A stretch of DNA of 64,000 nucleotides from Pedobacter schmidteae. Lineage in GTDB: Bacteria; Bacteroidota; Bacteroidia; Sphingobacteriales; Sphingobacteriaceae. The DNA lies in the NCBI RefSeq assembly GCF_900564155.1, contig NZ_LS999839.1, positions 6,073,097-6,137,096 of the forward strand, read 5' to 3'. The position numbers and the translations under genes are program-made. This document shows positions 1 through 64,000 of this stretch, piece by piece (the stretch's first letter is position 1; every line of letters starts with the position of its first letter). The notes beneath the pieces are model-generated. The model saw only the letters and a list, made by a program, of their open reading frames with translations. It was not told where the DNA came from and made no database searches.

Positions 1-481
1 CATCCTCAATTTGTACACAAGGAATTGCAATTTCCGTCAATGCCGATTTTCGCAATACCATTGCTTTGAAACGAAACGCCTTGGTTCCCATCAATTGCTT
101 CAAACTGCTTATAGCCCAAAAAGCTCCTTGTACAGATCCCGCATGAATGGCAATTGCATTTTTTTCTACCATCAACTTGTATCCCTCATTGGCTAAAGAA
201 CTATCAAAACTTAAGGTAACCACATTCCTTAATTTCTTCCCTTCCCTAAACTCGGAAGTGACATTTTTCAATTCATTAAATGCCGGCTCTAAATTCTCTG
301 AGTTCTCTGCCAAAATAATTTTGGTTGAAGTTGTCCAGATAAAACTACCTGCCGCCGGAACAAGCTTTACAGGCTGTGGAATAATTGAATAGGCAGAAAC
401 CTGCTGTTGCCCAAAAGTTGAGCACACACACAAAGAGAGCACTAAAGTCATTTTTAGTCCCCAGGCAAATACATTCTTCAT
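1..481 (-). CDS. Beta-N-acetylhexosaminidase, GH20 family (N-terminal part, cut by window edge)
   Basis: The reading frame starts with an ATG at 481 and runs off the left edge, so only about 160 N-terminal residues are seen. They begin with a signal peptide (MKNVFAWGLKMTLVLSLCVC, then STFGQQ). Next comes the small alpha/beta domain that precedes the catalytic barrel in GH20 enzymes, recognisable from SIIPQPVKLVPAAGSF, the YKL.VEKNAI.I stretch and GAFWAISSLKQL, ending near IPCVQIEDE where the barrel should begin. GH20 enzymes remove terminal N-acetylglucosamine or N-acetylgalactosamine from chitin fragments and glycans, here probably in the periplasm. The catalytic Asp-Glu pair lies outside the window. 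The family call rests on the N-terminal domain only. Confidence 0.85.
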   Translation of the reverse strand, partial: MKNVFAWGLKMTLVLSLCVCSTFGQQQVSAYSIIPQPVKLVPAAGSFIWTTSTKIILAENSENLEPAFNELKNVTSEFREGKKLRNVVTLSFDSSLANEGYKLMVEKNAIAIHAGSVQGAFWAISSLKQLMGTKAFRFKAMVLRKSALTEIAIPCVQIED

Positions 482-491
482 AAAATTGATG

Positions 492-1442
492 TTATTTAGC
501 TTCGTATTCAGATCCCTGCACCACACCACGGCGTTCAATTTCCTTATCAATGTAAGTCTGAATAGCAGATTTATTCAAGCCCCAGTTAGGTGCAATCAGC
601 AGATCCCAGTCCGAAATACCAAACAAGCGCTGAATAACGATATCAGGTCTCAACAATGGAATTAATTTGCAAAGCAAATCGGTATATTCTTCCAATGAGA
701 ACAGCTTAAAAGGTTCCTTTTTATATTTAACTCCCATGATAGAACCTTCAACAATATGAAGGTGATGGAATTTTACAAATTTAATCTGCGGGAAACGGTT
801 AATTTCATGAATATAGCCCAACATCATTTCCTCAGTTTCCCATGGAAAGCCAAAGATGGTGTGCACACAAAGATCCAGCTTTGTATTCTCCAGCAACTTA
901 ACAGCTTCCACAAACTCCCCATGACTACATCCCCTGTTGATCTGATTTAAGGTCTCATCATAGATAGACTCCATTCCCATCTCCAAATCCACGTCAAAAC
1001 GGTCGGTATAACTTTCCAGTAATGCCACTTTTTCGGCGTCTATACAATCAGGCCGGGTACCTACAGCAAAACCTACAACATCTTCTGTATTGATTGACAA
1101 TGCTTCGTCATACATCATTTTTAAATAATGCGCCGGCGCATAGGTATTGGTATTAGGTTGAAAATAAACAATGAACTTATCAGCCTTATAAAACCCTTTT
1201 CCTCTTTCCATTCCCTGTTCCAGTTGCTCACGGATAGTCGGCAACTTACGGGAAAGTTCAGGGGTAAATGAATCTACATTACAATAAGTACAGCCCCCAT
1301 AACCTTTGCTGCCATCTCTGTTAGGACACGTAAAACCGCCATCAACAATTACTTTAAACACACGCTGACCTTTATATTTTTGTTTTAGGTGCGTACCGTA
1401 GTTATTATATCCCTTAATGCCTAAATCTAACAGAGTTCCCAA
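492..1442 (-). CDS. Radical SAM protein, TIGR01212/YhcC family
   Basis: A 316-residue radical SAM protein of the family that includes E. coli YhcC. The N-terminus carries the family's cysteine pattern for the 4Fe-4S cluster, C39-x11-C51-x2-C54 (TCPNRDGS and GGCTYC), with wider first spacing than the standard CxxxCxxC. FQPNTNTYAP, VGTRPDC and MGMESIYDETLNQINRGCSH follow, all typical of this family. The reaction is not established; a role in nucleic-acid or tRNA-related modification is only a guess. The frame appears to start with TTG at 1442, because no ATG precedes the conserved GTHLKQKYKGQRVFK region. A possible -7 box TACTTTTG lies at 1461-1468. It is unrelated to the flanking glycoside hydrolases. 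Confidence 0.88.
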   Translation of the reverse strand: MGTLLDLGIKGYNNYGTHLKQKYKGQRVFKVIVDGGFTCPNRDGSKGYGGCTYCNVDSFTPELSRKLPTIREQLEQGMERGKGFYKADKFIVYFQPNTNTYAPAHYLKMMYDEALSINTEDVVGFAVGTRPDCIDAEKVALLESYTDRFDVDLEMGMESIYDETLNQINRGCSHGEFVEAVKLLENTKLDLCVHTIFGFPWETEEMMLGYIHEINRFPQIKFVKFHHLHIVEGSIMGVKYKKEPFKLFSLEEYTDLLCKLIPLLRPDIVIQRLFGISDWDLLIAPNWGLNKSAIQTYIDKEIERRGVVQGSEYEAK

Positions 1443-1507
1443 TTGCTTTTATTTTTACTGCAAAAGTACAGCTTTTTAACTTATTCAGGCAGCGGTCTGC
1501 CGAAATA

Positions 1508-2317
1508 CTATTTCAGCCTTTGGTAAACTCTTACATAATCAACCTCCATCACAGCCGGAAATACATCTTCGTCAACTCCCTTCATCCCGCCTAAATTTCC
1601 TCCTACTGCAATATTCAGCAATAAATAAAAAGGTTTATCGAAAGGCCACTCTGCATTCGTCTTATTTTCGTTAGCCACAGTATAATATACTTTTCCATCT
1701 AACATAAAGTCGATTTTCCCTGGCGTCCATTCAATAGCGTAAGTATGGAACTCACCATATGGATTTTTAATCGGTGTGGTTGTACCTTTCTGTGTTCCTT
1801 TCAAATGATTATACGCCGAAGTATGCACTGTACCAAAAATAGAGTCACGGCTGAAACCAACATGCTCCATAATATCAATCTCGCCACTCTCCGGCCAGCC
1901 CACTTCATTAATATTAGCGCCTAACATCCACGATGCCGGCCACAAACCTCGCCCCGGCGGCAATTTCGCGTTAATTTCTATTTTACCGTAGGTCCATTCC
2001 GCCTTTCCTTTGGTCAGCAAACGAGCTGAAGAAAACCGTTGTCCTCCAATATCAGCCTTCCTGGCGATAATAAATAGCTTTCCATTTTTTACAAACGCAT
2101 TCGAAGTATCGGCCTTGGTGTAATACTGAAGTTCATTATTTCCCCAGCCATGGCCGCCCACTTCATACCCCCATTTGGTACTATCCGGTAAACCCTGATA
2201 ATTGAACTCATCCGCCCAGACCAATGTATATTTATCTACAGTCTTCCTCCCCTTCTTAGCATTGCATGACACCATAGCCGCACAAAGCAGCGCCATCGAT
2301 AACATATTCCTCAGCAT
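1508..2317 (-). CDS. Glycoside hydrolase family 16 lipoprotein (laminarinase-type endo-beta-glucanase)
   Basis: A 269-residue enzyme with a lipoprotein signal (lipobox ending at C18, MVSC) and one GH16 jellyroll domain. The catalytic signature GEIDIME is at about 145-151, giving nucleophile E146, helper D148 and acid/base E151. It is preceded by WPASWML and followed by the VDYVRVYQ strand typical of the family end. GH16 enzymes of this shape hydrolyse beta-1,3 or mixed-linkage beta-glucans; the exact substrate cannot be read from the sequence. It is the last gene of the SusC-SusD-GH16 locus, so it probably makes oligosaccharides at the cell surface for import. A strong hairpin terminator separates it from susD, which may lower its expression. 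Confidence 0.92.
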   Translation of the reverse strand: MLRNMLSMALLCAAMVSCNAKKGRKTVDKYTLVWADEFNYQGLPDSTKWGYEVGGHGWGNNELQYYTKADTSNAFVKNGKLFIIARKADIGGQRFSSARLLTKGKAEWTYGKIEINAKLPPGRGLWPASWMLGANINEVGWPESGEIDIMEHVGFSRDSIFGTVHTSAYNHLKGTQKGTTTPIKNPYGEFHTYAIEWTPGKIDFMLDGKVYYTVANENKTNAEWPFDKPFYLLLNIAVGGNLGGMKGVDEDVFPAVMEVDYVRVYQRLK

Positions 2318-2330
2318 TATTAAAATTAAA

Positions 2331-2364
2331 AAGATAAAATTGTCCGGAACAAAATTCCGGACAA
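2331..2364 (-). terminator. Rho-independent terminator between susD and the GH16 gene
   Basis: A perfect 10-bp inverted repeat, TTGTCCGGAA (2340-2349) and TTCCGGACAA (2355-2364), with a 5-base loop. Read on the minus strand it is followed by TTTTATCTTTTT. It lies just after the susD stop and immediately before the GH16 start codon, so it should end or attenuate the SusC-SusD transcript. Confidence 0.75.
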
Positions 2365-2390
2365 AAAATAAACAGTTATATCATTATCAT

Positions 2391-4043
2391 CTACCTCGCA
2401 TACCCGTCATTCTGCGGATAATTCGGGCCTAAAAGATTCAGTTCTGAGCGGGGAATTACCCAATTCACCATATGAGGTTTCATAGCTCTTCTTGCGTCAT
2501 TTCTAAAAGGATAAGGATCTGCCGGGGTATTTGCGTGTGCAGAAGTTTCCGTTGACAAATCCCCTGCCTTACCATATCCGGAATGGTCAACGATGTAATC
2601 AAATAACTTACCTGTTCTTTTCAACATATACCATCTGCGTCCTTCAAAGGCCAGCTCCCGGGCCTGTTCATCTAAAATATCTTTAAGGGTCACTATTCCG
2701 GTTAAACTTCTGGTATTCGCTCTCTTTCTCACCTCATTCAGATACAGCAAAGCCTTATCGTTATTCGCCAGCATCATATTCGCCTCAGCGGCGAACAGAT
2801 AAGTTTCGGCAGATCTGTACATGATGATGTTCTTCGTCTGCACATCTTCTGTCGGAATGCCTTCATCGGGAAAATACTTTTTACAACCTGCATTCAAGCG
2901 AATAAAAAAAGCATTTCTGTCTGCCGCTAAAGGCGCAAACTCCGTCCACGAAGCGTGAACAATCTTTTCTCCTAACACCTTCCCGGCAGGTAATGTAGCT
3001 GCATCATTATAAACATAATCCTGTATATAATATGATCCTTTAATCCTGGTATCATTGGGATCTTCTTTAAGCAGATCGCGGAGATAGTTATTTAAGGTCA
3101 GCCAGCCAAAACCCCGTCCCCCCTGCTCAATGGTATATTTAGATCCTGGAATTAGTTCCGCATAATTAGGCATCAGGTTAAAATTAATTTTATGCGGCGT
3201 ACCATTTACCAATGCTTTCCATTGCAATGCCCAAAGGGTCTCCGAATGTCTGACGTCACCTTTAAAAACCAATCCGGTTTGCGCAACCAGCTTATGATTA
3301 CCAGAGTTAATAATGGCCTCCGACTGCAATTTAGCTTCTTCCCAATCTTTTTGCCAAAGTGCCACATCAGCTTTCACATGTCTCGCCACCCCTTGGGTAA
3401 TCCGTCCGGCTTCAGTTGTCGTCCAGCTCAAATTCGCTATGGCGTACGACAAATCGTCCTTAATCAATTTATAAATCTCTGCTTCAGGAGTTTTGTCCTG
3501 AATGATATCCAATGCATTTTCAGGTGTAGTAGGTGCAGTCGTCACGTAAATATTATTAAACAACTTAAACAGTACAAAAACTGAATTTGCCCTGAAAAAC
3601 TTAGCTTCGGCAATTACTTTTTTCTGTCTGTTCTCGTCCATCCCTTTAATCTGCTCCGCCGCCTTAATCAAAGCGTTAGCACGATCCACAATCCGGTAAT
3701 AAGTCCTCCAGTAATCCGCGTAAACGCCACTATTATCAGCATTCGTCCCATTAAACATCCGGCCGTAATTCGCTACCTCCGCATTTCTGTTAATTGTCAG
3801 GTCGTCCTTAGCGTCAATAATAATCGGATTAGAACCATTATTACTCAGGTTCTCATAAAACGCACGCTGCAGGTTATACAAACCTACTACCCCCGCTTCC
3901 AAGCCTTCAGGTGTATTGTAAACAAAATCAGCGGTAAACTGTGATGTAGGCTTTTCAGTCAGGAACTTTTTACAGGAAGAAAAACTGATGACCGACACGG
4001 CCAGCATTAGTGCCATTTGTAATTTGATATGATAGGTTTTCAT
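2391..4043 (-). CDS. SusD/RagB family nutrient-binding outer-membrane lipoprotein
   Basis: A 550-residue SusD-type lipoprotein. The signal peptide ends in a lipobox at C24 (SFSSCKKFL), followed by the usual FLTEKPTSQF. The helical TPR-like region includes WRTYYRIVDRANALI, AEAKFFRANSVFVLFKLF and the family-typical C-terminal stretch AETYLFAAEANMML, LNEVRKRAN and ELAFEGRRWYMLKR. SusD proteins sit on the outer leaflet of the outer membrane as a lid over their SusC channel and capture oligosaccharides. The gene follows its SusC with a 21-base gap, and the next gene is a GH16 glucanase, so a beta-glucan oligomer is the likely ligand; that is inference from context. Confidence 0.93.
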   Translation of the reverse strand: MKTYHIKLQMALMLAVSVISFSSCKKFLTEKPTSQFTADFVYNTPEGLEAGVVGLYNLQRAFYENLSNNGSNPIIIDAKDDLTINRNAEVANYGRMFNGTNADNSGVYADYWRTYYRIVDRANALIKAAEQIKGMDENRQKKVIAEAKFFRANSVFVLFKLFNNIYVTTAPTTPENALDIIQDKTPEAEIYKLIKDDLSYAIANLSWTTTEAGRITQGVARHVKADVALWQKDWEEAKLQSEAIINSGNHKLVAQTGLVFKGDVRHSETLWALQWKALVNGTPHKINFNLMPNYAELIPGSKYTIEQGGRGFGWLTLNNYLRDLLKEDPNDTRIKGSYYIQDYVYNDAATLPAGKVLGEKIVHASWTEFAPLAADRNAFFIRLNAGCKKYFPDEGIPTEDVQTKNIIMYRSAETYLFAAEANMMLANNDKALLYLNEVRKRANTRSLTGIVTLKDILDEQARELAFEGRRWYMLKRTGKLFDYIVDHSGYGKAGDLSTETSAHANTPADPYPFRNDARRAMKPHMVNWVIPRSELNLLGPNYPQNDGYAR

Positions 4044-4064
4044 TACGATATTCTTTAAATTGAG

Positions 4065-7000
4065 TTAAAATCCAATATTTACGCCTAGTGTAAAAGCTTT
4101 GGTGTCAGGAAAATCATTAGGGTTATTTTCAGGACTGTACGATTTATAATCTGTAAACGTGAACAAATTGGTTGCGGTTAAATAGAATTTAACATTGCTG
4201 ATATTTGCTTTGTTTAACAATGAAGCCGGCAGGTTATAACCCAGCGACAAAGTTCTCAGCCTGATATAAGAAGCATCGGCCACACCCATTGTTCCGATAT
4301 TCGCCGGCGCATTGTTCAGGTTTGGACGAGGATGCGTGGTGGATGGATTTTCTGGTGTCCAGTAATTCACCTTTATACCGTTTCTTACCGATTGCAATGT
4401 GCCCCCTTCATTAAAACTAGCGAGAAAAGGGTTATAACGGGTAGCACCTTCTACCATATACAGGTCAGCAAGCAGTTCAAAACCTTTATACGCAAAGTTA
4501 GTCGAAACAGAACCATACCACTTCGGATCAGTTCTGATGACCACATTATCCAGATCATTGATTACCCCGTCACCATTCACATCCTTCAGGCGAATTGAGC
4601 CGGCGATGAGCGTCGCGACACTTTGATATGGTGTTACCGTTCCACCTAAAGTTCCTTGTGCGGAAGCTAACGCTTCAGCATCTGTCTGGAAAATCCCGTC
4701 AAACACCATTGTACGAATTACATTGATGGGGCGACCAACAAACCGATTTCTAGCAATATCATCCTTAGCATTACCATTTACATCTACAATCCCTGTTTTA
4801 ACAATCTGATTTGTATTCTTTGTAAAAGAAGTAGTTACAGACCAGTTCAAATTATCTTTTCTGATCAGGTATCCCGTCAGCAACAATTCGATACCGCTAT
4901 TTTTAGACTCCGCGCCATTGGTAATCGTAGAACTGAATCCGGACGTTCCACCCAGCGATATATCTGCAAGTAAGTCCGTCGTATGTGTGTTGTAATAGTC
5001 TACGGAACCGGTAATTCTGTTGTCAAGCAAACCAAAATCCAAACCAACGTTAAAAGTAGTCGAAGTCTCCCATGTCAGGTTAGGATTAGGAAGCACGGCT
5101 CCCGGCAAATTTCCACCGACAATAACTCCTCCAAATATATAAGGATTAGCATCTACAACCCCCAGCGTGGTAAAAGGGCTTAAAGACTGATTCCCTACCG
5201 AACCATAACTGGCTCTGAACTTCAGCTGATCAATCGCTTTCACATCCTTTAAGAAATTTTCACGGTGAATCTGCCATGCTACTGAAGCAGCGGGGAAAAA
5301 ACCCCATTTTTTATTTTCCGCAAATACAGAGGCACCATCACGACGAGCAGTCAACGTCAGCAAATATTTATCCATCAGGTTATACCTGGCCCTTCCTAAA
5401 AATGAAGACAGGCGGTATTGTTCTTCAGCCCTGGTCGTTTTAAAGTTCAACGCATTCGTTATACCATCATACCCCAGTAAGTCGTTACCAAATCCCGTTC
5501 CGCTCATCTCGGTCCTAGAGGTATTACGCTGATTGACAGACTGCACAAAAGTAAAATCCAGCTTATGAACCTGACCAAGCTGGGCCTTATAGTTTAAAAT
5601 ATTCTCAATCAGATATTCTTCTCTAATTGCATTCGCCACATTTGCAGAACCATTCGGGGTAACGCCCGCGGAATGCAACTTAGAAACATACCTGCCTTCA
5701 TCCGCAAATCTTCTGCTCAACAGCGTATTCAGTTTATAGGTAAAATTATCAGTAAACTTATAATTACCGACCAGATTCAGATTGTAAAGATTGATCTTAA
5801 TGTCATTTGCCGATTCACGGATATTCCACAACGGGTTTATCGTGCTGCTGCTTGCGTTAGCGCCTGCCACGTTCCTCACCAGGTTACCGTTCACATCATA
5901 AGGGCCTGTAAAAGGAGAAATTGTAATGAAATCAAGGTTGGCAGATTCTCTCCTTTGTTTATCCGTCGACATATTCATATTCGCTTCAATACTTGCCCTG
6001 TCATTGATCTTTTGTTCGATATTGAACCTGAATGACCCCCTGTTATAACCAGAACTCGGTAATAATCCCGACTGGTTAAAGTAAGTGGCACTCGTATAAA
6101 TCTTGGTCAGCTCACTTCCGCCACTTAAACTCACTGTACTGCTACTAATCAATGCATCTTTTAAAACCGCGTCTTCCCAATTCACAAAATTGCCTGCCTT
6201 AAAATTAATGTATTCAGGAGCCTGCGCGGTACCACCAAAGTTGATTTCATCAGTGCTGTAAGATCCATCTGGATTTATTGACCTGCGGGCCTCCCTCCTT
6301 AACTGGGCAAATTCTTCAGCATTATAAAGATCAAAATTCTTGCTCAGTCGCTGCGTGGTGAGGTACGAGTTCAACCCTATTTTAACTTTACCCGTAGCTC
6401 CCTTTCTCGTCGTGATGAGTATCACCCCGTTAGAGGCCCTGGCCCCATAAATAGCTTGTGCCGAAGCATCCTTCAACACCTCAACAGAGGAGATGTCGTC
6501 AGGATTCACATCGTTGATGTTTTCTATAGGAAAGCCATCTAAAACGATTAGAGGATCATTACCCCCGCGAATAGAATTCCTGCCCCTGATCTGAATATTA
6601 GAAGTACCTCCCGGCCTGGCAGAACCCAGTGTCACCTGGACACCGGCAGCCTGACCTCTTAACATCTCAGCCACATTGGTTGTGGGTACAGCAGTTGCCC
6701 GCTCAACATTTACAGTAGAAACAGCACCACTAACGTCACTTTTTTTCTGGGTTCCATACCCTACCACAACCACTTCCTGCATCTGCTGGCTATTGGGTTG
6801 CAAAGTTACATTTAAAACCGTCTTCCCCGCAACCTGAACTTCCCGGGTTAAAAAGCCCACATAGGTAAATACCAGCACATCGTTATCCGCTACGGATATC
6901 TCATACTTTCCATTTACATCTGTGGATGTTGTTTTTTGTTGTCCTTTAACTTTAATGCTGACACTGGGTAAGGTGGAATTGTCTACCCCATCTAAAACCT

Positions 7001-7100
7001 TTCCGCTAACCGTCTTTTGCTGTGCAAAAGTACAGACCGAGGAAAAAAGGAGAACAATAAGAATCATCAACCCAAACTCGTTTTTGTAGTTCTTTCTCAT
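4065..7100 (-). CDS. SusC/RagA family TonB-dependent outer-membrane transporter (no STN domain)
   Basis: A 1011-residue TonB-dependent importer. It has a signal peptide, then directly a carboxypeptidase-regulatory-like beta-sandwich (SGKVLDGVDNSTLPSVSIKV, about 33-110), the TonB box region EVVVVGYGTQKKSDVSGAV, a plug domain (about 115-225, ending GARASNGVILITT) and a 22-stranded barrel closing with LGVNIGF. There is no N-terminal STN signalling domain, unlike the second SusC in this window. This fits control by the adjacent divergent sensor/regulator rather than by an anti-sigma factor. It forms the pore of the SusC-SusD pair and probably imports glucan oligomers made by the neighbouring GH16 enzyme. 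Confidence 0.94.
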   Translation of the reverse strand: MRKNYKNEFGLMILIVLLFSSVCTFAQQKTVSGKVLDGVDNSTLPSVSIKVKGQQKTTSTDVNGKYEISVADNDVLVFTYVGFLTREVQVAGKTVLNVTLQPNSQQMQEVVVVGYGTQKKSDVSGAVSTVNVERATAVPTTNVAEMLRGQAAGVQVTLGSARPGGTSNIQIRGRNSIRGGNDPLIVLDGFPIENINDVNPDDISSVEVLKDASAQAIYGARASNGVILITTRKGATGKVKIGLNSYLTTQRLSKNFDLYNAEEFAQLRREARRSINPDGSYSTDEINFGGTAQAPEYINFKAGNFVNWEDAVLKDALISSSTVSLSGGSELTKIYTSATYFNQSGLLPSSGYNRGSFRFNIEQKINDRASIEANMNMSTDKQRRESANLDFITISPFTGPYDVNGNLVRNVAGANASSSTINPLWNIRESANDIKINLYNLNLVGNYKFTDNFTYKLNTLLSRRFADEGRYVSKLHSAGVTPNGSANVANAIREEYLIENILNYKAQLGQVHKLDFTFVQSVNQRNTSRTEMSGTGFGNDLLGYDGITNALNFKTTRAEEQYRLSSFLGRARYNLMDKYLLTLTARRDGASVFAENKKWGFFPAASVAWQIHRENFLKDVKAIDQLKFRASYGSVGNQSLSPFTTLGVVDANPYIFGGVIVGGNLPGAVLPNPNLTWETSTTFNVGLDFGLLDNRITGSVDYYNTHTTDLLADISLGGTSGFSSTITNGAESKNSGIELLLTGYLIRKDNLNWSVTTSFTKNTNQIVKTGIVDVNGNAKDDIARNRFVGRPINVIRTMVFDGIFQTDAEALASAQGTLGGTVTPYQSVATLIAGSIRLKDVNGDGVINDLDNVVIRTDPKWYGSVSTNFAYKGFELLADLYMVEGATRYNPFLASFNEGGTLQSVRNGIKVNYWTPENPSTTHPRPNLNNAPANIGTMGVADASYIRLRTLSLGYNLPASLLNKANISNVKFYLTATNLFTFTDYKSYSPENNPNDFPDTKAFTLGVNIGF

Positions 7101-7454
7101 AAACTTTACTTGTTTTTAATTCAATTGATTTAATTTGGTTAGCCGTTTACGCAGTTTATTTGTCATACAAATGATAACGAACGTCAACATTTGTAATTCA
7201 CGACATATATTAGGTTTAGACTTCAAATGTATGCAGAAGCATTTCAAGACCGGAAAACCAAGCTACTATAAAAACAATACAGCTCATTTTAATTTACAAC
7301 CCACCACGTCAATCACTACTACATTAGTACTACAAAGCTATCAAAAACACGCTTAAATCTCATTTCAAGAAGTTTTAAAAGCCGATTTATCCTCAAACCA
7401 ATGACATAACAGTTTTAAATATTAATTTTAGGCGCCTATACAGGTCAGCTATAT
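7101..7454. promoter_or_regulatory. Divergent intergenic region with two inverted repeats (candidate operator of the sus locus)
   Basis: This 354-bp AT-rich gap separates the divergent susC and regulator genes and holds no convincing gene. It contains two inverted repeats with related half-sites: ACAAATG (7167-7173) with CATTTGT (7188-7194), spacer 14, and CTTCAAATG (7221-7229) with CATTTCAAG (7240-7248), one mismatch, spacer 10. Such pairs are what one expects for a LuxR-type regulator site upstream of its target. No clear TAnnTTTG promoter box was seen. The operator role is inferred from position and symmetry only. Confidence 0.35.
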
Positions 7455-10343
7455 ATGAAGAATCTGTTACTTACTATTTTATTTTGTCTGTCTGTAATTT
7501 TTATAAAAGGACAAAATCCTATTGGCCTGCCAAATATTGGGAATTACAGCAATACAGTATATAAAGGGGGAATACAAAATTGGGATATACAGCAGGACAA
7601 GCGCGGCGTGATGTATTTCGCAAATAATGAAGGCCTGTTGACCTTTAACGGCAACTACTGGAAACTACATCCGCTTCCTAATAAGACCATCATACGGTCC
7701 GTTAAAATAGATGCCATGGGAAAAATATTCGTGGGCGGGCAAGATGAGTTCGGCTATTTTTATCCGGACCAAAACGGAGTACTCCGGTACCATTCGTTGA
7801 AATCCCTGATTCCCGAGCCCTACCGACAATTTTCTGATATATGGGACATTGTCATTTCAAATGATCAGGTATTCTTCAGAACAGTAGAGAAAATCTTTCA
7901 GCTAAAAGACAACACCATAAAAGTTTACCCTTCCGAAGAAATATGGGACTTTTTAGGCAAATCTAGCGATCAGGTTTACGCACAGATACGAGGTAAAGGG
8001 CTTTTGTCATTCAAAAACGGAACCTGGCAAATCATCAACAACGGAGCAATACTTAAATACAGTACCATCACCTCAATCTTAAATTACGACACGACCGCTT
8101 TATTTATCACCACATTAAAGAACGGGATCTTTCTGTTTAACGGTAACACGCTGACAAAAATCGAGAGTAAGGCAGAACCGATCTTCAAAAATGACCGGAT
8201 TTTTTGCGCCACAAAACTAAACAATGAACAATTCGCATTGGGCACTACTTCTGCCGCCTGCATCATTATCGACAAACAGGGAAACGTGCTTCAGAAGTTC
8301 TCTTATGATGAAGGCTTGCAGAAAAACAACATCAGGAGCCTGTTTATTGATCGGGACCAGAATTTATGGCTCGGCTTAGATGACGGCATTGACTATATCG
8401 CCTACAACAGTCCGATCAGACAAATTTTCCCTGACAAAAATAAGCAAGTAACAGGGTACGCCGCGCGCATTTTTAACAATACACTCTACCTGGGAACTTC
8501 AAATGGCTTATTTTACAGTCCGCTTACCCCCGGTATCAAAGACATCAGCTATTCTAAAAACAACTTTGCTGAAGTAAACAATACCAAAGGGCAGGTATGG
8601 AGTTTAAATGAAATCAACCAACAACTCCTCCTCGGACATGAAGATGGTGCTTTTACAGTTTCAAAATCAGAAGCCCAACCGATTTATAACAATATAGGAA
8701 CCTGGTTATTTGACCCCGTATCTTCTCTGTATCCCGCTCCCGCATTAATTACCGGCACTTATAACGGACTACACCTCATCAACTTTCAAAATTCAAGATT
8801 CATTGATCAGGGCGACATTAAAGGTCTTAATCAACCCTTAAGGTTCTTATACTATGATCAAAGTACAAATACCGTATGGTCTTCTCATCCTTACCGGGGT
8901 GTTTATCAACTGCAACTGACCGCAGACAAAAAAAGTATCAAAGAGCCACGGTTGTTTACTAAAAATCAAGGATTACCTTCAACCTTAAACAACTTTGTCT
9001 ACCATATTAAAAACAGAATCGCCTTCGCCACAGAAAATGGGATTTATGAGTTCAACGACAAGCGCAACACTTTCAGCCCCTCAACTTTCTTTAAACCCAT
9101 CTTTCAGAACAAGCCCGTTCGCTACCTCAAAGAAGACAATGACGGAAACATCTGGTTTGTCAGCAACAATGAACTGGGAGTTGTCGATTTCAAAAACAAA
9201 ACCAATAACAAACCCTTTAGCATTGTCTACTTCCCTGAACTCACTTCAAAGCTGGTCGCCGGGTTTGAAAACGTATACCCCTACAACCAGGAAAATATAT
9301 TTATCGGCGCAAATAAGGGTACTTATCACATCAACTATACCAGATACACACATAACATAAAAAAGCTGAATGTGTTACTCACAGAGGTAAAGCTTATCGG
9401 TAAAAAAGACAGTATCATCTATGGCGGCTACCCTAACGGCACTCAAAAAACAGATAAAACCAGTATTGAAAACAGCCTAAATTCTCTACATTTCGAATTC
9501 TCTTCTACCCTGTTCGAACAACAAAATAATATTGAATTTAGTTATTTCCTCGAAGGATTTGATAAAGAATGGTCAGCATGGTCAGCAAAAAGTGAAAAAG
9601 ACTATACGAATCTACCTTACGGAACTTTCACCTTCAAAGTCAAGTCGAGAAACAACCTTGGAAGTGAAACCACTCCAGAAAATTATATTTTCACCATTTT
9701 ACCTGCCTGGTACCAAACTAACGTTGCCTACCTTATTTATGTTATACTTACCGGTATCTTTCTGTACCTGCTTATTAAATGGCAGACAAAGAAACACATT
9801 AAGGCACAGCAAAGAATGAAACAGCTCCACTTGCTGGACATCAAAAAATCAGAGACTGAAATCATTCAGCTAAAAAATGATAAGCTCGAAAATGAAGTCA
9901 ACTTTAAAAATAAAGAATTAGCTATTACTACCATGCACCTGGCGCAGCGGGGAAAACTGTTACTCAGGATAAAAGAAGACCTATACGCCTTACAGAAACC
10001 TGAAAATGAAGAGCAATACGCACAAAAAATAAAAGGCTTACTTAAATTACTGGATGAAACGGAAAAAAATGACGCAGACTGGAGTCAATTTGCTTTACAT
10101 TTTGATCAGGTACACAATAACTTTTTAAGTACACTTAAACAGCAGTTCCCGAACCTGAGCCAGAATGACCTTAAAATGTCTGCATACCTCAAAATGAACT
10201 TATCCTCAAAAGAGATAGCCCAACTTATGGGTATCACTATCAGGGGCGTTGAAGTAGGACGCTACAGGTTAAGAAAAAAATTAAACATCACTTCCGAAAT
10301 CAATCTGTTTGATTATTTACTGCAAATCACGAGTTTAAAATAA
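7455..10343 (+). CDS. Membrane sensor/transcription regulator with propeller, triple-tyrosine domain and LuxR-type HTH
   Basis: A 962-residue protein with a signal peptide, then a large periplasmic region of two-component-regulator propeller repeats (for example DIQQDKRGVMYFANNEGLL, SLFIDRDQNLWLGLDDGID, YLKEDNDGNIWFVS). A triple-tyrosine (Y_Y_Y) beta domain follows at about 690-755, then one membrane span near 765-785 and a cytoplasmic coiled coil (about 795-850). A C-terminal HTH ends the protein (LSQNDLKMSAYLKMNLSSKEIAQLMGITIRGVEVGRYRLRKKL). No histidine kinase or receiver domain is present, so it should sense outside and bind DNA inside in one chain. It is divergent from the SusC-SusD-GH16 genes and probably induces them when a breakdown sugar binds. 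Confidence 0.87.
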   Translation: MKNLLLTILFCLSVIFIKGQNPIGLPNIGNYSNTVYKGGIQNWDIQQDKRGVMYFANNEGLLTFNGNYWKLHPLPNKTIIRSVKIDAMGKIFVGGQDEFGYFYPDQNGVLRYHSLKSLIPEPYRQFSDIWDIVISNDQVFFRTVEKIFQLKDNTIKVYPSEEIWDFLGKSSDQVYAQIRGKGLLSFKNGTWQIINNGAILKYSTITSILNYDTTALFITTLKNGIFLFNGNTLTKIESKAEPIFKNDRIFCATKLNNEQFALGTTSAACIIIDKQGNVLQKFSYDEGLQKNNIRSLFIDRDQNLWLGLDDGIDYIAYNSPIRQIFPDKNKQVTGYAARIFNNTLYLGTSNGLFYSPLTPGIKDISYSKNNFAEVNNTKGQVWSLNEINQQLLLGHEDGAFTVSKSEAQPIYNNIGTWLFDPVSSLYPAPALITGTYNGLHLINFQNSRFIDQGDIKGLNQPLRFLYYDQSTNTVWSSHPYRGVYQLQLTADKKSIKEPRLFTKNQGLPSTLNNFVYHIKNRIAFATENGIYEFNDKRNTFSPSTFFKPIFQNKPVRYLKEDNDGNIWFVSNNELGVVDFKNKTNNKPFSIVYFPELTSKLVAGFENVYPYNQENIFIGANKGTYHINYTRYTHNIKKLNVLLTEVKLIGKKDSIIYGGYPNGTQKTDKTSIENSLNSLHFEFSSTLFEQQNNIEFSYFLEGFDKEWSAWSAKSEKDYTNLPYGTFTFKVKSRNNLGSETTPENYIFTILPAWYQTNVAYLIYVILTGIFLYLLIKWQTKKHIKAQQRMKQLHLLDIKKSETEIIQLKNDKLENEVNFKNKELAITTMHLAQRGKLLLRIKEDLYALQKPENEEQYAQKIKGLLKLLDETEKNDADWSQFALHFDQVHNNFLSTLKQQFPNLSQNDLKMSAYLKMNLSSKEIAQLMGITIRGVEVGRYRLRKKLNITSEINLFDYLLQITSLK

Positions 10344-10344
10344 G

Positions 10345-10890
10345 TCACTTATCCACCCGCATCGCTTCCAGCTCGGCAAGGTATTTGGTCAAAGCAGCTT
10401 TATAAGTCAAGTTTTCTGTTGCTTTGCCGACTAAAAAATCTTTAAAATCATCAAGATCAGTGGCCGTAAAGCCCATTCTCACAAAAAGCTCCTTATCAGT
10501 ATCCCAATTGTTTAGGTTCACTTTTTTTGTGGCCATCTCCTTATACAGCAGCAAGCCCTTTATAAAATCCTTATAAGCGATTGTTTTTTTAAATTCTGCA
10601 AAATAATCTATCAACGTTCTGTAGGTTGCCCGCTTCCCTAACCTTACCTGGTCAAGCATCAGGGCACCCAGCATAGCTCCTTTAAAAAACACACTGTCGA
10701 CAGCCTCAAAATTACCGCAGTGTTTCAGTATGGCAATATCGCGCTTCAGCAAACTATCTCCTGCTGCCGGTTTATGCCTTACAAAATAAGGCTCAGTATC
10801 CAGTACCTTTTCACAATCAATTACCTCTTGCGCTACTACACTATAGGAGAAGAAAAGGAATACAACAAAAAACATTCGTTTCAAACACAT
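10345..10890 (-). CDS. Secreted hypothetical protein
   Basis: A 181-residue protein with a clear signal peptide (MCLKRMFFVVFLFFSYSVVA, cleaved near AQE) and a mature part of about 160 residues rich in helices and charged residues (VIDCEKVLDTEPYFV, KDFIKGLLLYKEMATK, FTATDLDDFKDFLVGKA). It has two cysteines in the mature part (in DCEK and KHCGNFE), which could form a disulfide. No family was recognised. Translation may start at the ATG at 10890 or at the second ATG five codons later. It ends two bases from the stop of the divergent-side regulator, so the two genes converge. Function unknown. Confidence 0.7.
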   Translation of the reverse strand: MCLKRMFFVVFLFFSYSVVAQEVIDCEKVLDTEPYFVRHKPAAGDSLLKRDIAILKHCGNFEAVDSVFFKGAMLGALMLDQVRLGKRATYRTLIDYFAEFKKTIAYKDFIKGLLLYKEMATKKVNLNNWDTDKELFVRMGFTATDLDDFKDFLVGKATENLTYKAALTKYLAELEAMRVDK

Positions 10891-10930
10891 ACCTGATACT
10901 GGATTTGAGGCAAAGATACAAGCTTAGCCC

Positions 10931-10961
10931 ATAAAAAAAGCTGCCTTTTTCAGAAGGCAGC
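10931..10961 (-). terminator. Terminator of the OmpA-like gene
   Basis: An 8-bp perfect stem, GCTGCCTT (10940-10947) and AAGGCAGC (10954-10961), with a 6-base loop, followed on the minus strand by seven T residues. It lies 20 bases after the OmpA-like stop codon and reads in that gene's direction. Confidence 0.8.
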
Positions 10962-10983
10962 CTCTATCAATATTTTAATCAAT

Positions 10984-11511
10984 TTAATTGCGTTTTACTT
11001 CAACCCTTCGGTTCAGTATCCTACCCTCTTCTGTGTCGTTCGACTCAGCAGGTTGGGTGGCACCATATCCTTTTATTGACAAATTAGCTGAACTTACCCC
11101 CGCATTTTGAAGGTACAATTTCACTGAATTTGCGCGGTCAACAGACAATGACATATTGTGCGCCGTAGAACCTTCAATAGAAGAGTGTCCATTCAGCACA
11201 AACTTTACAGATGGATCTTTTTTCATTTCTGCAGCTATTCTGTCAAGCACAGCAAAAGATTCAGTTTTCAACACACCTGAATTAAACTCAAACTGCACGT
11301 TGCTGAAGTTGTAGTTTGGTTTTTCTGCTACCGGAGCAGGCTCAGGTTTTGGTGCCGGTGCGGGCTCAGGTTTCTTTTCCTCCACAGGTGGCGCAGGCTT
11401 CTCGGCCACAGGTGTTGGCTTAGCAATTACTTTTTTTGTTTTACAAGATTGCATCGAGATCGTAAACAGGCCAACAGCGGCCAATAATAAACTGGTTCTT
11501 AAAAGTTTCAT
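10984..11511 (-). CDS. OmpA-family lipoprotein (Pal-like peptidoglycan-binding)
   Basis: A 175-residue lipoprotein. The lipobox ends at C23 (ISMQSCKTKK), a long Pro/Ala/Glu/Lys linker follows (about 35-70), and the C-terminal domain is OmpA-like: FSNVQFEFNSGVL, VKFVLNGHSSIEGSTAHNMSLSVDRANSVKLYL, and RILNRRVEV. The Asp and Arg positions that bind diaminopimelate in this fold appear as D in SVDRA and the R in NRRVEV. It should tether the outer membrane to peptidoglycan. No beta-barrel is present. It has its own terminator and appears monocistronic. The first D of the usual GHTD motif is replaced (GHSSIEGS), which is common in such lipoproteins. Confidence 0.88.
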   Translation of the reverse strand: MKLLRTSLLLAAVGLFTISMQSCKTKKVIAKPTPVAEKPAPPVEEKKPEPAPAPKPEPAPVAEKPNYNFSNVQFEFNSGVLKTESFAVLDRIAAEMKKDPSVKFVLNGHSSIEGSTAHNMSLSVDRANSVKLYLQNAGVSSANLSIKGYGATQPAESNDTEEGRILNRRVEVKRN

Positions 11512-11657
11512 TTGTTTTTTTTATTTGTGTTCGTAATGATAAAAAATAAGTATCAGATCTTAAAAAGAATACCATTTTAAAACGAAGGTTTTACACAAAT
11601 AGTCTTAATGACGTTCAAGAGTTCTCCATTTCATCTCTTCAATGCCACGCGCAAACT

Positions 11658-12809
11658 TTATTTACCCTGTTTTTCATTGTCCAACAATTCTGAAATTTTA
11701 CGTTCTAAAGCATCCCCTCTTAGGTTTTTCGCCACAATCTTTCCATCCGGACTGATCAGAAAATTTGTAGGTATTGTTTTCACATGATATTTTAATGCTA
11801 CGTCATTATTGCCCCCCTTCAGATCTGAGACCTGAGTCCAGTCTAAACCATCTTCCTTTATCGCTTTAATCCAGGCCGCTTTTTGTCCAGGATTATCCAA
11901 AGACACCCCCAACACAGTAAGCTTTTTGCTTTTATACTTATTGTATACCTTCACTACATTTGGATTTTCGGCCCGACAAGGACCACACCAGGAAGCCCAG
12001 AAGTCCAACAACACATACTTACCTTTAAAATCAGATAACTTAACCGGCTTGCCATTTACATCCGTTTGGGTAAATTCAATAGCGGGCTGCCCAGGTGTCA
12101 GCAATTTAACCGCATTTATATCTGCCTCAATCTTCTTACCAAATTCTGTTGCTTTTAAACGTGACGAGAATTTATTGAACTCCTGAAGTGCATGATCCGG
12201 ATCAGCTTCTGGTTTTACCGTACTTTTAAACAAAATCAGACTGTAAAGCGCGTCGGGATTGTTACGTATAAAGTTTGGATGAATTTGCTCGGTCTCTTTT
12301 TGAAGTACTTTTAGCTGTGCATTAAAGCCCTCAGTATAGGCCGAATCCTTTAATTGTTGGGCAGTTCCCGATTTGTACCGGGCCATAATCTCATTGGCTC
12401 TAACCTGAATCTGCGCATTTATAGCCTTACATCTGGCCACATCATCATTCACAGCAGAGCCACTTACCAACGCCTGACTTACCAGCTCACTATTGGAGAC
12501 TACTTCTGTCATACCCGGTTCCAGGTAAAATTCCAGAATGTCTGAAGGCTTTCGTTTCGAATTCGTTTCAGTAGCAATATTACTTTTGATTTTAATATAG
12601 CCTTGCGCTACATCGGTCACTGTACCATTGAAAGTAAAAGTACCCTGGCTTAAAACTGCGGAGTCTATTTTATTTATTCCATTTTCGCGGTAATAGAGAA
12701 ATGCCTTTGCAGGGACTGCACTAGAAGCAAGGCGGCCTTTAATGCTAAACTTTTGCTGGGCCATCGATACAAATGGGAACAAGCTTAAGAGGAGAAAAAC
12801 TCTTTTCAT
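11658..12809 (-). CDS. TlpA-family thiol-disulfide oxidoreductase with N-terminal DUF4369
   Basis: A 383-residue exported protein: signal peptide (to about residue 17, SMAQQ), a DUF4369-like beta domain (FSIKGRL..., about 20-120), a helical linker, and a C-terminal TlpA-like thioredoxin domain with active site WCGPC at 274-278 and cis-proline loop TIPTN. Proteins of this type catalyse disulfide reduction or exchange in the periplasm; the substrate is unknown. It is transcribed alone, away from the LEA14-like gene. A promoter with the same two boxes as the sigma/FecR operon lies 24 bases before its ATG, which places it in the inferred ECF regulon. Confidence 0.9.
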   Translation of the reverse strand: MKRVFLLLSLFPFVSMAQQKFSIKGRLASSAVPAKAFLYYRENGINKIDSAVLSQGTFTFNGTVTDVAQGYIKIKSNIATETNSKRKPSDILEFYLEPGMTEVVSNSELVSQALVSGSAVNDDVARCKAINAQIQVRANEIMARYKSGTAQQLKDSAYTEGFNAQLKVLQKETEQIHPNFIRNNPDALYSLILFKSTVKPEADPDHALQEFNKFSSRLKATEFGKKIEADINAVKLLTPGQPAIEFTQTDVNGKPVKLSDFKGKYVLLDFWASWCGPCRAENPNVVKVYNKYKSKKLTVLGVSLDNPGQKAAWIKAIKEDGLDWTQVSDLKGGNNDVALKYHVKTIPTNFLISPDGKIVAKNLRGDALERKISELLDNEKQGK

Positions 12810-12833
12810 ATAGATTTGGGGTTTAGTTATAGA

Positions 12834-12866
12834 CTATAAGGCATGTCGAGGTAAAAAAAGGGTGAA
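12834..12866 (-). promoter_or_regulatory. Candidate ECF sigma promoter of the TlpA gene (leftward)
   Basis: On the minus strand the 12-mer TTCACCCTTTTT (12866-12855) is followed by GCCTTATAG (12842-12834), with exactly 17 bases between CACCC and GCC. The TlpA start codon is 24 bases beyond. The same 12-mer, spacing and GCCT box occur at three other sites in this window. It forms one half of a divergent pair. Confidence 0.72.
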
Positions 12867-12895
12867 CAGAAATAAAAATATCTTTCACCCTTTTT
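12855..12895. repeat. Inverted repeat joining two divergent ECF promoters
   Basis: Perfect 12-bp arms, AAAAAGGGTGAA (12855-12866) and TTCACCCTTTTT (12884-12895), flank a 17-base AT-rich centre. Each arm is the -35 element of an outward-facing promoter, so the repeat arises from back-to-back promoters rather than from a terminator: no gene ends here. Confidence 0.75.
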
Positions 12896-12916
12896 ACAAA
12901 GCACGATGCCTATGCT
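12884..12916 (+). promoter_or_regulatory. Candidate ECF sigma promoter of the LEA14-like gene (rightward)
   Basis: TTCACCCTTTTT (12884-12895) is followed by GCCTATGCT (12908-12916), with exactly 17 bases between CACCC and GCC. The ATG of the LEA14-like gene is 15 bases further on. This is the plus-strand partner of the leftward TlpA promoter. Confidence 0.68.
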
Positions 12917-12931
12917 TACTAAAACCTATAC

Positions 12932-13393
12932 ATGACATTAAACAAAAAAAAACTGGCACTGGCATTTTTCCCGGCGCTACTGGCATGCAGTCCATTCAAA
13001 AATCCCGAATTCAGAATGTCCCGGATCCTTGATGTTGAAGTACTTAAATGGGAAGGCAGCAGTCCAACTATCAGAACCAAAGCCATCTGCTACAATCAGA
13101 ACCGTTTTGGTTTTACCTTTAAAGGAGGCGAGGCGACCATTTATCTGGATACCTTAAAACTTGGAACCGCAAAAATTGATACAACTTTTTTTGTACCTGC
13201 TCATTCGGAGTTCAGGGTTCCCGCATATCTAAAAATTGATATGGCCTACTTGTCCAATCACGGTTTAAGACTCGACAGCACTATAGTTACCCTTAAGGGA
13301 AAGTTCAAAGGAAGTGCTGCCGGAATCTCAAAAACACTAGATATCAGTTACAAAGGTGAGCATGATATCAATCTGATCATGAAGCCGTTTTAA
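12932..13393 (+). CDS. LEA14-like (WHy domain) lipoprotein
   Basis: A 153-residue lipoprotein with a lipobox LLAC (C19) and one beta-sandwich domain. The alternating pattern (RILDVEVLKWEGSSPTIRTKAICYNQNRFGFTFKGGEATIYLDTLKLG, then FVPAHSEFRVPAYLKIDM) matches the WHy/LEA type 2 domain: a conserved N in an early strand, a short strand giving the inner 'level', and a late strand set against the membrane-distal face. The role of bacterial members is unclear; stress protection is suggested. It is the only rightward gene of the inferred ECF regulon and converges with the double-TlpA gene, with only five bases between the two stop codons. Confidence 0.72.
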   Translation: MTLNKKKLALAFFPALLACSPFKNPEFRMSRILDVEVLKWEGSSPTIRTKAICYNQNRFGFTFKGGEATIYLDTLKLGTAKIDTTFFVPAHSEFRVPAYLKIDMAYLSNHGLRLDSTIVTLKGKFKGSAAGISKTLDISYKGEHDINLIMKPF

Positions 13394-13398
13394 AATCA

Positions 13399-15306
13399 TT
13401 ATTTATCCAGCAGTTTCTTTATCAATACATCCATTTCGTCACTTAATCCTGATGACACCCTCATCAGGATTTTCCCATGATGATCCAGCAACAATTTGGT
13501 TGGATACCCGGTAATGCCATAAGCTTTAACAATATCAGGAGCTCCCGATCCCTCATCGTTTAGCACATGAACCCAATTGGCATCGTCTTTTTTTATTGCA
13601 GCAAGCCAGGCTCGCTTTGCTCTTTCAAGATCAGCTCCCTTTTCATTTGCAACGGCTACAATTTCCAAACCTTTGGATTTATACTGCGCATACAATTCCC
13701 TTAAATGAGGATGTGTTTGCCTGCAGGGCACGCACCAACTTCCCCAGAAATCGAGCAGCACCAGTTTACCGCGATAATCGCTCAGTCTTATCGTTTTGCC
13801 GTATTGATCTTTACGTGTAAAGTCTGGCGCTTCCATTCCTGTTGGGGTCACCTTCATCCGACTTATTTTTTCCCTTATGGCTGCACCCAAAGCTGTATTT
13901 TTTAATCGTTCAGATAAAGTATCGTAAGCGGCCGCATAGCTATCAGCAGCGTATACACCATCAAGCTGGTTCAATTGAAATAAACTCAAAAACGAATCCG
14001 GATGCCCTGCAATAAAAACCTGTTTCATTTTAAGTTTCTGTTTATGAAGTGATACTCCCCTGGTGGATAACAATTCACGCAAAGCAATACTATCTTTAAT
14101 GATGTCCAGTTTTCCAATATCATTTGCCAATGCGCGTTCGCCAATATCTGTTTCCAGCATACTGTTTAACTTCTCAAAATCTTCTTTGAAACCGACTGCA
14201 TTCAGGTTTTCTTTTTCCAGGGCCTTCAATATATAACTATAGTTGAGGTCCGACAAAGGCACAATATCACCTGGATCGTCGTTCTTCACATTCGACGGCA
14301 ATATTTTATCTCTCATTAACGCAGCTTTGTGCTCGGAGTTTAGTATCACCCCATCAGGGCCAATCAAAAAACTGGCGGGGATCAGATTTACATCGTATAA
14401 TACTGCGGCCTGATTTTGGGCCTTTCCTAAATCTGCAACCTGCAACCATGGTACATTATCTTCTTCAATTGCCTTTAACCATGCCCCCTTTTCTTTATCC
14501 AAAGAAACTGCAAGAATCACAAATTTTCCAGTGGCATTTAAAGCATCATAAAGTCCTTTCAGCTTAGGTTGCAGGGCACGACATGGTTTACACCAGCTCG
14601 CCCAGAAATCAAGAAACACATATTTCCCCCTGAAATCGGAAAGCCGTACTAACCGCCCGTTCTGATCTGCCATTGCGAAATCCGGTGCAGGTTTGCCCGC
14701 ACGGATAGACAGCGAGGTTTTTATAGCAAGCCCCAGTTCTTTTCCCGCTTTTGTTTGTTTGAGGGCTTCCGATAATTCCTGGTAACTCTCGATAACCAGG
14801 TTATCTCTTCCTCCGATTTCAATCATCCAGTCCAGACTTACCCTGGAGGCAGGATGCCTGCGTACAAATCCGGACATGAGCATAGATTCTTCAACTGTGC
14901 CCTGTCCTTTTATACTTTTCATCAACCTTTGCTTTTCCTGGTTATCCAGATTTAACGCTGTGCCCCATACGCTGGCCTTAGCCAGCGTATCTTTTCCTTT
15001 TATCTGTATAATACCGGTTTCCAGATATACCGACTGTGAATCTACATATCCTGTTTCATCAAATTTTCCCTCATGGCCAAGTACCAGCGTACCCTGCAGC
15101 GGTTCTTTTACCAGCCCTGAAAATGTAAATACTCCGCCTTTTACCCGGCAGGAATCTTTCACCATCGTCTTGCCAACCTGGTAAAACAGATAGGCTTTAG
15201 CCTTTGGGGGGACATGATCTAGCCTGGCCTTAATCAGATATTTATGTTGCTGACAAAACCCGGTGAAGGGTAATGCCAGCAAAAACCATAAAACTATTTT
15301 TTTCAT
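13399..15306 (-). CDS. Double-thioredoxin TlpA-like protein (DUF4369 plus two TlpA domains)
   Basis: A 635-residue exported protein, about 250 residues longer than the other TlpA proteins here. After a signal peptide (to about residue 18) comes a DUF4369-like domain (HKYLIKARLDHVPPKAKAYL). A first TlpA domain follows with FWASWCKPCRALQP (about 235-250) and a proline loop LIPASF. A helical spacer leads to a second TlpA domain with FWGSWCVPCRQTHP (about 525-540) and a GYPTKL loop. Both CxxC pairs are intact, so both modules may be redox active. It is the last gene of the TlpA-SusC-SusD operon, six bases after the preceding lipoprotein. Its two-module design suggests electron relay or handling of two thiols; that is inference. 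Confidence 0.9.
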   Translation of the reverse strand: MKKIVLWFLLALPFTGFCQQHKYLIKARLDHVPPKAKAYLFYQVGKTMVKDSCRVKGGVFTFSGLVKEPLQGTLVLGHEGKFDETGYVDSQSVYLETGIIQIKGKDTLAKASVWGTALNLDNQEKQRLMKSIKGQGTVEESMLMSGFVRRHPASRVSLDWMIEIGGRDNLVIESYQELSEALKQTKAGKELGLAIKTSLSIRAGKPAPDFAMADQNGRLVRLSDFRGKYVFLDFWASWCKPCRALQPKLKGLYDALNATGKFVILAVSLDKEKGAWLKAIEEDNVPWLQVADLGKAQNQAAVLYDVNLIPASFLIGPDGVILNSEHKAALMRDKILPSNVKNDDPGDIVPLSDLNYSYILKALEKENLNAVGFKEDFEKLNSMLETDIGERALANDIGKLDIIKDSIALRELLSTRGVSLHKQKLKMKQVFIAGHPDSFLSLFQLNQLDGVYAADSYAAAYDTLSERLKNTALGAAIREKISRMKVTPTGMEAPDFTRKDQYGKTIRLSDYRGKLVLLDFWGSWCVPCRQTHPHLRELYAQYKSKGLEIVAVANEKGADLERAKRAWLAAIKKDDANWVHVLNDEGSGAPDIVKAYGITGYPTKLLLDHHGKILMRVSSGLSDEMDVLIKKLLDK

Positions 15307-15312
15307 GCTGAT

Positions 15313-16149
15313 CTATTTAACGATGGCCTGCAGATCTACACCATAGTTCTGCTTATAGTAATTCACAATGATGTTGTATTTCTGCCTGTACTTCCCTTTG
15401 GGGTCATTCTGTGGCAAAAACAGGCTCTGCTCCAGTTCTTGTTGAGTTTTAGATGTGATCACTTCAATAAAACCTAAAAAATCGTTGTAAGGAGTAGCAG
15501 CGTCATCGAAATCCGACATGAAAACACCGTACTGCGCTTTTGTCTGGCTTAACACATTAACATAATTTGTTGCCGTTAAAAAAGTCGGAGGGAACGGAAT
15601 TTTATCAAAACCAACAGCTTGGGCCCAGAATGCCTTGTGCAAATCACTTTTCATGATCTTTAATTCATCCGCTGTCATAGTTTCCAGACTGCTTCCAGCC
15701 CTGCCGAAAGCAAAATGACTCGAGGTATTTACACTGTTAACTGGATTGTCCAATGTATCCAGAAAAAGATCAACCTCTCTGATCCGCGAGGAAAGGATAA
15801 TTTTATAAGGCAAAGCAACCTTCAGAAAGCCTGTTGGATAAAAGCGAAACAGGTTTTTATCCAGTGCTTCCAGTGATTGCCCGATATAATTTTCGTCGCC
15901 CTGATCGGCTACATAAGGTATAGCGCTGGCGATATTCCATTCAAAATCCTGCTTGGTGAATTTATAAAGAATGTAACAACCATAGGTATTGTAAAAATCC
16001 AGGATCTTTTGGTCATAGGGATGGTTGCCCTGCGGCAATGTGAATGCCGGCTTCAGTTCATCGGGCTTTATATCGGCCTCTTTACTACAGCCTATAAAAA
16101 TTGATAGCAGTAAAATAAAAAGTGGGTACAATAATATTCTTGGTTTCAT
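15313..16149 (-). CDS. Zinc-metallohydrolase-like lipoprotein (TIGR04549/PF15890 type) with degenerate zinc motif
   Basis: A 278-residue lipoprotein (lipobox ending at C21, IFIGCSKE). The opening part (DQKILDFYNTYGCYILYKFTKQDFEWN) resembles the substrate-import-associated zinc metallohydrolase lipoproteins that sit beside SusC/SusD genes. Where that family has HExxH, this protein reads HKAFWA (171-176): the first His is kept but the catalytic Glu and second His are missing. The downstream acidic motif is NDFLGFIEV (222-230). It lies between susD and the double-TlpA gene with gaps of 10 and 6 bases. I infer a non-catalytic accessory, perhaps a ligand-binding part of the import complex. The family assignment is from memory of the pattern, not from a search. 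Confidence 0.7.
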   Translation of the reverse strand: MKPRILLYPLFILLLSIFIGCSKEADIKPDELKPAFTLPQGNHPYDQKILDFYNTYGCYILYKFTKQDFEWNIASAIPYVADQGDENYIGQSLEALDKNLFRFYPTGFLKVALPYKIILSSRIREVDLFLDTLDNPVNSVNTSSHFAFGRAGSSLETMTADELKIMKSDLHKAFWAQAVGFDKIPFPPTFLTATNYVNVLSQTKAQYGVFMSDFDDAATPYNDFLGFIEVITSKTQQELEQSLFLPQNDPKGKYRQKYNIIVNYYKQNYGVDLQAIVK

Positions 16150-16159
16150 ATTAGTCGGA

Positions 16160-17581
16160 TTAATGCCCTTTACGTAGGGCCGGATCAGGGTTAGGGATTA
16201 AATTCGGGTTGCGCTCCATTGCAGTCTTTGGAATTTGAAGCACATATGCCGGATCCCGTTCCTGAAGTGTATAAACGGCTGTCTGTACGTTATTCTCATA
16301 GTATACATGGTTGATCGAAGGCATTCCCATGCGGCGAAGGTCGAACCACCGGTGACAATCTTCATCAAACAGCTCCCTACGCTTTTCCTCGAAACATTTC
16401 TGTAACAGATCGTCTGCATCGGTAACTACCAGGTCCTGATAAGCATCTGGCCTGAACCTCTTTTTCCTTAAGGTATTCAGGTCGTTCAATGCAAGCTGTC
16501 CATTTCCGGTCTGATCTAGCTTATTTAGCTGTGCATAAGCTTCTGCCCTGTTCAACAGGGCCTCTGCTACCCTGAATGACTGGCCTACTTTAGCAAAAAC
16601 AATTGAAGGGCGTTTAATTGATCTTCTGTCCTTGATGTAGATACTTGTTCTCAGATCCCCGTTTTCAAAAGCAGACATCAGGTTCTCGGACAATCTGTAA
16701 TTTAGGTTTTCAGAATTTGATGGAAATACTGCAGCAGAGGGTGGTCCATATATCCAGATACTTTCTATATTTTGTCGTTCGATAACAGGCTTATTGTTCT
16801 GGTCAGGGGCACCCCAGTTGGGCAGGTCCATCAGATCCGATTTATAGTTCAATACGGTAGTACTGGCTTCAATTGCCTTCTGCCAGTTGCCCATTTGCAG
16901 ATAAATACGCGATGCCAGCAGATATCCGGCAATATGGTTAATACGGAACACATTGTTGTTTTTTCCACTACGTTCCATTAACAATATGCCTTTGTCCAGG
17001 TCCTGTAAAATCTGCTGATATACCTCGGCTACGGTATTTCTCTTTTTGCCTTCAAAAGACAGGTCTGCTGAAAGCATCAGTGGTACCCCCAGATCAGTTG
17101 AAGGATTTGACAGCCGGTCACTATAGGGTTTCCCATAAAGGTTAACCAACTGGTAATAATAGAATGCACGCAACAGATAAGCTTGCCCTTCCACATTTTC
17201 TTTTTCTGCAGTTGTTCCTGTTACTTTGGGTGCATATTCCAGTACCGAATTACAACCCAGGATCATGGGATATAAACTCAGCCAGATCATAGACCCGGCG
17301 ACTTTATCAGGTTTACCGGCAGTTTGCGGTTGCCAGGTATATGCAGGAAACATATCGTTCGTCAGAAAGAATTTTTCCTCGGCAATATTGTCGTCTAAAA
17401 GACGTAAGGTTGCATCAACCCCACCATTGCTGGTATAGGCGGCACCGATCAGCAACTCATTTAATGAAGAAGCTGATTTTGGAATGATATCCGTTTGCGA
17501 CTGTTCTTCAAGAAACTTTTTACAGGAGGAAACCGGTAAAAGTGCTGAAAGGAGGAGCAGCAGGAGTATATTTCTTTTCAT
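16160..17581 (-). CDS. SusD/RagB family outer-membrane lipoprotein of the ECF-controlled locus
   Basis: A SusD-type lipoprotein of 473 residues from the ATG at 17581, whose signal peptide ends at C20 (LPVSSCKKFLEEQ). An upstream in-frame ATG at 17605 would overlap the SusC stop and add eight residues, but gives a poorer signal sequence. Typical SusD segments are present: YLLRAFYYYQLVNLYGKPY, EALLNRAEAYAQL, LNTLRKKRFRPDAY and CFEEKRRELFDEDCHRWFDLRRMGMPS. It should cap the preceding SusC channel. The bound nutrient is unknown; the absence of any glycoside hydrolase and the presence of TlpA proteins argue against a simple polysaccharide locus. Confidence 0.93.
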   Translation of the reverse strand: MKRNILLLLLLSALLPVSSCKKFLEEQSQTDIIPKSASSLNELLIGAAYTSNGGVDATLRLLDDNIAEEKFFLTNDMFPAYTWQPQTAGKPDKVAGSMIWLSLYPMILGCNSVLEYAPKVTGTTAEKENVEGQAYLLRAFYYYQLVNLYGKPYSDRLSNPSTDLGVPLMLSADLSFEGKKRNTVAEVYQQILQDLDKGILLMERSGKNNNVFRINHIAGYLLASRIYLQMGNWQKAIEASTTVLNYKSDLMDLPNWGAPDQNNKPVIERQNIESIWIYGPPSAAVFPSNSENLNYRLSENLMSAFENGDLRTSIYIKDRRSIKRPSIVFAKVGQSFRVAEALLNRAEAYAQLNKLDQTGNGQLALNDLNTLRKKRFRPDAYQDLVVTDADDLLQKCFEEKRRELFDEDCHRWFDLRRMGMPSINHVYYENNVQTAVYTLQERDPAYVLQIPKTAMERNPNLIPNPDPALRKGH

Positions 17582-17591
17582 TTTTTTAAAT

Positions 17592-20500
17592 TTAAAAGGT
17601 AACATTTAAGCCCAGGGTGAAGATTTTTGCAATAGGTAATGCGGTAGTTCCTACCCCATCAATTTCAGGGTCCTGGCCTCTTAATTTTTTATCTGCTATA
17701 GTAAACAGGTTGGAAATACCTCCTGAAACTGATGCCTGTTTCAACCTGATACGTTTTAACAACACGTCACTGAACCTGTAAGATAAATCGAGGGTATTGC
17801 ACCTGAGAAAACTTCCTGAAACCACATTGATATCTGAATAGTTATACATCTCATAACGGCTCATATTGCCAGTATTTGTCAAATACACATATCCACCCAA
17901 AGCCCTATCGTCAACTCTCGGGAATGACGGAATATCTGTATGAAGTTCATCACCTGGTTTGCGCCAGCGTTCTGTTAGAATTACTGGCAAATTTTCTATC
18001 GGTCCGGGAATATTTAAACTTGAAGGATCATAAACCGGGTTTCTGAATTTTACTGAGCCTAGCCGGAACGCAAAAGAGGCCCCAACTGAAAAAGCTTTAT
18101 AGCTGATATTGGTATTCAGTCCCCCACTAATTTTTGCATTTTTAGTCCCCACGGGTTTCAGGTATTCAACAAATGAAGTTTTGTCTCTTACCTCCCCTTC
18201 ATCATCTACCCCATGGAACATTGGAAAACCATTTTCGGGGTTTAATCCTTTAAAAGAAAAAGCATAAATGGTACTTATAGGCTGGTCTTCAACAAATACA
18301 TTTCCATTAACATAATCCAGCACCCTTGTTTGGGTAGCTTCCAATGTACCATTTTGCAGGATATTGAAATTCTTTGCTCCATTAATAGCCATGCTCCAGT
18401 TCAGATCTTTGGTCGTAATCAGGTTAAGTCCCAGTTGCAGCTCATAACCGTGGTTCCTGATGTTACCCCCGTTCACCAACATCTTTGTTATGCCATATTC
18501 AACCGGGATAAACCTGGAAACAATCGCATCAGAAGTCTGTTTGCGATAATAACCCAGGTTAAAATTCAGGAATGAATTGAAAAGTGAGCCTCCCAGCTCC
18601 AGGTTCACGCTCTTGGTTTTTTCCCATTTAAGGTCTGGATAGGGCATAGATTTGATCTTGAGATAAAATTCTTTGGCTACATCATTCATTGCTGCTGTTC
18701 CATCATTTGCCATCAGGATCAAGTCAGGTCCCACCTCCCTAATTACGTTGCCCTGAAAGCCATAGGATGCCTTCAGGTACAGGTCGTTCACAATCTTATT
18801 GCCTTGCAGCCATTGCTCAGAACCTGCATTCCAACGTCCGGCAACACTCCAGATCGGAAGAAAGCGCTGGTTGGCATACTGGCCGAAACGATTGGAGGCA
18901 TCAGTCCTGATGTTCCCGTTCAGGATATATTTACCTGCATAACTATAAGTCGCGGTACTGAAAAGGGACAAGGCATTATTTATTGTGTTGGTCCTTTTAG
19001 GACTAATCAATTCTAAAGTATTCTTTGAAAGGAAAAAGCCTTCACCACGGTCCTTGAAATAGCCCGGTATTAAGTTGTCAAGCCCTTCATTATGCACCGA
19101 TCTGATTTCCATCCCCGCAATTACATTCAACTGGTCTTCGGTCGAAAAAATGTTCCGGTTAAATTCAGCCATATTCCTGACATTATAGGTGTAAACAGCG
19201 GACGTTGACGGAGACAATACTCCTCCAAAAGGTAATGCTGAAATCATTTCTTCCGGGCTCCCGGGAGCTACAGTTCCATAATCATAACCACGCAAATTTG
19301 CTGCGTAATTGCTAAACTCTGTAGCATATTGTGTAGCGTTTAAGGTATTAATTGATCCGGCTGCAAGCGTACTCAGCTTTAAGCCCCGCATCAGCAGGTA
19401 ACTCAGATCTAAAGCTGCATTTAGTTTGGTATCTTTTACCTGACTGCCGGTCTGCTGCATTTCCTGCAAAAAATTATAATTGAGCGCCGGCCCAGGGAAA
19501 CCAGGCAAAATATCTATTGTGATCGGATAGGTTAGCGATGAGGAAATCGCCCTGCTGGTTTTAAGCGCATAATCAAGCGGGTTTATTCCAAAATATCCAT
19601 TGGAAACCCTGTAACTCCCGTTTAATTTGAACCCAAACTTCAGTTTTCTGCTCAGTTCGGTACTGAGGTCTAATGCTGCACTCCCTTCCTTCAGATCGTC
19701 GAGTCTGGCCGTACCCTTATTGTCGTTATAAGATAGAGATGAATAATAATTAGTTTTTTCATTTCCTCCTGAAAAGCTGATGTGCTGTCCTACATTTAAA
19801 GTATTTCTGAACAATACATCGAACCAGTCTGTATTCATACTTTCCAGTCCCGCAACCTCTTTACGGAATTCAGTTTCGGATATCTTTCTGTTGAGCAGGT
19901 CCAGCAGGCTCCCTTCGTATCCCATTTTTACCGGCACGGACTTGTAAAGATAACCATCTTCGTACATCTCTCGCGAAAACCTTACCCGCTCCTGTGAATT
20001 CATCAATTGCAGCTGACCATAGTTTGGTTTACGTGAAGTCCCGAAAGTACTGTTATAGTTAATTGCCATTGCTCCGCTTTTTCCTTTTTTGGTAGTGATT
20101 ACAATCACACCATTTGCAGCCCTGGTACCATATATGGCTGTAGCTGAAGCGTCTTTTAAAAAGGTAATACTTTCCACGTCATTTACATTAAGACCGGTAA
20201 TGGCATTTCCGGTCAGGCTACCTTTGGCGAGGATACCGGTTTTCAATATCACCTGGTCGCGTGCACTGGGTTCAACTCCCATCAGGTTATCCGGATTGAT
20301 GTCATTTGGGTTTTCCCGGATTACCCCATCTACAACAATAATCGGGTTTGCATTACCAACCAATGTAGACGTCCCGCGCATGCGCATGGACGGGATGGCA
20401 TTCGGGCTGCCTGAATTTTTTACAACAGATAATCCTGCCACTTTTCCCTGCAGCATACTCACTATATTGGTTGATCCCGGATCCTTAATGTCTTTGCCCT

Positions 20501-21155
20501 GCAGGGTAACCGTAGAACTCGCCGACAAACGTTTGTTTACCTGCTGATATCCCGTAACCACTACTTCCTCCATCTCTTTTAATTCGGCAACAAGTTTAAC
20601 CACAAGTAGTTCCCCAGGAACTGGCTTGATGATTTTCTTTTGAAACCCTACAGAAGAAAAAGTAAGGCTCTTGCCTTCCTGCAGTTCAATGCTGAATTTT
20701 CCGTCCTCATTGCTAATCGTGTTACTTGGGCTACCTGTTACATTTACAGTAACCAAAAATAAGGGATTCCCTTTCTCATCGGTAATCATCCCCTTAATGA
20801 GGTTGTTTATTTTAGGTTCCTCGTCCGATTCCTCCTTAGGGCCAATTACCATTACATTGTCCACTATTACAAACGTTAGCAGAGAACCTTTTAACAAACG
20901 TTTCATCAGTACTTTAAGCGGCTCCGCTTTTGAAGAAAAACTTTGTCTCGGACTTTTTTGTACCAGTTCCTGGTTATACACAATCTTAACTGCAGTTTGC
21001 TTCATTACTGCCTTTATAATCTCCTCAAGTGTACCATTGCGGATATTGATTGTTACCTTATCCTCCTTTTTCTGCTGTGCTAAAGCCGGCTGCAGAAAAG
21101 CCATGAACAACAAGCCATAAACTGCAAGGCAGATTGTCCTATAAAAATAATTCAT
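17592..21155 (-). CDS. SusC/RagA TonB-dependent transporter with N-terminal STN signalling domain
   Basis: An 1187-residue outer-membrane importer. After the signal peptide comes an STN (secretin/TonB short N-terminal) domain at about 33-105 (VTINIRNGTLEEIIKAVMKQ, then FVIVDNVMVIG). A carboxypeptidase-regulatory-like domain follows (IKGMITDEKGNPLFLVTVNV, about 118-195), then the TonB box region MEEVVVTGYQQ, a plug (to about 355, GTRAANGVIVITT) and a barrel ending LGLNVTF. In FecA-type systems the STN domain contacts the FecR anti-sigma factor when ligand is bound. The FecI/FecR pair encoded just upstream fits this directly. It follows the TlpA gene by 29 bases and precedes susD. Confidence 0.95.
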   Translation of the reverse strand: MNYFYRTICLAVYGLLFMAFLQPALAQQKKEDKVTINIRNGTLEEIIKAVMKQTAVKIVYNQELVQKSPRQSFSSKAEPLKVLMKRLLKGSLLTFVIVDNVMVIGPKEESDEEPKINNLIKGMITDEKGNPLFLVTVNVTGSPSNTISNEDGKFSIELQEGKSLTFSSVGFQKKIIKPVPGELLVVKLVAELKEMEEVVVTGYQQVNKRLSASSTVTLQGKDIKDPGSTNIVSMLQGKVAGLSVVKNSGSPNAIPSMRMRGTSTLVGNANPIIVVDGVIRENPNDINPDNLMGVEPSARDQVILKTGILAKGSLTGNAITGLNVNDVESITFLKDASATAIYGTRAANGVIVITTKKGKSGAMAINYNSTFGTSRKPNYGQLQLMNSQERVRFSREMYEDGYLYKSVPVKMGYEGSLLDLLNRKISETEFRKEVAGLESMNTDWFDVLFRNTLNVGQHISFSGGNEKTNYYSSLSYNDNKGTARLDDLKEGSAALDLSTELSRKLKFGFKLNGSYRVSNGYFGINPLDYALKTSRAISSSLTYPITIDILPGFPGPALNYNFLQEMQQTGSQVKDTKLNAALDLSYLLMRGLKLSTLAAGSINTLNATQYATEFSNYAANLRGYDYGTVAPGSPEEMISALPFGGVLSPSTSAVYTYNVRNMAEFNRNIFSTEDQLNVIAGMEIRSVHNEGLDNLIPGYFKDRGEGFFLSKNTLELISPKRTNTINNALSLFSTATYSYAGKYILNGNIRTDASNRFGQYANQRFLPIWSVAGRWNAGSEQWLQGNKIVNDLYLKASYGFQGNVIREVGPDLILMANDGTAAMNDVAKEFYLKIKSMPYPDLKWEKTKSVNLELGGSLFNSFLNFNLGYYRKQTSDAIVSRFIPVEYGITKMLVNGGNIRNHGYELQLGLNLITTKDLNWSMAINGAKNFNILQNGTLEATQTRVLDYVNGNVFVEDQPISTIYAFSFKGLNPENGFPMFHGVDDEGEVRDKTSFVEYLKPVGTKNAKISGGLNTNISYKAFSVGASFAFRLGSVKFRNPVYDPSSLNIPGPIENLPVILTERWRKPGDELHTDIPSFPRVDDRALGGYVYLTNTGNMSRYEMYNYSDINVVSGSFLRCNTLDLSYRFSDVLLKRIRLKQASVSGGISNLFTIADKKLRGQDPEIDGVGTTALPIAKIFTLGLNVTF

Positions 21156-21184
21156 ATGTTTGGTTTAGTTATGGAGAGCGCTGG

Positions 21185-22315
21185 TTATTTGATCAGTTTA
21201 CTTAAAAATTTATCCAGCGCTTTACTGCCCGGATTATAATCCCTTATACCTGCTGCGATAATTTTTCCACTTGGATCGACCAGAAAATTAGCAGGGATAC
21301 CCAATACTTTATAAGCTTTGGCTGCACTATTCTGATCTCCTTTTAAATCCGATAATTGTGGCCACGACATCTGTTCATGGTTCATTGCCTCCATCCATTT
21401 CTCTTTGTCTTTATCCAGTGAAATACTCAATATGGTAAAGTTTTTATCTTTATATTTTTCATATACTGATTTTAATTCCGGAATCTCTACGCGACAAGGG
21501 GTGCACCAGCTTGCCCAGAAATCAACCAATACATATTTACCTTTGAAATTGTCCAGGCTCAATACCTTGCCATTTGCATCAGGCTGAAAAAAATTTGGTG
21601 CCTGTTTATTCACCCATTGCTCTGAAGAACCAGAGAAACTGGCTAGCATCGCCGTAGTCAGCTGGTTCTTTGCATTCCCGGTAAATTTATTCAGATAGTC
21701 CAGTTTTTCCTGCTCAGTCAACATTTCGGACAATACCGCATTAACCAAATATGCAGAAGAACCCCAACTGAGGTGGCTGTCCAACCAGTTTTTGCCAGCA
21801 GCAATAACCTTTTGTCTCAATATGGAACTTTGCGCGCCAATTGATTTTACCGCAGCTTCATCCCCCAGTTTACTGGCTTCAGCAAATTCAAGCGACAACT
21901 CGTCAAGTTTGCTGATATTATCATAAGTTTCTTTCATTCCTTTCTCCAAAGCTACCCATTGAGATACAAAAGCATCCCCCGTCATAGTGGCATCTTTAAA
22001 TCCGGTTCCATTCCCTTGTATATGCATTTTTCCAGCTTCCAGATAAATGATCATCCCTAATCCCGTCTTTTCACTGTCTTTTCCAGATGCCAAAATAAAT
22101 GTCGATCCCCCTCCTTTCATCGGCTTAGAAAAAGAAAAACTTTTGTCTTTTACATAAGTAGAATCCGTTCCTTTATCTATCGGGTTCCAAAGATAGACAA
22201 CTTCACCATTAACCAGGTCAGGCATTTTTGCTGTCAGTTCCAGTTTATCCTGCGCAAAAGCTCCCATCGAAAGCACAGTCAGGCCTAAAAAAGGCACTAT
22301 AGATTTTTTCATCAT
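21185..22315 (-). CDS. TlpA-family thiol-disulfide oxidoreductase with DUF4369, first gene of the SusC operon
   Basis: A 376-residue exported protein with signal peptide (cleaved near AFAQD), DUF4369-like domain (LELTAKMPDLVNGEVVYLW, to about 125), a helical middle with conserved AYLVNAVLSEMLT-type helices, and a TlpA thioredoxin domain with active site WCTPC (270-274) and proline loop GIPANF. It heads the operon TlpA-SusC-SusD-metallohydrolase-like-doubleTlpA, which runs on one strand from 22315 to 13399 with gaps of at most 29 bases. A candidate ECF promoter lies 39 bases before its ATG. Its place at the head of an import operon suggests that the imported ligand or the importer itself needs thiol chemistry in the periplasm. 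Confidence 0.9.
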   Translation of the reverse strand: MMKKSIVPFLGLTVLSMGAFAQDKLELTAKMPDLVNGEVVYLWNPIDKGTDSTYVKDKSFSFSKPMKGGGSTFILASGKDSEKTGLGMIIYLEAGKMHIQGNGTGFKDATMTGDAFVSQWVALEKGMKETYDNISKLDELSLEFAEASKLGDEAAVKSIGAQSSILRQKVIAAGKNWLDSHLSWGSSAYLVNAVLSEMLTEQEKLDYLNKFTGNAKNQLTTAMLASFSGSSEQWVNKQAPNFFQPDANGKVLSLDNFKGKYVLVDFWASWCTPCRVEIPELKSVYEKYKDKNFTILSISLDKDKEKWMEAMNHEQMSWPQLSDLKGDQNSAAKAYKVLGIPANFLVDPSGKIIAAGIRDYNPGSKALDKFLSKLIK

Positions 22316-22353
22316 TTTGATTAGTTTATATTTAATAGTTCAGGTGATTTAAA

Positions 22354-22386
22354 AGTATAGGCGAGGTACATTGCAAAAAGGGTGAA
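22354..22386 (-). promoter_or_regulatory. Candidate ECF sigma promoter of the TlpA-SusC-SusD operon
   Basis: On the minus strand TTCACCCTTTTT (22386-22375) is followed by GCCTATACT (22362-22354) with exactly 17 bases between CACCC and GCC. The first start codon of the operon is about 39 bases further. Its -35 element coincides with the 3' arm and T-run of the hairpin that follows the FecR gene. Confidence 0.72.
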
Positions 22387-22415
22387 AACAATTTTAAATT
22401 ATTTTCACCCTTTTT
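22375..22415 (-). terminator. Hairpin after FecR that also carries the next operon's -35 element
   Basis: Perfect 14-bp arms (22375-22388 and 22402-22415) enclose a 13-base AT-rich loop. On the minus strand the stem GGGTGAAAA/TTTTCACCC ends in TTTTT, the layout of a Rho-independent terminator, 15 bases after the FecR stop. The same TTTTCACCCTTTTT is the -35 region of the promoter for the TlpA-SusC operon. No rightward -10 box is present on the other arm. Confidence 0.6.
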
Positions 22416-22430
22416 CATCCGGCAGTAAAA

Positions 22431-23558
22431 CTAACGTTGCCTAACCTGTATACTTTTCCCTTTTACTATAAAATCAACCTGGTTACTACTCAGCCTGATG
22501 TTGTTCAGGATCTTAGTAAAATCGGTAGTTCTGGGCATATCAATGGTGAAATGAAGGTTTTTGAGTGCCTCATTTTCAAAACTAAAGTCCAGGTCATATT
22601 CCCGTTCAAGTCGGGAAGTAATCTCTTGCAGGGTATTATTATTAAAATATACATCCAGGTCTTTCCAGGCTGTGTACATCCTCATATCTGCTTCAGTTTT
22701 CTGTAAAGATTTCTGCTTCGGGTTATAAACTCCCAATTCTCCAGGTAAAAGAAACAAAGATTGATTGCCTGCCAGCAAGCTTACTTTTCCTCGCTCCAAA
22801 GCTGTTTGTACAACAGTACCAAACGTATTTATACTAAAAGCAGTCCCAAGTACTTTCACCTCCACATCCCCAAGCTGAACCACAAAAGGTCTTTCGGCAT
22901 TATGCTTTACATCGAAATAAGCTTCACCTTCCAGACTAACCTCTCTTTTGCTGGCAGCAAAAGACGTAGGATAAATCAGTTTCGATCCTGCGTTTAGCCA
23001 TATCATAGTTCCATCACTCAGTTCCAGGCGCGTATATTTCCCTTTTGGTACAGTCAGTGTATTCATGTTAAGTTCCTCCCCCTCTGCAATCGCTTTTGTC
23101 TCGGGCTTGTAGGTCAGGTTACTTCCGTTCAATGCAGCCCCTTCCGACTTTAAAATATCAGAATGACTTGCATCCAGTTCAACCGTTTTACCATTACTCA
23201 ATGTCAGTCTGATCTGGCTATCTGAAACCGGACTTGAGGTATCGCTTTGACGCAAAAACAGCCACCATGCAGGTGCAAAAATCAGCAGCAACACCGCAGC
23301 CACGGTCAGCACACGATATAACTTAACACGTTTTGAACGTTTTGTTCTTTCCTCATACCTTAGCTTCAGTTCTTCCCAACCTTCCTGTACCGGAAATTTA
23401 AGTTTAGGATCTTTTTCTTGTAAGCCCATATTTATTTCTTCTGCCAGCAGCAGCATTTCAAGCTCCTCCTGATTCAATTCCTCGTCATTTTGTATCTGGT
23501 TTGGCCCTTCAATATGCTTTAACAATTTATCCCAGTTTATTTTTTCTTCCTGATCCAT
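22431..23558 (-). CDS. FecR-family anti-sigma factor
   Basis: A 375-residue single-pass inner-membrane protein. The cytoplasmic part (1-95) carries the sigma-binding region; the membrane span is about 97-117 (VLTVAAVLLLIFAPAWWLFL). The periplasmic FecR domain runs about 165-270 (VPKGKYTRLELSDGTMIWLNAGS, VSLEGEAYFDVKH, VKVLGTAFSINTF), followed by a C-terminal DUF4974 domain (about 300-373), which meets the STN domain of the transporter. The gene starts six bases after the sigma gene and they are surely co-transcribed. The usual role is to hold the sigma factor inactive until the ligand-loaded SusC signals across the envelope; the co-encoded Prc protease may take part in its cleavage. Confidence 0.94.
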   Translation of the reverse strand: MDQEEKINWDKLLKHIEGPNQIQNDEELNQEELEMLLLAEEINMGLQEKDPKLKFPVQEGWEELKLRYEERTKRSKRVKLYRVLTVAAVLLLIFAPAWWLFLRQSDTSSPVSDSQIRLTLSNGKTVELDASHSDILKSEGAALNGSNLTYKPETKAIAEGEELNMNTLTVPKGKYTRLELSDGTMIWLNAGSKLIYPTSFAASKREVSLEGEAYFDVKHNAERPFVVQLGDVEVKVLGTAFSINTFGTVVQTALERGKVSLLAGNQSLFLLPGELGVYNPKQKSLQKTEADMRMYTAWKDLDVYFNNNTLQEITSRLEREYDLDFSFENEALKNLHFTIDMPRTTDFTKILNNIRLSSNQVDFIVKGKSIQVRQR

Positions 23559-23564
23559 AACCTG

Positions 23565-24119
23565 TTAATATAATCCTATCCATATGCCTATTACAATTAT
23601 TGTCCTGATGAGCGACTGGCATTCGCGTCGCAAAAATTCATAGGATAACTTAATATGTGTTTTTACGGTATTCACTGAGATGTCCAACTGGGCAGCAATT
23701 TCTGTATATTTTAACCCATCTTTATTACTCAGCAAAAACACGTGCCTCCGCTTCTCGGGCAGCTGACCAATAATGTCCCAAAGTACTTTATCGCGTGCCT
23801 CATATTCCAGCGCATCTTCCTGTTCCTGCTGACTAACCAGATGAGCTGCTGTTTGCAGCAATAGCTCATCATTGTAGTCAATTTTTCTAGCCTTCTTTTT
23901 GTAACTGAGTGAAGCATTTCTTACCGCCCGGAAAGCATAATTCTTAAAACTGGTCTGAACGGCTATAGTCGAAATCTTATCCAGGCAATACAGAAAAAAA
24001 TTTTGGACAATATCTTTGGCAACCTCCTCGTCTTCTACAACCCGATAGGCAACAGCGCATAAAAAGGAATAATGCGCTTTAAATAAAGCTTCTATTCTGG
24101 AAAGATCTGCCATAGGCAT
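23565..24119 (-). CDS. ECF-type RNA polymerase sigma factor, FecI-like
   Basis: A 184-residue ECF sigma factor with region 2 (LFKAHYSFLCAVAYRVVEDEEVAKDIVQNFFLYC) and region 4 (LPEKRRHVFLLSNKDGLKYTEIAAQLDISVNTVKTHIKLSYEFLR). It lacks regions 1 and 3 as expected. The C-terminal tail (LIRTIIVIGIWIGLY) is strongly hydrophobic, seen in many Bacteroidetes FecI-like factors. It lies between the Prc-type protease (20-base gap) and FecR (6-base gap), with no promoter of its own, so it should be read from the promoter before the protease. I infer that it recognises the TTCACCCTTTTT-N12-GCCT promoters found four times in this region. Confidence 0.95.
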   Translation of the reverse strand: MPMADLSRIEALFKAHYSFLCAVAYRVVEDEEVAKDIVQNFFLYCLDKISTIAVQTSFKNYAFRAVRNASLSYKKKARKIDYNDELLLQTAAHLVSQQEQEDALEYEARDKVLWDIIGQLPEKRRHVFLLSNKDGLKYTEIAAQLDISVNTVKTHIKLSYEFLRRECQSLIRTIIVIGIWIGLY

Positions 24120-24139
24120 ATGTTGTTAATTTGTCCCGG

Positions 24140-26218
24140 TTATTTCTTCACCATTGTGCCATTTATAATATCCAGGCTTTTATCAATATACAAATCAGTC
24201 GAAAGCCCCTCTATCCATTTCAGGTACCACTCGTTACCTGTCTTTTCGCCATAACCCGGAGCAGCACTCACTTTTATTTTTTTCAATGCCGTCATTTTGG
24301 CACCAATTTCAATCTTCTGCGTATATTCCTGCAATACTTCTTGTTGTTTCTTGAATTCGTAACGGTTCAGGTTCACCGGATTAAGCTGCGATTCTGCAAG
24401 CAATTTACTATTTTCGTCAATATTTTTAAAAGAATTGTCTTTCCCGGCAATTTCTCTCGCTAAGTTCAAGACTTTATTCCAAACCCCAGGCTGATTAGAT
24501 TCTGTATAACGTAATGCCGGAATACTATCCCATTGCAATGCCGTACTATTATCCATTTCCCTAACCTTAAGATAGGCTAGCTTTCCGGGAAGCACTACAT
24601 CCGAACGTACACCCCTCAATTGTGTGGACGCACCGTTGACCCTGTAAAAATGATGTTGGGTAAGTCGTAACGAACCATAGCTTACATTTGGCACTCCCTT
24701 AACCTTGTCTCCCATCTTACCCATTGGAAGCGTGGCCTGTGCACTCCCTTTTCCATAAGTTGCAGGACTCCCAATAATAATCCCTCTCTTATAATCCTGA
24801 ATCGCAGCTGCAAATATCTCTGATGCCGAAGCACTTTGCTCGTTCACCATAACCACCAACGGTCCATTATAAAGAGCTTCGTTATAAGTAGTATGTATTT
24901 TAAGTTCGTTAGGGCCTTTAATCTGGACTTTAGGCCCTGCGCCTAAGAAGTAGCCGGTCATCTTCACCACCTCATCCAATGAACCTCCCCCATTGTTTCT
25001 CAGATCAAAAATGATTCCCTTTACGTTCTCAGCTTTGAGTTTAAGGATTTCCTGCAACACATCGTCGGCCGAACGAATTCCAGCAGGATTAACCATATCT
25101 ACATAAAATTCAGGTAAAAAAAGATATCCGATCTTTTGCCCATCTTTTTCCATAATTGCACTTCTTGCCCGCCCTTCCTCATCTTTAATTTCGGCTCTTT
25201 TTAGTGATACGGTTTTTTCCTGCCCATTAGTTTTCAATAAGTTCATAGCCACTTCAGTGTCCTGATCACCACGAATCAGGTCGGCCACCTCAACAATAGC
25301 CTTTCCTGCAATATCCACCATTTTTCCATTAGGATCACTAATGCTCAGGATGCGGTCGTTTACATCTACCAATCCACTTTTTAAGGCCATTCCTCCTGGT
25401 CTTAAGGCCTTAATAAACACATCTCCATCTTTTTCCTGAAGCTCCAAACCAACGCCAAAAAAGCGTTTTGCCATATGGTTGCTGATATTTCTGGTTTGAA
25501 CCGGGGCAAAATAATTGGTATGCGGATCTACTTCCAATGTTACAATATTCAAATACTGACTAAACCTTTCGTTCAATGCTGATGGTCCTGTGAGGTTTTT
25601 AAATGTACCCATCAGCCATTTATCTACTTTCATTCTGGCTTCTTTTTCGGTTGTTTGCCCTCCCTCCTTAACGCTATCCAAATCCTGTAATCTTTGCAGC
25701 ACCAGGTATTTTGCTTTTTTCTGCCATAATCTGCTCAGTTCTGCCTGGCTCCCTGCATACCCAAGCAGGCTCCCGTTCAACTGAACTGTTTCCTTCTTAT
25801 TAAAGTCAAAAGGTTTTGCCAGTATTTTTTTATAGCCAGCGGCAGCAGACAGCAACCTTTTCTGATAAATCTGATAAGCAGCCGTAAAAAACGCTGATGA
25901 TCCCTCATGCAATTCGTCATCAATGATCAGCTCATATTTCTTCAATTCCTCAAAATCGCTTTTCAGAAATACATCTTTATTCGGATCAAGGCTTTCCAGG
26001 TATTTTTTCCAGATTATCTTTGAGAAATTATCGTCAATCGCTTTAGGACGCACATGTTTTTGCTCCAGGTTTCGGACAACATTCAGAATGGTAGCTTTTT
26101 GGGTTGCTGCAATATCAGGCTGCCCCACCTGTGCCCACAGGTTTTGTACCGGGCCTAAGCAAAGCGCTGCCGAATAAGCCAAACACTTAAGGGCGTAAGA
26201 ATAGTTAGTTTTGTTCAT
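24140..26218 (-). CDS. prc: Prc/Tsp-type tail-specific protease (S41A family)
   Basis: A 692-residue periplasmic protease starting at the ATG at 26218. A longer frame with TTG at 26257 overlaps the promoter boxes and is rejected. A signal peptide (MNKTNYSYALKCLAYSAALC...) is followed by the N-terminal helical domain of Prc (VVRNLEQKHVRPKAIDDNFS, LDPNKDVFL), a PDZ domain (VGLELQEKDGDVFIKALRPGG) and the S41 core. The core has FDLRNNGGGSLDEVV, the serine in NEQSASASEIFAAA and the lysine in TYGKGSAQ, both catalytic residues of the Ser-Lys dyad. Prc degrades proteins from the C-terminus and in Pseudomonas acts on FecR-like anti-sigma factors. It heads the sigma/FecR operon here, which suggests such a dedicated role. 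Confidence 0.92.
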   Translation of the reverse strand: MNKTNYSYALKCLAYSAALCLGPVQNLWAQVGQPDIAATQKATILNVVRNLEQKHVRPKAIDDNFSKIIWKKYLESLDPNKDVFLKSDFEELKKYELIIDDELHEGSSAFFTAAYQIYQKRLLSAAAGYKKILAKPFDFNKKETVQLNGSLLGYAGSQAELSRLWQKKAKYLVLQRLQDLDSVKEGGQTTEKEARMKVDKWLMGTFKNLTGPSALNERFSQYLNIVTLEVDPHTNYFAPVQTRNISNHMAKRFFGVGLELQEKDGDVFIKALRPGGMALKSGLVDVNDRILSISDPNGKMVDIAGKAIVEVADLIRGDQDTEVAMNLLKTNGQEKTVSLKRAEIKDEEGRARSAIMEKDGQKIGYLFLPEFYVDMVNPAGIRSADDVLQEILKLKAENVKGIIFDLRNNGGGSLDEVVKMTGYFLGAGPKVQIKGPNELKIHTTYNEALYNGPLVVMVNEQSASASEIFAAAIQDYKRGIIIGSPATYGKGSAQATLPMGKMGDKVKGVPNVSYGSLRLTQHHFYRVNGASTQLRGVRSDVVLPGKLAYLKVREMDNSTALQWDSIPALRYTESNQPGVWNKVLNLAREIAGKDNSFKNIDENSKLLAESQLNPVNLNRYEFKKQQEVLQEYTQKIEIGAKMTALKKIKVSAAPGYGEKTGNEWYLKWIEGLSTDLYIDKSLDIINGTMVKK

Positions 26219-26239
26219 AAAGTTTAACGGTTCGTTACA

Positions 26240-26272
26240 GGTAAAGGCGAACAGCAACTCAAAAAGGGTGAA
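26240..26272 (-). promoter_or_regulatory. Candidate ECF sigma promoter of the Prc-sigma-FecR operon
   Basis: On the minus strand TTCACCCTTTTT (26272-26261) is followed by GCCTTTACC (26248-26240), with exactly 17 bases between CACCC and GCC, and the ATG of prc 21 bases on. If the ECF factor reads it, the sigma operon is autoregulated. Unlike the other sites this one is not part of an inverted repeat. Confidence 0.72.
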
Positions 26273-26290
26273 CAGAACTATGAAAATATT

Positions 26291-26602
26291 TTAAGGTCTA
26301 TCGATCACACCAAAAACCGTGGTTTTCCATTTAATATAGCCCAATTTTGCGCATTGTTCCGCAACCTCAGCTTCTATGCTTCCCGGCACATCATTTACAA
26401 TTTTCCATCGGATACTATATTTGCTGTTGTAACCTATGTAAACCACAACATCATCAAATAAAGGTTCAACGGTTTCCAAACCTTTAAGGTGTATATCCTG
26501 TAGCTCTTTGGCAAAGCGTACAAGTCTTTCGTTCATCACTTTTGCCAGTGGAGGGGCTGGCTTAACATCTGGTTCTATAATCGCAAGTACAGTTACAGTC
26601 AT
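26291..26602 (-). CDS. Hypothetical protein of 103 residues
   Basis: A small soluble protein with no signal peptide or membrane span. The predicted pattern is strand, long amphipathic helix, two strands (DDVVVYIGYNSKYSIRWKIV), a helix (GSIEAEVAEQCAKLGYIKW) and a final strand (TTVFGVI). No family was recognised. The frame has a proper ATG and a possible promoter -7 box TACTTTTG on its strand at 26643-26636. It is read in the same direction as prc, but the ECF promoter lies between them, so it is probably not a member of that operon. It is divergent from the helicase gene. Confidence 0.6.
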   Translation of the reverse strand: MTVTVLAIIEPDVKPAPPLAKVMNERLVRFAKELQDIHLKGLETVEPLFDDVVVYIGYNSKYSIRWKIVNDVPGSIEAEVAEQCAKLGYIKWKTTVFGVIDRP

Positions 26603-26733
26603 CGGCTAAAATCTCAGTAATACTACTATTTTTAGCAAAAGTAAACATTATTCCTGAATTAATTGACACCATCCCGTCATTATCATTTTACCATATACAT
26701 TTCAACAATGAACAAAACAGCAAAAAAATCAAT

Positions 26734-26741
26734 TAAATTTG
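26734..26741 (+). promoter_or_regulatory. Possible -7 promoter box of the helicase gene
   Basis: TAAATTTG matches the Bacteroidetes -7 consensus TAnnTTTG and ends four bases before the ATG. No convincing TTTG box is found 19-21 bases upstream, so the call is tentative. Confidence 0.35.
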
Positions 26742-26745
26742 CTGT

Positions 26746-28659
26746 ATGAGTAATGCCGTTTCTTCCAATTCAATTTTCGACAAAGTCCTATCTTTTATTG
26801 ATTACACCGATCAAAGTATTTTTCTTACCGGAAAGGCAGGAACCGGAAAAACGACTTTACTGAAAAGAATCAAAGAAACAAGTTCAAAAAAAATGGCAGT
26901 CATTGCGCCTACAGGCGTTGCAGCCATGAACGCAAAAGGCACCACCATAAATTCATTTTTCCAGCTCCCCCCAGGATCATTTTTTCCCGGAGACATTAGC
27001 CTGGAACATCTGCAGTCTGGCTTTTTATCCATACAATCGATGGTATCAGACCTCAGTTATAACAGAGAGAAATTAAGTCTTTTTAATGAATTGGAGTTGT
27101 TGGTAATTGATGAGGTATCGATGGTACGCTGCGATTTGCTGGACGTAATTGACGCCATCCTCAGATCGGTAAGGAAAAACAATGCACCCTTCGGTGGTGT
27201 ACAATTATTACTGATTGGTGATTTATACCAGCTACCACCAGTAACTAAAAGAGAAGACTGGAGTTTTTTGAACAGAGCCTATCCTTCGCCTTACTTCTTT
27301 GATGCCCTGGTCATCAGAAAAAATCCTGTTTTACAAATAGAGCTGACTACGGTGTTTCGGCAGACTGAACCTGAATTCATCAACATATTAAATGACATCA
27401 GAAACAATCAGATCAGTGAAAGCGGACTTGAACTTCTAAACAGAAGATATGCAACTGATGACAACACCAGCAGCGAGGTAAGCCCGATTATCATCACTTC
27501 GCATAATGCGGAAGCCAATGCCATTAACAAAGAGAAACTGGATGAACTGCCTGGTACAGCCTATACTTTTGAAGGTGAGGTAAGTGGAGAATTCCGGGAC
27601 CTGGGCCTGCAGGCCGAACAAAGTCTGACACTTAAAGAAGGCGCGCAGATTATGTTTATTAAAAACGATACCGGCGAAAACCGCAAGTTCTATAACGGAA
27701 AAATTGGCAAGATAAAATCCGTGACAGATGGCGAAATTTATATCTCTTTTCCAAACGAGGAAGACTTATTATTGGAAAAAACCTCCTGGCAGTCCTTCGA
27801 GTATAAAACAGATGCAGAGGAAGCAATTGTACAGCAACAGGTAGGGGAATTTTCTCAGTACCCGATTAAACTGGCCTGGGCGGTAACCATTCACAAAAGC
27901 CAGGGGTTAACATTCGACAGTGCCATTATTGATGCCGGAAAATCATTTGTAGCCGGACAAGTTTACGTAGCCTTAAGCAGGGTAAGGACATTAAATGGCT
28001 TAATTTTGAAGTCGAAGATCAGTACCGACAGCCTAAGGTCAAATACAGAAGTGATCAATTACATGAAACCGGTGAAAGAAGAAGAACTGGATAATATTCT
28101 GATTGCCGGGCAAGAGAGTTTTATTCTTCAGCTGGTGCTGAATCACTTCTCGTTCAGTCGTATTTTTACCGGATTGGAAACCATGGCCTCAAACCCTGAG
28201 GTAGTCAAGGCAGTACTTCCTGAATTTAAAACCTTGCTGGTCCAGCTCAATAAATCGGTTACCGACCTCCTGGGCTTATCAGAGCGTTTCCAGAGCCAGG
28301 TAAAACAGCTGCATCAGCAAAATGGATTTAAAGATCAACAAGCGCTTCAGGCCAGAATTGAATCGGCCTTAACCTATTTTACGAAAGAGTTAAATCTGCA
28401 GCTCATCAATCAGCTCAATAAAAACATCAGGGTAAAACCTAAAAACAAGACCCAGCAACAATTGCAGCACCTGATGCAAAAATACAGACAGGTGATAGAA
28501 AACAGAATCGCCCTGATGCAATATGCCGCGGGCTTGTTGAAAGAACCAATTGAAGCTAAAGCCTATACCGACTGGATCAGCAAACATAAGGTACAAAAAC
28601 AAACAAAACCCGGATCTTCAGCTGCAGAACAACCAACGGTCAACCTTCAACTGTTTTAA
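26746..28659 (+). CDS. PIF1/RecD-like superfamily 1 DNA helicase
   Basis: A 637-residue ATP-dependent helicase. Walker A is FLTGKAGTGKTTLL (about 26-39), followed by VIAPTGVAAMNAKGTTINSFFQLPPG, which is the PIF1 signature region. Walker B is LLVIDEVSMVR (about 119-129), with GDLYQLPPV next to it and a TTVFRQTEPEF motif. The helicase C part has AVTIHKSQGLTFDSAIID and VYVALSRVRTLNGLIL (about 375-425). The C-terminal 200 residues are helical and of unknown role. Such enzymes act in replication and repair as 5'-3' helicases. A TAAATTTG box (26734-26741) ends four bases before the ATG, which suggests a very short or absent 5' leader. Confidence 0.9.
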   Translation: MSNAVSSNSIFDKVLSFIDYTDQSIFLTGKAGTGKTTLLKRIKETSSKKMAVIAPTGVAAMNAKGTTINSFFQLPPGSFFPGDISLEHLQSGFLSIQSMVSDLSYNREKLSLFNELELLVIDEVSMVRCDLLDVIDAILRSVRKNNAPFGGVQLLLIGDLYQLPPVTKREDWSFLNRAYPSPYFFDALVIRKNPVLQIELTTVFRQTEPEFINILNDIRNNQISESGLELLNRRYATDDNTSSEVSPIIITSHNAEANAINKEKLDELPGTAYTFEGEVSGEFRDLGLQAEQSLTLKEGAQIMFIKNDTGENRKFYNGKIGKIKSVTDGEIYISFPNEEDLLLEKTSWQSFEYKTDAEEAIVQQQVGEFSQYPIKLAWAVTIHKSQGLTFDSAIIDAGKSFVAGQVYVALSRVRTLNGLILKSKISTDSLRSNTEVINYMKPVKEEELDNILIAGQESFILQLVLNHFSFSRIFTGLETMASNPEVVKAVLPEFKTLLVQLNKSVTDLLGLSERFQSQVKQLHQQNGFKDQQALQARIESALTYFTKELNLQLINQLNKNIRVKPKNKTQQQLQHLMQKYRQVIENRIALMQYAAGLLKEPIEAKAYTDWISKHKVQKQTKPGSSAAEQPTVNLQLF

Positions 28660-28766
28660 AACACATCGGTAGTCCAAAAACAAAGGCTCCATTCCATTTG
28701 TTGCTCCTTTTGGGCGCAGCTTCGGTCAGGGTCTAGATATAACAGCTACCTGTTACGCTGGTCCTG

Positions 28767-30236
28767 TCACTTAACCGCTTCTTTTTGCCTGGTCAAATAA
28801 TAAATAGGAATGCCGATCAGCACGATAATCAATCCCGGCCATGTAAATTGTGGTTTAAACCAGATCAACAGCAAGCAGAAACTGATACCCAAAATGATAT
28901 ATAAGGCTGGCAATAATGGGTATCCAAATGCTTTATAAGGACGTTCAGCATCAGGTAATCTCTTCCGAAGAATAAAAATCCCCCCGATAGTAAGTACATA
29001 AAATATAACTACCACAAAGGAGATCATATCGAGCAGATCGCCATATTTACCACTGAGACAAAGAATTGCGGCAACTACAAATTGTGCCCAAAGCGCCCAT
29101 TGCGGAACACCATGTTTATTTAATTTCCCCGCACTTTTAAAGAACAAACCGTCCTGTGCCATGGTATAATAAACCCTTGATCCGGCTAGTATAAGGCCGT
29201 TGTTACAGCCAAAGGTCGAGATCATGATCATCACGGCAATCAGGGCAGTACCTATACCGCCAAAAATAACCGTAGAAGCAGTTACCGCTACCCTATCCTT
29301 AGCTGCATGGGCAATCTCATCCATAGGTAATACAGCAAGATAAACCAGATTGGCAGCCACATAGATAGTAGTTACAATAAGGGTACCCAAAAACAGACTA
29401 AGACCTATATTTCTTTTAGGGTTTTTCATTTCACCGGCAATAAAGGTTACATTGTTCCAGGCATCACTACTAAAAACAGAGCCTACCATAGCAGCAGCAA
29501 TACCACCCAATAAAGCCGTTCCAGCAATTGGCGTTACACTAAATCCAGCAGCCGGATTACAGCTGTCGACCAGTGCTGCTTTTGTGGCCATCCAGGTATT
29601 GGCCCAGTTGGCATGCCATACATCGGGTTTACACATCACAATACCTGCAATGATTAGCCCAAAAAGCGCAAGTAATTTGGTAGAAGTAAAAATATTCTGG
29701 ATCCACTTCCCTCCTTTTACCCCGCGGGTATTGGAATAAGTAAGCAAGGCTATAATAGCGATAGACATGATCTGTGCAGAACTCACCGAAAAATAGGTTG
29801 GCTGGTTGCAGGCATCAAGCCCGGTCTGTATTTGCAGCAGTTTATTGTCCTCACTCAATGCCGGAATCAGGTAAGCTGCAAATTTGGAGAAAGCCACCCC
29901 AACCGCAGCAATGGTACCTGTTTGTATAACAGCAAAAAAACTCCAACCATATAAAAAGGCGATCAGCTTGTTATAAGCTTCTTTAAGATAAACATACTGG
30001 CCACCAGCTTTGGGATACATTCCACTCAACTCTCCGTAACTGATAGCGGCTGTCATGGTCATCAGCCCGGTAATTACCCACACGGCTATCAGCCATCCGG
30101 CACTGCCCACATTACGGGTAATATCGGCACTTACAATAAATATCCCCGAGCCGATCATCGATCCAACGACCAGCATTGTACCATCTAAAAGGCCAAGCTC
30201 CCGCTTAAAAGAGTCACCCTGATTTTCTTTCTCCAT
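28767..30236 (-). CDS. APC-family amino acid permease (LAT-like)
   Basis: A 489-residue inner-membrane permease with about 12 hydrophobic spans. The first span has the APC hallmark LLDGTMLVVGSMIGSGIFIVSADI; the consensus EL.GMYPKAGGQYVYLKEAYN follows span 2, and the middle contains FSSDAWNNVTFIAGEMKNPKRNIGLSL. It most likely moves amino acids in exchange or with protons; the substrate is unknown. It is the last gene of a run of three on this strand (SGNH hydrolase, esterase, permease), with a 95-base gap before it. The C-terminus is short and soluble (LTRQKEAVK). Confidence 0.9.
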   Translation of the reverse strand: MEKENQGDSFKRELGLLDGTMLVVGSMIGSGIFIVSADITRNVGSAGWLIAVWVITGLMTMTAAISYGELSGMYPKAGGQYVYLKEAYNKLIAFLYGWSFFAVIQTGTIAAVGVAFSKFAAYLIPALSEDNKLLQIQTGLDACNQPTYFSVSSAQIMSIAIIALLTYSNTRGVKGGKWIQNIFTSTKLLALFGLIIAGIVMCKPDVWHANWANTWMATKAALVDSCNPAAGFSVTPIAGTALLGGIAAAMVGSVFSSDAWNNVTFIAGEMKNPKRNIGLSLFLGTLIVTTIYVAANLVYLAVLPMDEIAHAAKDRVAVTASTVIFGGIGTALIAVMIMISTFGCNNGLILAGSRVYYTMAQDGLFFKSAGKLNKHGVPQWALWAQFVVAAILCLSGKYGDLLDMISFVVVIFYVLTIGGIFILRKRLPDAERPYKAFGYPLLPALYIILGISFCLLLIWFKPQFTWPGLIIVLIGIPIYYLTRQKEAVK

Positions 30237-30331
30237 TGTTTTTGTTTGGTTTGGTTAATCTAAGATATTTAAAAAACAGTATCGAAAGGTAAAACCAGTA
30301 TTTTTTTCTGCTTTTACTTTGGCAGCAACCT

Positions 30332-31060
30332 TTAAATATACAGCGATACCATTTGTTTCCAGTACCTTGGCCTGTGCGCATTGTCTTCCCATTGATGAAA
30401 CTGGTTTGGAATGCCCTTTTGATGCAACAAACTGCTAAATTCGCAGTTGCCCTGCAAAAATGGATCGGTTTGGCCCACGGCAAGTATTACTTCCAATTGA
30501 TGCAGCGCTTGCAGAATGGTGCGATCTGTTAAGTTAGAAAGGTATTGACCAGGCATGTTAAAATAAATAGCTTCATTGCGGCATCCATCAAACAGGTCTT
30601 TAAAATCGCCGGGGCTGGAGGTAAGATCATACCGTCCACTCATGCCCACCGCCTTTTTAAACAGCCAGGGATATTTCATGGCCAGGTTTATGGCATGATA
30701 GGCGCCCATACTACAGCCGGCAGTTTCCAGACATCCCGAGTTGTTTTTTGCAGAGATAAATGGGATTACCTCATTTAAAATATACTGTTCATATTGTAAA
30801 TGACGATCAATCCGACCATAGGGATGCAGCTGTTCATTGTACAAACTCTCGGCATCAATACTATCTACACAAAATAGCTGAACCTCGCCGGCCTCAATCT
30901 TGGTTCGCATGGCCTCAACTATGCCCCAATTTTCATAATCATAAAAACGGGCCGCCCGGGTTGGGAAAAACAACACTGCCCTTCCGACATGGCCAAATAT
31001 CAAAAGCTCCATGTCGCGCTGCAAACTTTTACTATACCATTTATGATATGCTCTGTTCAT
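30332..31060 (-). CDS. Esterase-family alpha/beta hydrolase
   Basis: A 242-residue cytoplasmic alpha/beta hydrolase of the putative-esterase (esterase D-like) type. The nucleophile elbow is GCSMGAYHA (Ser at about 135), the acid is probably the Asp in VGQTDPFL, and the His is in WEDNAHRPRYW near the C-terminus. The N-terminal part (HKWYSKSLQRDMELLIFGH, VLFFPTRAARFYDYENWGIV) is typical of the Bacteroidetes branch that has no signal peptide. The substrate is unknown. It lies 40 bases after the SGNH hydrolase stop and may share its transcript; two lipid or sugar esterases side by side suggest a joint role. Confidence 0.85.
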   Translation of the reverse strand: MNRAYHKWYSKSLQRDMELLIFGHVGRAVLFFPTRAARFYDYENWGIVEAMRTKIEAGEVQLFCVDSIDAESLYNEQLHPYGRIDRHLQYEQYILNEVIPFISAKNNSGCLETAGCSMGAYHAINLAMKYPWLFKKAVGMSGRYDLTSSPGDFKDLFDGCRNEAIYFNMPGQYLSNLTDRTILQALHQLEVILAVGQTDPFLQGNCEFSSLLHQKGIPNQFHQWEDNAHRPRYWKQMVSLYI

Positions 31061-31100
31061 TTACGTATGTACTTACGCAGAGAAATATCAAGGTTCTATA

Positions 31101-31694
31101 TTACCTGGGGATTAAAAATTGATTAATAATATTACCCCAAAGCTGATAGCCCTTTTCGCTTAAGTGAAGCTGGTCATGGGTAAAATAAGCGGGTTCCGGA
31201 CAGCCCGATTTATCCAGCATTTTTTTAAACACATCAATAAAAGTCCAATTGTTGCTCAGTTTGATAATCTCACTTTCTATCAGGTTATTGGTATACCTAA
31301 ACTGATCGGCCTTATGCCATCGACTTATGCTGGGTTTTAAGGAAACAAAATAACAAGGTATGTCGCCAAATCGATTGGCAATTTTCACCATCAATTGCTG
31401 AAAAAAAATAAAAATCTCTTCGGGGTGCCGCCCATCTCCCAGGTCGTTGTCGCCGGCATACACAATCAGGGCTTTGGGGTTGTAATGCATCATAATCCTT
31501 TCAAAAAACCATACACAGGCTGCAAGGGTAGATCCGCCGAACCCAAGGTTTACTACTTTCGATTCTTTGAAATCATCGCCCAAATTATGCCACAGACGTA
31601 TGGACGAGCTTCCGTAAAAAATCAGGTCCGGGTCACGCCCCGTTACCAACCGCTCCTTTTCAAGTCGCTTTACTTCATTTTCATACCAATACAT
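31101..31694 (-). CDS. SGNH/GDSL-family hydrolase
   Basis: A 197-residue SGNH hydrolase with all four blocks: DLIFYGSSSIRLWHNL (Ser block), VNLGFGGST (Gly), VYAGDNDLGDG (Asn) and THDQLHLSEKGYQLW (Asp and His). No signal peptide is seen, so it should act in the cytoplasm. Members cleave acyl or acetyl esters of lipids, sugars or peptidoglycan; the specificity cannot be read here. It is the first of three genes in this direction. Confidence 0.88.
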   Translation of the reverse strand: MYWYENEVKRLEKERLVTGRDPDLIFYGSSSIRLWHNLGDDFKESKVVNLGFGGSTLAACVWFFERIMMHYNPKALIVYAGDNDLGDGRHPEEIFIFFQQLMVKIANRFGDIPCYFVSLKPSISRWHKADQFRYTNNLIESEIIKLSNNWTFIDVFKKMLDKSGCPEPAYFTHDQLHLSEKGYQLWGNIINQFLIPR

Positions 31695-32101
31695 GCTTCC
31701 TTATCTGTAAAGCTAAAGGTAATCAGATCATCGCTAATAGCAGGCCATCTCTATATTAAGTTTTAACCCCTCTACACACTTATTTAAGAAATTTGCTAAC
31801 ATATAGTTAATACGCGGACGACATCTGAAATGCTGATATCACTTCATCACGAAATCACAAATTATCAACATATGTAGAAAAACGACAAATAAAAACGGCC
31901 TTTTTAACTCACCAATGCCTATAACGAAATATTTTTTAAAAAGCGTAGCAATCAATTGATTAAAAATTTGTTAATTACGTTTACACCATTATTTTTGTTG
32001 TAAGCCCGATTGTGATAAAACACATTAAAGAACCACCGCTTATTGCAAAAAGGAGAACCAAACAAACGAATTAATCAACCTAAAACGAGAAGAATTAAAG
32101 T
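31695..32101. promoter_or_regulatory. Intergenic region with the hppA promoter
   Basis: This 407-bp AT-rich gap between divergent genes holds no gene. Near its right end is a full match to the Bacteroidetes promoter: TTTG at 31967-31970, 19 bases, then TATTTTTG at 31990-31997. The transcript would start near 32003, giving a leader of about 100 bases before hppA. Nothing else was recognised; no riboswitch-like fold was evident by eye. Confidence 0.6.
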
Positions 32102-34363
32102 ATGGAGTTTTTACAAAACAATTTAATTTATCTGATCCCTGCAATGGGCTTAATTGGCATTCTGGTAATGGCCATTAAAAGTGCCTGGGTAAACAAACAG
32201 GATGCAGGAGAAAAGAACATGCAGGAGCTTGCCGGATACATTGCAGATGGGGCTATGGCCTTTTTAAAGGCCGAATGGAGAGTACTGAGTATCTTTGTGG
32301 TATTTACAGCGGCTTTGCTGGCCTATTCAGGAACTATACACGAAGTAAATGGTATAGTCTTACATTCCAGCTGGATTATTGCCGTAGCCTTTATCATTGG
32401 TGCAGTTTTTTCTGCAACAGCAGGATATATTGGCATGAAAGCCGCTACAAAAGCAAACGTCCGTACTACACAAGCTGCCAGAACAAGCTTAAAACAAGCA
32501 TTAAAAGTATCTTTTACCGGTGGAACGGTAATGGGCTTAGGCGTTGCCGGCCTTGCCATTTTAGGTTTAGGTGGTTTGTTTATTGTTTTTCTGAACATAT
32601 TTAACGTGGTTGACGCCAACAGCACAGAAATGAAAACGGCCATTGAAGTATTGACCGGCTTTTCACTGGGTGCAGAATCTATTGCCTTATTTGCACGTGT
32701 CGGTGGCGGTATTTATACCAAGGCTGCCGATGTAGGCGCCGATTTAGTGGGTAAAGTTGAAGCGGGCATCCCTGAGGATGACGTACGTAACCCGGCTACC
32801 ATTGCCGATAACGTGGGCGACAATGTGGGCGATGTTGCCGGTATGGGTGCCGATTTATTTGGCTCCTATGTGGCCACTATCCTTGCTACCATGGTATTGG
32901 GACAGGAAATTGTGGTTGAAAAAATAAACGGCGTTGCGGCCGACAACCTGAACGGTTTCTCTCCGGTATTGTTACCAATGGTAATTTGCGGATTGGGCAT
33001 TATATTTTCTATTATAGGCACCTGGTTTGTTCGCATCAAAGGCGAAAATTCAAACGTGCAAAACGCATTGAACCTGGGCAACTGGGGATCAATTGTCATC
33101 ACTGCTATTGCATCTTATTTTGTGGTTACCGCTATGTTGCCAGCGCATTTACACCTGCGCGGTGTCAGCTTTAGCAATATGGATGTTTTTTATGCCATCA
33201 TTGTAGGCTTAGTAGTGGGTACCTTAATGAGTATCATTACCGAATATTATACCGCTATGGGCAAAGGCCCTGTGAATTCAATTATTCAACAATCGGGAAC
33301 CGGTCATGCCACCAATATCATCGGAGGTTTGTCGGTAGGTATGAAATCAACTGTAGTACCTATTCTGGTTTTGGCTGGTGGAATCATTTTCTCGTATGCC
33401 TTTGCGGGCTTATACGGAGTGGCTATTGCTGCTGCCGGAATGATGGCCACTACAGCCATGCAATTAGCGATTGATGCCTTTGGCCCAATTGCTGATAATG
33501 CCGGCGGTATTGCCGAGATGAGCCAACTGCCTCCCGAGGTACGCGAACGTACCGACAATCTTGACGCTGTTGGAAACACGACTGCGGCAACAGGTAAAGG
33601 TTTTGCCATCGCCTCTGCAGCTTTAACTTCACTGGCTTTATTTGCTGCATTTGTGGGAGTAGCAGGTATTTCGGCCATCGACATTTATAAAGCACCTGTT
33701 TTGGCTGGCCTATTTGTAGGCGCCATGATTCCTTTCATCTTCTCAGCTTTGTGTATTGCGGCTGTAGGTAAAGCAGCTATGGATATGGTACAGGAAGTTC
33801 GCCGTCAATTCCGCGAAATCCCTGGGATTATGGAGTACAAAGCGAAACCTGAGTATGAAAAATGCGTAGCGATATCCACCAAAGCCTCTATTCGCGAAAT
33901 GATGCTACCAGGTGCAATTGCGTTATTGGTACCTATCATTGTTGGTTTTGGATTTAAAGGCGTATTTCCTTCCGTAAGCTCGGCCGAGATACTGGGCGGC
34001 TTGCTTGCCGGTGTTACCGTATCGGGCGTGCTGATGGGAATTTTCCAATCAAATGCCGGTGGTGCATGGGACAATGCCAAAAAATCGTTTGAAAAAGGGG
34101 TTGAGATCAATGGCGAAATGCATTACAAAAAATCGGAGCCGCATAAGGCTTCTGTAACTGGTGATACCGTTGGTGATCCTTTCAAAGATACTTCGGGCCC
34201 ATCAATGAATATCCTGATTAAACTGATGTCTATCGTTTCGCTGGTCATTGCACCATATATTTCAGTGGGTGTTTCGGCTGATAAAGCAAAGGTGAAACCA
34301 CAGCCTAAGAAAATAGAACTGGTAGCTAAGACAGGCATTAAAGCCATCGTTACACGTCACTAG
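32102..34363 (+). CDS. hppA: Membrane-bound ion-pumping pyrophosphatase, K+-dependent type
   Basis: A 753-residue integral membrane pump with about 16 spans that hydrolyses pyrophosphate to move H+ or Na+ outward. The active-site loop is plain: [44 protein letters not shown] (about 216-260; D and N residues bind Mg-PPi). A second acidic loop is [16 protein letters not shown] and a third is GGAWDNAKK. The motif [10 protein letters not shown] has Ala where K+-independent enzymes have Lys, so it should need K+. Whether it pumps Na+ or H+ is not settled by this motif. It has its own promoter and terminator and is transcribed alone. Confidence 0.95.
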
Positions 34364-34380
34364 TTTAAATACTGTTTAAA

Positions 34381-34418
34381 AATAAAAGGGATTTCTAAAA
34401 AGAATCCCTTTTATTTTT
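34381..34418 (+). terminator. Terminator of hppA
   Basis: Perfect 10-bp arms, AAAAGGGATT (34384-34393) and AATCCCTTTT (34403-34412), 9-base loop, followed by a T-rich stretch (ATTTTT). It lies 20 bases after the hppA stop. Confidence 0.8.
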
Positions 34419-34542
34419 AGATATATTTTATTTAGGTTTGACACTAATATGATAAAGTCAAAAATATCATAGCAGCTAAAAAAAAGAACATTTAAATTAA
34501 GCAGCACCATAAAAACTAACTTATTAAACTAAACCACAAATT

Positions 34543-36240
34543 ATGAATTTTAGAAAGTCGATTGACTTACTCACCAGGGAAGCAGCAGAAAGCGGTGAGG
34601 GAACCCTAAAAAGAACACTTGGGCCGGTAAATCTGGTAGCCCTGGGTATTGGCGCCATTATTGGTGCCGGTCTTTTCTCCATTACCGGTTCGGCGGCAGC
34701 AAATAACGCTGGTCCGGCCATTACCATTTCCTTTGTTATCGCAGCCCTTGGCTGTGGGTTTGCAGGATTATGTTATGCCGAATTTGCATCCATGATACCT
34801 GTAGCCGGTAGTGCCTACACCTATTCGTATGCCACCATGGGCGAGTTTGTGGCCTGGGTTATCGGTTGGGATTTGGTGCTGGAATATGCCTTAGGTGCGG
34901 CCACTGTATCCATCAGCTGGAGCCGGTACCTGGTCAAGTTTCTGGCTTATTACGATATTCATCTGCCTGCACAGGTAACGATGTCGCCGTTTGAACATGC
35001 AACTTTATTGGACGGAACAGTGGTTTCAGGTATGTTTAACTTACCAGCGGTATTCATCATCATCATCATGTCTTTTGTACTGATCAGAGGAACCAGCGAA
35101 TCTGCTTTTGTAAACGGCCTTATTGTAGCCATTAAAGTGGTTATTGTATTTATCTTTATATTCCTGGGATGGAAATATATCAATGCTGATAACTATTCAC
35201 CTTATTTCATTCCAGGTGATAAACCAGGACACGAGAGTGTGTTTACGCATGGATGGGGAGGTGTAATACGAGCAGCCGGAATTGTCTTTTTTGCTTATAT
35301 CGGTTTTGATGCGGTATCTACTGCAGCTCAGGAAGCGAAAAATCCTAAAAAGGATATGCCTATCGGTATTTTACTTTCCTTATTTATCTGTACCATTTTG
35401 TATATCCTTTTTGCACATGTCATGACAGGCGTAGCCAATTACGACATGTTTAAAGGTCAGGATGGTATTGCTCCGGTAGCAGTAGCAATTGACAATATGG
35501 GTCTTAAAAATGCTGCAGGTGTAGTTACGCCAGCTTACCCATGGTTAAACAAATTGATTATCCTTGCCATTTTGGGTGGTTATGCATCAGTAATCCTGGT
35601 GATGTTACTGGGTCAGTCGAGGGTATTTTTCTCGATGAGTAAAGATGGTTTATTGCCTAAAGTTTTCTCAAAAGTACACCACAAATACAGCACTCCAGCA
35701 AAAAGTAATTTATTGTTTATGGTGTTTGTAAGTTTATTTGCGGCCTTTGTACCTGCCACGGTAGTGGGCGAGATGACCAGTATTGGTACATTGCTTGCCT
35801 TTATCCTTGTATGTATTGGGGTAGTAATTTTAAGAAAACAGATGCCTGAATTACCGAGAGCCTTTAAAGTGCCAATGGTGCCATTGATCCCGATATTGGG
35901 TGTTGTGGTTTGTTTGGGCATGATGGTATTTTTACCATTGGATACCTGGGTACGTTTATTGGTATGGATGATTATCGGTGTCAACGTATACCTGTTCTAT
36001 GGCATGAAAAACAGCTTATTATCTGATAACCTGCAGGCAACATTAATTAAAAGCACTAAAACAGTTTCCTATATAGGCCTCCTTTTAGCAGTTTTGCTGG
36101 TAATAGTAGCCATTATTCACCATCACATTACTGATGGTGCCGATACAGGCCTGTATTACTTCTCTTTAGTTTTTGCTGCAGCCCATTTGTTGTTGTACAT
36201 TTATAAAGTAGCAACTGCAGGTAGCGTACAAGCCAAATAA
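34543..36240 (+). CDS. APC-family cationic amino acid transporter
   Basis: A 565-residue permease with about 14 spans, the longer CAT-like form. The N-terminus is RTLGPVNLVALGIGAIIGAGLFSITG and the following part is CYAEFASMIPVAGSAYTYSYATMGEFVAWVIGWDLVLEYALGA, both hallmarks of this subfamily. FAYIGFDAVSTAAQEAKNPKKDMPIGI lies in the middle. It should import basic or neutral amino acids. It is flanked by strong terminators and so is a single-gene unit. It is not a recent duplicate of the other permease here, which belongs to a different branch and is only about 490 residues long. Confidence 0.92.
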   Translation: MNFRKSIDLLTREAAESGEGTLKRTLGPVNLVALGIGAIIGAGLFSITGSAAANNAGPAITISFVIAALGCGFAGLCYAEFASMIPVAGSAYTYSYATMGEFVAWVIGWDLVLEYALGAATVSISWSRYLVKFLAYYDIHLPAQVTMSPFEHATLLDGTVVSGMFNLPAVFIIIIMSFVLIRGTSESAFVNGLIVAIKVVIVFIFIFLGWKYINADNYSPYFIPGDKPGHESVFTHGWGGVIRAAGIVFFAYIGFDAVSTAAQEAKNPKKDMPIGILLSLFICTILYILFAHVMTGVANYDMFKGQDGIAPVAVAIDNMGLKNAAGVVTPAYPWLNKLIILAILGGYASVILVMLLGQSRVFFSMSKDGLLPKVFSKVHHKYSTPAKSNLLFMVFVSLFAAFVPATVVGEMTSIGTLLAFILVCIGVVILRKQMPELPRAFKVPMVPLIPILGVVVCLGMMVFLPLDTWVRLLVWMIIGVNVYLFYGMKNSLLSDNLQATLIKSTKTVSYIGLLLAVLLVIVAIIHHHITDGADTGLYYFSLVFAAAHLLLYIYKVATAGSVQAK

Positions 36241-36270
36241 AGCAAAAAGGGTTTAAACCAAAAATATCCA

Positions 36271-36316
36271 AAAATAAAAAAGCCTCTGTATTTAAAATAC
36301 AGAGGCTTTTTATGTG
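36271..36316. terminator. Bidirectional terminator between the permease and the small convergent gene
   Basis: A perfect 15-bp stem, 36278-36292 with 36296-36310, and a 3-base loop, with A-run on one side and T-run on the other. It lies between the plus-strand permease and the minus-strand small gene at 36337 and can serve both. Confidence 0.85.
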
Positions 36317-36336
36317 ACCTTCCTTTCAGTCGACGC

Positions 36337-36561
36337 TTAAAATGCGGCATTGCTGAGGCGAAGCTCTTCTGAATACACCCCATTGTCCAGCAGAATAGAT
36401 TTTACCATATCTGCGCAGGGAACAGAAGAGATTACCTTTAATATTTTATCTTCAAATGAAAACAACCAATTTTTCTCTCCAAACAAAAGATTGAAAACCG
36501 GTTTAACAGCGATCATATCGATTCTGCTTTTTACTGACGTTTTGAAGATAACCATGCCCAT
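36337..36561 (-). CDS. Small heavy-metal-domain-like protein without CxxC
   Basis: A 74-residue protein with the pattern strand, helix, strand, strand, helix, strand (VIFKTSV, FEDKILKVISSV, ADMVKSILLDNGVYSEEL). The stretch NWLFSFEDKILKV...MVKSILLDNG resembles the small HMA-fold proteins common in Sphingobacteriaceae, but the metal-binding CxxC in the first loop is absent (KSRIDM in its place; one Cys at PCAD). It is monocistronic and ends at the shared terminator. The fold call is by pattern only. The start may be the ATG at 36561 or the one two codons later. Confidence 0.5.
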   Translation of the reverse strand: MGMVIFKTSVKSRIDMIAVKPVFNLLFGEKNWLFSFEDKILKVISSVPCADMVKSILLDNGVYSEELRLSNAAF

Positions 36562-36864
36562 AGCCTTTTAAATTATACACCAAAGATGCCTTCTATAACC
36601 GAATTTATAAAGGCCTTTAAGGTCAGAATAAACAATTCTTCGGTGAACGGCAAAAAATGATCGGTAAAAAATCCTACTACATTGCGTCCAACACGCACTA
36701 CATTGGCGCCTAATCACGCACCACCTATCCCGCCATATTTCATAAAAAATCACCTTCTTAGAGAAGACATAGGAACCATTTGCGCCCCTTCCGGCGCAAC
36801 TTGTTCCAGTCTTCGAAAAGAATGGTTATTTTTTTCCGTTACTTTGTGAAATAAATCTAAAGCC
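36562..36864. other. Intergenic region with a possible gene remnant
   Basis: No intact gene was found in these 303 bases. One plus-strand frame reads LYTKDAFYNRIYKGL, a stop, then GQNKQFFGERQKMIGKK and SYYIASNTHYIGA before a second stop (about 36569-36714). The sequence looks protein-like but is broken by a stop and has no start codon. It may be a decayed gene or chance; I do not recognise a family. Confidence 0.2.
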
Positions 36865-37434
36865 ATGGAATTCAATTTCAGTCAAATCCTCTCTACCTCG
36901 ATGATACTCTTTGCCATCATTGATATTTTGGGAGCTATTCCTATTGTAATAGAGCTCAGAAAAAAGGCCGGACATATACAGTCCGAAAAGGCTACAATAG
37001 TGGCGACTGTTCTGATGATCATCTTTCTATTTGCCGGCGAGACTTTATTAAAAGTGATTGGATTGGATGTGGCTTCTTTCGCCATTGCGGGTTCAATGGT
37101 TATCTTTTTCATCGCTATGGAGATGGTGTTGGGCCTGACCATTTTTAAAGAAGGAGATGCGCCCGAAACCGTATCCATTGTACCCCTTGCTTTCCCGCTG
37201 ATTGCAGGAGCAGGTACCATGACCACCTTATTGTCCCTGAAAACAGAATACGCCACGCAAAACATCATTGTAGGTATCCTGATCAATATGATGTTTGTGT
37301 ATTTTGTTTTGAAAAATACCGAACGACTGGAGAAGCTTTTTGGCAAATCGGGACTGAATGCATTGCGTAAAGCTTTTGGAATTATCCTACTGGCCATTGC
37401 CATCAAGCTATTCAGAAACAACACCGGACTTTAA
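36865..37434 (+). CDS. MarC family (UPF0056) integral membrane protein
   Basis: A 189-residue inner-membrane protein with six hydrophobic spans, the normal size for the family. The N-terminal span FAIIDILGAIPIVIEL and the later VPLAFPLIAGAGTMTTLLSL carry the family's conserved pattern (D-x-x-G-x-x-P near the start, PLAxPxxAGPG-like in the middle, here PLIAGAG). The function of MarC proteins is not established; a link to multiple antibiotic resistance was withdrawn for the E. coli protein. It stands alone on its strand. Confidence 0.9.
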   Translation: MEFNFSQILSTSMILFAIIDILGAIPIVIELRKKAGHIQSEKATIVATVLMIIFLFAGETLLKVIGLDVASFAIAGSMVIFFIAMEMVLGLTIFKEGDAPETVSIVPLAFPLIAGAGTMTTLLSLKTEYATQNIIVGILINMMFVYFVLKNTERLEKLFGKSGLNALRKAFGIILLAIAIKLFRNNTGL

Positions 37435-37747
37435 TTTTTCAGGCCGTTTTAGGGTCAAAAATACAGCCTACAGCAAACAGCTGAAGCATTCATCTTATCC
37501 ACCCGGATGCGACTACCTTGATTGCGGTTTTTCCGAAGGAAAGACGAACCAAAGACGAAGCATACTATACTCGGGTACGGCGTTGCCAACCGCCCTGATT
37601 TTGTGGCAGTACCAGTCCTTTTAAAAACTATTTTTTATGTGTTACTCATTTCCAACTCCAGGCGGGGTTGGGTATCGACTACTAACTTTAAATGTAAGCA
37701 ATTATCTAACCAATACAAACATTAAAACAGATTGGCCACAAGAGAGA
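37435..37747. other. Intergenic region without recognisable content
   Basis: These 313 bases lie between the convergent MarC and RNA-methyltransferase genes. Short open frames occur on the plus strand but show no protein-like pattern. No hairpin terminator, repeat or RNA gene was recognised. Confidence 0.4.
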
Positions 37748-38914
37748 CTAAGCTGTTTTAATTAACCGGGCAACAAACATGGTATCTGCCTTATGTCCAT
37801 AGCCTTTTATCAGCTCCATTTTCTCGAGCTTCAAAGGCAGGTTTTCCAGCAGATAAGCAATTACATCTTCATTTTCCTGTTTAAATACCGAACAGGTAAT
37901 GTAAATCAGCGGTTTATCTTCTTTCAGGTATTTTACAACATTAGAAGCTATAGTTTGCTGCAATTTTGAAAAATAGCCAATTTTATGCTGTTCAAAATAA
38001 TATAGCATTTCGGGCGTCCGGCCCCAGGTACCCGATCCTGAACATGGTGCATCCAATATGATTCCGTCAAATTCATAATGGTACAGATCCTGATCGTTAT
38101 TCTGAAGCAGGTCTAATACCTTTTTCTGATATTTTTTCAAACCCGCTGCACTGAAGCGCTCATCAAGGTTACTTAAGCTATTTTCTCTGACATCACTAAC
38201 CAATAGCTCTACCTTAGGCTCCAGATCGTGCAACAGCAAGGATTTCCCACCCGATGCAGCGCAGCAATCCCACCATTTATCCCATTGCCGGGGTTGAAAA
38301 AACGCACCTGTTTGTTGTGAAGAAAGATCTTGCACCTGGTAAAACGGTTGGCTTTCCAGCACCTGATCAAGCTTGGTACCGTTAGACACTGCAATGGTAT
38401 GCTCAGCAATCTTCTCAAAAGGCACCGCTGCATTGTTCAAGGCTTCTTCTATTTGATTTACCTGGCCTTTGTTAATCCTTATAAAAAGATCGGGTTGCGT
38501 AAAAAAAGATTGAAAGAAAGCTGGTTTATCAATAGATTCAGAAAGTGCTTCATGACAGCTAAATACATCAGACAGCTGGAAGTCGGGATAGGCCGACTGA
38601 ACAAGTGCCAGCTTTTCGGGCACAGAAAGTCCGGTTTTTTCGGCCAGATCGGGTAAATAAGTAGTGATTACCAAACTTGGGCTTTGGTTGCACAGAAAAT
38701 CGGCAACCGCCAGTCTGGTATTTCTGTCCATGTCAAACAGTGCCATTCCCAATCGGAAAAAGCTATAGATATAGCGGGATGCCCAGCGCCTGTCGGATGA
38801 GCCCATTTGCCTGTTCTTCTTAAAATAAACAAATAAAAAGCGGTGCAAAGGCGTGGTGCCATCGTAACTGTTAAAGATCTGTTCAAATGCCCTGATCTGA
38901 TGTTCTACTCTCAT
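37748..38914 (-). CDS. RsmB/NOL1-type RNA (cytosine-5) methyltransferase
   Basis: A 388-residue SAM-dependent methyltransferase. The N-terminal 200 residues are the helical RNA-binding part of the NOL1/NOP2/Sun family. The catalytic domain has the SAM motif WDCCAASGGKSLLL (about 236), LLVSDVRENSL, the first catalytic motif ILDAPCSGSGTWGRTPE and the second ITCSVFKQENEDV, giving both conserved cysteines (PC and TC) of m5C methyltransferases. It probably methylates 16S rRNA, but the target nucleotide is not certain. Its ATG overlaps the stop of the upstream lipoprotein by four bases (ATGA), a sign of translational coupling. Confidence 0.87.
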   Translation of the reverse strand: MRVEHQIRAFEQIFNSYDGTTPLHRFLFVYFKKNRQMGSSDRRWASRYIYSFFRLGMALFDMDRNTRLAVADFLCNQSPSLVITTYLPDLAEKTGLSVPEKLALVQSAYPDFQLSDVFSCHEALSESIDKPAFFQSFFTQPDLFIRINKGQVNQIEEALNNAAVPFEKIAEHTIAVSNGTKLDQVLESQPFYQVQDLSSQQTGAFFQPRQWDKWWDCCAASGGKSLLLHDLEPKVELLVSDVRENSLSNLDERFSAAGLKKYQKKVLDLLQNNDQDLYHYEFDGIILDAPCSGSGTWGRTPEMLYYFEQHKIGYFSKLQQTIASNVVKYLKEDKPLIYITCSVFKQENEDVIAYLLENLPLKLEKMELIKGYGHKADTMFVARLIKTA

Positions 38915-40137
38915 TCTACAATATTTAAGGCAAAGTTTTGATAACGCAACAGCATCAACCTGGTATTGATGTAGCCTAGCGATGGATTGTGCGTGAACTG
39001 AAAAGAATTATGAAGCCCCTTATAGTTTTCGCTAGTCAGGTGTTTCAGGTAATCTTCGCCATACTTAGCCAGCAATCGGCCAAAGTAGTAACCAATATCA
39101 AATCCTTTAAAGGCATATTCTCCAGGTTCGAAATTAAACAGCAATCTGTATTTTTTAATAAAACTGTTCACCTCCGGCCGTTTATAATCAACTTTGTAAG
39201 AAGAAGATACGATGGTATTTAGAGCCTGCAGCTGTTCTACATTATACCCTTGTTTCACCCAGTCGGGATGTCCAAACAGGGAAATATTAAAACCTGCCTT
39301 TTTTATTTTTATCAGCTTATCCAAAGTAGGTATGACAAACTTTTTGTCGGACGAACTCACCATCACCACATACTGTTTTCCGCGTTGCATTTTAGTTTCC
39401 ATGGTAAAAACAGAAGCGTATTCCTGAAATACAAAAGCCTTTTTTGCTTGCGCAAAATAGCTACGCAAAGGGCTCGCCAACACTTCATCGGCTGCCCCTT
39501 TGGGATTGATCAATACCACAATGGTATTTGCCGGATTGTAATTACGATTGATGTAAGCCCCTATTTTTTGGGCATGAAGATCAATGTTATTGACAATAGA
39601 TATGAGGTTAGGATTGACAAATTCCGACGGCTGAGACGCTGCCAGTGGGTTTACCACAGGTATTTTTCTGGAAATAGAATAATTGGTTATATATTTTAAG
39701 CCTTCCGGAAATACAGGACCTACAATGAGGTCGCTGCCCAGTAGTCCGCCATTGTCAATCAGCGCAGCAATTTGTGTATTGTTGTCCTGGGTATCGTAAA
39801 CCTTCAGTTTAAAATCCTGACCTGCGGCAGCGGCAGAGTCGACCCCCAACTTAAATCCCTGATAAAAATCAATAGCCATAGCGGCCTTTTCTACATCTGC
39901 TTTTGTGGCAGTCTTGAGTTTAATTTCATCCAAGCGGAAAGGAGCAAGCAAAGAAATAGTAGCCTGCTTCAATTTAGGAGCAGGCTTTTCTACTTTTTCA
40001 ACTTCTTTTGGTGGCTCGGGCTTTTTACTTTCGGGCCTTATTTTTGGAGAACAGGCCGACAACACCAAAGCCGAAAGTATAATGATCCAATACTTATTCC
40101 CACTCAATTGTGGCTGGTGGTTTTGAGCTAATATCAT
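38911..40137 (-). CDS. Lipoprotein with type-1 periplasmic-binding fold (LpoA-like/LivJ-like)
   Basis: A 408-residue lipoprotein from the ATG at 40137; lipobox at C29 (LVLSACSPK), then a Pro/Glu/Lys-rich linker. The mature part is a two-lobe periplasmic-binding fold: [75 protein letters not shown]-like and [14 protein letters not shown]. It lacks ABC transporter neighbours, which argues against simple uptake and for a LpoA-like or cell-wall-linked sensor role; this is inference. The start overlaps the guaA stop by about 44 bases, an unusually large overlap. A TTG start 27 bases later would reduce it but shorten the signal peptide. Confidence 0.82.
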
Positions 40138-41620
40138 ATACAACGCGGTTAATTCCTTTTACTTTGTTAATTATTTCATTAGAAATTTTAGCGAGTACGT
40201 TGTATGGCAGATGGCACCAGTCGGCAGTCATTCCATCAACAGACTCAACCGCACGAAGGGCAATTGCATTTTCATAGGTACGCTCGTCACCCATTACACC
40301 TACCGACTGAACAGGAAGGAAAATTGCTCCTGCCTGCCATACTTTATCGTATAAACCGGCTTCTTTGAGATTATTGATATAAATGGCATCTGCCTCCTGA
40401 AGGATGGCGACTTTCTCGGCAGTTACTTCACCCAAAATCCTGATGGCCAAACCTGGTCCAGGGAAAGGGTGACGTCCGATGATAAAGTGCTCCAGTCCTA
40501 AAGACGTTCCTACTCTTCTTACTTCGTCCTTAAATAAAGTATTTAATGGCTCTACTACCTTTAATTTCATGAAATCAGGTAAACCACCGACATTATGGTG
40601 CGATTTGATGGTAGCAGATGGACCTTTTACCGAAACAGACTCAATGATATCCGGATAAATGGTACCCTGGGCCAACCATTTTACATCCTGTACCTGGTGC
40701 GCCTCATCATCAAATACTTCGATAAATACGCGACCAATAGCTTTACGTTTCAGTTCCGGATCGGAAACCCCAGCCAACTGGCTCAGGAAACGTTCCTTGG
40801 CATCCACACCTTTGATGTTTAGCCCCAGGTGTTTGTATTGTTCCAGTACAGCGGCGTACTCATCTTTTCTCAATAAACCGTTGTCTACAAAAATACAGTG
40901 CAGGTTGGCACCTATGGCTTTGTGCAATAAAATTGCGGCCACACTCGAATCTACCCCACCTGAAAGTGCCAGAACAACTTTATCGTCGCCCAGTTTTTCT
41001 TTTAAGCTGGCAATGGTTGTTTCCACAAAAGCATCTGGTGTCCACTCCTGTTTACATCCGCAAATGTCAACCAGAAAATTTTCCAGCAATTGCTTACCAT
41101 CTGTACTGTGTGTCACCTCCGGGTGAAACTGGATGGCATAGGTATTCGTATCTTTAACATGGTAGGCAGCTACTTTTACACTATCCGTGCTGGCAATCAG
41201 TTCAAAGTTTGCCGGGATTTTGGTAATGGTATCACCGTGTGACATCCACACTTGTGAGCCTACATTGATATTTTTAAATAATTTATTTTCGGCGACAACA
41301 AAACTAAGGTTGGCGCGGCCGTATTCTCTGGTTGATGAAGCCTGTACTTCTCCACCGGAATGCTGGGCTATATATTGAGCTCCGTAACACACCGCCAACA
41401 TGGGGTGGTTCTCAAACTTTTTAAGGTCTACCTGTGGTGCATCTTCCTGACGGACAGAATATGGACTACCTGAAAGAATGATACCTTTAACGTCTGAAGT
41501 GATTTCAGGAATGTTGTTAAATGGATGAATTTCGCAATAAACGTTTAACTCGCGTACCCTACGGGCAATTAACTGTGTATATTGGGATCCAAAATCGAGA
41601 ATAATGATTTTTTCTAGCAT
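40094..41620 (-). CDS. guaA: GMP synthase (glutamine-hydrolysing)
   Basis: A 508-residue enzyme that converts XMP to GMP with ATP and glutamine. The glutamine amidotransferase domain (1-190) has the nucleophile Cys in [12 protein letters not shown] (about C78) and the His/Glu pair in QFHPEVTHS. The ATP pyrophosphatase domain has the P-loop [12 protein letters not shown], and the C-terminal dimerisation domain ends with the conserved KPPATIEWE. The ATG at 41620 is chosen over the TTG two codons upstream because GuaA proteins start [16 protein letters not shown]. It follows the dCMP deaminase by eight bases, so two nucleotide genes form an operon with the downstream lipoprotein and methyltransferase. 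Confidence 0.97.
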
Positions 41621-41628
41621 GGCCAAAG

Positions 41629-42084
41629 TTAAGAAAACTTCATTACTTCTACGCCGAATCTTTGAAGAAAATCAACACCTTCGTCGCTGGGCAGACCTTT
41701 GTAAGCAGCATAAGAATCTTTATAGTAAACAACTTTTATCCCCGAAGATAAGATCAGGCGGGCACAGGCAATACAGGGCGACAAAGTGGTATACAAAGTT
41801 GAGCCTTCTATTTTCGAACCATTTTTGAGCCCGTATAGAATCGCATTTTCTTCGGCATGTAAGGCCAGTGAGCAGCTGCCTTTCGAATCCCGGGCACAAC
41901 CTGCCTCCGCCCATTCTTCATCACAATTGTGTGTACCGGCCGGCGGGCCATTGTAGCCGATAGAGATAATACGGGTGTCTTTTGTCAATACTGCGCCAAC
42001 CTGGGCACGAACGCAATGCGATCGTCCGGCAAGATCGGAGGCCAGATTCATAAAAATATGATTGAAACTTGGTTTTACTGTCAT
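41629..42084 (-). CDS. Deoxycytidylate (dCMP) deaminase, zinc-dependent
   Basis: A 151-residue cytidine/deoxycytidylate deaminase. The zinc motif HAEENAI supplies His and the catalytic Glu, and [10 protein letters not shown] supplies the two Cys ligands. GYNGPPAG and the following HCDEEW-like THNCDEEW carry the extra residues of the ComEB/dCMP branch. It makes dUMP for thymidylate synthesis. It is the first gene of the guaA operon. The C-terminus [14 protein letters not shown] is typical. Confidence 0.92.
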
Positions 42085-42217
42085 ACTATGCCTTGCCCTA
42101 CAGCAATTTTTTAAAAACAGCAGAGGGGGTTATTTTGTAGTTATATGAAAAGGTATTTTTTTTGGGACTAATTTATGTTTAAAATTGCATATTAGCACAA
42201 TATATAACGTTAGGTGA

Positions 42218-42844
42218 ATGTTTGAAGCAATATTACAAGGGATAGGTGCAGGGATTTTATTTTCTTTTTTAACAGGACCGGTGTTCTTTTCAATGATTAA
42301 AACCAGCATTGAAAAGGGATTTAAGGCAGGTTTTTCACTCGCAATCGGCGTCATTTTAAGTGACATCATCTTTATCAGCTTAACCATTTTCAGCTCGCAG
42401 TACGTAAATTATAAATCGGAATATTTTGAATACATAGGCCTTGTTGGGGGCCTTTTTTTATTAGGAGTGGGTTTGTACTACCTGTTTAATACAGTTAAAG
42501 TGAACTACGATATTGCCGAAATTGCCAAAGTAAAAAAACGGGGCTATGTACTGAAAGGTTTTTTAATGTGCCTTTTATCGCCTACCACCCTGATGTTTTG
42601 GGTAATGGTTGGTGGTATCATCTCGGTACAACTGCATTACGATATGGCCGAAAAAATAGCCTTCTTTATTGTAGCCATGATTACCCAGCTCACTGTAGAT
42701 GGTTTTAAAACTTACTACGCGGCTAAGCTGAGGTACAGAATCAAAGAAAAAACCATTCAAAACCTAAACAGAATTGCCGGAGCTGTAATACTCATTTTTG
42801 CCATCAGACTGTTTATTGAAGTGGTGTTGAAGTTTTACAAATAG
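42218..42844 (+). CDS. LysE/RhtB-family exporter
   Basis: A 208-residue inner-membrane protein with about six spans and the family's conserved N-terminus GILFSFLTGPVFFSMIKTSIEKGFKAGFSLAIGVILSD. The middle has KGFLMCLLSPTTLMFWVMVGG. LysE-type proteins export amino acids or similar small molecules. The substrate is unknown. It stands alone and is divergent from the dCMP deaminase/guaA operon; a small GC-rich hairpin (42884-42901) lies after its stop. Confidence 0.87.
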   Translation: MFEAILQGIGAGILFSFLTGPVFFSMIKTSIEKGFKAGFSLAIGVILSDIIFISLTIFSSQYVNYKSEYFEYIGLVGGLFLLGVGLYYLFNTVKVNYDIAEIAKVKKRGYVLKGFLMCLLSPTTLMFWVMVGGIISVQLHYDMAEKIAFFIVAMITQLTVDGFKTYYAAKLRYRIKEKTIQNLNRIAGAVILIFAIRLFIEVVLKFYK

Positions 42845-42883
42845 TTGTCAAAATAAGCCGTTCTGTTCTCAGGCTGGAAAAAA

Positions 42884-42901
42884 TGGCGCTGAAGGGCGCC
42901 A
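42884..42901 (+). terminator. Weak hairpin after the LysE-type gene
   Basis: TGGCGC (42884-42889) pairs with GCGCCA (42896-42901) over a 6-base loop, 40 bases after the stop codon. There is no T-run behind it, so termination here is only possible. Confidence 0.3.
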
Positions 42902-42920
42902 ATTATTCCTATGCCTGTTC

Positions 42921-43254
42921 ACAGAAGGCATATTTTGTATTATCAATGCAAGTGTATCACTAAAGCGAAGAAGTTGGCTGTTCTTTGTGAAAAGGCATGT
43001 TTTGGATCATCAATGCAAGTGTATCACCAAAGTGAAGAAGTTGGCTGTTCTTTGTGAAAAGGCATGTTTTGGATCATCAATGCAAGTGTATCACCAAAGC
43101 GAAGAAGTTGGCTGTTCTTTGTGAAAAGGCATGTTTTGGATCATCAATGCAAGTGTATCACCAAAGCGAAGAAGTTGGCTGTTCTTTGTGAAAAGGCATA
43201 TTTTGGATCATCAATGCAAGTGTATCACCAAAGCGAAGAAGTTGGCTGTTCTGT
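42921..43254. repeat. Tandem repeat of a 67-bp unit, about five copies
   Basis: Five head-to-tail copies of a 67-base unit start at 42921, 42988, 43055, 43122 and 43189. The first copy is more diverged (TATTTTGTATTATC) and the last breaks off at TTGGCTGTTCTG. The three middle copies differ at only one position in this reading (AAAGTGAAG against AAAGCGAAG). The array fills the gap between the convergent LysE-type and protease genes. The unit length is not a multiple of three, so it does not encode a repeated peptide in one frame, and there are no unique spacers, so it is not CRISPR. Confidence 0.93.
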
Positions 43255-43276
43255 CAGGGCATAGGTTTATATCTTG

Positions 43277-44983
43277 CTAAATCGCCGACATGAGGCCTTG
43301 CAGGTTTCCTGACAGTCCGGATTTTTTGATGAATTTGATGAGTACTGCCGCGGGAATGGTCAGACTGCTGGTACGACTAACGCGGGCGATATTGATCCCG
43401 TAAAAATTTCCGTCGATATCATATAGGGGTCCACCGCATTCGGCAGGTTTCAGCTGTCCGTCATGCACCAATACCTGGCTAAATCCGTCTCTTCTTTCAC
43501 TACGTCCGTCGGTAAAGCGATAAGCGATATGTCTTTCGTTCAATCTCCGGGGCTTTAATACAATTCGTTTGCTATAGGAAATTCCCGACCGGATAAATTG
43601 CAGATCAAGGGTATCTTCGGCACTATGTTTTGAAATTTCTTTGCTCAGGTCTTCCATTTTCAAAACAGGTTTACCGTTAAAGCTGCTCAGTTCATCTCCT
43701 ATTTCAAGCGCAGCTGTACTGGCCGGACTACGCGGCTGAACCATAGATATAACGACTTTGCCATCTTTTAAGCTGGTATTCACACCCATGTAGGCCGATG
43801 TCGGTCCCTTGGCTATTGCAAATTGCGTATTGCCCAATACACTAACCACACCGGTGCGATCAGGCTTCGGCGAAATCAGGAGTTTGCCCAACTTTGCAAA
43901 GCTTACCGAATCCTGGGTAACAGCCTTGAGCGCTACACCGTTGTTGATCCTTTCCGGAAGCTGCAATAAAATCAGATCATTGTCTTCATCACGTCTCAAC
44001 ACTTTTGCCACGATTGCAGTACCTGGTTTCAGCTCAACTACAGGATCGGCCCCCACCATAGAACTTTTGCTGAGCAAAAAACTCCGCTCCTTTAAAATCC
44101 CTTCAGGCACCATTCCTTTTAAATCGATCAATGTCCCCAGTATAGTTATTTCAGCACCTTTAATCTGGCTCCTGATCTGCACTACATTTTTGCCCAGCTT
44201 AGCGACCTGGGGCTTTAAATTCTCCTCCAGATTTTTTATCTCCGGTTGAACTTTCAATTCAGCAAGCAAAGGGTCGGTCACAAAATCATCTGCCACAGGC
44301 AAAGAAACAATACTGGCAGGCCTGATCAGCATAGTCCAGTACTTCCGGTACAGATCAACCGGGATTTCAAAGTTGTCTTCAGGAGAGAGGTTTATTTTGC
44401 TATGCAGACCAATTACCCGTCCTTTCATATCAAACACCGGACCTCCCGAATCGCCAGGCTCCATCAAACAGGTCGACCGTATAAAACCCTCACTGGTCTC
44501 CGTTTCGGCCACATACCCCAGTCTTATGGTAGGTGTTTTAGCCGCCAGGGTTCCGGGATAAGCGATGCTAATGCAGGGCATATCCTTTTTTAAAGAGGAC
44601 GACCAGCCCATCGCTGCATATGGCCAGGTCCCCTTTTCCTCAATTTTCATTACCGCAGCATCATTTGACGGAATTCGGCCCAGACCAATTGCCCTGAACT
44701 TCCTGCCATCGGGAAAAGTAACCTGATACAAGCTATTGGGTTTTACAGCATGTGCTGCCGAAAGAACATAACCGGCAGTATCCACAACCACACCACTAAA
44801 AGAGCCCCCTACCGCTTTCTTCATGATAGAATCATAAGGGGTAATGTAAACAGCCGCCTGGTACACCTGCTGAATTACTTTTTGAACCTCCTTTTCCAAT
44901 CCTTTAATGCCCGCAGGCACTGTCTGCGAAAATGCAAATACACTAAATTGTAATGAAATGAATAAAAACAAAAGCTTTTTCAT
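43277..44983 (-). CDS. Secreted trypsin-like serine protease with PDZ and a second, altered protease-like module
   Basis: A 568-residue exported protein. After the signal peptide (to about residue 19) comes an intact chymotrypsin-fold module with His78 (LSAAHAV), Asp108 (SNDAAVMKI) and Ser179 (EPGDSGGPVF). A second half begins near 245. It shows FLLSKSSMV where a His would be expected, NDLILLQL with the Asp, then a PDZ domain (about 390-465, MVQPRSPASTAALEIGDELSSF) and at last AECGGPLYDIDG (C516) where GDSGGP would be. So the second module, interrupted by PDZ, seems to lack His and to have Cys for Ser. It resembles DegP-like quality-control proteases; the target is unknown. Confidence 0.85.
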   Translation of the reverse strand: MKKLLFLFISLQFSVFAFSQTVPAGIKGLEKEVQKVIQQVYQAAVYITPYDSIMKKAVGGSFSGVVVDTAGYVLSAAHAVKPNSLYQVTFPDGRKFRAIGLGRIPSNDAAVMKIEEKGTWPYAAMGWSSSLKKDMPCISIAYPGTLAAKTPTIRLGYVAETETSEGFIRSTCLMEPGDSGGPVFDMKGRVIGLHSKINLSPEDNFEIPVDLYRKYWTMLIRPASIVSLPVADDFVTDPLLAELKVQPEIKNLEENLKPQVAKLGKNVVQIRSQIKGAEITILGTLIDLKGMVPEGILKERSFLLSKSSMVGADPVVELKPGTAIVAKVLRRDEDNDLILLQLPERINNGVALKAVTQDSVSFAKLGKLLISPKPDRTGVVSVLGNTQFAIAKGPTSAYMGVNTSLKDGKVVISMVQPRSPASTAALEIGDELSSFNGKPVLKMEDLSKEISKHSAEDTLDLQFIRSGISYSKRIVLKPRRLNERHIAYRFTDGRSERRDGFSQVLVHDGQLKPAECGGPLYDIDGNFYGINIARVSRTSSLTIPAAVLIKFIKKSGLSGNLQGLMSAI

Positions 44984-45164
44984 GAGTTGTTAGTCTGGTT
45001 TAAATTTGATATCCCGAAAAGACACTCCATAATGACCCATACAACAACCTGAGGTTTAAATCTGTTCCGTAATATTTTAATTACGCAGCAACAGCAGAAA
45101 AACAAACAACTTGATTGAAGCACACAGAGAATCCAGTTACTTAAACCCACAAAACAAAACTGGT

Positions 45165-45199
45165 TATAAAAAAAGGTTGTATCATAATGATACAACCTT
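45165..45199 (-). terminator. Terminator downstream of purF
   Basis: A perfect 12-bp stem (45173-45184 with 45188-45199), 3-base loop, followed on the minus strand by eight T residues. It is 51 bases after the purF stop and reads in its direction. Confidence 0.8.
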
Positions 45200-45250
45200 A
45201 TATTCTATTTGAAAGTAAAAATGCTTAAGCGAGTACTATAGCTTTTTTAC

Positions 45251-47152
45251 CTAGTAAGCTCTTTGATTATTCCCTTCTTTCCAGTTTACAAAAGCTTTAT
45301 TCACGACTTTGTTCCCTCCCGGAGTTGGGTAGTTACCAGAAAAATACCAGTCGCCACTATGTTCAGGACAAGCAACGTGCAGGTTATCCAATGTCTGATA
45401 AATCACTTCAACTTCAGCAACAGTATTGGCCGGGGTAATGATCTTTGCAATCTGAGCAGAAATTTCTTCCTGTGTAAACGGTCTGTAAATATCCTTAACA
45501 TGGTTTACAATCTGCTCTTTAGGCAATAACAACGAAGCTTTACATTTTTGATAAACTTCCTCAATTACATTTTCCATACCACGGGCTTTCAGCAATTGTA
45601 TAGCTGCTTCAAAAGCCACAAATTGTCCCATTTTGGACATATCAATACCATAACAATCCGGATAACGGATTTGTGGAGCCGAAGAAACAATGATGATTTT
45701 TTTAGGGTGTAGCCTGTCGATAATTTTAATGATACTTTGTTTTAAGGTAGTCCCTCTTACAATAGAATCATCAACAGCAACTAAAGTATCTGTATCGTTT
45801 TTGATCACGCCATAAGTCGTATCATAAACATGTGCTACCATATCGCCCCTATCAGCATCCTGAGTGATAAATGTTCTCAGCTTTACATCCTTAATGGCCA
45901 GTTTTTCAACTCTTGGGCGCATAGACAACAATTCGTCCAATTCTTCATCCGTCAATGCATCTTTACGGTGCAGTAAAGTTTCTTTTTGCACTTCCCGGAT
46001 GTAAGCATGCAGACCATCTACCATTCCATAAAACGAAACCTCGGCTGTGTTAGGAATAAAAGAGAAAACGGTATTTTTTAAATCGGCACTTACAGCATCC
46101 AGTATCTGTTTGCAAAGCAATGCGCCTAATTTTTTTCTTTCTTTATAGATTTCGGCATCACTTCCTCTGGAGAAATAGATGCGTTCAAACGAACAAGCTC
46201 TTTTTTCCTGAGGCTCTCTAAACACTTCCTGAGTAACAGTTCCATCTTTTTTAACAATCAGTGCATGTCCCGGTTGTATTTCCTTCACATTTTTGAATTG
46301 AATGTTAAAGGCCGTTTGAATGGCTGGTCGTTCAGAAGCTGCGACAACAATTTCATCATCGGCATAATAATAAGCCGGACGTATCCCGGAAGGATCGCGA
46401 AGGATAAAAGCGTCGCCATTACCTACTATACCCGAAATGGTATATCCTCCATCCCAGTTTTTTGCAGAACGCTTTAATATCTTAGCGATATCAAGGTTCT
46501 CAGAAATTTTATGGGTTATGGCCACATTATCCAGACCTTCTTTTTTATACTCGTCAAACAGCTCCTGATTTTCATCATCCAGGAAATGACCTATTTTTTC
46601 GAGAACGGTCACTGTATCTGCTTTTTCTTTAGGGTGCTGCCCAAGTTCGTATAACTGCTCCAGTAGTTCATCTACATTGGTCATGTTGAAGTTACCGGCA
46701 ATAACCAGGTTTCTGGTCATCCAGTTGTTCTGGCGTAGAAAAGGGTGGCAATTTTCGATGCTGTTTTTACCATGTGTACCATACCTTAAATGGCCCAGTA
46801 AAACCTCACCAATAAAACTCACATTTTGTTTCAACCACTCTGCATCCTGCATCAGCTCGGGGGTTTCATTCTGAATGTCTAAAAACTTACTCTGTACGTA
46901 TCCAAATATATCTGCCACTGCATTCTGTGCCATCGAGCGGTATCTGCTGATGTAACGGTTACCCGGTTTCACATCCAGTTTAATGGTGGCTATCCCAGCG
47001 CCGTCTTGTCCACGGTTGTGCTGTTTTTCCATCAAAAGATAAAGTTTGTTTAGTCCGTAGAGTGCAGTACCGTATTTTTCCTGGTAGTATGAGAGCGGTT
47101 TTAAAAGGCGGATAAAGGCAATTCCGCATTCATGTTTTATCGAGTCACTCAT
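45251..47152 (-). CDS. purF: Amidophosphoribosyltransferase (long Bacteroidetes form)
   Basis: A 633-residue enzyme of the first step of purine synthesis: PRPP plus glutamine gives 5-phosphoribosylamine. It is longer than the roughly 470-505 residues usual in other bacteria. The start is the ATG at 47152 (MSDSIKHECGIAF); the catalytic Cys9 should be exposed by removal of a short propeptide. The class II amidotransferase domain has KQHNRGQDGAGI, HLRYGTHG and NFNMTN. The phosphoribosyltransferase motif is LVAVDDSIVRGTTLKQS (about 425). Insertions relative to other PurF lie around QVKEIL-like and KKEGLDNVAITHKI. A -7-like box TAAATTTG (47181-47174) stands 21 bases before the ATG. Confidence 0.9.
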   Translation of the reverse strand: MSDSIKHECGIAFIRLLKPLSYYQEKYGTALYGLNKLYLLMEKQHNRGQDGAGIATIKLDVKPGNRYISRYRSMAQNAVADIFGYVQSKFLDIQNETPELMQDAEWLKQNVSFIGEVLLGHLRYGTHGKNSIENCHPFLRQNNWMTRNLVIAGNFNMTNVDELLEQLYELGQHPKEKADTVTVLEKIGHFLDDENQELFDEYKKEGLDNVAITHKISENLDIAKILKRSAKNWDGGYTISGIVGNGDAFILRDPSGIRPAYYYADDEIVVAASERPAIQTAFNIQFKNVKEIQPGHALIVKKDGTVTQEVFREPQEKRACSFERIYFSRGSDAEIYKERKKLGALLCKQILDAVSADLKNTVFSFIPNTAEVSFYGMVDGLHAYIREVQKETLLHRKDALTDEELDELLSMRPRVEKLAIKDVKLRTFITQDADRGDMVAHVYDTTYGVIKNDTDTLVAVDDSIVRGTTLKQSIIKIIDRLHPKKIIIVSSAPQIRYPDCYGIDMSKMGQFVAFEAAIQLLKARGMENVIEEVYQKCKASLLLPKEQIVNHVKDIYRPFTQEEISAQIAKIITPANTVAEVEVIYQTLDNLHVACPEHSGDWYFSGNYPTPGGNKVVNKAFVNWKEGNNQRAY

Positions 47153-47289
47153 TAGTGTGTGTGTTTTGAGCCGCAAATTTACCGTTAATAATGATCAGAA
47201 CCTAGAAAGAAATGGAAAGATACCCTTAAGTACAAGTCAATCAGATGTAATTTTTACGTCAAAGCCCCCTAACGAGCCTTACAAGGCAG

Positions 47290-49743
47290 CTAAGACTTAG
47301 GCAGTACACGATACTTTTGCCCCTTCACCGTAGCAAACCTGCGCACGCCATTACCCTGTTCAGTTGTTTGTATCTTTTGGTTGTCGGAGCCATATACTTG
47401 CATACCACCTTCAAGTTGTACATAACAATCGGCCCCGGTTAGCGATACTATTTCGGCGTTGGTGAGTCTGCTATTTTTCCAGTTAAAATTCAGCTCAAAA
47501 CCATTTCTTGCCCTGAGTCCTTTTACCGATCCGGCATCCCAGTCTTTACCCGATGGCAGCGCTGGCAGAAAGCGGATGATGGCATGCTGACCATGACTTT
47601 GCAACAACATTTCGGCAATAGCGGCCGTACCACCAAGGTTTCCATCAATTTGAAAAGGTGGGTGTGCACAAAAGAGATTGGCATAGGTCCCTGCACCATT
47701 AGTCATAGATATCTTACTTCCGGCTACGGCGGGTGCCAGCAATGCTCTAAACACCTTCCAGGCATGATCCCCATCTCCCAATCGCGCCCAGAAATTTACT
47801 TTCCATGCCCTCGACCAGCCGGTTCCTCCGTCGCCCCTTCGTACCAACGTTTTCCGGGCTGCATCTGCCAGCAATGGCGTAGTTAAATTGGTAATTTCAT
47901 CAAACGGATACAATCCGTATAGGTGCGAAACATGACGATGATGTGGTTCCGCCTCATCATAGTCTCTTATCCATTCCTGTATCCCTTCAGTTTTTTTACT
48001 GATCTGATTGGGCGCAAGTCGGGCAATAATGTTTTGCAAACTATCGGTCCAGCTACGGTCCACCCCTAACAATTTTGCAGCCGTAATGGTGTTCCCTAGT
48101 AGTTCCCTGCCAATCTGCATATCCATGGTAGGCCCCATGGTAGTCTGCCCAACAAACCCATCCTCCGTTTTATAGGAATTTTCGGGCGAGTTGGAAGGAG
48201 CGGTCACCAACCATCCGGTAACCGGGTCTTTAATTAAGATATCGGTATAAAATTTCGCTGCCCCTTTAAGCACGGGATAGATTTCATGTAGAGTTTTGTT
48301 ATTGGGCTGATACAAATAGTGCTGCCACAAATGTTCGCATAACCAGGCCCCTCCCGTAAGGGTTGACCCCCAGGCAGCGCCCTCACCGGGAGCGGTAAAT
48401 TTCCAGGGATTAGATATGACATGGGCTGTCCAGCCTGTACTGTTATAATAGGCTTTTGCTGTTTTCGTTCCCGGTTTTACCAGCTGTTTGGTAAAGTCGA
48501 TCAGGGGTTGGTGCAAATCGCCAAGATTGGTCGACTCCGCAGGCCAGTAATTCATCTGCACATTAATGTTCAGGTGATAATCACCATTCCAGGGCGTTTG
48601 ATATTCTTCTGCCCAAAGTCCCTGCAAGTTGGCAGGCAAACCTCCGGGCCTGGAACTTGAAATGAGCAGGTATCGGCCAAAGTTAAAATATAATACCGGC
48701 AGCGTAACATCACTTTCATTTTTGGCAAAGCGTATCAGTCGCTCAGCTGTAGTATAATTGGCGATCTTGGCGCTATCGGCAGCTTTCAGCAGTATGCGGC
48801 AACGGTCATAGTATGATTTATAATCGGCCAGGTGTTTAGCTTGCAATACCGGCCAGGAAAGTTTAGCTGCTCCGTTTACATATTGCTTAGCTACGGGAAG
48901 TGGATCTGGTCCGCGTTCTTCTACCTTTGGCCAGTTCATATCTGTTGCGGCGCTAACTACAATAAAACATTCTGTAGCATTGCTAATCACCAGACTACTA
49001 TTTTTTGAATCTACTTTTCCTCCTGATGTATTCACCTTTGCAAAAGCTGCAAAGCGTATCCCTTTATCCCCATCGCCCCCCGGCAATTGCCCGTTCATAG
49101 TAATGGTATTTTCAGATGCCTGAAAAGTAGCATTTTCTTTTCTATCCAGTTGCAATTCAAAATTCAGGGCATAGGCCTTACTTGCAGTCAAACGGATCAG
49201 AATAGCCTGTTGTGGGGCGCTAACCATCACTTCTTCAGTAAAACGTACACCAGAGCGGCTCCATTCTGTTATCGACCGTGCTTTATCCAAGTGTAATGTC
49301 CGTTTGTAACTACTTACCGAAGTAGCAGTGTCTTTCCATTTGATTAACAGGTCAGAAAGGATCTGATAGCAGCCATACTTTACATTTGCACCTTTTCCGG
49401 ATCCGGATCCTTTACCTGCACTGATAAAATATTTTTGAAGCAGCTCCTGGGCAGCTTTATTTTTCCCCTCCTTTAATAACTCTTGTATTTGCCCCAGATA
49501 GGCTAAGGCATCTGTCCGGTTTGGATTTTCGACCCCACCCGACCACATCGAATTTTCGTTCAACACGATACGTTCCCTATTGGGATTGCCAAATACCATG
49601 GCGCCTAAACGTCCATTACCTAAAGGACAGGATTCTGTAAAGTGAGCTGCTGCCTGACCGAAGGTAACCTCCTGATCAGTTTGGGCAAATGATGTCGCTG
49701 CATTTAGCGCAAGACAAAAGAACAAGAGGCAGCGTTTTATCAT
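47290..49743 (-). CDS. Glycoside hydrolase family 95 (alpha-L-fucosidase type)
   Basis: An 817-residue exported enzyme from the ATG at 49743, which gives a proper signal peptide ([20 protein letters not shown]). A longer frame up to 49929 runs back into murI and is rejected. The N-terminal domain begins [46 protein letters not shown], the GH95 hallmark. The (alpha/alpha)6 barrel contains [23 protein letters not shown] and EEWIRDYDE-like [28 protein letters not shown]95 enzymes remove alpha-1,2-fucose (some act on galactose) with inversion. It is not in a Sus locus; it follows murI by four bases, an odd neighbour for an envelope gene. Confidence 0.9.
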
Positions 49744-49747
49744 AGGG

Positions 49748-50581
49748 TTATTTTTGAAATGAGGCGTGCTCAGAAACGATATCTTTTCCAAAAAAAATGC
49801 TGGCGTGGGCATCAAATGCCTTAGGGTCGCCGGAGGTAAAAAAATGTTGGCGACCTTCTTTGGAGATTTTGCCGGCAATCTCCGGGTGTTTTTCCAAGTA
49901 CAGTGCCAGGCTGTCGGCCACAATATCATCCTGCGCCAGTAAACTCACATGAGCCGGCAATACTTCTTTTATTTTAGGCACCAGCAAAGGATAATGTGTG
50001 CAGGCCAGTACGATGCAATCAATTTTATCATCTTTAATCAATAGCTGGTCTACATATTTCTTTACAAAATAATCCGCACCGGCATCCTGATGTTCGTCGT
50101 TTTCAATCAAAGGAACCCACATCGGACAGCTCTGTTGGGCTACATTTATTTCAGGAAAAAACTTATTGATCTCCATTAAATAGGATTCAGAGTTAACCGT
50201 ACCCCGGGTGCCCATTACGCCTACACTTTTTGTGCTGGTAAAGTCGCCCACCACCTCTGCCGTAGGTCTGATGACACCCAGAACCCTATGATTCGGATAT
50301 TTGAATGGCAGTACTTGTTGTTGTATGGAACGCAGGGCTTTTGCCGAAGCGGTATTACAGGCCAGAATAACCAGTGGGCAGCCTTGTGCAAACAACCACT
50401 CTACACACTCGAGTGTATATTGGTAAATGGTTTCAAAAGAATGATCTCCATAAGGAGTACGGGCATTGTCGCCGATATATATATAATTGTATTCGGGCAA
50501 TTTCCTGGCAATAGATTTAAAAACGGTTAATCCACCATAGCCTGAATCGAATACACCTATTGATTGTTGGGGTTTTATCAT
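49748..50581 (-). CDS. murI: Glutamate racemase
   Basis: A 277-residue cofactor-free racemase that makes D-glutamate for peptidoglycan. The two catalytic cysteines are in ILACNTASA and [10 protein letters not shown], and the start motif is [14 protein letters not shown]. The start is the ATG at 50581; a frame beginning ten codons earlier (50611) lies within the terminator hairpin of the upstream ompH and would translate it. It is the last gene of the ompH-bamA-uppS cluster, although a strong terminator directly precedes its ATG. That makes its supply of transcript a question. Confidence 0.95.
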
Positions 50582-50616
50582 AAAAAAACGGGATTGAGTA
50601 ATGAAACTCAATCCCG
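50582..50616 (-). terminator. Terminator of the distal ompH gene, abutting the murI start codon
   Basis: A perfect 11-bp stem, CGGGATTGAGT (50589-50599) with ACTCAATCCCG (50606-50616), 6-base loop, followed on the minus strand by seven T residues that run straight into the murI ATG. By form it is among the strongest terminators in the window. Confidence 0.88.
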
Positions 50617-50676
50617 CAATTTAAATATTTTTGCTTGTAAAACCTTGTTTAAAGGTTACAAACTAACTGTTTGTAA

Positions 50677-51237
50677 TTATTTTTTAGGCGCAGCAGTTGC
50701 TGTTGCTGAAATACCCAATTTAGTTTTTACAGCTGCAGTGATGTCTTCACCACCATCCCAGTAAATCAAAGCCTGGTTAGCAGTATCAAATACATAAGCA
50801 AAACCTTTTTCTTTAGAAACAGCTTTGATGGCATTGTCAGCTTTTACCTGGATAGGGTTAAACAATTCTGCATTTTTAGCTTCTAATTCTTGTTGAGCTT
50901 TAGTTCTTGCTTCAGTAATGCGCTTTTCAAGATCCTGAAGTTCGGCACCCATAGTTTGTAATTCTTTACCTACTATTTCTTTATTGGCTTCGCTCATTGT
51001 TTTTTCTTTGTCCTGAGCTGCTTTAAGTTTAGTCTGATATTCAGAAATCATTTTCTCAATGTCCGCTTGCTTAGTTTTCTGAAGGGTTTCTAATGTAGCC
51101 CGTGCGGTTTTAACCTCTGGCATTGCCTCGATAATGTTTGCAGAGTTTAAGTGTGCGAGTTTTTGTTGTGCATTTGCAATGTTAGCAGTAAACAATAATC
51201 CTGCTGCTAAAGAAAATGCGCTAATTAACTTTTTCAT
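50677..51237 (-). CDS. OmpH/Skp-like periplasmic chaperone (downstream copy)
   Basis: A 186-residue exported protein: signal peptide (to ANA|QQK), then the long coiled-coil arms of Skp (VKTARATLETLQKTKQADIEKMISEYQTKLKAAQDKEK, ELQDLEKRITEARTKAQQELEAKNAE), framed by short strands (KLAHLNSANI and FAYVFDTANQALIYWDGGEDIT). It should form a trimer that keeps outer-membrane proteins soluble on the way to BamA. It is one of two tandem copies next to bamA and ends in a strong terminator. The alanine-rich tail (ISATATAAPKK) is typical. Confidence 0.92.
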   Translation of the reverse strand: MKKLISAFSLAAGLLFTANIANAQQKLAHLNSANIIEAMPEVKTARATLETLQKTKQADIEKMISEYQTKLKAAQDKEKTMSEANKEIVGKELQTMGAELQDLEKRITEARTKAQQELEAKNAELFNPIQVKADNAIKAVSKEKGFAYVFDTANQALIYWDGGEDITAAVKTKLGISATATAAPKK

Positions 51238-51282
51238 TCTATTTGTCTTAATAATTGTTTCTAATTTATGTTTAATATATCT

Positions 51283-51813
51283 CTATTTTATAACTGAATC
51301 AGGCTTATATCCTAATTTTTTAATAACCTCGTTACTTACATCATAAGCACTGCTGGCATAAATCATCATGGTCGCTTCGCTGCTTTTATCAAAAATAAAA
51401 TCCAGCAACTTCACTTTGGCAATTTCTGCTACAGCTTTGGTTACACTTTCCTGTATAGGGTTCAGCAACTTTGTTCTTGCCTGAAATAATTCGCCTTCAG
51501 GGCCAAATATTTTACGCTGAAACTCTTTTGCCTGTTTTTCCTTTTCAATGATCTCATTCTCCCTTCTTTTGCGCATATCTTCGGTTAGCAACACCTGATC
51601 TGCCTGGTAGGCCTTATACATTTTGTCAATTTCCACAAAATTATTATCAACCTGCTTTTGCCACTGTTGTGACAAAACATTCAACTGGTTTAATGACGAT
51701 TTATAATCTGGCAAATGTTTCAAAATATACTCGGTATCCACATAGGCAAACTTTTGTGCTGATGCTCCAAGGCCTACGAACAGCAATATGCAAATTAAAA
51801 AATACTTTTTCAT
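51283..51813 (-). CDS. OmpH/Skp-like periplasmic chaperone (upstream copy)
   Basis: A 176-residue exported protein with signal peptide (cleaved near ASAQKF) and the Skp pattern: FAYVDTEYILKHLPDYKSSL, then a long heptad region (LLTEDMRKRRENEIIEKEKQAKEFQRKIFG) and a closing LLDFIFDKSSEATMMIYA. It is 45 bases before the second copy. Duplicate ompH genes after bamA are the normal Bacteroidetes arrangement. The two copies differ enough that they are old paralogues, perhaps with different clients. Confidence 0.92.
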   Translation of the reverse strand: MKKYFLICILLFVGLGASAQKFAYVDTEYILKHLPDYKSSLNQLNVLSQQWQKQVDNNFVEIDKMYKAYQADQVLLTEDMRKRRENEIIEKEKQAKEFQRKIFGPEGELFQARTKLLNPIQESVTKAVAEIAKVKLLDFIFDKSSEATMMIYASSAYDVSNEVIKKLGYKPDSVIK

Positions 51814-51846
51814 TACTATACAATTGTTTTTTTAAGGATTATGATG

Positions 51847-51884
51847 CTTGCAAAGCTCATTTTTGAATGGGTCAGCTTTGCAGG
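51847..51884. other. Hairpin in the leader between bamA and the first ompH
   Basis: CTTGCAAAGCT (51847-51857) pairs with AGCTTTGCAGG (51874-51884), allowing one G-T pair, over a 16-base loop. It lies about 33 bases before the ompH ATG with no T-run, so it may be a leader structure rather than a terminator. Confidence 0.4.
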
Positions 51885-51911
51885 TTTCATTCTATTTTAT
51901 TTAATGTACTT

Positions 51912-51962
51912 AAATCAGAATAGGTTTGCCGGCAATTTTGTCCGGCAAACCTATTCTGATTT
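51912..51962 (-). terminator. Long-stem terminator of bamA
   Basis: A perfect 21-bp stem (51912-51932 with 51942-51962) and 9-base loop, 11 bases after the bamA stop. The T-run on the minus strand is short, so it may work also as an mRNA-stabilising or processing structure between bamA and ompH. Confidence 0.75.
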
Positions 51963-51973
51963 ATTTATTTCTT

Positions 51974-54541
51974 TTAATTAAATCCGCCAAGTTGTTGCGC
52001 TATACTAAAGTGGAATTGTCCTTTGTTGGCATCCGGTGATCCTGGAATCTTATCAAATCCATATCCCCAGTCAATTCCAAGTAATCCAAATATCGGTAAA
52101 AATATTTTTGCACCAAAACCTGCAGAACGTCTGACGTTAAATGGATTAAAGTCTGAGAACTGGTTCCAGGTGTTACCGGCCTCGCCAAAGGCTACTAAAA
52201 ATGCTGTGGCCTGCTGACTGGCAATTACAGGATACCTTAATTCCATTACATATTTGGTGAAGATAGGGCTACCTGATTGTTGTGCAATATTAGGGTTAGA
52301 ACCTACAGGGATAACCGAGTTGTTGGCATATCCACGCATAGCGATCAATTCAGATCCTTGCAGGAAGTCGAAGCCTTGCATACCATCTCCCCCCAGTTTA
52401 AACCTTTCGAAAGCCGACTGTCCTACAGCGCTGTTATACGAGCCCAGGAAACCAAACTGTGCCTGTGCTTTGATTACAAAGTTACCAGCTAATCTTTGGA
52501 ACCATTGTGATTCAAATTTCCATTTATGGTATTCTGTAAACTTATAGCGTTGCTTATCTGAAGCCGTTTCATAGTTTACATTGTTTAACAATGAGTATGG
52601 AGGAGTAGCCTGTATGGTAAATTTAAAGTATGAACCACTTTTAGGAAAGATTGGGGAGTCTCTTGAGTCCCTGCTCAGTTCCTGCGTTAAGTTAAAGTTA
52701 TACGAAGTACCTGTGCTGAACAAAAATCCTCCGTAGTTCTGTAATATGTATTGTTGTGCGTTGATGGCATGTGTCAACTGGAAATAGTTGTCCGGGAAAT
52801 TCAACCTTCTTCCTAAACTCACCGTAACCCCGTTTAAACGGATTTTTGAGTACTGACTGCTGGAAGGGTCAATGGTACCGTAATAGCTTCTTCCACCGTT
52901 TGATTGAAGGGAAGTAAATGCGCTAATCCCAAAGCTGATTGGCTTTTTACCGCCTAACCACGGCTCAGAGAATGAGAAGCTGTAAGACTGATAGAATTTT
53001 CCGTTTGTTTGTCCACGCAAGCTTAATTTTTGTCCATCGCCTTTTGGCAAAGGTTTATAGGCACTTAAATTGAACAGGTTTCTTAAAGAGAAGTTGTTAA
53101 ACGTTAAACCCAGTGTACCGATGATATTACCACCGCCAAAACCACCGGAAAGTTCAATCTGATCGGAAGGTTTTTCTTCCACATGGTATTCAATATCCAC
53201 TGTTCCATCAGCCGGGTTTGGTTTAGGAACAGGGTTTGTTTTCGACTCATCAAAGTTACCTAACTGACCAATCTCACGCACACTCCTGATCAACAACTCT
53301 TTCGAAAATTTCTCTCCTGGTTTGGTACGGATATCGCGCAAAACCACATGGTCGTTGGTAATTGTATTTCCCACAACGGTAATCCTGTTGTTGGTATATT
53401 GAGGACCCTCGTAAATCCTCATTTCCATCTGAACCGTATCATTGTGGATTTTAGTCTGAACAGGATCTACGTTAAAGGTCAGGTAACCGTCGTTCAGATA
53501 AATACTGGATACATCATCACCATTGGCACTTCCTCTTAATTTTTTCTCCAGTTTCTCTTCACTAAATACCTCTCCTTTTTCAATTCCCAGGGCTCTTTGC
53601 AGGAATTCTGTAGTGTATTTTGCATTACCTACCCATGAAATATCACCGAAATAATATTTTGGACCTTCAAACAGGTCTATTTTAATCCCTACAGCTTTGT
53701 CGCTATACTGGTAAATACTATCTTTTAAAATTACCGCATCACGATAACCTTTATCATGCATTTTGGCAATCAGTTTTACCTTATCCTCATCGTATTTTTC
53801 TTTGTTGAATTTACCGGAGCCAAATACTTTATAGAATGCCTGTTGCTTGGTTTTCTTTAAGAACTTACGCAGCTTGGCTGAAGAAAACTCCTGGTTTCCT
53901 GTAAAATTGATCTCATGAACTTTAACCTTCCGCCCTTTATCTACATGTACCTGTAAAATGACACTATTTTCCTGACTAGGATCGGGCTTGGTTTTATATT
54001 CGACATTGGTAAAGAAATACCCTTTTCCCAATAAAAACTTTTTAATTGTAGCAGTAGTGCTGCTGTACAAGTTATCATTGATGATAGCCTTACCAGGTTT
54101 TTCTCCTAGTTTTTCAAGGATATCAGTTTTCTGAGATTTGCTTACACCTGTAAATTCAAATGAACCCAAACGTGGGCGTTCTACTACTTCTATATCAAAA
54201 TATACCGTATCCTCTACTATTTTCACAATATCCAGCTGTATATCGTCAAACAAGCCCTGAGACCAGAGGTTTTTGATGGCATTGGCTGTCGCTTCACCCG
54301 GCAACACTACTCTTTCTCCTTTGATCAATTTTGAAAGTGTAATGATTACTTCTTTATCCAGATACTGGGTACCAGACAAAGTAGTACCACCGATGATATA
54401 CTCTTTAGGATTGAAATAATCCAGGTCTAATCCTTTAACTTTTAAAGTAGGCGCTGCAGGATTAGTCTGAGGGCGGGTAATCTGTGCCATTGTTGGTAAG
54501 CCAATCAATAACAATAATATAAGTTGGTATATTCTTTTCAT
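51974..54541 (-). CDS. bamA: Outer-membrane assembly factor BamA (Omp85)
   Basis: An 855-residue Omp85 protein. After the signal peptide it has a long N-terminal run of POTRA domains (VKGLDLDYFNPKEYIIGG, VLQVHVDKGRKVKVHEINFTGNQEFSSAKLRKFL, ISWVGNAKYTTEFLQRALGIEKGEVFSEEKLEKKL, RITVVGNTITNDHVVLRDI) and a C-terminal 16-stranded barrel (LSGGFGGGNIIGTLGLTFNN..., RGY motif in AMRGYANN). It inserts beta-barrel proteins in the outer membrane. It follows uppS and precedes the two chaperone genes, the conserved cell-envelope cluster of the phylum. The C-terminus (FHFSIAQQLGGFN) departs slightly from the usual aromatic end. Confidence 0.96.
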   Translation of the reverse strand: MKRIYQLILLLLIGLPTMAQITRPQTNPAAPTLKVKGLDLDYFNPKEYIIGGTTLSGTQYLDKEVIITLSKLIKGERVVLPGEATANAIKNLWSQGLFDDIQLDIVKIVEDTVYFDIEVVERPRLGSFEFTGVSKSQKTDILEKLGEKPGKAIINDNLYSSTTATIKKFLLGKGYFFTNVEYKTKPDPSQENSVILQVHVDKGRKVKVHEINFTGNQEFSSAKLRKFLKKTKQQAFYKVFGSGKFNKEKYDEDKVKLIAKMHDKGYRDAVILKDSIYQYSDKAVGIKIDLFEGPKYYFGDISWVGNAKYTTEFLQRALGIEKGEVFSEEKLEKKLRGSANGDDVSSIYLNDGYLTFNVDPVQTKIHNDTVQMEMRIYEGPQYTNNRITVVGNTITNDHVVLRDIRTKPGEKFSKELLIRSVREIGQLGNFDESKTNPVPKPNPADGTVDIEYHVEEKPSDQIELSGGFGGGNIIGTLGLTFNNFSLRNLFNLSAYKPLPKGDGQKLSLRGQTNGKFYQSYSFSFSEPWLGGKKPISFGISAFTSLQSNGGRSYYGTIDPSSSQYSKIRLNGVTVSLGRRLNFPDNYFQLTHAINAQQYILQNYGGFLFSTGTSYNFNLTQELSRDSRDSPIFPKSGSYFKFTIQATPPYSLLNNVNYETASDKQRYKFTEYHKWKFESQWFQRLAGNFVIKAQAQFGFLGSYNSAVGQSAFERFKLGGDGMQGFDFLQGSELIAMRGYANNSVIPVGSNPNIAQQSGSPIFTKYVMELRYPVIASQQATAFLVAFGEAGNTWNQFSDFNPFNVRRSAGFGAKIFLPIFGLLGIDWGYGFDKIPGSPDANKGQFHFSIAQQLGGFN

Positions 54542-54604
54542 TTACAATCTAAAAATCGATGCTAAGTTAATTTAAACACATGTTAAAAAGTGTTAAAAGT
54601 AAAA

Positions 54605-55345
54605 TTAGTTGAGTTGCTCACTAATTTTACCAAAGCGGCGCTCGCGTTTCTGGTAGTCTACAATGGCTTCAAAAAGGTCTTCCTGTCTGAAGTCAGGCCA
54701 AAGGGTATCGGTAAAATACAGTTCTGTATAGGCCATTTGCCACAACAGGAAATTACTTATCCTATGTTCGCCGCTCGTTCTGATCATCAATTCCGGATCG
54801 GGCATATCTATAGTGGTCAATTGAGCTGCAAATTGCGTTTCATTAATATCTTCAATATTTAATTCCTGATTTTTGACCTGCTGTGCCAGCTTCTTTGCAG
54901 CTTCCACGATTTCCCATTTGGCACTATAGCTAAGGGCCAGGGTTAAGGTACAGCGTGTGTTGTTTGCGGTCTTATCCATGGCGCTTTTCAAATCATCAAT
55001 ACACCTTTGAGGAAGCGATGAGATATCGCCGATGGCATTGAGACGGATGTTATTTTTGGTCAGTGTTTGTGTTTCCTGGTTGATGGTTGAAATCAGCAAC
55101 TCCATTAAGGCATTTACCTCCTCAATGGGCCGGTTCCAGTTTTCGGTTGAAAAAGCGTAAACCGTAAGGTATTTAATTCCGATATCCACACAGCCTTCTA
55201 CAATATCTTTTACGGATAACACGCCACTTTCATGGCCAAATGCCCTGAATTTACCTTGATTTTTGGCCCATCTGCCATTTCCATCCATAATGATGGCGAT
55301 GTGTTCCGGCAAGCGGGTAATATCTATTTGTTCTTTAAATCCCAT
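54605..55345 (-). CDS. uppS: Isoprenyl transferase (undecaprenyl diphosphate synthase)
   Basis: A 246-residue cis-prenyltransferase that builds the lipid carrier for peptidoglycan and O-antigen. The catalytic Asp is in AIIMDGNGRWAK (about D21), YAFSTENWNRP holds the conserved FSTENW motif, and RTSGEHRISNFLLWQMAYTELYFTD the C-terminal RTSGExRLSNFLLWQ block with pyrophosphate-binding arginines. It lies between the PorG-like gene (19-base gap) and bamA (63-base gap). Confidence 0.97.
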   Translation of the reverse strand: MGFKEQIDITRLPEHIAIIMDGNGRWAKNQGKFRAFGHESGVLSVKDIVEGCVDIGIKYLTVYAFSTENWNRPIEEVNALMELLISTINQETQTLTKNNIRLNAIGDISSLPQRCIDDLKSAMDKTANNTRCTLTLALSYSAKWEIVEAAKKLAQQVKNQELNIEDINETQFAAQLTTIDMPDPELMIRTSGEHRISNFLLWQMAYTELYFTDTLWPDFRQEDLFEAIVDYQKRERRFGKISEQLN

Positions 55346-55364
55346 TTATTTTCCGCAAATATGC

Positions 55365-56162
55365 TTAAAATGTATAACATTTTTGGGACACAAAGGTATA
55401 AGATATGCCAATACCTACAAACATATATGTATCTCTTTTTCTAAAATCGCCTCTCTGCACACCTACAGCCCCATATTGGGTAAGCGAAGGATCTGAAAGA
55501 AACTTACGATCAGCTAAATAGGCATCATTTTTCCAGATAATCGGGTCAGGATACCTGCCACTTACGTCATCCAGATAATCGGTATAGGCAGTACGGTATC
55601 CGATCTGCGAAAACAGTCCCAGATTATCTTTTATCCTTACCTTGATCCCTACACCATACGGCACACTCAGCGCATAATTGCGGTAAGCTTCTGTTTGGCC
55701 TTCGGTTTGATAATATCTCAGATTGTAGGTTTTATCGTTATAAGTTGCTTTCGGATTATAAAAAACAAGGCCCATACCGCTAAAAATATAAGGGCTAAAC
55801 TTTTTGGTACCTCCACCGGCAAAATAATTCAAAAAGTTAAAATCAACCTGCAAACCAACTTCATTTAAACTGGTCTTAAAATTCAGGTTCCGGTCTCTGA
55901 ACTGGGCGTTTTCAGCGTCTGCATCATTGGCTTTAATCTTACCGTAGGTATAATGAACTCCCACTGCCCAGTAAGGATCAATGTTTAATTTTGCATAGGC
56001 ACCCAGCGAAAGACCACTTATTTTTAAAAGCTTATCCTGATTCAAATCTCCAATATACCCTGCTCCGCCCCCCATTAAGCCAAGCTCAAAAGTTTGCGCA
56101 TACCCTACTGAAATCCCTGAAAAGAGAAATACAGAAAAAGCCAGTGAACGGAGGTACTGCAT
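55365..56162 (-). CDS. PorG-like outer-membrane beta-barrel protein (DUF6089)
   Basis: A 265-residue exported barrel: signal peptide (to VGYAQTF), then alternating strands such as FELGLMGGGAGYIGDLNQ, KLNIDPYWAVGVHYTYGKI, FSPYIFSGMGLVFYNP and YMFVGIGISYTFV. The MGGGAGYIGDL start and its place before uppS-bamA match DUF6089, the family of PorG of the type IX secretion system. Whether this organism uses it for secretion is not known. The ATG is directly after the nadK stop (one base apart). Confidence 0.78.
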   Translation of the reverse strand: MQYLRSLAFSVFLFSGISVGYAQTFELGLMGGGAGYIGDLNQDKLLKISGLSLGAYAKLNIDPYWAVGVHYTYGKIKANDADAENAQFRDRNLNFKTSLNEVGLQVDFNFLNYFAGGGTKKFSPYIFSGMGLVFYNPKATYNDKTYNLRYYQTEGQTEAYRNYALSVPYGVGIKVRIKDNLGLFSQIGYRTAYTDYLDDVSGRYPDPIIWKNDAYLADRKFLSDPSLTQYGAVGVQRGDFRKRDTYMFVGIGISYTFVSQKCYTF

Positions 56163-56163
56163 A

Positions 56164-57045
56164 TTAATAATTACGGGTGTCTATACCCCAAAGCAATTTA
56201 TTTCTTAACGTAGTTAGGTAACTTTCGTTATTGAGCCTGATTAAATTTACATGAAACCGGGCTTTACTGAGGGTAACTTTTACCGACCGGTCTACCGTTT
56301 CTGTCCTCGAATCGCAGGATACCAAAAACTTGGCACTTCGGGCTTCCACCTCAAAAGTTAAGGAAACATCGTCGGGAACGATTAGCGGTCTGACATTTAA
56401 ATTGTGCGGAGCAATAGGCGTAATAACAAAGTTCTGAGAACTTGGATAAATAATCGGTCCGCCGCAGCTTAAAGAGTAGGCTGTTGACCCTGTTGGGGTA
56501 GCAATAATCAAACCGTCAGCCCAATAAGAATTCACAAACTCATTGTTCATATAGGCATGAATAATCATCATGGCAGAGTTGTCTCTGCGATGTATGGTAA
56601 TGTCATTCAGCGCGAAATTCTCTTCTCCAAACAAGTCATAGGTCGATTCTAAATTCAGCAAAGTCCGTTTATCAAGCGCGTACTCTTTATTCATCAAAGC
56701 CTCAATAGCGGTTCTGATTTCGTCTTTATTGATACTGGCCAGAAAACCAAGTCTTCCGAAATTGATTCCGATGACAGGAATGCCCGAATCGCGCACCAGC
56801 GACAAAGTATCCAGCAAGGTACCGTCGCCCCCCAGGCTAACCAACACCTCTGTTTCACCCAGCAGCTCCTTATGTTGGGTAAATGCCGTGATGTGACTGG
56901 GTAACTTGATCTTATCTTTTATGAAATCGAGGTATTTCTTATAAACAAGGATAGGAGTTTTATATTCATCAAGCACATTAAACACTTCCTGAACATAAGG
57001 TAATACACTGTTATTAAACTCCCTTCCGTAAATTGCAATCTTCAT
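56164..57045 (-). CDS. nadK: NAD kinase
   Basis: A 293-residue ATP-NAD kinase with the active-site block VSLGGDGTLLDTLSLV (GGDG), the NE/D motif in FALNDITIHR, and the glycine-rich ATPTGSTAYSLSCGGPIIYPSS that binds NAD. It makes NADP. It ends one base before the PorG-like gene and follows a CBS-domain gene by 51 bases, the expected Bacteroidetes order. Confidence 0.97.
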   Translation of the reverse strand: MKIAIYGREFNNSVLPYVQEVFNVLDEYKTPILVYKKYLDFIKDKIKLPSHITAFTQHKELLGETEVLVSLGGDGTLLDTLSLVRDSGIPVIGINFGRLGFLASINKDEIRTAIEALMNKEYALDKRTLLNLESTYDLFGEENFALNDITIHRRDNSAMMIIHAYMNNEFVNSYWADGLIIATPTGSTAYSLSCGGPIIYPSSQNFVITPIAPHNLNVRPLIVPDDVSLTFEVEARSAKFLVSCDSRTETVDRSVKVTLSKARFHVNLIRLNNESYLTTLRNKLLWGIDTRNY

Positions 57046-57096
57046 TTATTTAGTGTCTATTTTTGTTTTTAAAGGCCAGAATTGATCAGGGACCAT

Positions 57097-57759
57097 CTAT
57101 ACGTTCAGGTAATTCATAAATGAATTGAACCTGTCTTCAGTCCCATCGTCTGCCTTAGTATTGTTAAACACTGCTTTTACCTGATAACTATACCTTTCAA
57201 AAGAAGCGATAATACCAGATAATTCGGTTTTATTAATTTTTAAGGTTACCTCCAGCTTTGTAGAATCGGGAAATGTTTGCACGTAAGACGACAAAATCTG
57301 CGCATTATCGCCCTCTACAATCTGTGCCATGTGCGCCAAAGAATTGTTTCTGTTACTGATTTCCAATACAATAATTCCGCCCGGTTCTTTTACCGCAAAA
57401 AGATCGGCGGCAAAACACAGCAAATTATTAACAGCAACTAAGCCGATGTAATTTTTTTTATAGTCGAGTACCGGCACTACCGACAGTTTTAACTGATCCA
57501 ACAGTCTGATCACATCATAAGCATGCGCATCCTCGTATACAAAGGGGTTTAACAAGGACAATGAAAGTGCACCCACCGGTGTTTCCACATCCTTTACCTC
57601 AATTAGCTCATCTTCCGACAACAGTCCTAAAAACTGGGTTTCGTTAACTATTGGTAAATGCGACAGTTTGAACTCAGTCATCCTTTCCAAAGACTTCTGA
57701 ACAGTATCAGATGTTTTTAGCGGGGGGATGGAATTGGATAAGAGTTCGGCTGCCAGCAT
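57097..57759 (-). CDS. CBS-domain protein
   Basis: A 220-residue soluble protein with two CBS motifs: SDTVQKSLERMTEFKLSHLPIVNETQFLGLLSEDELI and EDAHAYDVIRLLDQLKLSVVPVLDYKKNYIGLVAVNNLL. A C-terminal part with an ACT-like pattern follows (GIIVLEISNRNNSLAHMAQIVE, SGIIASFERYSYQVKAVF). CBS pairs bind adenine nucleotides. It lies three bases after the alpha/beta hydrolase and before nadK, so it may sense nucleotide state, but this is inference. Confidence 0.9.
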   Translation of the reverse strand: MLAAELLSNSIPPLKTSDTVQKSLERMTEFKLSHLPIVNETQFLGLLSEDELIEVKDVETPVGALSLSLLNPFVYEDAHAYDVIRLLDQLKLSVVPVLDYKKNYIGLVAVNNLLCFAADLFAVKEPGGIIVLEISNRNNSLAHMAQIVEGDNAQILSSYVQTFPDSTKLEVTLKINKTELSGIIASFERYSYQVKAVFNNTKADDGTEDRFNSFMNYLNV

Positions 57760-57762
57760 AGT

Positions 57763-58527
57763 CTATTTAAGTAAAATTCTGTTTAAAAACTTCTCAAGGA
57801 ATTCGTTAAAAATCTGTGGGCGTTCCATCATCGGTGCATGTCCACATTTATCTACCCAATTCAATTCAGAGTTGGGCAGCAGTTCATGAAATTCTTCTGC
57901 TACTTCAGGTGGGGTCACTTTATCCTGCATTCCCCAAATTAGCGATACCGGTATGGTAATTCTGGAAAGATCTTTGGACATATTATGCCTGATGGCCGAT
58001 TTTGCCAACGCCAGAATACGAATGACCCTCGATCGTTCATTTACAGTTTTATATACCTCATCTACCAGTTCTTTTGTTGCTGTTGCCGGATCATAAAATG
58101 TAAACGCCACTTTTTCGCGAATGTAATCGTAGCTTTCTCTTTTCGGAAAAGAGCCTCCAAATGCATTTTCATACAATCCGGAACTACCCGTAAGTACAAG
58201 GGCTTTTACGCTTTCCTGATGCGCCAGGGTAAATACCAGCCCCACATGTCCACCCAATGAATTTCCTATCAAAACAACCTGATTAATCTTTTTATGCTTT
58301 AAAAATTTATTTACATATTTAGACAAGCTCCTCACACCAAGTGTTAGAATAGGAAGTTCATATATTGGTAAAATTGGCACCAGAATATGATAACTATCTT
58401 TAAAACGATCAATTACCGGCTCCCAGTTGCTCAACTCTCCCATCAAACCATGAAGTAATACCAGGGTTTCACCTTTTCCGGCTTCTATATATTTAAACCC
58501 ACCTTCGTCTATTACTTCGTATGTCAT
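57763..58527 (-). CDS. Alpha/beta-fold hydrolase
   Basis: A 254-residue hydrolase with nucleophile elbow GNSLGGHVGL, oxyanion region LVLLHGLMGELSNWE, acid in LIWGMQDKVTPPEVA and His in KCGHAPMMERPQIFNEFL. It has no signal peptide. The substrate is unknown. It heads the transcript that continues with the CBS protein, nadK and the envelope cluster. Confidence 0.9.
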   Translation of the reverse strand: MTYEVIDEGGFKYIEAGKGETLVLLHGLMGELSNWEPVIDRFKDSYHILVPILPIYELPILTLGVRSLSKYVNKFLKHKKINQVVLIGNSLGGHVGLVFTLAHQESVKALVLTGSSGLYENAFGGSFPKRESYDYIREKVAFTFYDPATATKELVDEVYKTVNERSRVIRILALAKSAIRHNMSKDLSRITIPVSLIWGMQDKVTPPEVAEEFHELLPNSELNWVDKCGHAPMMERPQIFNEFLEKFLNRILLK

Positions 58528-58643
58528 ATATTTTTTTTGTGTAATGATTATTGCTACTAAGTTAGTAGAGTAAAATTAATTTAATGTAATTTAATATATT
58601 AATTTATAGAAAATAACTTAATTGTAGTAATGTGCAGCACAAT

Positions 58644-59090
58644 TTATGCCAATTGCTTCTTTACCAGTTCCGCTATTAACTTACCATCGGCCTTACCTGC
58701 CAGTTCTTTATTGGCCAGTCCCATTACCTTTCCCATATCTTTAACCGAGCTTGCTCCCGAATCTTTAATCAGCTGTATGATGATCTGCTCTATTTCGGCA
58801 GCATCCAGTTGTTTGGGCATAAAAGCACTGATCACGGCTATCTCTTCTTCCTCTACAATGCTCAGATCTTCCCTACCCTGTTGTTTATAAATATCAGCAG
58901 ATTCTTTTCTTTGTTTAATCAGCTTCTGCAACAGTTTCAGTTCCGTTTCTTCGGTAATTTCCTCGGTATTTCCTTTTTCTGTTTTTGCCAATAACAATGC
59001 GGCTTTAATTGCTCTTAAGCCTCTTAACCTAGCCTGGTCTTTGGCCAGCATTGCTTGTTTTATTTCCTGGTCTATTGTATTTGATATCAT
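58644..59090 (-). CDS. GatB/YqeY domain protein
   Basis: A 148-residue YqeY-type protein, the free-standing form of the tRNA-binding tail domain of GatB. IDQEIKQAMLAKDQARLRGLRAIKAALLLAKTEKG and LQKLIKQRKESADIYKQQGREDL, then SVKDMGKVMGLANKELAGKADG, follow the family closely. Its exact role is unknown; it may help tRNA-dependent amidation. It is 12 bases after the SDR stop and likely co-transcribed. Confidence 0.93.
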   Translation of the reverse strand: MISNTIDQEIKQAMLAKDQARLRGLRAIKAALLLAKTEKGNTEEITEETELKLLQKLIKQRKESADIYKQQGREDLSIVEEEEIAVISAFMPKQLDAAEIEQIIIQLIKDSGASSVKDMGKVMGLANKELAGKADGKLIAELVKKQLA

Positions 59091-59102
59091 TGTTGTTCTC
59101 CT

Positions 59103-59858
59103 TTATTTTCTATCTAATATGGTGCCCGTTGCCTGGGCGGTTGGCATGATCAACATATCGTTAATATTTACATGAGCAGGTCTGCTTACTACAAACCAGA
59201 TGGCTTCGGCAATATCATCGGCAATCAAAGGCTCCAATCCGTCATAAACCTTTTTGGCCCTGCCTTCATCCCCTTTAAAACGTACGATCGAAAATTCCGT
59301 TTCTACCATTCCAGGGTGTATGGCTGTCACTTTGATACCGTGGGTTAACAGGTCTATCCGCATACTCTTACTCAAAGCATCCACAGCGTGTTTAGTGGCG
59401 CAATACACATTGCCATTCGGATACACCTCCTTGCCTGCAATAGAACCAATGTTAATGATGTGTCCACTTTTTTCAGCTACCATCCAGTTGGATACAATTT
59501 TGGTCGAATAAAGCAATCCTTTAATATTGGTATCAATCATGGTATCCCAATCGCTAATGTCGCCTTTATGAATCGGATCCAGGCCCTGACTCAGTCCGGC
59601 GTTATTGATCAGTACATCTATCTTTTTCCATTGTATTGGTAAGGTTTCCAATGCATAGGAAAGGTTTTCAAAATCCCTGATATCTGCCACAATCCTTTTT
59701 ACAGCCACCCCATACTTATCTTCCAGATGTTTGCCAACTTTTGTCAGCAACTCTTCCCTTCTGGCTATCAATACTAAATTGTACCCCTGTGCAGCAAATA
59801 AGTGTGCACATGCGGCTCCTATGCCTGAAGTCGCTCCTGTAATTAATGCTGTTTTCAT
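59103..59858 (-). CDS. Short-chain dehydrogenase/reductase (YdfG-like)
   Basis: A 251-residue classical SDR: cofactor motif TGATSGIGAAC at 7-17, NNAG (about 86-89), catalytic Ser in NIGSIAGKEVYPNG, and YxxxK in VYCATKHAVDALSKS. The sequence IHPGMVETEFSIVRF and the C-terminus match the branch that includes serine/3-hydroxy acid dehydrogenase YdfG. It likely uses NADP (Arg in LIARREELL). The substrate is not certain. Confidence 0.9.
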   Translation of the reverse strand: MKTALITGATSGIGAACAHLFAAQGYNLVLIARREELLTKVGKHLEDKYGVAVKRIVADIRDFENLSYALETLPIQWKKIDVLINNAGLSQGLDPIHKGDISDWDTMIDTNIKGLLYSTKIVSNWMVAEKSGHIINIGSIAGKEVYPNGNVYCATKHAVDALSKSMRIDLLTHGIKVTAIHPGMVETEFSIVRFKGDEGRAKKVYDGLEPLIADDIAEAIWFVVSRPAHVNINDMLIMPTAQATGTILDRK

Positions 59859-59907
59859 GTCAATAAGTTATTTCATCAGCAAATATCTGATAATTTAGCT
59901 ACTAAAC

Positions 59908-60645
59908 TTACTCAAAAAATAAACTGAAAGTCACGTGACGCAACATCAGTTTATCAATAGGTGCCGAATACGGGCTCGGGTCGTTTTTTAAAATATTGCC
60001 GAGGGCATACGACAATTTTATTTCAGGCGACATTTTAAAATACTCGAAATAAAGATCCATCCCAAAACCTGCCTCCAGCGATACAAAGTTCTTTTTGTTC
60101 TTCAGAAATTTCTCCATAGGCCCGAAAGAAGCATCATTACTTCTTTTTTTTGACGCAATATCCATCGAATACTTTGCCCCTCCAATGATGTAAGCTCTAA
60201 AATTATTCCTTCTGTCAGATTTTAACTTAATACCCAAGGGGAAGTCGACCATGGTAGATTGTACCTTTTTTTCGACAGGAGCTTCCAATCCCTCAAATTC
60301 ATAATAGGCCAGCCGGTCGTTAAACACCAATGTTGGCGTGAACCTGAGGTCTGCATTTTCGCCCAAACGCTGATTTACTACAAATCCGATCCCGAAGCCC
60401 GGTGAAGAGTTGGAGTAAAGCGACTTTAGCGGACCGGAAACCGGTGCATTATTGTTGTCCGCATCCAGAAAAGGCTCCTGCCATTGGCTCTTTTTCAAAA
60501 ATTTAAATTCTGAAGACAGGTATTGAAACGTAAAGCCGAAATGTAAATTATCATCATCTACTCCCCCACCCCAGTTTTGGGCATTGGCGGTATGCATGGC
60601 AAATACAGCCAGCAGTAGCAGATATAATTTTTTCTTTTTCAGCAT
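59908..60645 (-). CDS. porT: PorT-family outer-membrane beta-barrel protein
   Basis: A 245-residue exported barrel with signal peptide (to TANAQNW) and the PorT pattern: DNLHFGFTFQYLSSEFKFLKK, SSPGFGIGFVVNQRLGENADLRFTPTLVF, MVDFPLGIKLKSDRRNNFRAYIIGGAKYSMDIAS. The gene next to ubiE is a PorT homologue in many Bacteroidetes, which supports the name. In P. gingivalis PorT is needed for type IX secretion; here the role is inferred from homology by eye. Confidence 0.82.
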   Translation of the reverse strand: MLKKKKLYLLLLAVFAMHTANAQNWGGGVDDDNLHFGFTFQYLSSEFKFLKKSQWQEPFLDADNNNAPVSGPLKSLYSNSSPGFGIGFVVNQRLGENADLRFTPTLVFNDRLAYYEFEGLEAPVEKKVQSTMVDFPLGIKLKSDRRNNFRAYIIGGAKYSMDIASKKRSNDASFGPMEKFLKNKKNFVSLEAGFGMDLYFEYFKMSPEIKLSYALGNILKNDPSPYSAPIDKLMLRHVTFSLFFE

Positions 60646-60672
60646 TTATTGTATTGGTGAGCCCAGCTCAGT

Positions 60673-61404
60673 TTATTTGACACCTGTATAAATTGCACTT
60701 ATTCCAAATGTAAGCCGGATATCTTTAGTTTTTTTAAAACCTACTTTATCCATCAGTTTCAGAAAATCATCGCCATCCGGAAACGCAGCCACCGATTCGG
60801 GCAGATAGGTATATGCACATCTATCTTTAGAAAAAACCTTTCCAAAAAAAGGAAGCACCTGGTTGGAATAAAAATTATAAGCTTGTTTGACTGGGAAGGC
60901 CCTTGGCTTTGAAAACTCCAGGATCACAATTTTCCCTTCCGGTTTCAATACCCGGTACATATCGGCCAGTCCTTTTTCCAGGTTCTGGTAGTTCCTAACG
61001 CCAAAAGCTACAGTGATGGCATCGAAATGGTCATCCGCAAAGTGCAAACCTTCCGAATCGCCCAACTGAACAGAAAAAACAGGTTGCAGGTTCCGCTCAT
61101 TGATCTTTTTCCGGGCAACATCCAACATCCCTTCAGAAATATCTACGCCTATTACCTTTTCCGGTTTCAGCATCTGAATGGCTTCAAAAGCAAAATCCCC
61201 GGTGCCGGTAGCTACATCCAGCATGATCCGTGGTTTTATAGCCTTGAGCTCCTTTATTGCCTTTTTTCTCCATAAAATGTCAATCCCCAGCGACAGGAAG
61301 TGATTTAAAAAATCATAAGTTCCTGCTATATTGTTAAACATTGTAGCCACCTGTTCTTTCTTGGTAGCATTTTGAGATTGGTACGGTGTGATGTTTTCGC
61401 TCAT
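60673..61404 (-). CDS. ubiE: Demethylmenaquinone methyltransferase
   Basis: A 243-residue class I methyltransferase from the ATG at 61404. A TTG four codons upstream overlaps a promoter box and is rejected. VATMFNNIAGTYDFLNHFLSLGIDILWRKKAI is the UbiE/MenG signature, followed by the SAM motif LDVATGTGDFA, GVDISEGMLDVARKK and TVAFGVRNYQNL, and the end ISAIYTGVK. It makes menaquinone from demethylmenaquinone; Bacteroidetes mostly have no ubiquinone. It is divergent from engB with 52 bases between start codons. Confidence 0.95.
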   Translation of the reverse strand: MSENITPYQSQNATKKEQVATMFNNIAGTYDFLNHFLSLGIDILWRKKAIKELKAIKPRIMLDVATGTGDFAFEAIQMLKPEKVIGVDISEGMLDVARKKINERNLQPVFSVQLGDSEGLHFADDHFDAITVAFGVRNYQNLEKGLADMYRVLKPEGKIVILEFSKPRAFPVKQAYNFYSNQVLPFFGKVFSKDRCAYTYLPESVAAFPDGDDFLKLMDKVGFKKTKDIRLTFGISAIYTGVK

Positions 61405-61456
61405 AGTAAGCTGCAAAGATAAGTATTGTTGAAAACTAATTTTCTACCTTTGTCAA
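61405..61456. promoter_or_regulatory. Short divergent promoter region between ubiE and engB
   Basis: Only 52 bases lie between the two ATGs. A -7-like box TATCTTTG on the minus strand (61421-61414) ends nine bases before ubiE, and TACCTTTG on the plus strand (61445-61452) ends four bases before engB. No good TTTG box is found at the usual distance for either. If these are used, both messages have almost no leader. Confidence 0.45.
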
Positions 61457-62086
61457 ATGATTATAAAATCAGCAACATTTATTTGTAGTAATACAAAGGT
61501 TTCGGCGCTGCCGGTAGCCAACATGCCCGAGTACGCCTTTATTGGACGTTCAAATGTGGGCAAATCATCCCTCATCAATATGCTGGTAAGCCAGCATGGT
61601 TTGGCAAAAACCTCGCAAAAGCCAGGAAAAACCCAGCTTATCAATCATTTTTTAGTGAATGAAAAATGGTATATCGTGGATTTGCCAGGCTATGGCTATG
61701 CTAAAGTGTCGAAAAGCAGCCGGGAAAAATGGGAAAAGTTTATCCGCAATTACATCACCAAACGTGAAAGTCTGCAATGCGTATTTGTTTTGATAGACAG
61801 CCGCCTGGAGCCGCAAAAGATTGACCTGGAGTTTTGCTGCTGGATGGGAGAAATTCAAATTCCATTTGCCCTTATCTTTACCAAAGCTGATAAACAGTCG
61901 ACAGTAAAAACAGATCAGAATGTAGCTTTGTTTAAAAAAGCATTAAAAGGATGGTTTGAAGAGATTCCTCCCTATTTTGTAACTTCAGCAGAAAAGGGAC
62001 TTGGTAGGGATCAGGTTCTTAATTTTATTGAAGAGGTGAACCATGACTTTGTCATGCCCGATTTATCACCTGCTTCTGATTTTTAA
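61457..62086 (+). CDS. engB: Ribosome-biogenesis GTP-binding protein EngB (YsxC/YihA)
   Basis: A 209-residue GTPase with G1 AFIGRSNVGKSSLIN (about 28-42), G3 VDLPGYGYAKVS, G4 FTKADKQS and G5 TSAEKGLG, in the usual spacing. It takes part in assembly of the large ribosomal subunit. The N-terminus MIIKSATFICSNTKVSALP is typical, so the ATG at 61457 stands. It is eleven bases before the UbiA-family gene. Confidence 0.96.
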   Translation: MIIKSATFICSNTKVSALPVANMPEYAFIGRSNVGKSSLINMLVSQHGLAKTSQKPGKTQLINHFLVNEKWYIVDLPGYGYAKVSKSSREKWEKFIRNYITKRESLQCVFVLIDSRLEPQKIDLEFCCWMGEIQIPFALIFTKADKQSTVKTDQNVALFKKALKGWFEEIPPYFVTSAEKGLGRDQVLNFIEEVNHDFVMPDLSPASDF

Positions 62087-62097
62087 ATTATAATTAC

Positions 62098-62964
62098 ATG
62101 AAGAAGTATTTCTCATTGGTATTGTTTGCACACTCTATCTTTGCATTACCTTTTGCGATGATTGGTTTTTTTCTGGGTGTAACTACTACAGACCATCCTT
62201 TTAACTGGATAAAATTGGTGTTGGTGTTGTTTTGTATGGTATTTGCCCGCAACGCGGCCATGGCATTTAACAGGTATCTGGACAGGAATATCGATGCCAA
62301 GAACCCACGGACACAAATGCGCGATATACCTGCAGGTAAGGTATCTGCCCGTGAAGCATTGATTTTTGTAATTGCCAATTGCGTGCTCTTTATGATCACC
62401 ACTGCTTTCATCAACTCGCTTTGTTTGTATCTATCGCCGGTAGCCTTATTTGTTGTGTTGTTTTACAGTTATACCAAAAGATTTACAGCGTTGTGCCATC
62501 TGGTACTGGGCCTGGGGCTTTCGCTGGCACCTATAGGTGCATATATTGCTGTAACAGGGGTATTTAACCTTGTTCCGATACTTTATTCTTTTGCGGTACT
62601 GTTTTGGGTAAGTGGTTTTGACATTATATATGCCTTGCAGGATGAGGATTTTGACAAAGCCGAGCAGCTACACTCCATTCCGGCAGCATTGGGCATAAAA
62701 AATGCTTTGAACCTGTCTGTAGGCCTGCATATTTTATCGGCAGCCTGCGTCATATTGCCTATCTTTTATAGCACATTTAGCTGGATTTACTACATTGGCG
62801 TAGCCTTTTTTTGTTTTATGTTAATCTATCAGCATTTGCTGGTAAAACCTACCGACATTAGTAAAGTAAACAGGGCCTTTGCCACCACAAATGGTATTGC
62901 CTCGGTTGTTTTTGCTACCTGTTTTTTACTTGATGCCTTTTTAAGAACTTATTTTAATTTTTAG
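62098..62964 (+). CDS. UbiA-family prenyltransferase
   Basis: A 288-residue integral membrane enzyme with about eight spans. The first aspartate motif is NRYLDRNIDAKNPRT and the second is DIIYALQDEDFDKAEQLHSIPAALG, the pattern of the 4-hydroxybenzoate polyprenyltransferase-like branch (NRxxDxxxDxxNxRT and YxxQDxxxD). The branch includes MqnP of the futalosine route to menaquinone, so it could supply that pathway, but other aromatic acceptors are possible. Its position by engB and across from ubiE (menaquinone methylation) is suggestive only. Confidence 0.87.
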   Translation: MKKYFSLVLFAHSIFALPFAMIGFFLGVTTTDHPFNWIKLVLVLFCMVFARNAAMAFNRYLDRNIDAKNPRTQMRDIPAGKVSAREALIFVIANCVLFMITTAFINSLCLYLSPVALFVVLFYSYTKRFTALCHLVLGLGLSLAPIGAYIAVTGVFNLVPILYSFAVLFWVSGFDIIYALQDEDFDKAEQLHSIPAALGIKNALNLSVGLHILSAACVILPIFYSTFSWIYYIGVAFFCFMLIYQHLLVKPTDISKVNRAFATTNGIASVVFATCFLLDAFLRTYFNF

Positions 62965-62969
62965 ATCCA

Positions 62970-64000
62970 ATGATCAATCTTACCATACCTAAAAAAACAA
63001 GAGTATACATTCCGCAGGATCTTCAGATTGAATGGGATAACCTGGAGCCGATTTTAAGTGAGCTATTGGGCCGCCAAATCGACAATGTGATTGAACTTGA
63101 ACAATGGCTGAAGGATAAAAGTGAACTGGAAGCAGCCTTGGAAGAGGATTTTGCCTGGCGCTATATCCGAATGAGTTGTGATACCGCCAATGAAGCATTG
63201 GTAAAAAGTTTCCAATATTTTGCGACAGAGATTGAACCAAAGATCTCGCCAATAGCCAATCAGCTGAACCAGAAGTTTAATGACAGCCCGTTTATTGACG
63301 AGCTGGATCAGCACAAATATTTTGTGTACATCAGGGCCATCAGAAAGGCGCTGGAAATATACCGGGAAGAAAACGTTGAATTGCTGACCCGCTTACAGGT
63401 AAGCCAGCAAAAATATCAAGGCATAACCGGCGCCATGAGTGTAACCATAAATGGCCAGGAATATACCTTAGAACAAGCTGCAAACTTTATTAAGGATACC
63501 GACAGGCAAATCAGGCAACAGGCCTGGGAAACGATACAGCAACGCCGCCTGGTAGATAAGGATGCCCTGAATGTGTTATTTGATGAGCTGATTGTAATGC
63601 GTCATCAGGTTGCATTGAATGCCGGTTTTGAGAACTACCGGGATTACATGTTCCAGGCCCTGGGCAGGTTTGACTATACCCCTAAAGATTGTTACCACTT
63701 CCATGAGGCCATAGAAAAAAAGATTGTGCCTATTCTTAAAGCACAAGCCGAAAAAAGAGCTGAATCACTAGGCATTGAAGTACTTAAGCCTTGGGATATG
63801 GAAGTAAGCAGCACCGGAAAACCTGCATTAAAGCCGTTCAAAAGTGGCGCAGAACTCATTGACAAAAGCATTGACTGTTTCAATGCAATTGATCCAAAAC
63901 TGGGACAAATGTTATCCATTATGAAAGCCAACCAGCTTTTTGATGTAGAAAGCCGGAAAGGCAAAGCCCCGGGCGGCTACAATTACCCCCTGGCAGAAAC
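62970..64000 (+). CDS. M3-family oligoendopeptidase (N-terminal part, cut by window edge)
   Basis: The ATG at 62970 opens a frame of about 343 residues that runs off the right edge. It begins MINLTIPKKTRVYIP and is helical, as in the N-terminal half of M3 (oligoendopeptidase F-like) enzymes: EEDFAWRYIRMSCDTANEALVKSFQYFATEIEP, QKFNDSPFIDELDQHKYFVYIRAIRKALEIY, QQAWETIQQRRLVDKDALNVLFDELIVMRHQVALNAGFENYRDYMFQALGRFDYTP. The end reads KGKAPGGYNYPL, which lies before the HExxH zinc motif in this family. So the catalytic site is outside the window. It is a cytoplasmic peptidase with no signal peptide and follows the UbiA-type gene by five bases. Confidence 0.88.
   Translation, partial: MINLTIPKKTRVYIPQDLQIEWDNLEPILSELLGRQIDNVIELEQWLKDKSELEAALEEDFAWRYIRMSCDTANEALVKSFQYFATEIEPKISPIANQLNQKFNDSPFIDELDQHKYFVYIRAIRKALEIYREENVELLTRLQVSQQKYQGITGAMSVTINGQEYTLEQAANFIKDTDRQIRQQAWETIQQRRLVDKDALNVLFDELIVMRHQVALNAGFENYRDYMFQALGRFDYTPKDCYHFHEAIEKKIVPILKAQAEKRAESLGIEVLKPWDMEVSSTGKPALKPFKSGAELIDKSIDCFNAIDPKLGQMLSIMKANQLFDVESRKGKAPGGYNYPLAE

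Follow-up and report, generated by a model that had tools for sequence, protein, structure and literature searches.

Gene Content of the Locus

The DNA analysed here (the window) is a 64,000-nt stretch of the Pedobacter schmidteae genome. One part of it holds a protease gene, a sigma/anti-sigma pair and a set of outer-membrane, thioredoxin-fold and peptidase genes:

24140..26218, minus strand: prc, tail-specific protease with TSP_NTD, PDZ and Peptidase_S41 domains
23565..24119, minus strand: FecI-type ECF sigma factor (TIGR02985), the proposed reader of the sites described below
22431..23558, minus strand: fecR, FecR-type anti-sigma regulator (FecR, 67.8 bits; FecR_C, 52.2 bits)
21185..22315, minus strand: tlpA1, DUF4369 and thioredoxin-fold protein
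17592..21155, minus strand: susC, TonB-linked outer-membrane protein (TIGR04056) with an N-terminal STN-like domain
16160..17605, minus strand: susD, SusD lipoprotein
15313..16149, minus strand: pepM, putative zinc metallopeptidase lipoprotein (weak Peptidase_Mx1 and TIGR04549 matches, under cut-off)
13399..15306, minus strand: tlpA2, with two thioredoxin-fold stretches
12932..13393, plus strand: LEA_2-domain protein
11658..12809, minus strand: tlpA3, a separate tlpA gene

The sigma factor carries both Sigma70_r2 and r4_2 domains (regions 2 and 4), and its TIGR02985 score of 128.5 bits exceeds the curated cut-off of 126.4 by a small margin. Only 6 nt separate its gene from fecR. The combination of a FecI-type sigma, a FecR-type regulator and a TonB-dependent transducer resembles the FecI-FecR-FecA system of Escherichia coli and the cell-surface signaling systems of Pseudomonas; the transducers of those systems possess a signaling domain, and the STN-like domain of the window SusC scores 25.6 bits, under the Pfam cut-off of 28.4. 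Among seven relatives scanned, six have an STN domain above the cut-off (one of these without a single passing stretch) and one falls below it.

A Repeated Motif with Fixed Spacing

The 12-mer TTCACCCTTTTT occurs in five exact copies in the window, where 0.05 would be expected. In four of them GCCT lies downstream, with CACCC and GCC exactly 17 bases apart, and these four are putative promoter sites; the last entry below is the remaining copy:

26245..26272, minus strand: site A, heading prc-sigma-fecR, without a hairpin; 26261-26272 is the -35 TTCACCC plus T-tract, followed after N17 by the GCCT -10 at 26245-26248
22359..22386, minus strand: site B, heading tlpA1-susC-susD-pepM-tlpA2
12839..12866, minus strand: site C, heading tlpA3
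12884..12911, plus strand: site D, heading the LEA_2-domain gene and divergent from site C
22404-22415, plus strand: orphan 12-mer without GCCT at that place, one arm of an inverted repeat

A first-pass annotation had described four copies of the 12-mer, each with GCCT. Those four stand, with the -10-like boxes and the exact spacing just as it read them; the fifth copy, the orphan, had been overlooked. It also placed the sites 15-40 bases before a start codon, and the measured distances from GCCT to ATG are 20, 26, 29 and 43 nt, one of them beyond that range.

The genome scan that the annotation proposed yields four matches to TTCACCC-N17-GCCT in 6.2 Mb, all in the locus and at most 11 kb from the sigma gene, compared with a single match for the reversed control pattern. 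At the base composition of the window, chance would supply 1.5 matches per genome and 0.0035 per 14.6-kb interval, so that four sites in one such interval have a Poisson P of ~6e-12, in line with the earlier judgment that chance was very unlikely. A loose pattern (CACCC-N15-19-GCCT) searched in the window alone is not significant, as 7 of 100 shuffles reach four matches; what makes the motif significant is its T-run, its constant spacing and the search of the whole genome.

Genome-wide exclusivity holds for the exact form of the motif only, since allowing one mismatch in the 11-base form gives 74 matches (78 minus the four exact ones) against 49 for the reversed control. This excess may reflect weak sites or codon bias. 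With the longer form, which includes the T-run, one mismatch adds five matches to the four exact ones (control, one). These five were not counted as regulon members, four of them lying inside open frames of more than 900 bases, and weak members may be present among such one-mismatch matches.

Conservation Within the Genus

The survey of the genus covered 144 genomes, ten with an ortholog of the sigma factor (67-100% identity) and 134 others. The T-run form of the motif is found in all ten carriers and in six of the 134 non-carriers (Fisher P ~1e-11), although the ten carriers share ancestry and do not represent ten independent events. Comparison with related species, a check proposed in the first-pass annotation, is in favor of its reading. 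Each of the six non-carriers has one stray match, five of which lie inside open frames longer than 1 kb, and nine genomes with only a 37-45% relative of the sigma yielded no T-run motif. Without the T-run, the 11-base form turns up in most of the genus (113/144 genomes); the longer form alone is diagnostic.

One to six sites stand beside the sigma gene in every carrier, and all 34 N17 matches found genome-wide in the ten carriers lie within 25.5 kb of it. The spacing is N17 in all but one of 35 sites, which has N16. As the sites were collected with a -35 pattern, conservation of the -35 inside this set is circular; the base preceding GCCT lay outside the search pattern and is C or T in 34/34 sites. 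A start codon follows 17-55 nt downstream in 34 of the 35, and for the remaining one no start was found. The operon holding prc and the sigma gene is headed by a site in 10/10 genomes, while the genes behind the sites vary between genomes and are mostly of the TlpA, peptidase or protease types.

A Second Genus and Distant Homologs

A second genus contributes three genomes, with a sigma 48-53% identical to that of the window. All three have TTCACCC-N17-G(C/T)CT directly upstream of prc (GTCT in G295), where it heads an 11-gene array ending in sigma-fecR. A pattern fitted to these sites has no further match in two of the same genomes and one in the third. Scanning homologs L032 and L034-L037 for CACCC-N16-18-GCC revealed no convincing promoter, nor did a rescan of L032, L034, L036 and L037 allowing mismatches; for L032 (52% identical) the start of the operon lay outside the scanned stretch, and the neighboring stretch of the matching contig has a site. 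The distant homologs L033-L038 (31-37% identity) have different recognition helices.

The Proposed Reader of the Sites

The motif, its spacing, the genome-wide exclusivity of its exact form, its linkage to the sigma gene and its conservation are computed properties, and they suggest that the sigma encoded at 23565-24119 has TTCACCC-TTTT(T)-N12-YGCCTW (-35, T-tract spacer and -10) as its cognate promoter. We put the probability of this whole explanation at roughly 0.87. The first-pass annotation had made the same assignment, which gains support from the co-occurrence within the genus and the recurrence of the site before prc in the second. Autoregulation, which it also proposed, is supported by position, a site heading the sigma operon in 10/10 genus genomes and the array in 3/3 second-genus genomes; the sigma probably activates its own prc-sigma-fecR operon.

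The promoters could instead be real but read by another, or by several, of the FecI-type sigmas of this genome, which has 142 matches to TIGR02985, 91 of them above cut-off. Cross-talk between such sigmas may occur, and one paralog, L095, shares the string ISVNTVKTQ and diverges afterwards. We consider this highly improbable, as the sites and the sigma ortholog are found together across genomes and no second own-genome match to the sigma at E 1e-30 appeared among the 23 of 140 candidates scored. The region 4 string ISVNTVKT(H/Q)IKL-S/A-Y occurs in all 13 sigmas compared and in 0/30 own-genome paralogs viewed.

Assignment to the one sigma at this locus would give a complete, checkable code, consisting of a -35/-10 pair at constant spacing. 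The exact form of this pair has no match elsewhere in the genome, and the pair is tied to a single sigma in both genera. Carriers of the sigma retain these signals next to its gene, so the sequence by itself is enough to read the code of one switch among the many similar ones of this genome. The recipe, a comparison of sites whose presence follows that of a single sigma ortholog, could extend to other FecI-type loci.

A general FecI-locus motif was sought among 30 own-genome loci (out of 142 matches), taking those with callable genes and examining the sequence upstream of the sigma gene and 3' of fecR. TTCACCC was present in 0/28 upstream stretches of 110 nt, no common -35/-10 was apparent by eye, and the candidate was dropped. 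A housekeeping -7 element (TAnnTTTG) before FecI sigmas was likewise rejected: it is found in 5/28 stretches against 2.6 in shuffled sequence, a count reached by 57 of 500 shuffles and not significant.

Inverted Repeats at the Sites

Two inverted repeats overlap the sites:

12855..12895, no strand: imperfect inverted repeat whose arms are the -35 elements of the divergent sites C and D
22375..22415, minus strand: terminator-like inverted repeat directly 3' of fecR, containing the orphan 12-mer

The fecR repeat comprises an A-tract, a core stem of 14 bp that includes one U.G pair, and a T-tract. It is predicted to fold into a stable RNA hairpin after the stop codon (centroid stem of 19 pairs; minimum energy -22.2 kcal/mol, z -5.9) that is followed by the T-tract, and 35 of its 38 bases are invariant in ten genomes. 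The -35 and T-tract of site B are also the 3' arm and T-tract of this hairpin; the position of this -35 inside a hairpin at the fecR/tlpA junction had been overlooked earlier. A consensus terminator scan did not list the hairpin, and we think its rule pairs the A and T tracts, leaving no T tail. Rfam, at gathering scores, gave no match in window positions 10000-30000 or in 20 FecI loci. By its sequence, the element would be a predicted terminator nested with the -35 of the next promoter.

These structures bear on two other explanations. The repeats might be terminators or a dispersed palindromic element and no promoters at all, as the well-formed A-tract, GGGTGAA stem, TTCACCC and T-tract after fecR and an inverted partner at 24/35 sites would suggest. 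Such an origin leaves unexplained the GCCT at fixed distance, the start codon 17-55 nt away in 34/35 sites, the 11 partnerless sites and the linkage to one sigma gene, and we regard it as barely credible. The alternative that GGGTGAA-N17-TTCACCC is the operator of a dimeric DNA-binding regulator, with GCCT incidental, is very unlikely. It accounts for the 17-base gap shared by both window repeats and for the invariance of the whole dyad at the fecR junction, -35 half and partner alike. However, 11 of the 35 sites, including the prc site of the window, have no GGGTGAA within 45 bases upstream, and in the other 24 the partner gap ranges over 12-22 bases while the distance to GCCT stays at 17 (16 once). 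For the three second-genus sites, too, the sequence shown contains no partner, and with 15 window proteins as queries no other regulator was seen conserved in the locus.

Proposed Mechanism

With the sites taken as promoters of the linked sigma, we infer recognition, autoregulation, signaling and the order of proteolysis as follows. Binding of a substrate by the SusC transducer, through its STN-like domain, would signal to FecR, which Prc would help to degrade, freeing or activating the sigma. Together with core RNA polymerase, the free sigma would then transcribe prc-sigma-fecR, a positive feedback, as well as tlpA1-susC-susD-pepM-tlpA2, tlpA3 and the LEA gene. The terminator-like hairpin after fecR would lend its 3' arm and T-tract to the -35 of the next promoter.

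Post-termination recycling of polymerase is a known process. It is conceivable, if rather unlikely, that self-activation and target activation are coupled in cis, the fecR terminator and tlpA-susC promoter acting as a single composite element. Polymerase ending the prc-sigma-fecR transcript would halt on the -35 of the main target promoter of the sigma, and core enzyme staying on the DNA would be reloaded with sigma and restart at the tlpA-susC promoter. Such an element, if real, would explain the invariance of the whole dyad, and not only of its promoter half, across ten genomes.

Comparison with Known Systems

The locus appears to be of a known kind, FecI-FecR surface signaling, and what would be new is the self-activation, a Prc of its own and the nested -35. 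Pseudomonas-type surface signaling involves Prc and RseP, with Prc reported as needed for processing of FecR and IutY, and the same work describes E. coli fecIR and hasI as lacking autoregulation (PMC9249621). Unlike fecIR, the sigma operon here bears the putative promoter of its own sigma and has a prc gene inside, and the cargo, unlike that of E. coli Fec, consists of SusC/D, TlpA and peptidases and is not an iron-citrate system. The locus is an argument that a FecI-type sigma can switch on the operon encoding it, along with a protease of a type known to act on FecR-type regulators.

The linkage of a sigma/anti-sigma pair to SusC/D recalls the polysaccharide loci of Bacteroides, where ECF sigma/anti-sigma pairs are so linked (PMC3878776, PMC11501099). 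Prediction of ECF-controlled promoters in Bacteroidota is described as challenging and in need of start-site data (PMC3878776). A motif search for SigW-1 was not significant, yet TGTT was present near the -10, and for SigW-1 and SigH-1 the promoters reportedly fit a non-canonical -30/-10 motif (PMC12596196). The -35, spacer and -10 reported here were set by comparative genomics and differ from those motifs. In the literature compared, which does not take in the motifs predicted in the ECF re-classification, we found no description of TTCACCC-N17-GCCT. From the same phylum comes SM6 of Flavobacterium psychrophilum, a start-site-derived ECF-type motif with a sigma/anti-sigma operon among its targets (PMC9723704). 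SM6 has a CGT box as its -10 and type IX secretion genes as further targets, whereas the sites here have YGCCTW with a -35 of TTCACCC.

Proposed promoter sites in the window and genome

The motif proposed here as the cognate promoter of the FecI-type ECF sigma factor consists of TTCACCC (-35), a 17-base spacer (N17) that includes a T-tract, and GCCT (-10). Its four sites in the window lead ten genes, in agreement with the regulon of about ten genes put forward in the first-pass annotation:

26245-26272 (-), site A, leading prc (S41 tail-specific protease; 24140-26218), the sigma gene (TIGR02985; 23565-24119) and fecR (22431-23558)
22359-22386 (-), site B, leading tlpA1-susC-susD, a putative metallopeptidase gene and tlpA2
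12839-12866 (-), site C, leading tlpA3 and divergent from site D
12884-12911 (+), site D, leading a LEA_2 gene and divergent from site C

The gap to the start codon is 20-43 nt across the four sites. The 12-mer TTCACCCTTTTT is present in five copies in the window, versus 0.05 expected, one more than the four originally counted; GCCT lies at exactly N17 from CACCC after four of them, as had been described, and the motif sequence and spacing given there are correct. The fifth copy, at 22404 (+), has no GCCT at that spacing. The genome-wide scan for TTCACCC-N17-GCCT that the same annotation proposed returned four matches in 6,198,518 bases (one contig), all of them sites A-D, where base composition predicts 1.5 genome-wide and 0.0035 in the interval holding the sites. 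Two results count against the motif: a looser scan of the window was not significant taken alone, and allowing one mismatch added 74 genome matches versus 49 for a reversed control pattern.

TIGR02985 (FecI-type) has 142 matches in this 6.2-Mb genome, 91 of them above the curated cut-off and some of those below it partial or weak. Other Prc homologues in the genome comprise one long protein (32% identity) and two partial ones. Upstream of site A, at 26291-26602 (-), is a gene for a 103-aa protein with no Pfam or NCBIfam match; it ends 18 bases before the site, with no hairpin between them in this genome. Two relatives were found to have this protein, at 90-91% identity; their prc (68-69%) and sigma (75-77%) are less conserved.

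Co-occurrence of sigma factor and motif in Pedobacter

Named records with the sigma factor at 74-78% identity are Pedobacter, and the genus is assigned as Pedobacter on that basis. When the protein was searched against 145 genomes of the genus (E 1e-30), 19 matched: ten at 67-100% identity, this genome included, and nine at only 37-45%. The T-run form of the motif was found in 16 of 144 genomes. All ten genomes with the 67-100% sigma carry it (34 matches in total, none more than 25.5 kb away from the sigma gene), and it is absent from the nine with only the 37-45% match. Six further genomes have one match each, five of these falling within open frames longer than 1 kb. An 11-base form without the T-run occurs in 113 of 144 genomes and is not diagnostic.

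With one N16 site added to the 34 N17 matches, the ten genomes contain 35 sites. Eleven head the sigma operon (10/10 genomes, one with two), and ten lie directly after fecR, ahead of the next operon (10/10). Six precede LEA genes, five are the divergent partners of LEA sites (one, in genome G065, with no gene found behind it) and three precede other tlpA genes. The gene following fecR is tlpA1 in four genomes, another TlpA-type gene in four and a long gene in two, the latter an M1-type peptidase in G086, the one of the two scanned. Sites also precede the genes for an HtrA-like protease, on the basis of the G001 scan, and for a fatty-acid hydroxylase, on the basis of the G038 scan. The genes behind the sites thus differ between genomes, indicating that the promoters stay with the sigma factor while their genes turn over. 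At the divergent pair in G065 (L044:1840-1880), both -35 elements read TTCACCCCTTTT rather than TTCACCCTTTTT; the inverted repeat is therefore kept.

The sigma factor in a second genus

A family-wide search of 399 genomes identified the sigma factor at 48-53% identity in three genomes of another genus, and an order-wide search of 400 genomes found no additional genus. For one of these three, the sigma and fecR matches are identical to those obtained with a named Sphingobacterium record. No site was found in the region around the sigma gene itself in the second genus; one lies directly before prc, at the start of the putative operon, in each of the three genomes, as TTCACCC-N17-GCCT in two and TTCACCC-N17-GTCT in the third. 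A pattern fitted to these sites has 1, 1 and 2 matches genome-wide. By gene order, eleven genes on the same strand run from prc to fecR. An apparent gap of ~300 bases in this array arises only from where the stretches end: the reading frame of the ABC permease opens 43-117 bases after the preceding array gene, without a stop.

Prc and TlpA domains share a single 974-aa reading frame in one second-genus stretch (L129:8038-10962), and another genome has a 971-aa frame with the same two matches, a pairing that suggests joint action of protease and thiol-disulfide protein. The first gene of the G295 array is of similar size to the L129 frame.

In region 4, the string ISVNTVKT(H/Q)IKL-S/A-Y is kept in 13/13 sigmas and absent from the 30 own-genome paralogues viewed; paralogue L095 has ISVNTVKTQ and is divergent beyond it. 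This conservation fits a model in which the same helix would recognize the same -35.

Proposed regulation

Past the promoter code, we infer every step of the mechanism. SusC, via its STN-like domain, would sense substrate, Prc would help degrade FecR, and the freed sigma would transcribe both the operon that encodes it and the genes for import. The component parts are already known. In E. coli and Pseudomonas, processing of FecR-type proteins is described as requiring Prc and RseP (PMC9249621). According to the same paper, E. coli fecIR is not autoregulated, whereas here the sigma factor is proposed to transcribe its own operon. The literature searched, including excerpts of PMC3878776, PMC9723704, PMC11501099, PMC12596196, PMC8999054 and PMC9249621, yielded no sigma operon that activates itself and contains a prc gene of its own, and no FecI-type sigma of the Bacteroidota with a fixed -35/-10 code; a predicted motif for this group may have been published elsewhere.

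The hairpin following fecR

Site B overlaps an inverted repeat 3' of fecR (22375-22415, -), A-tract/GGGTGAA...TTCACCC/T-tract, predicted to form a stem of 19 pairs with a folding energy of -22.2 kcal/mol (z -5.9). In the ten-genome alignment, 35 of 38 dyad bases and the four bases of GCCT are invariant, and no other column among the 77 aligned is. The stem is closed by a U.G pair on the fecR strand, with a C.A mismatch there on the opposite strand, in 7/7 cases computed; these count as one observation because all seven inherited an identical sequence. The simplest view is that of a putative terminator whose 3' arm and T-tract would double as the next -35. Such sharing leaves the invariance of the inner stem in ten genomes unexplained; a plain terminator stem could covary. 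The inverted partner (the GGGTGAA arm) accompanies 24 of the 35 sites and is missing from 11; the promoter motif is thus an element in its own right. The stretches around the loci hold 47 TTCACCC-N-TTT occurrences including the 35 sites; the 12 without GCCT comprise ten with the inverted partner and two without.

At other FecI loci of this genome (L076-L104), a hairpin of -9 kcal/mol or lower lies within 230 nt after the fecR stop in 24 of 27 examined, by a raw energy threshold and with a few falling in the next gene. An A-tract lies just before 13 of these 24 and a T-tract after none, as if they were opposite-strand terminators or leader structures; Rfam gave no match in the 20 FecI loci searched. 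Unlike those loci, the window locus has both an A-tract and a T-tract.
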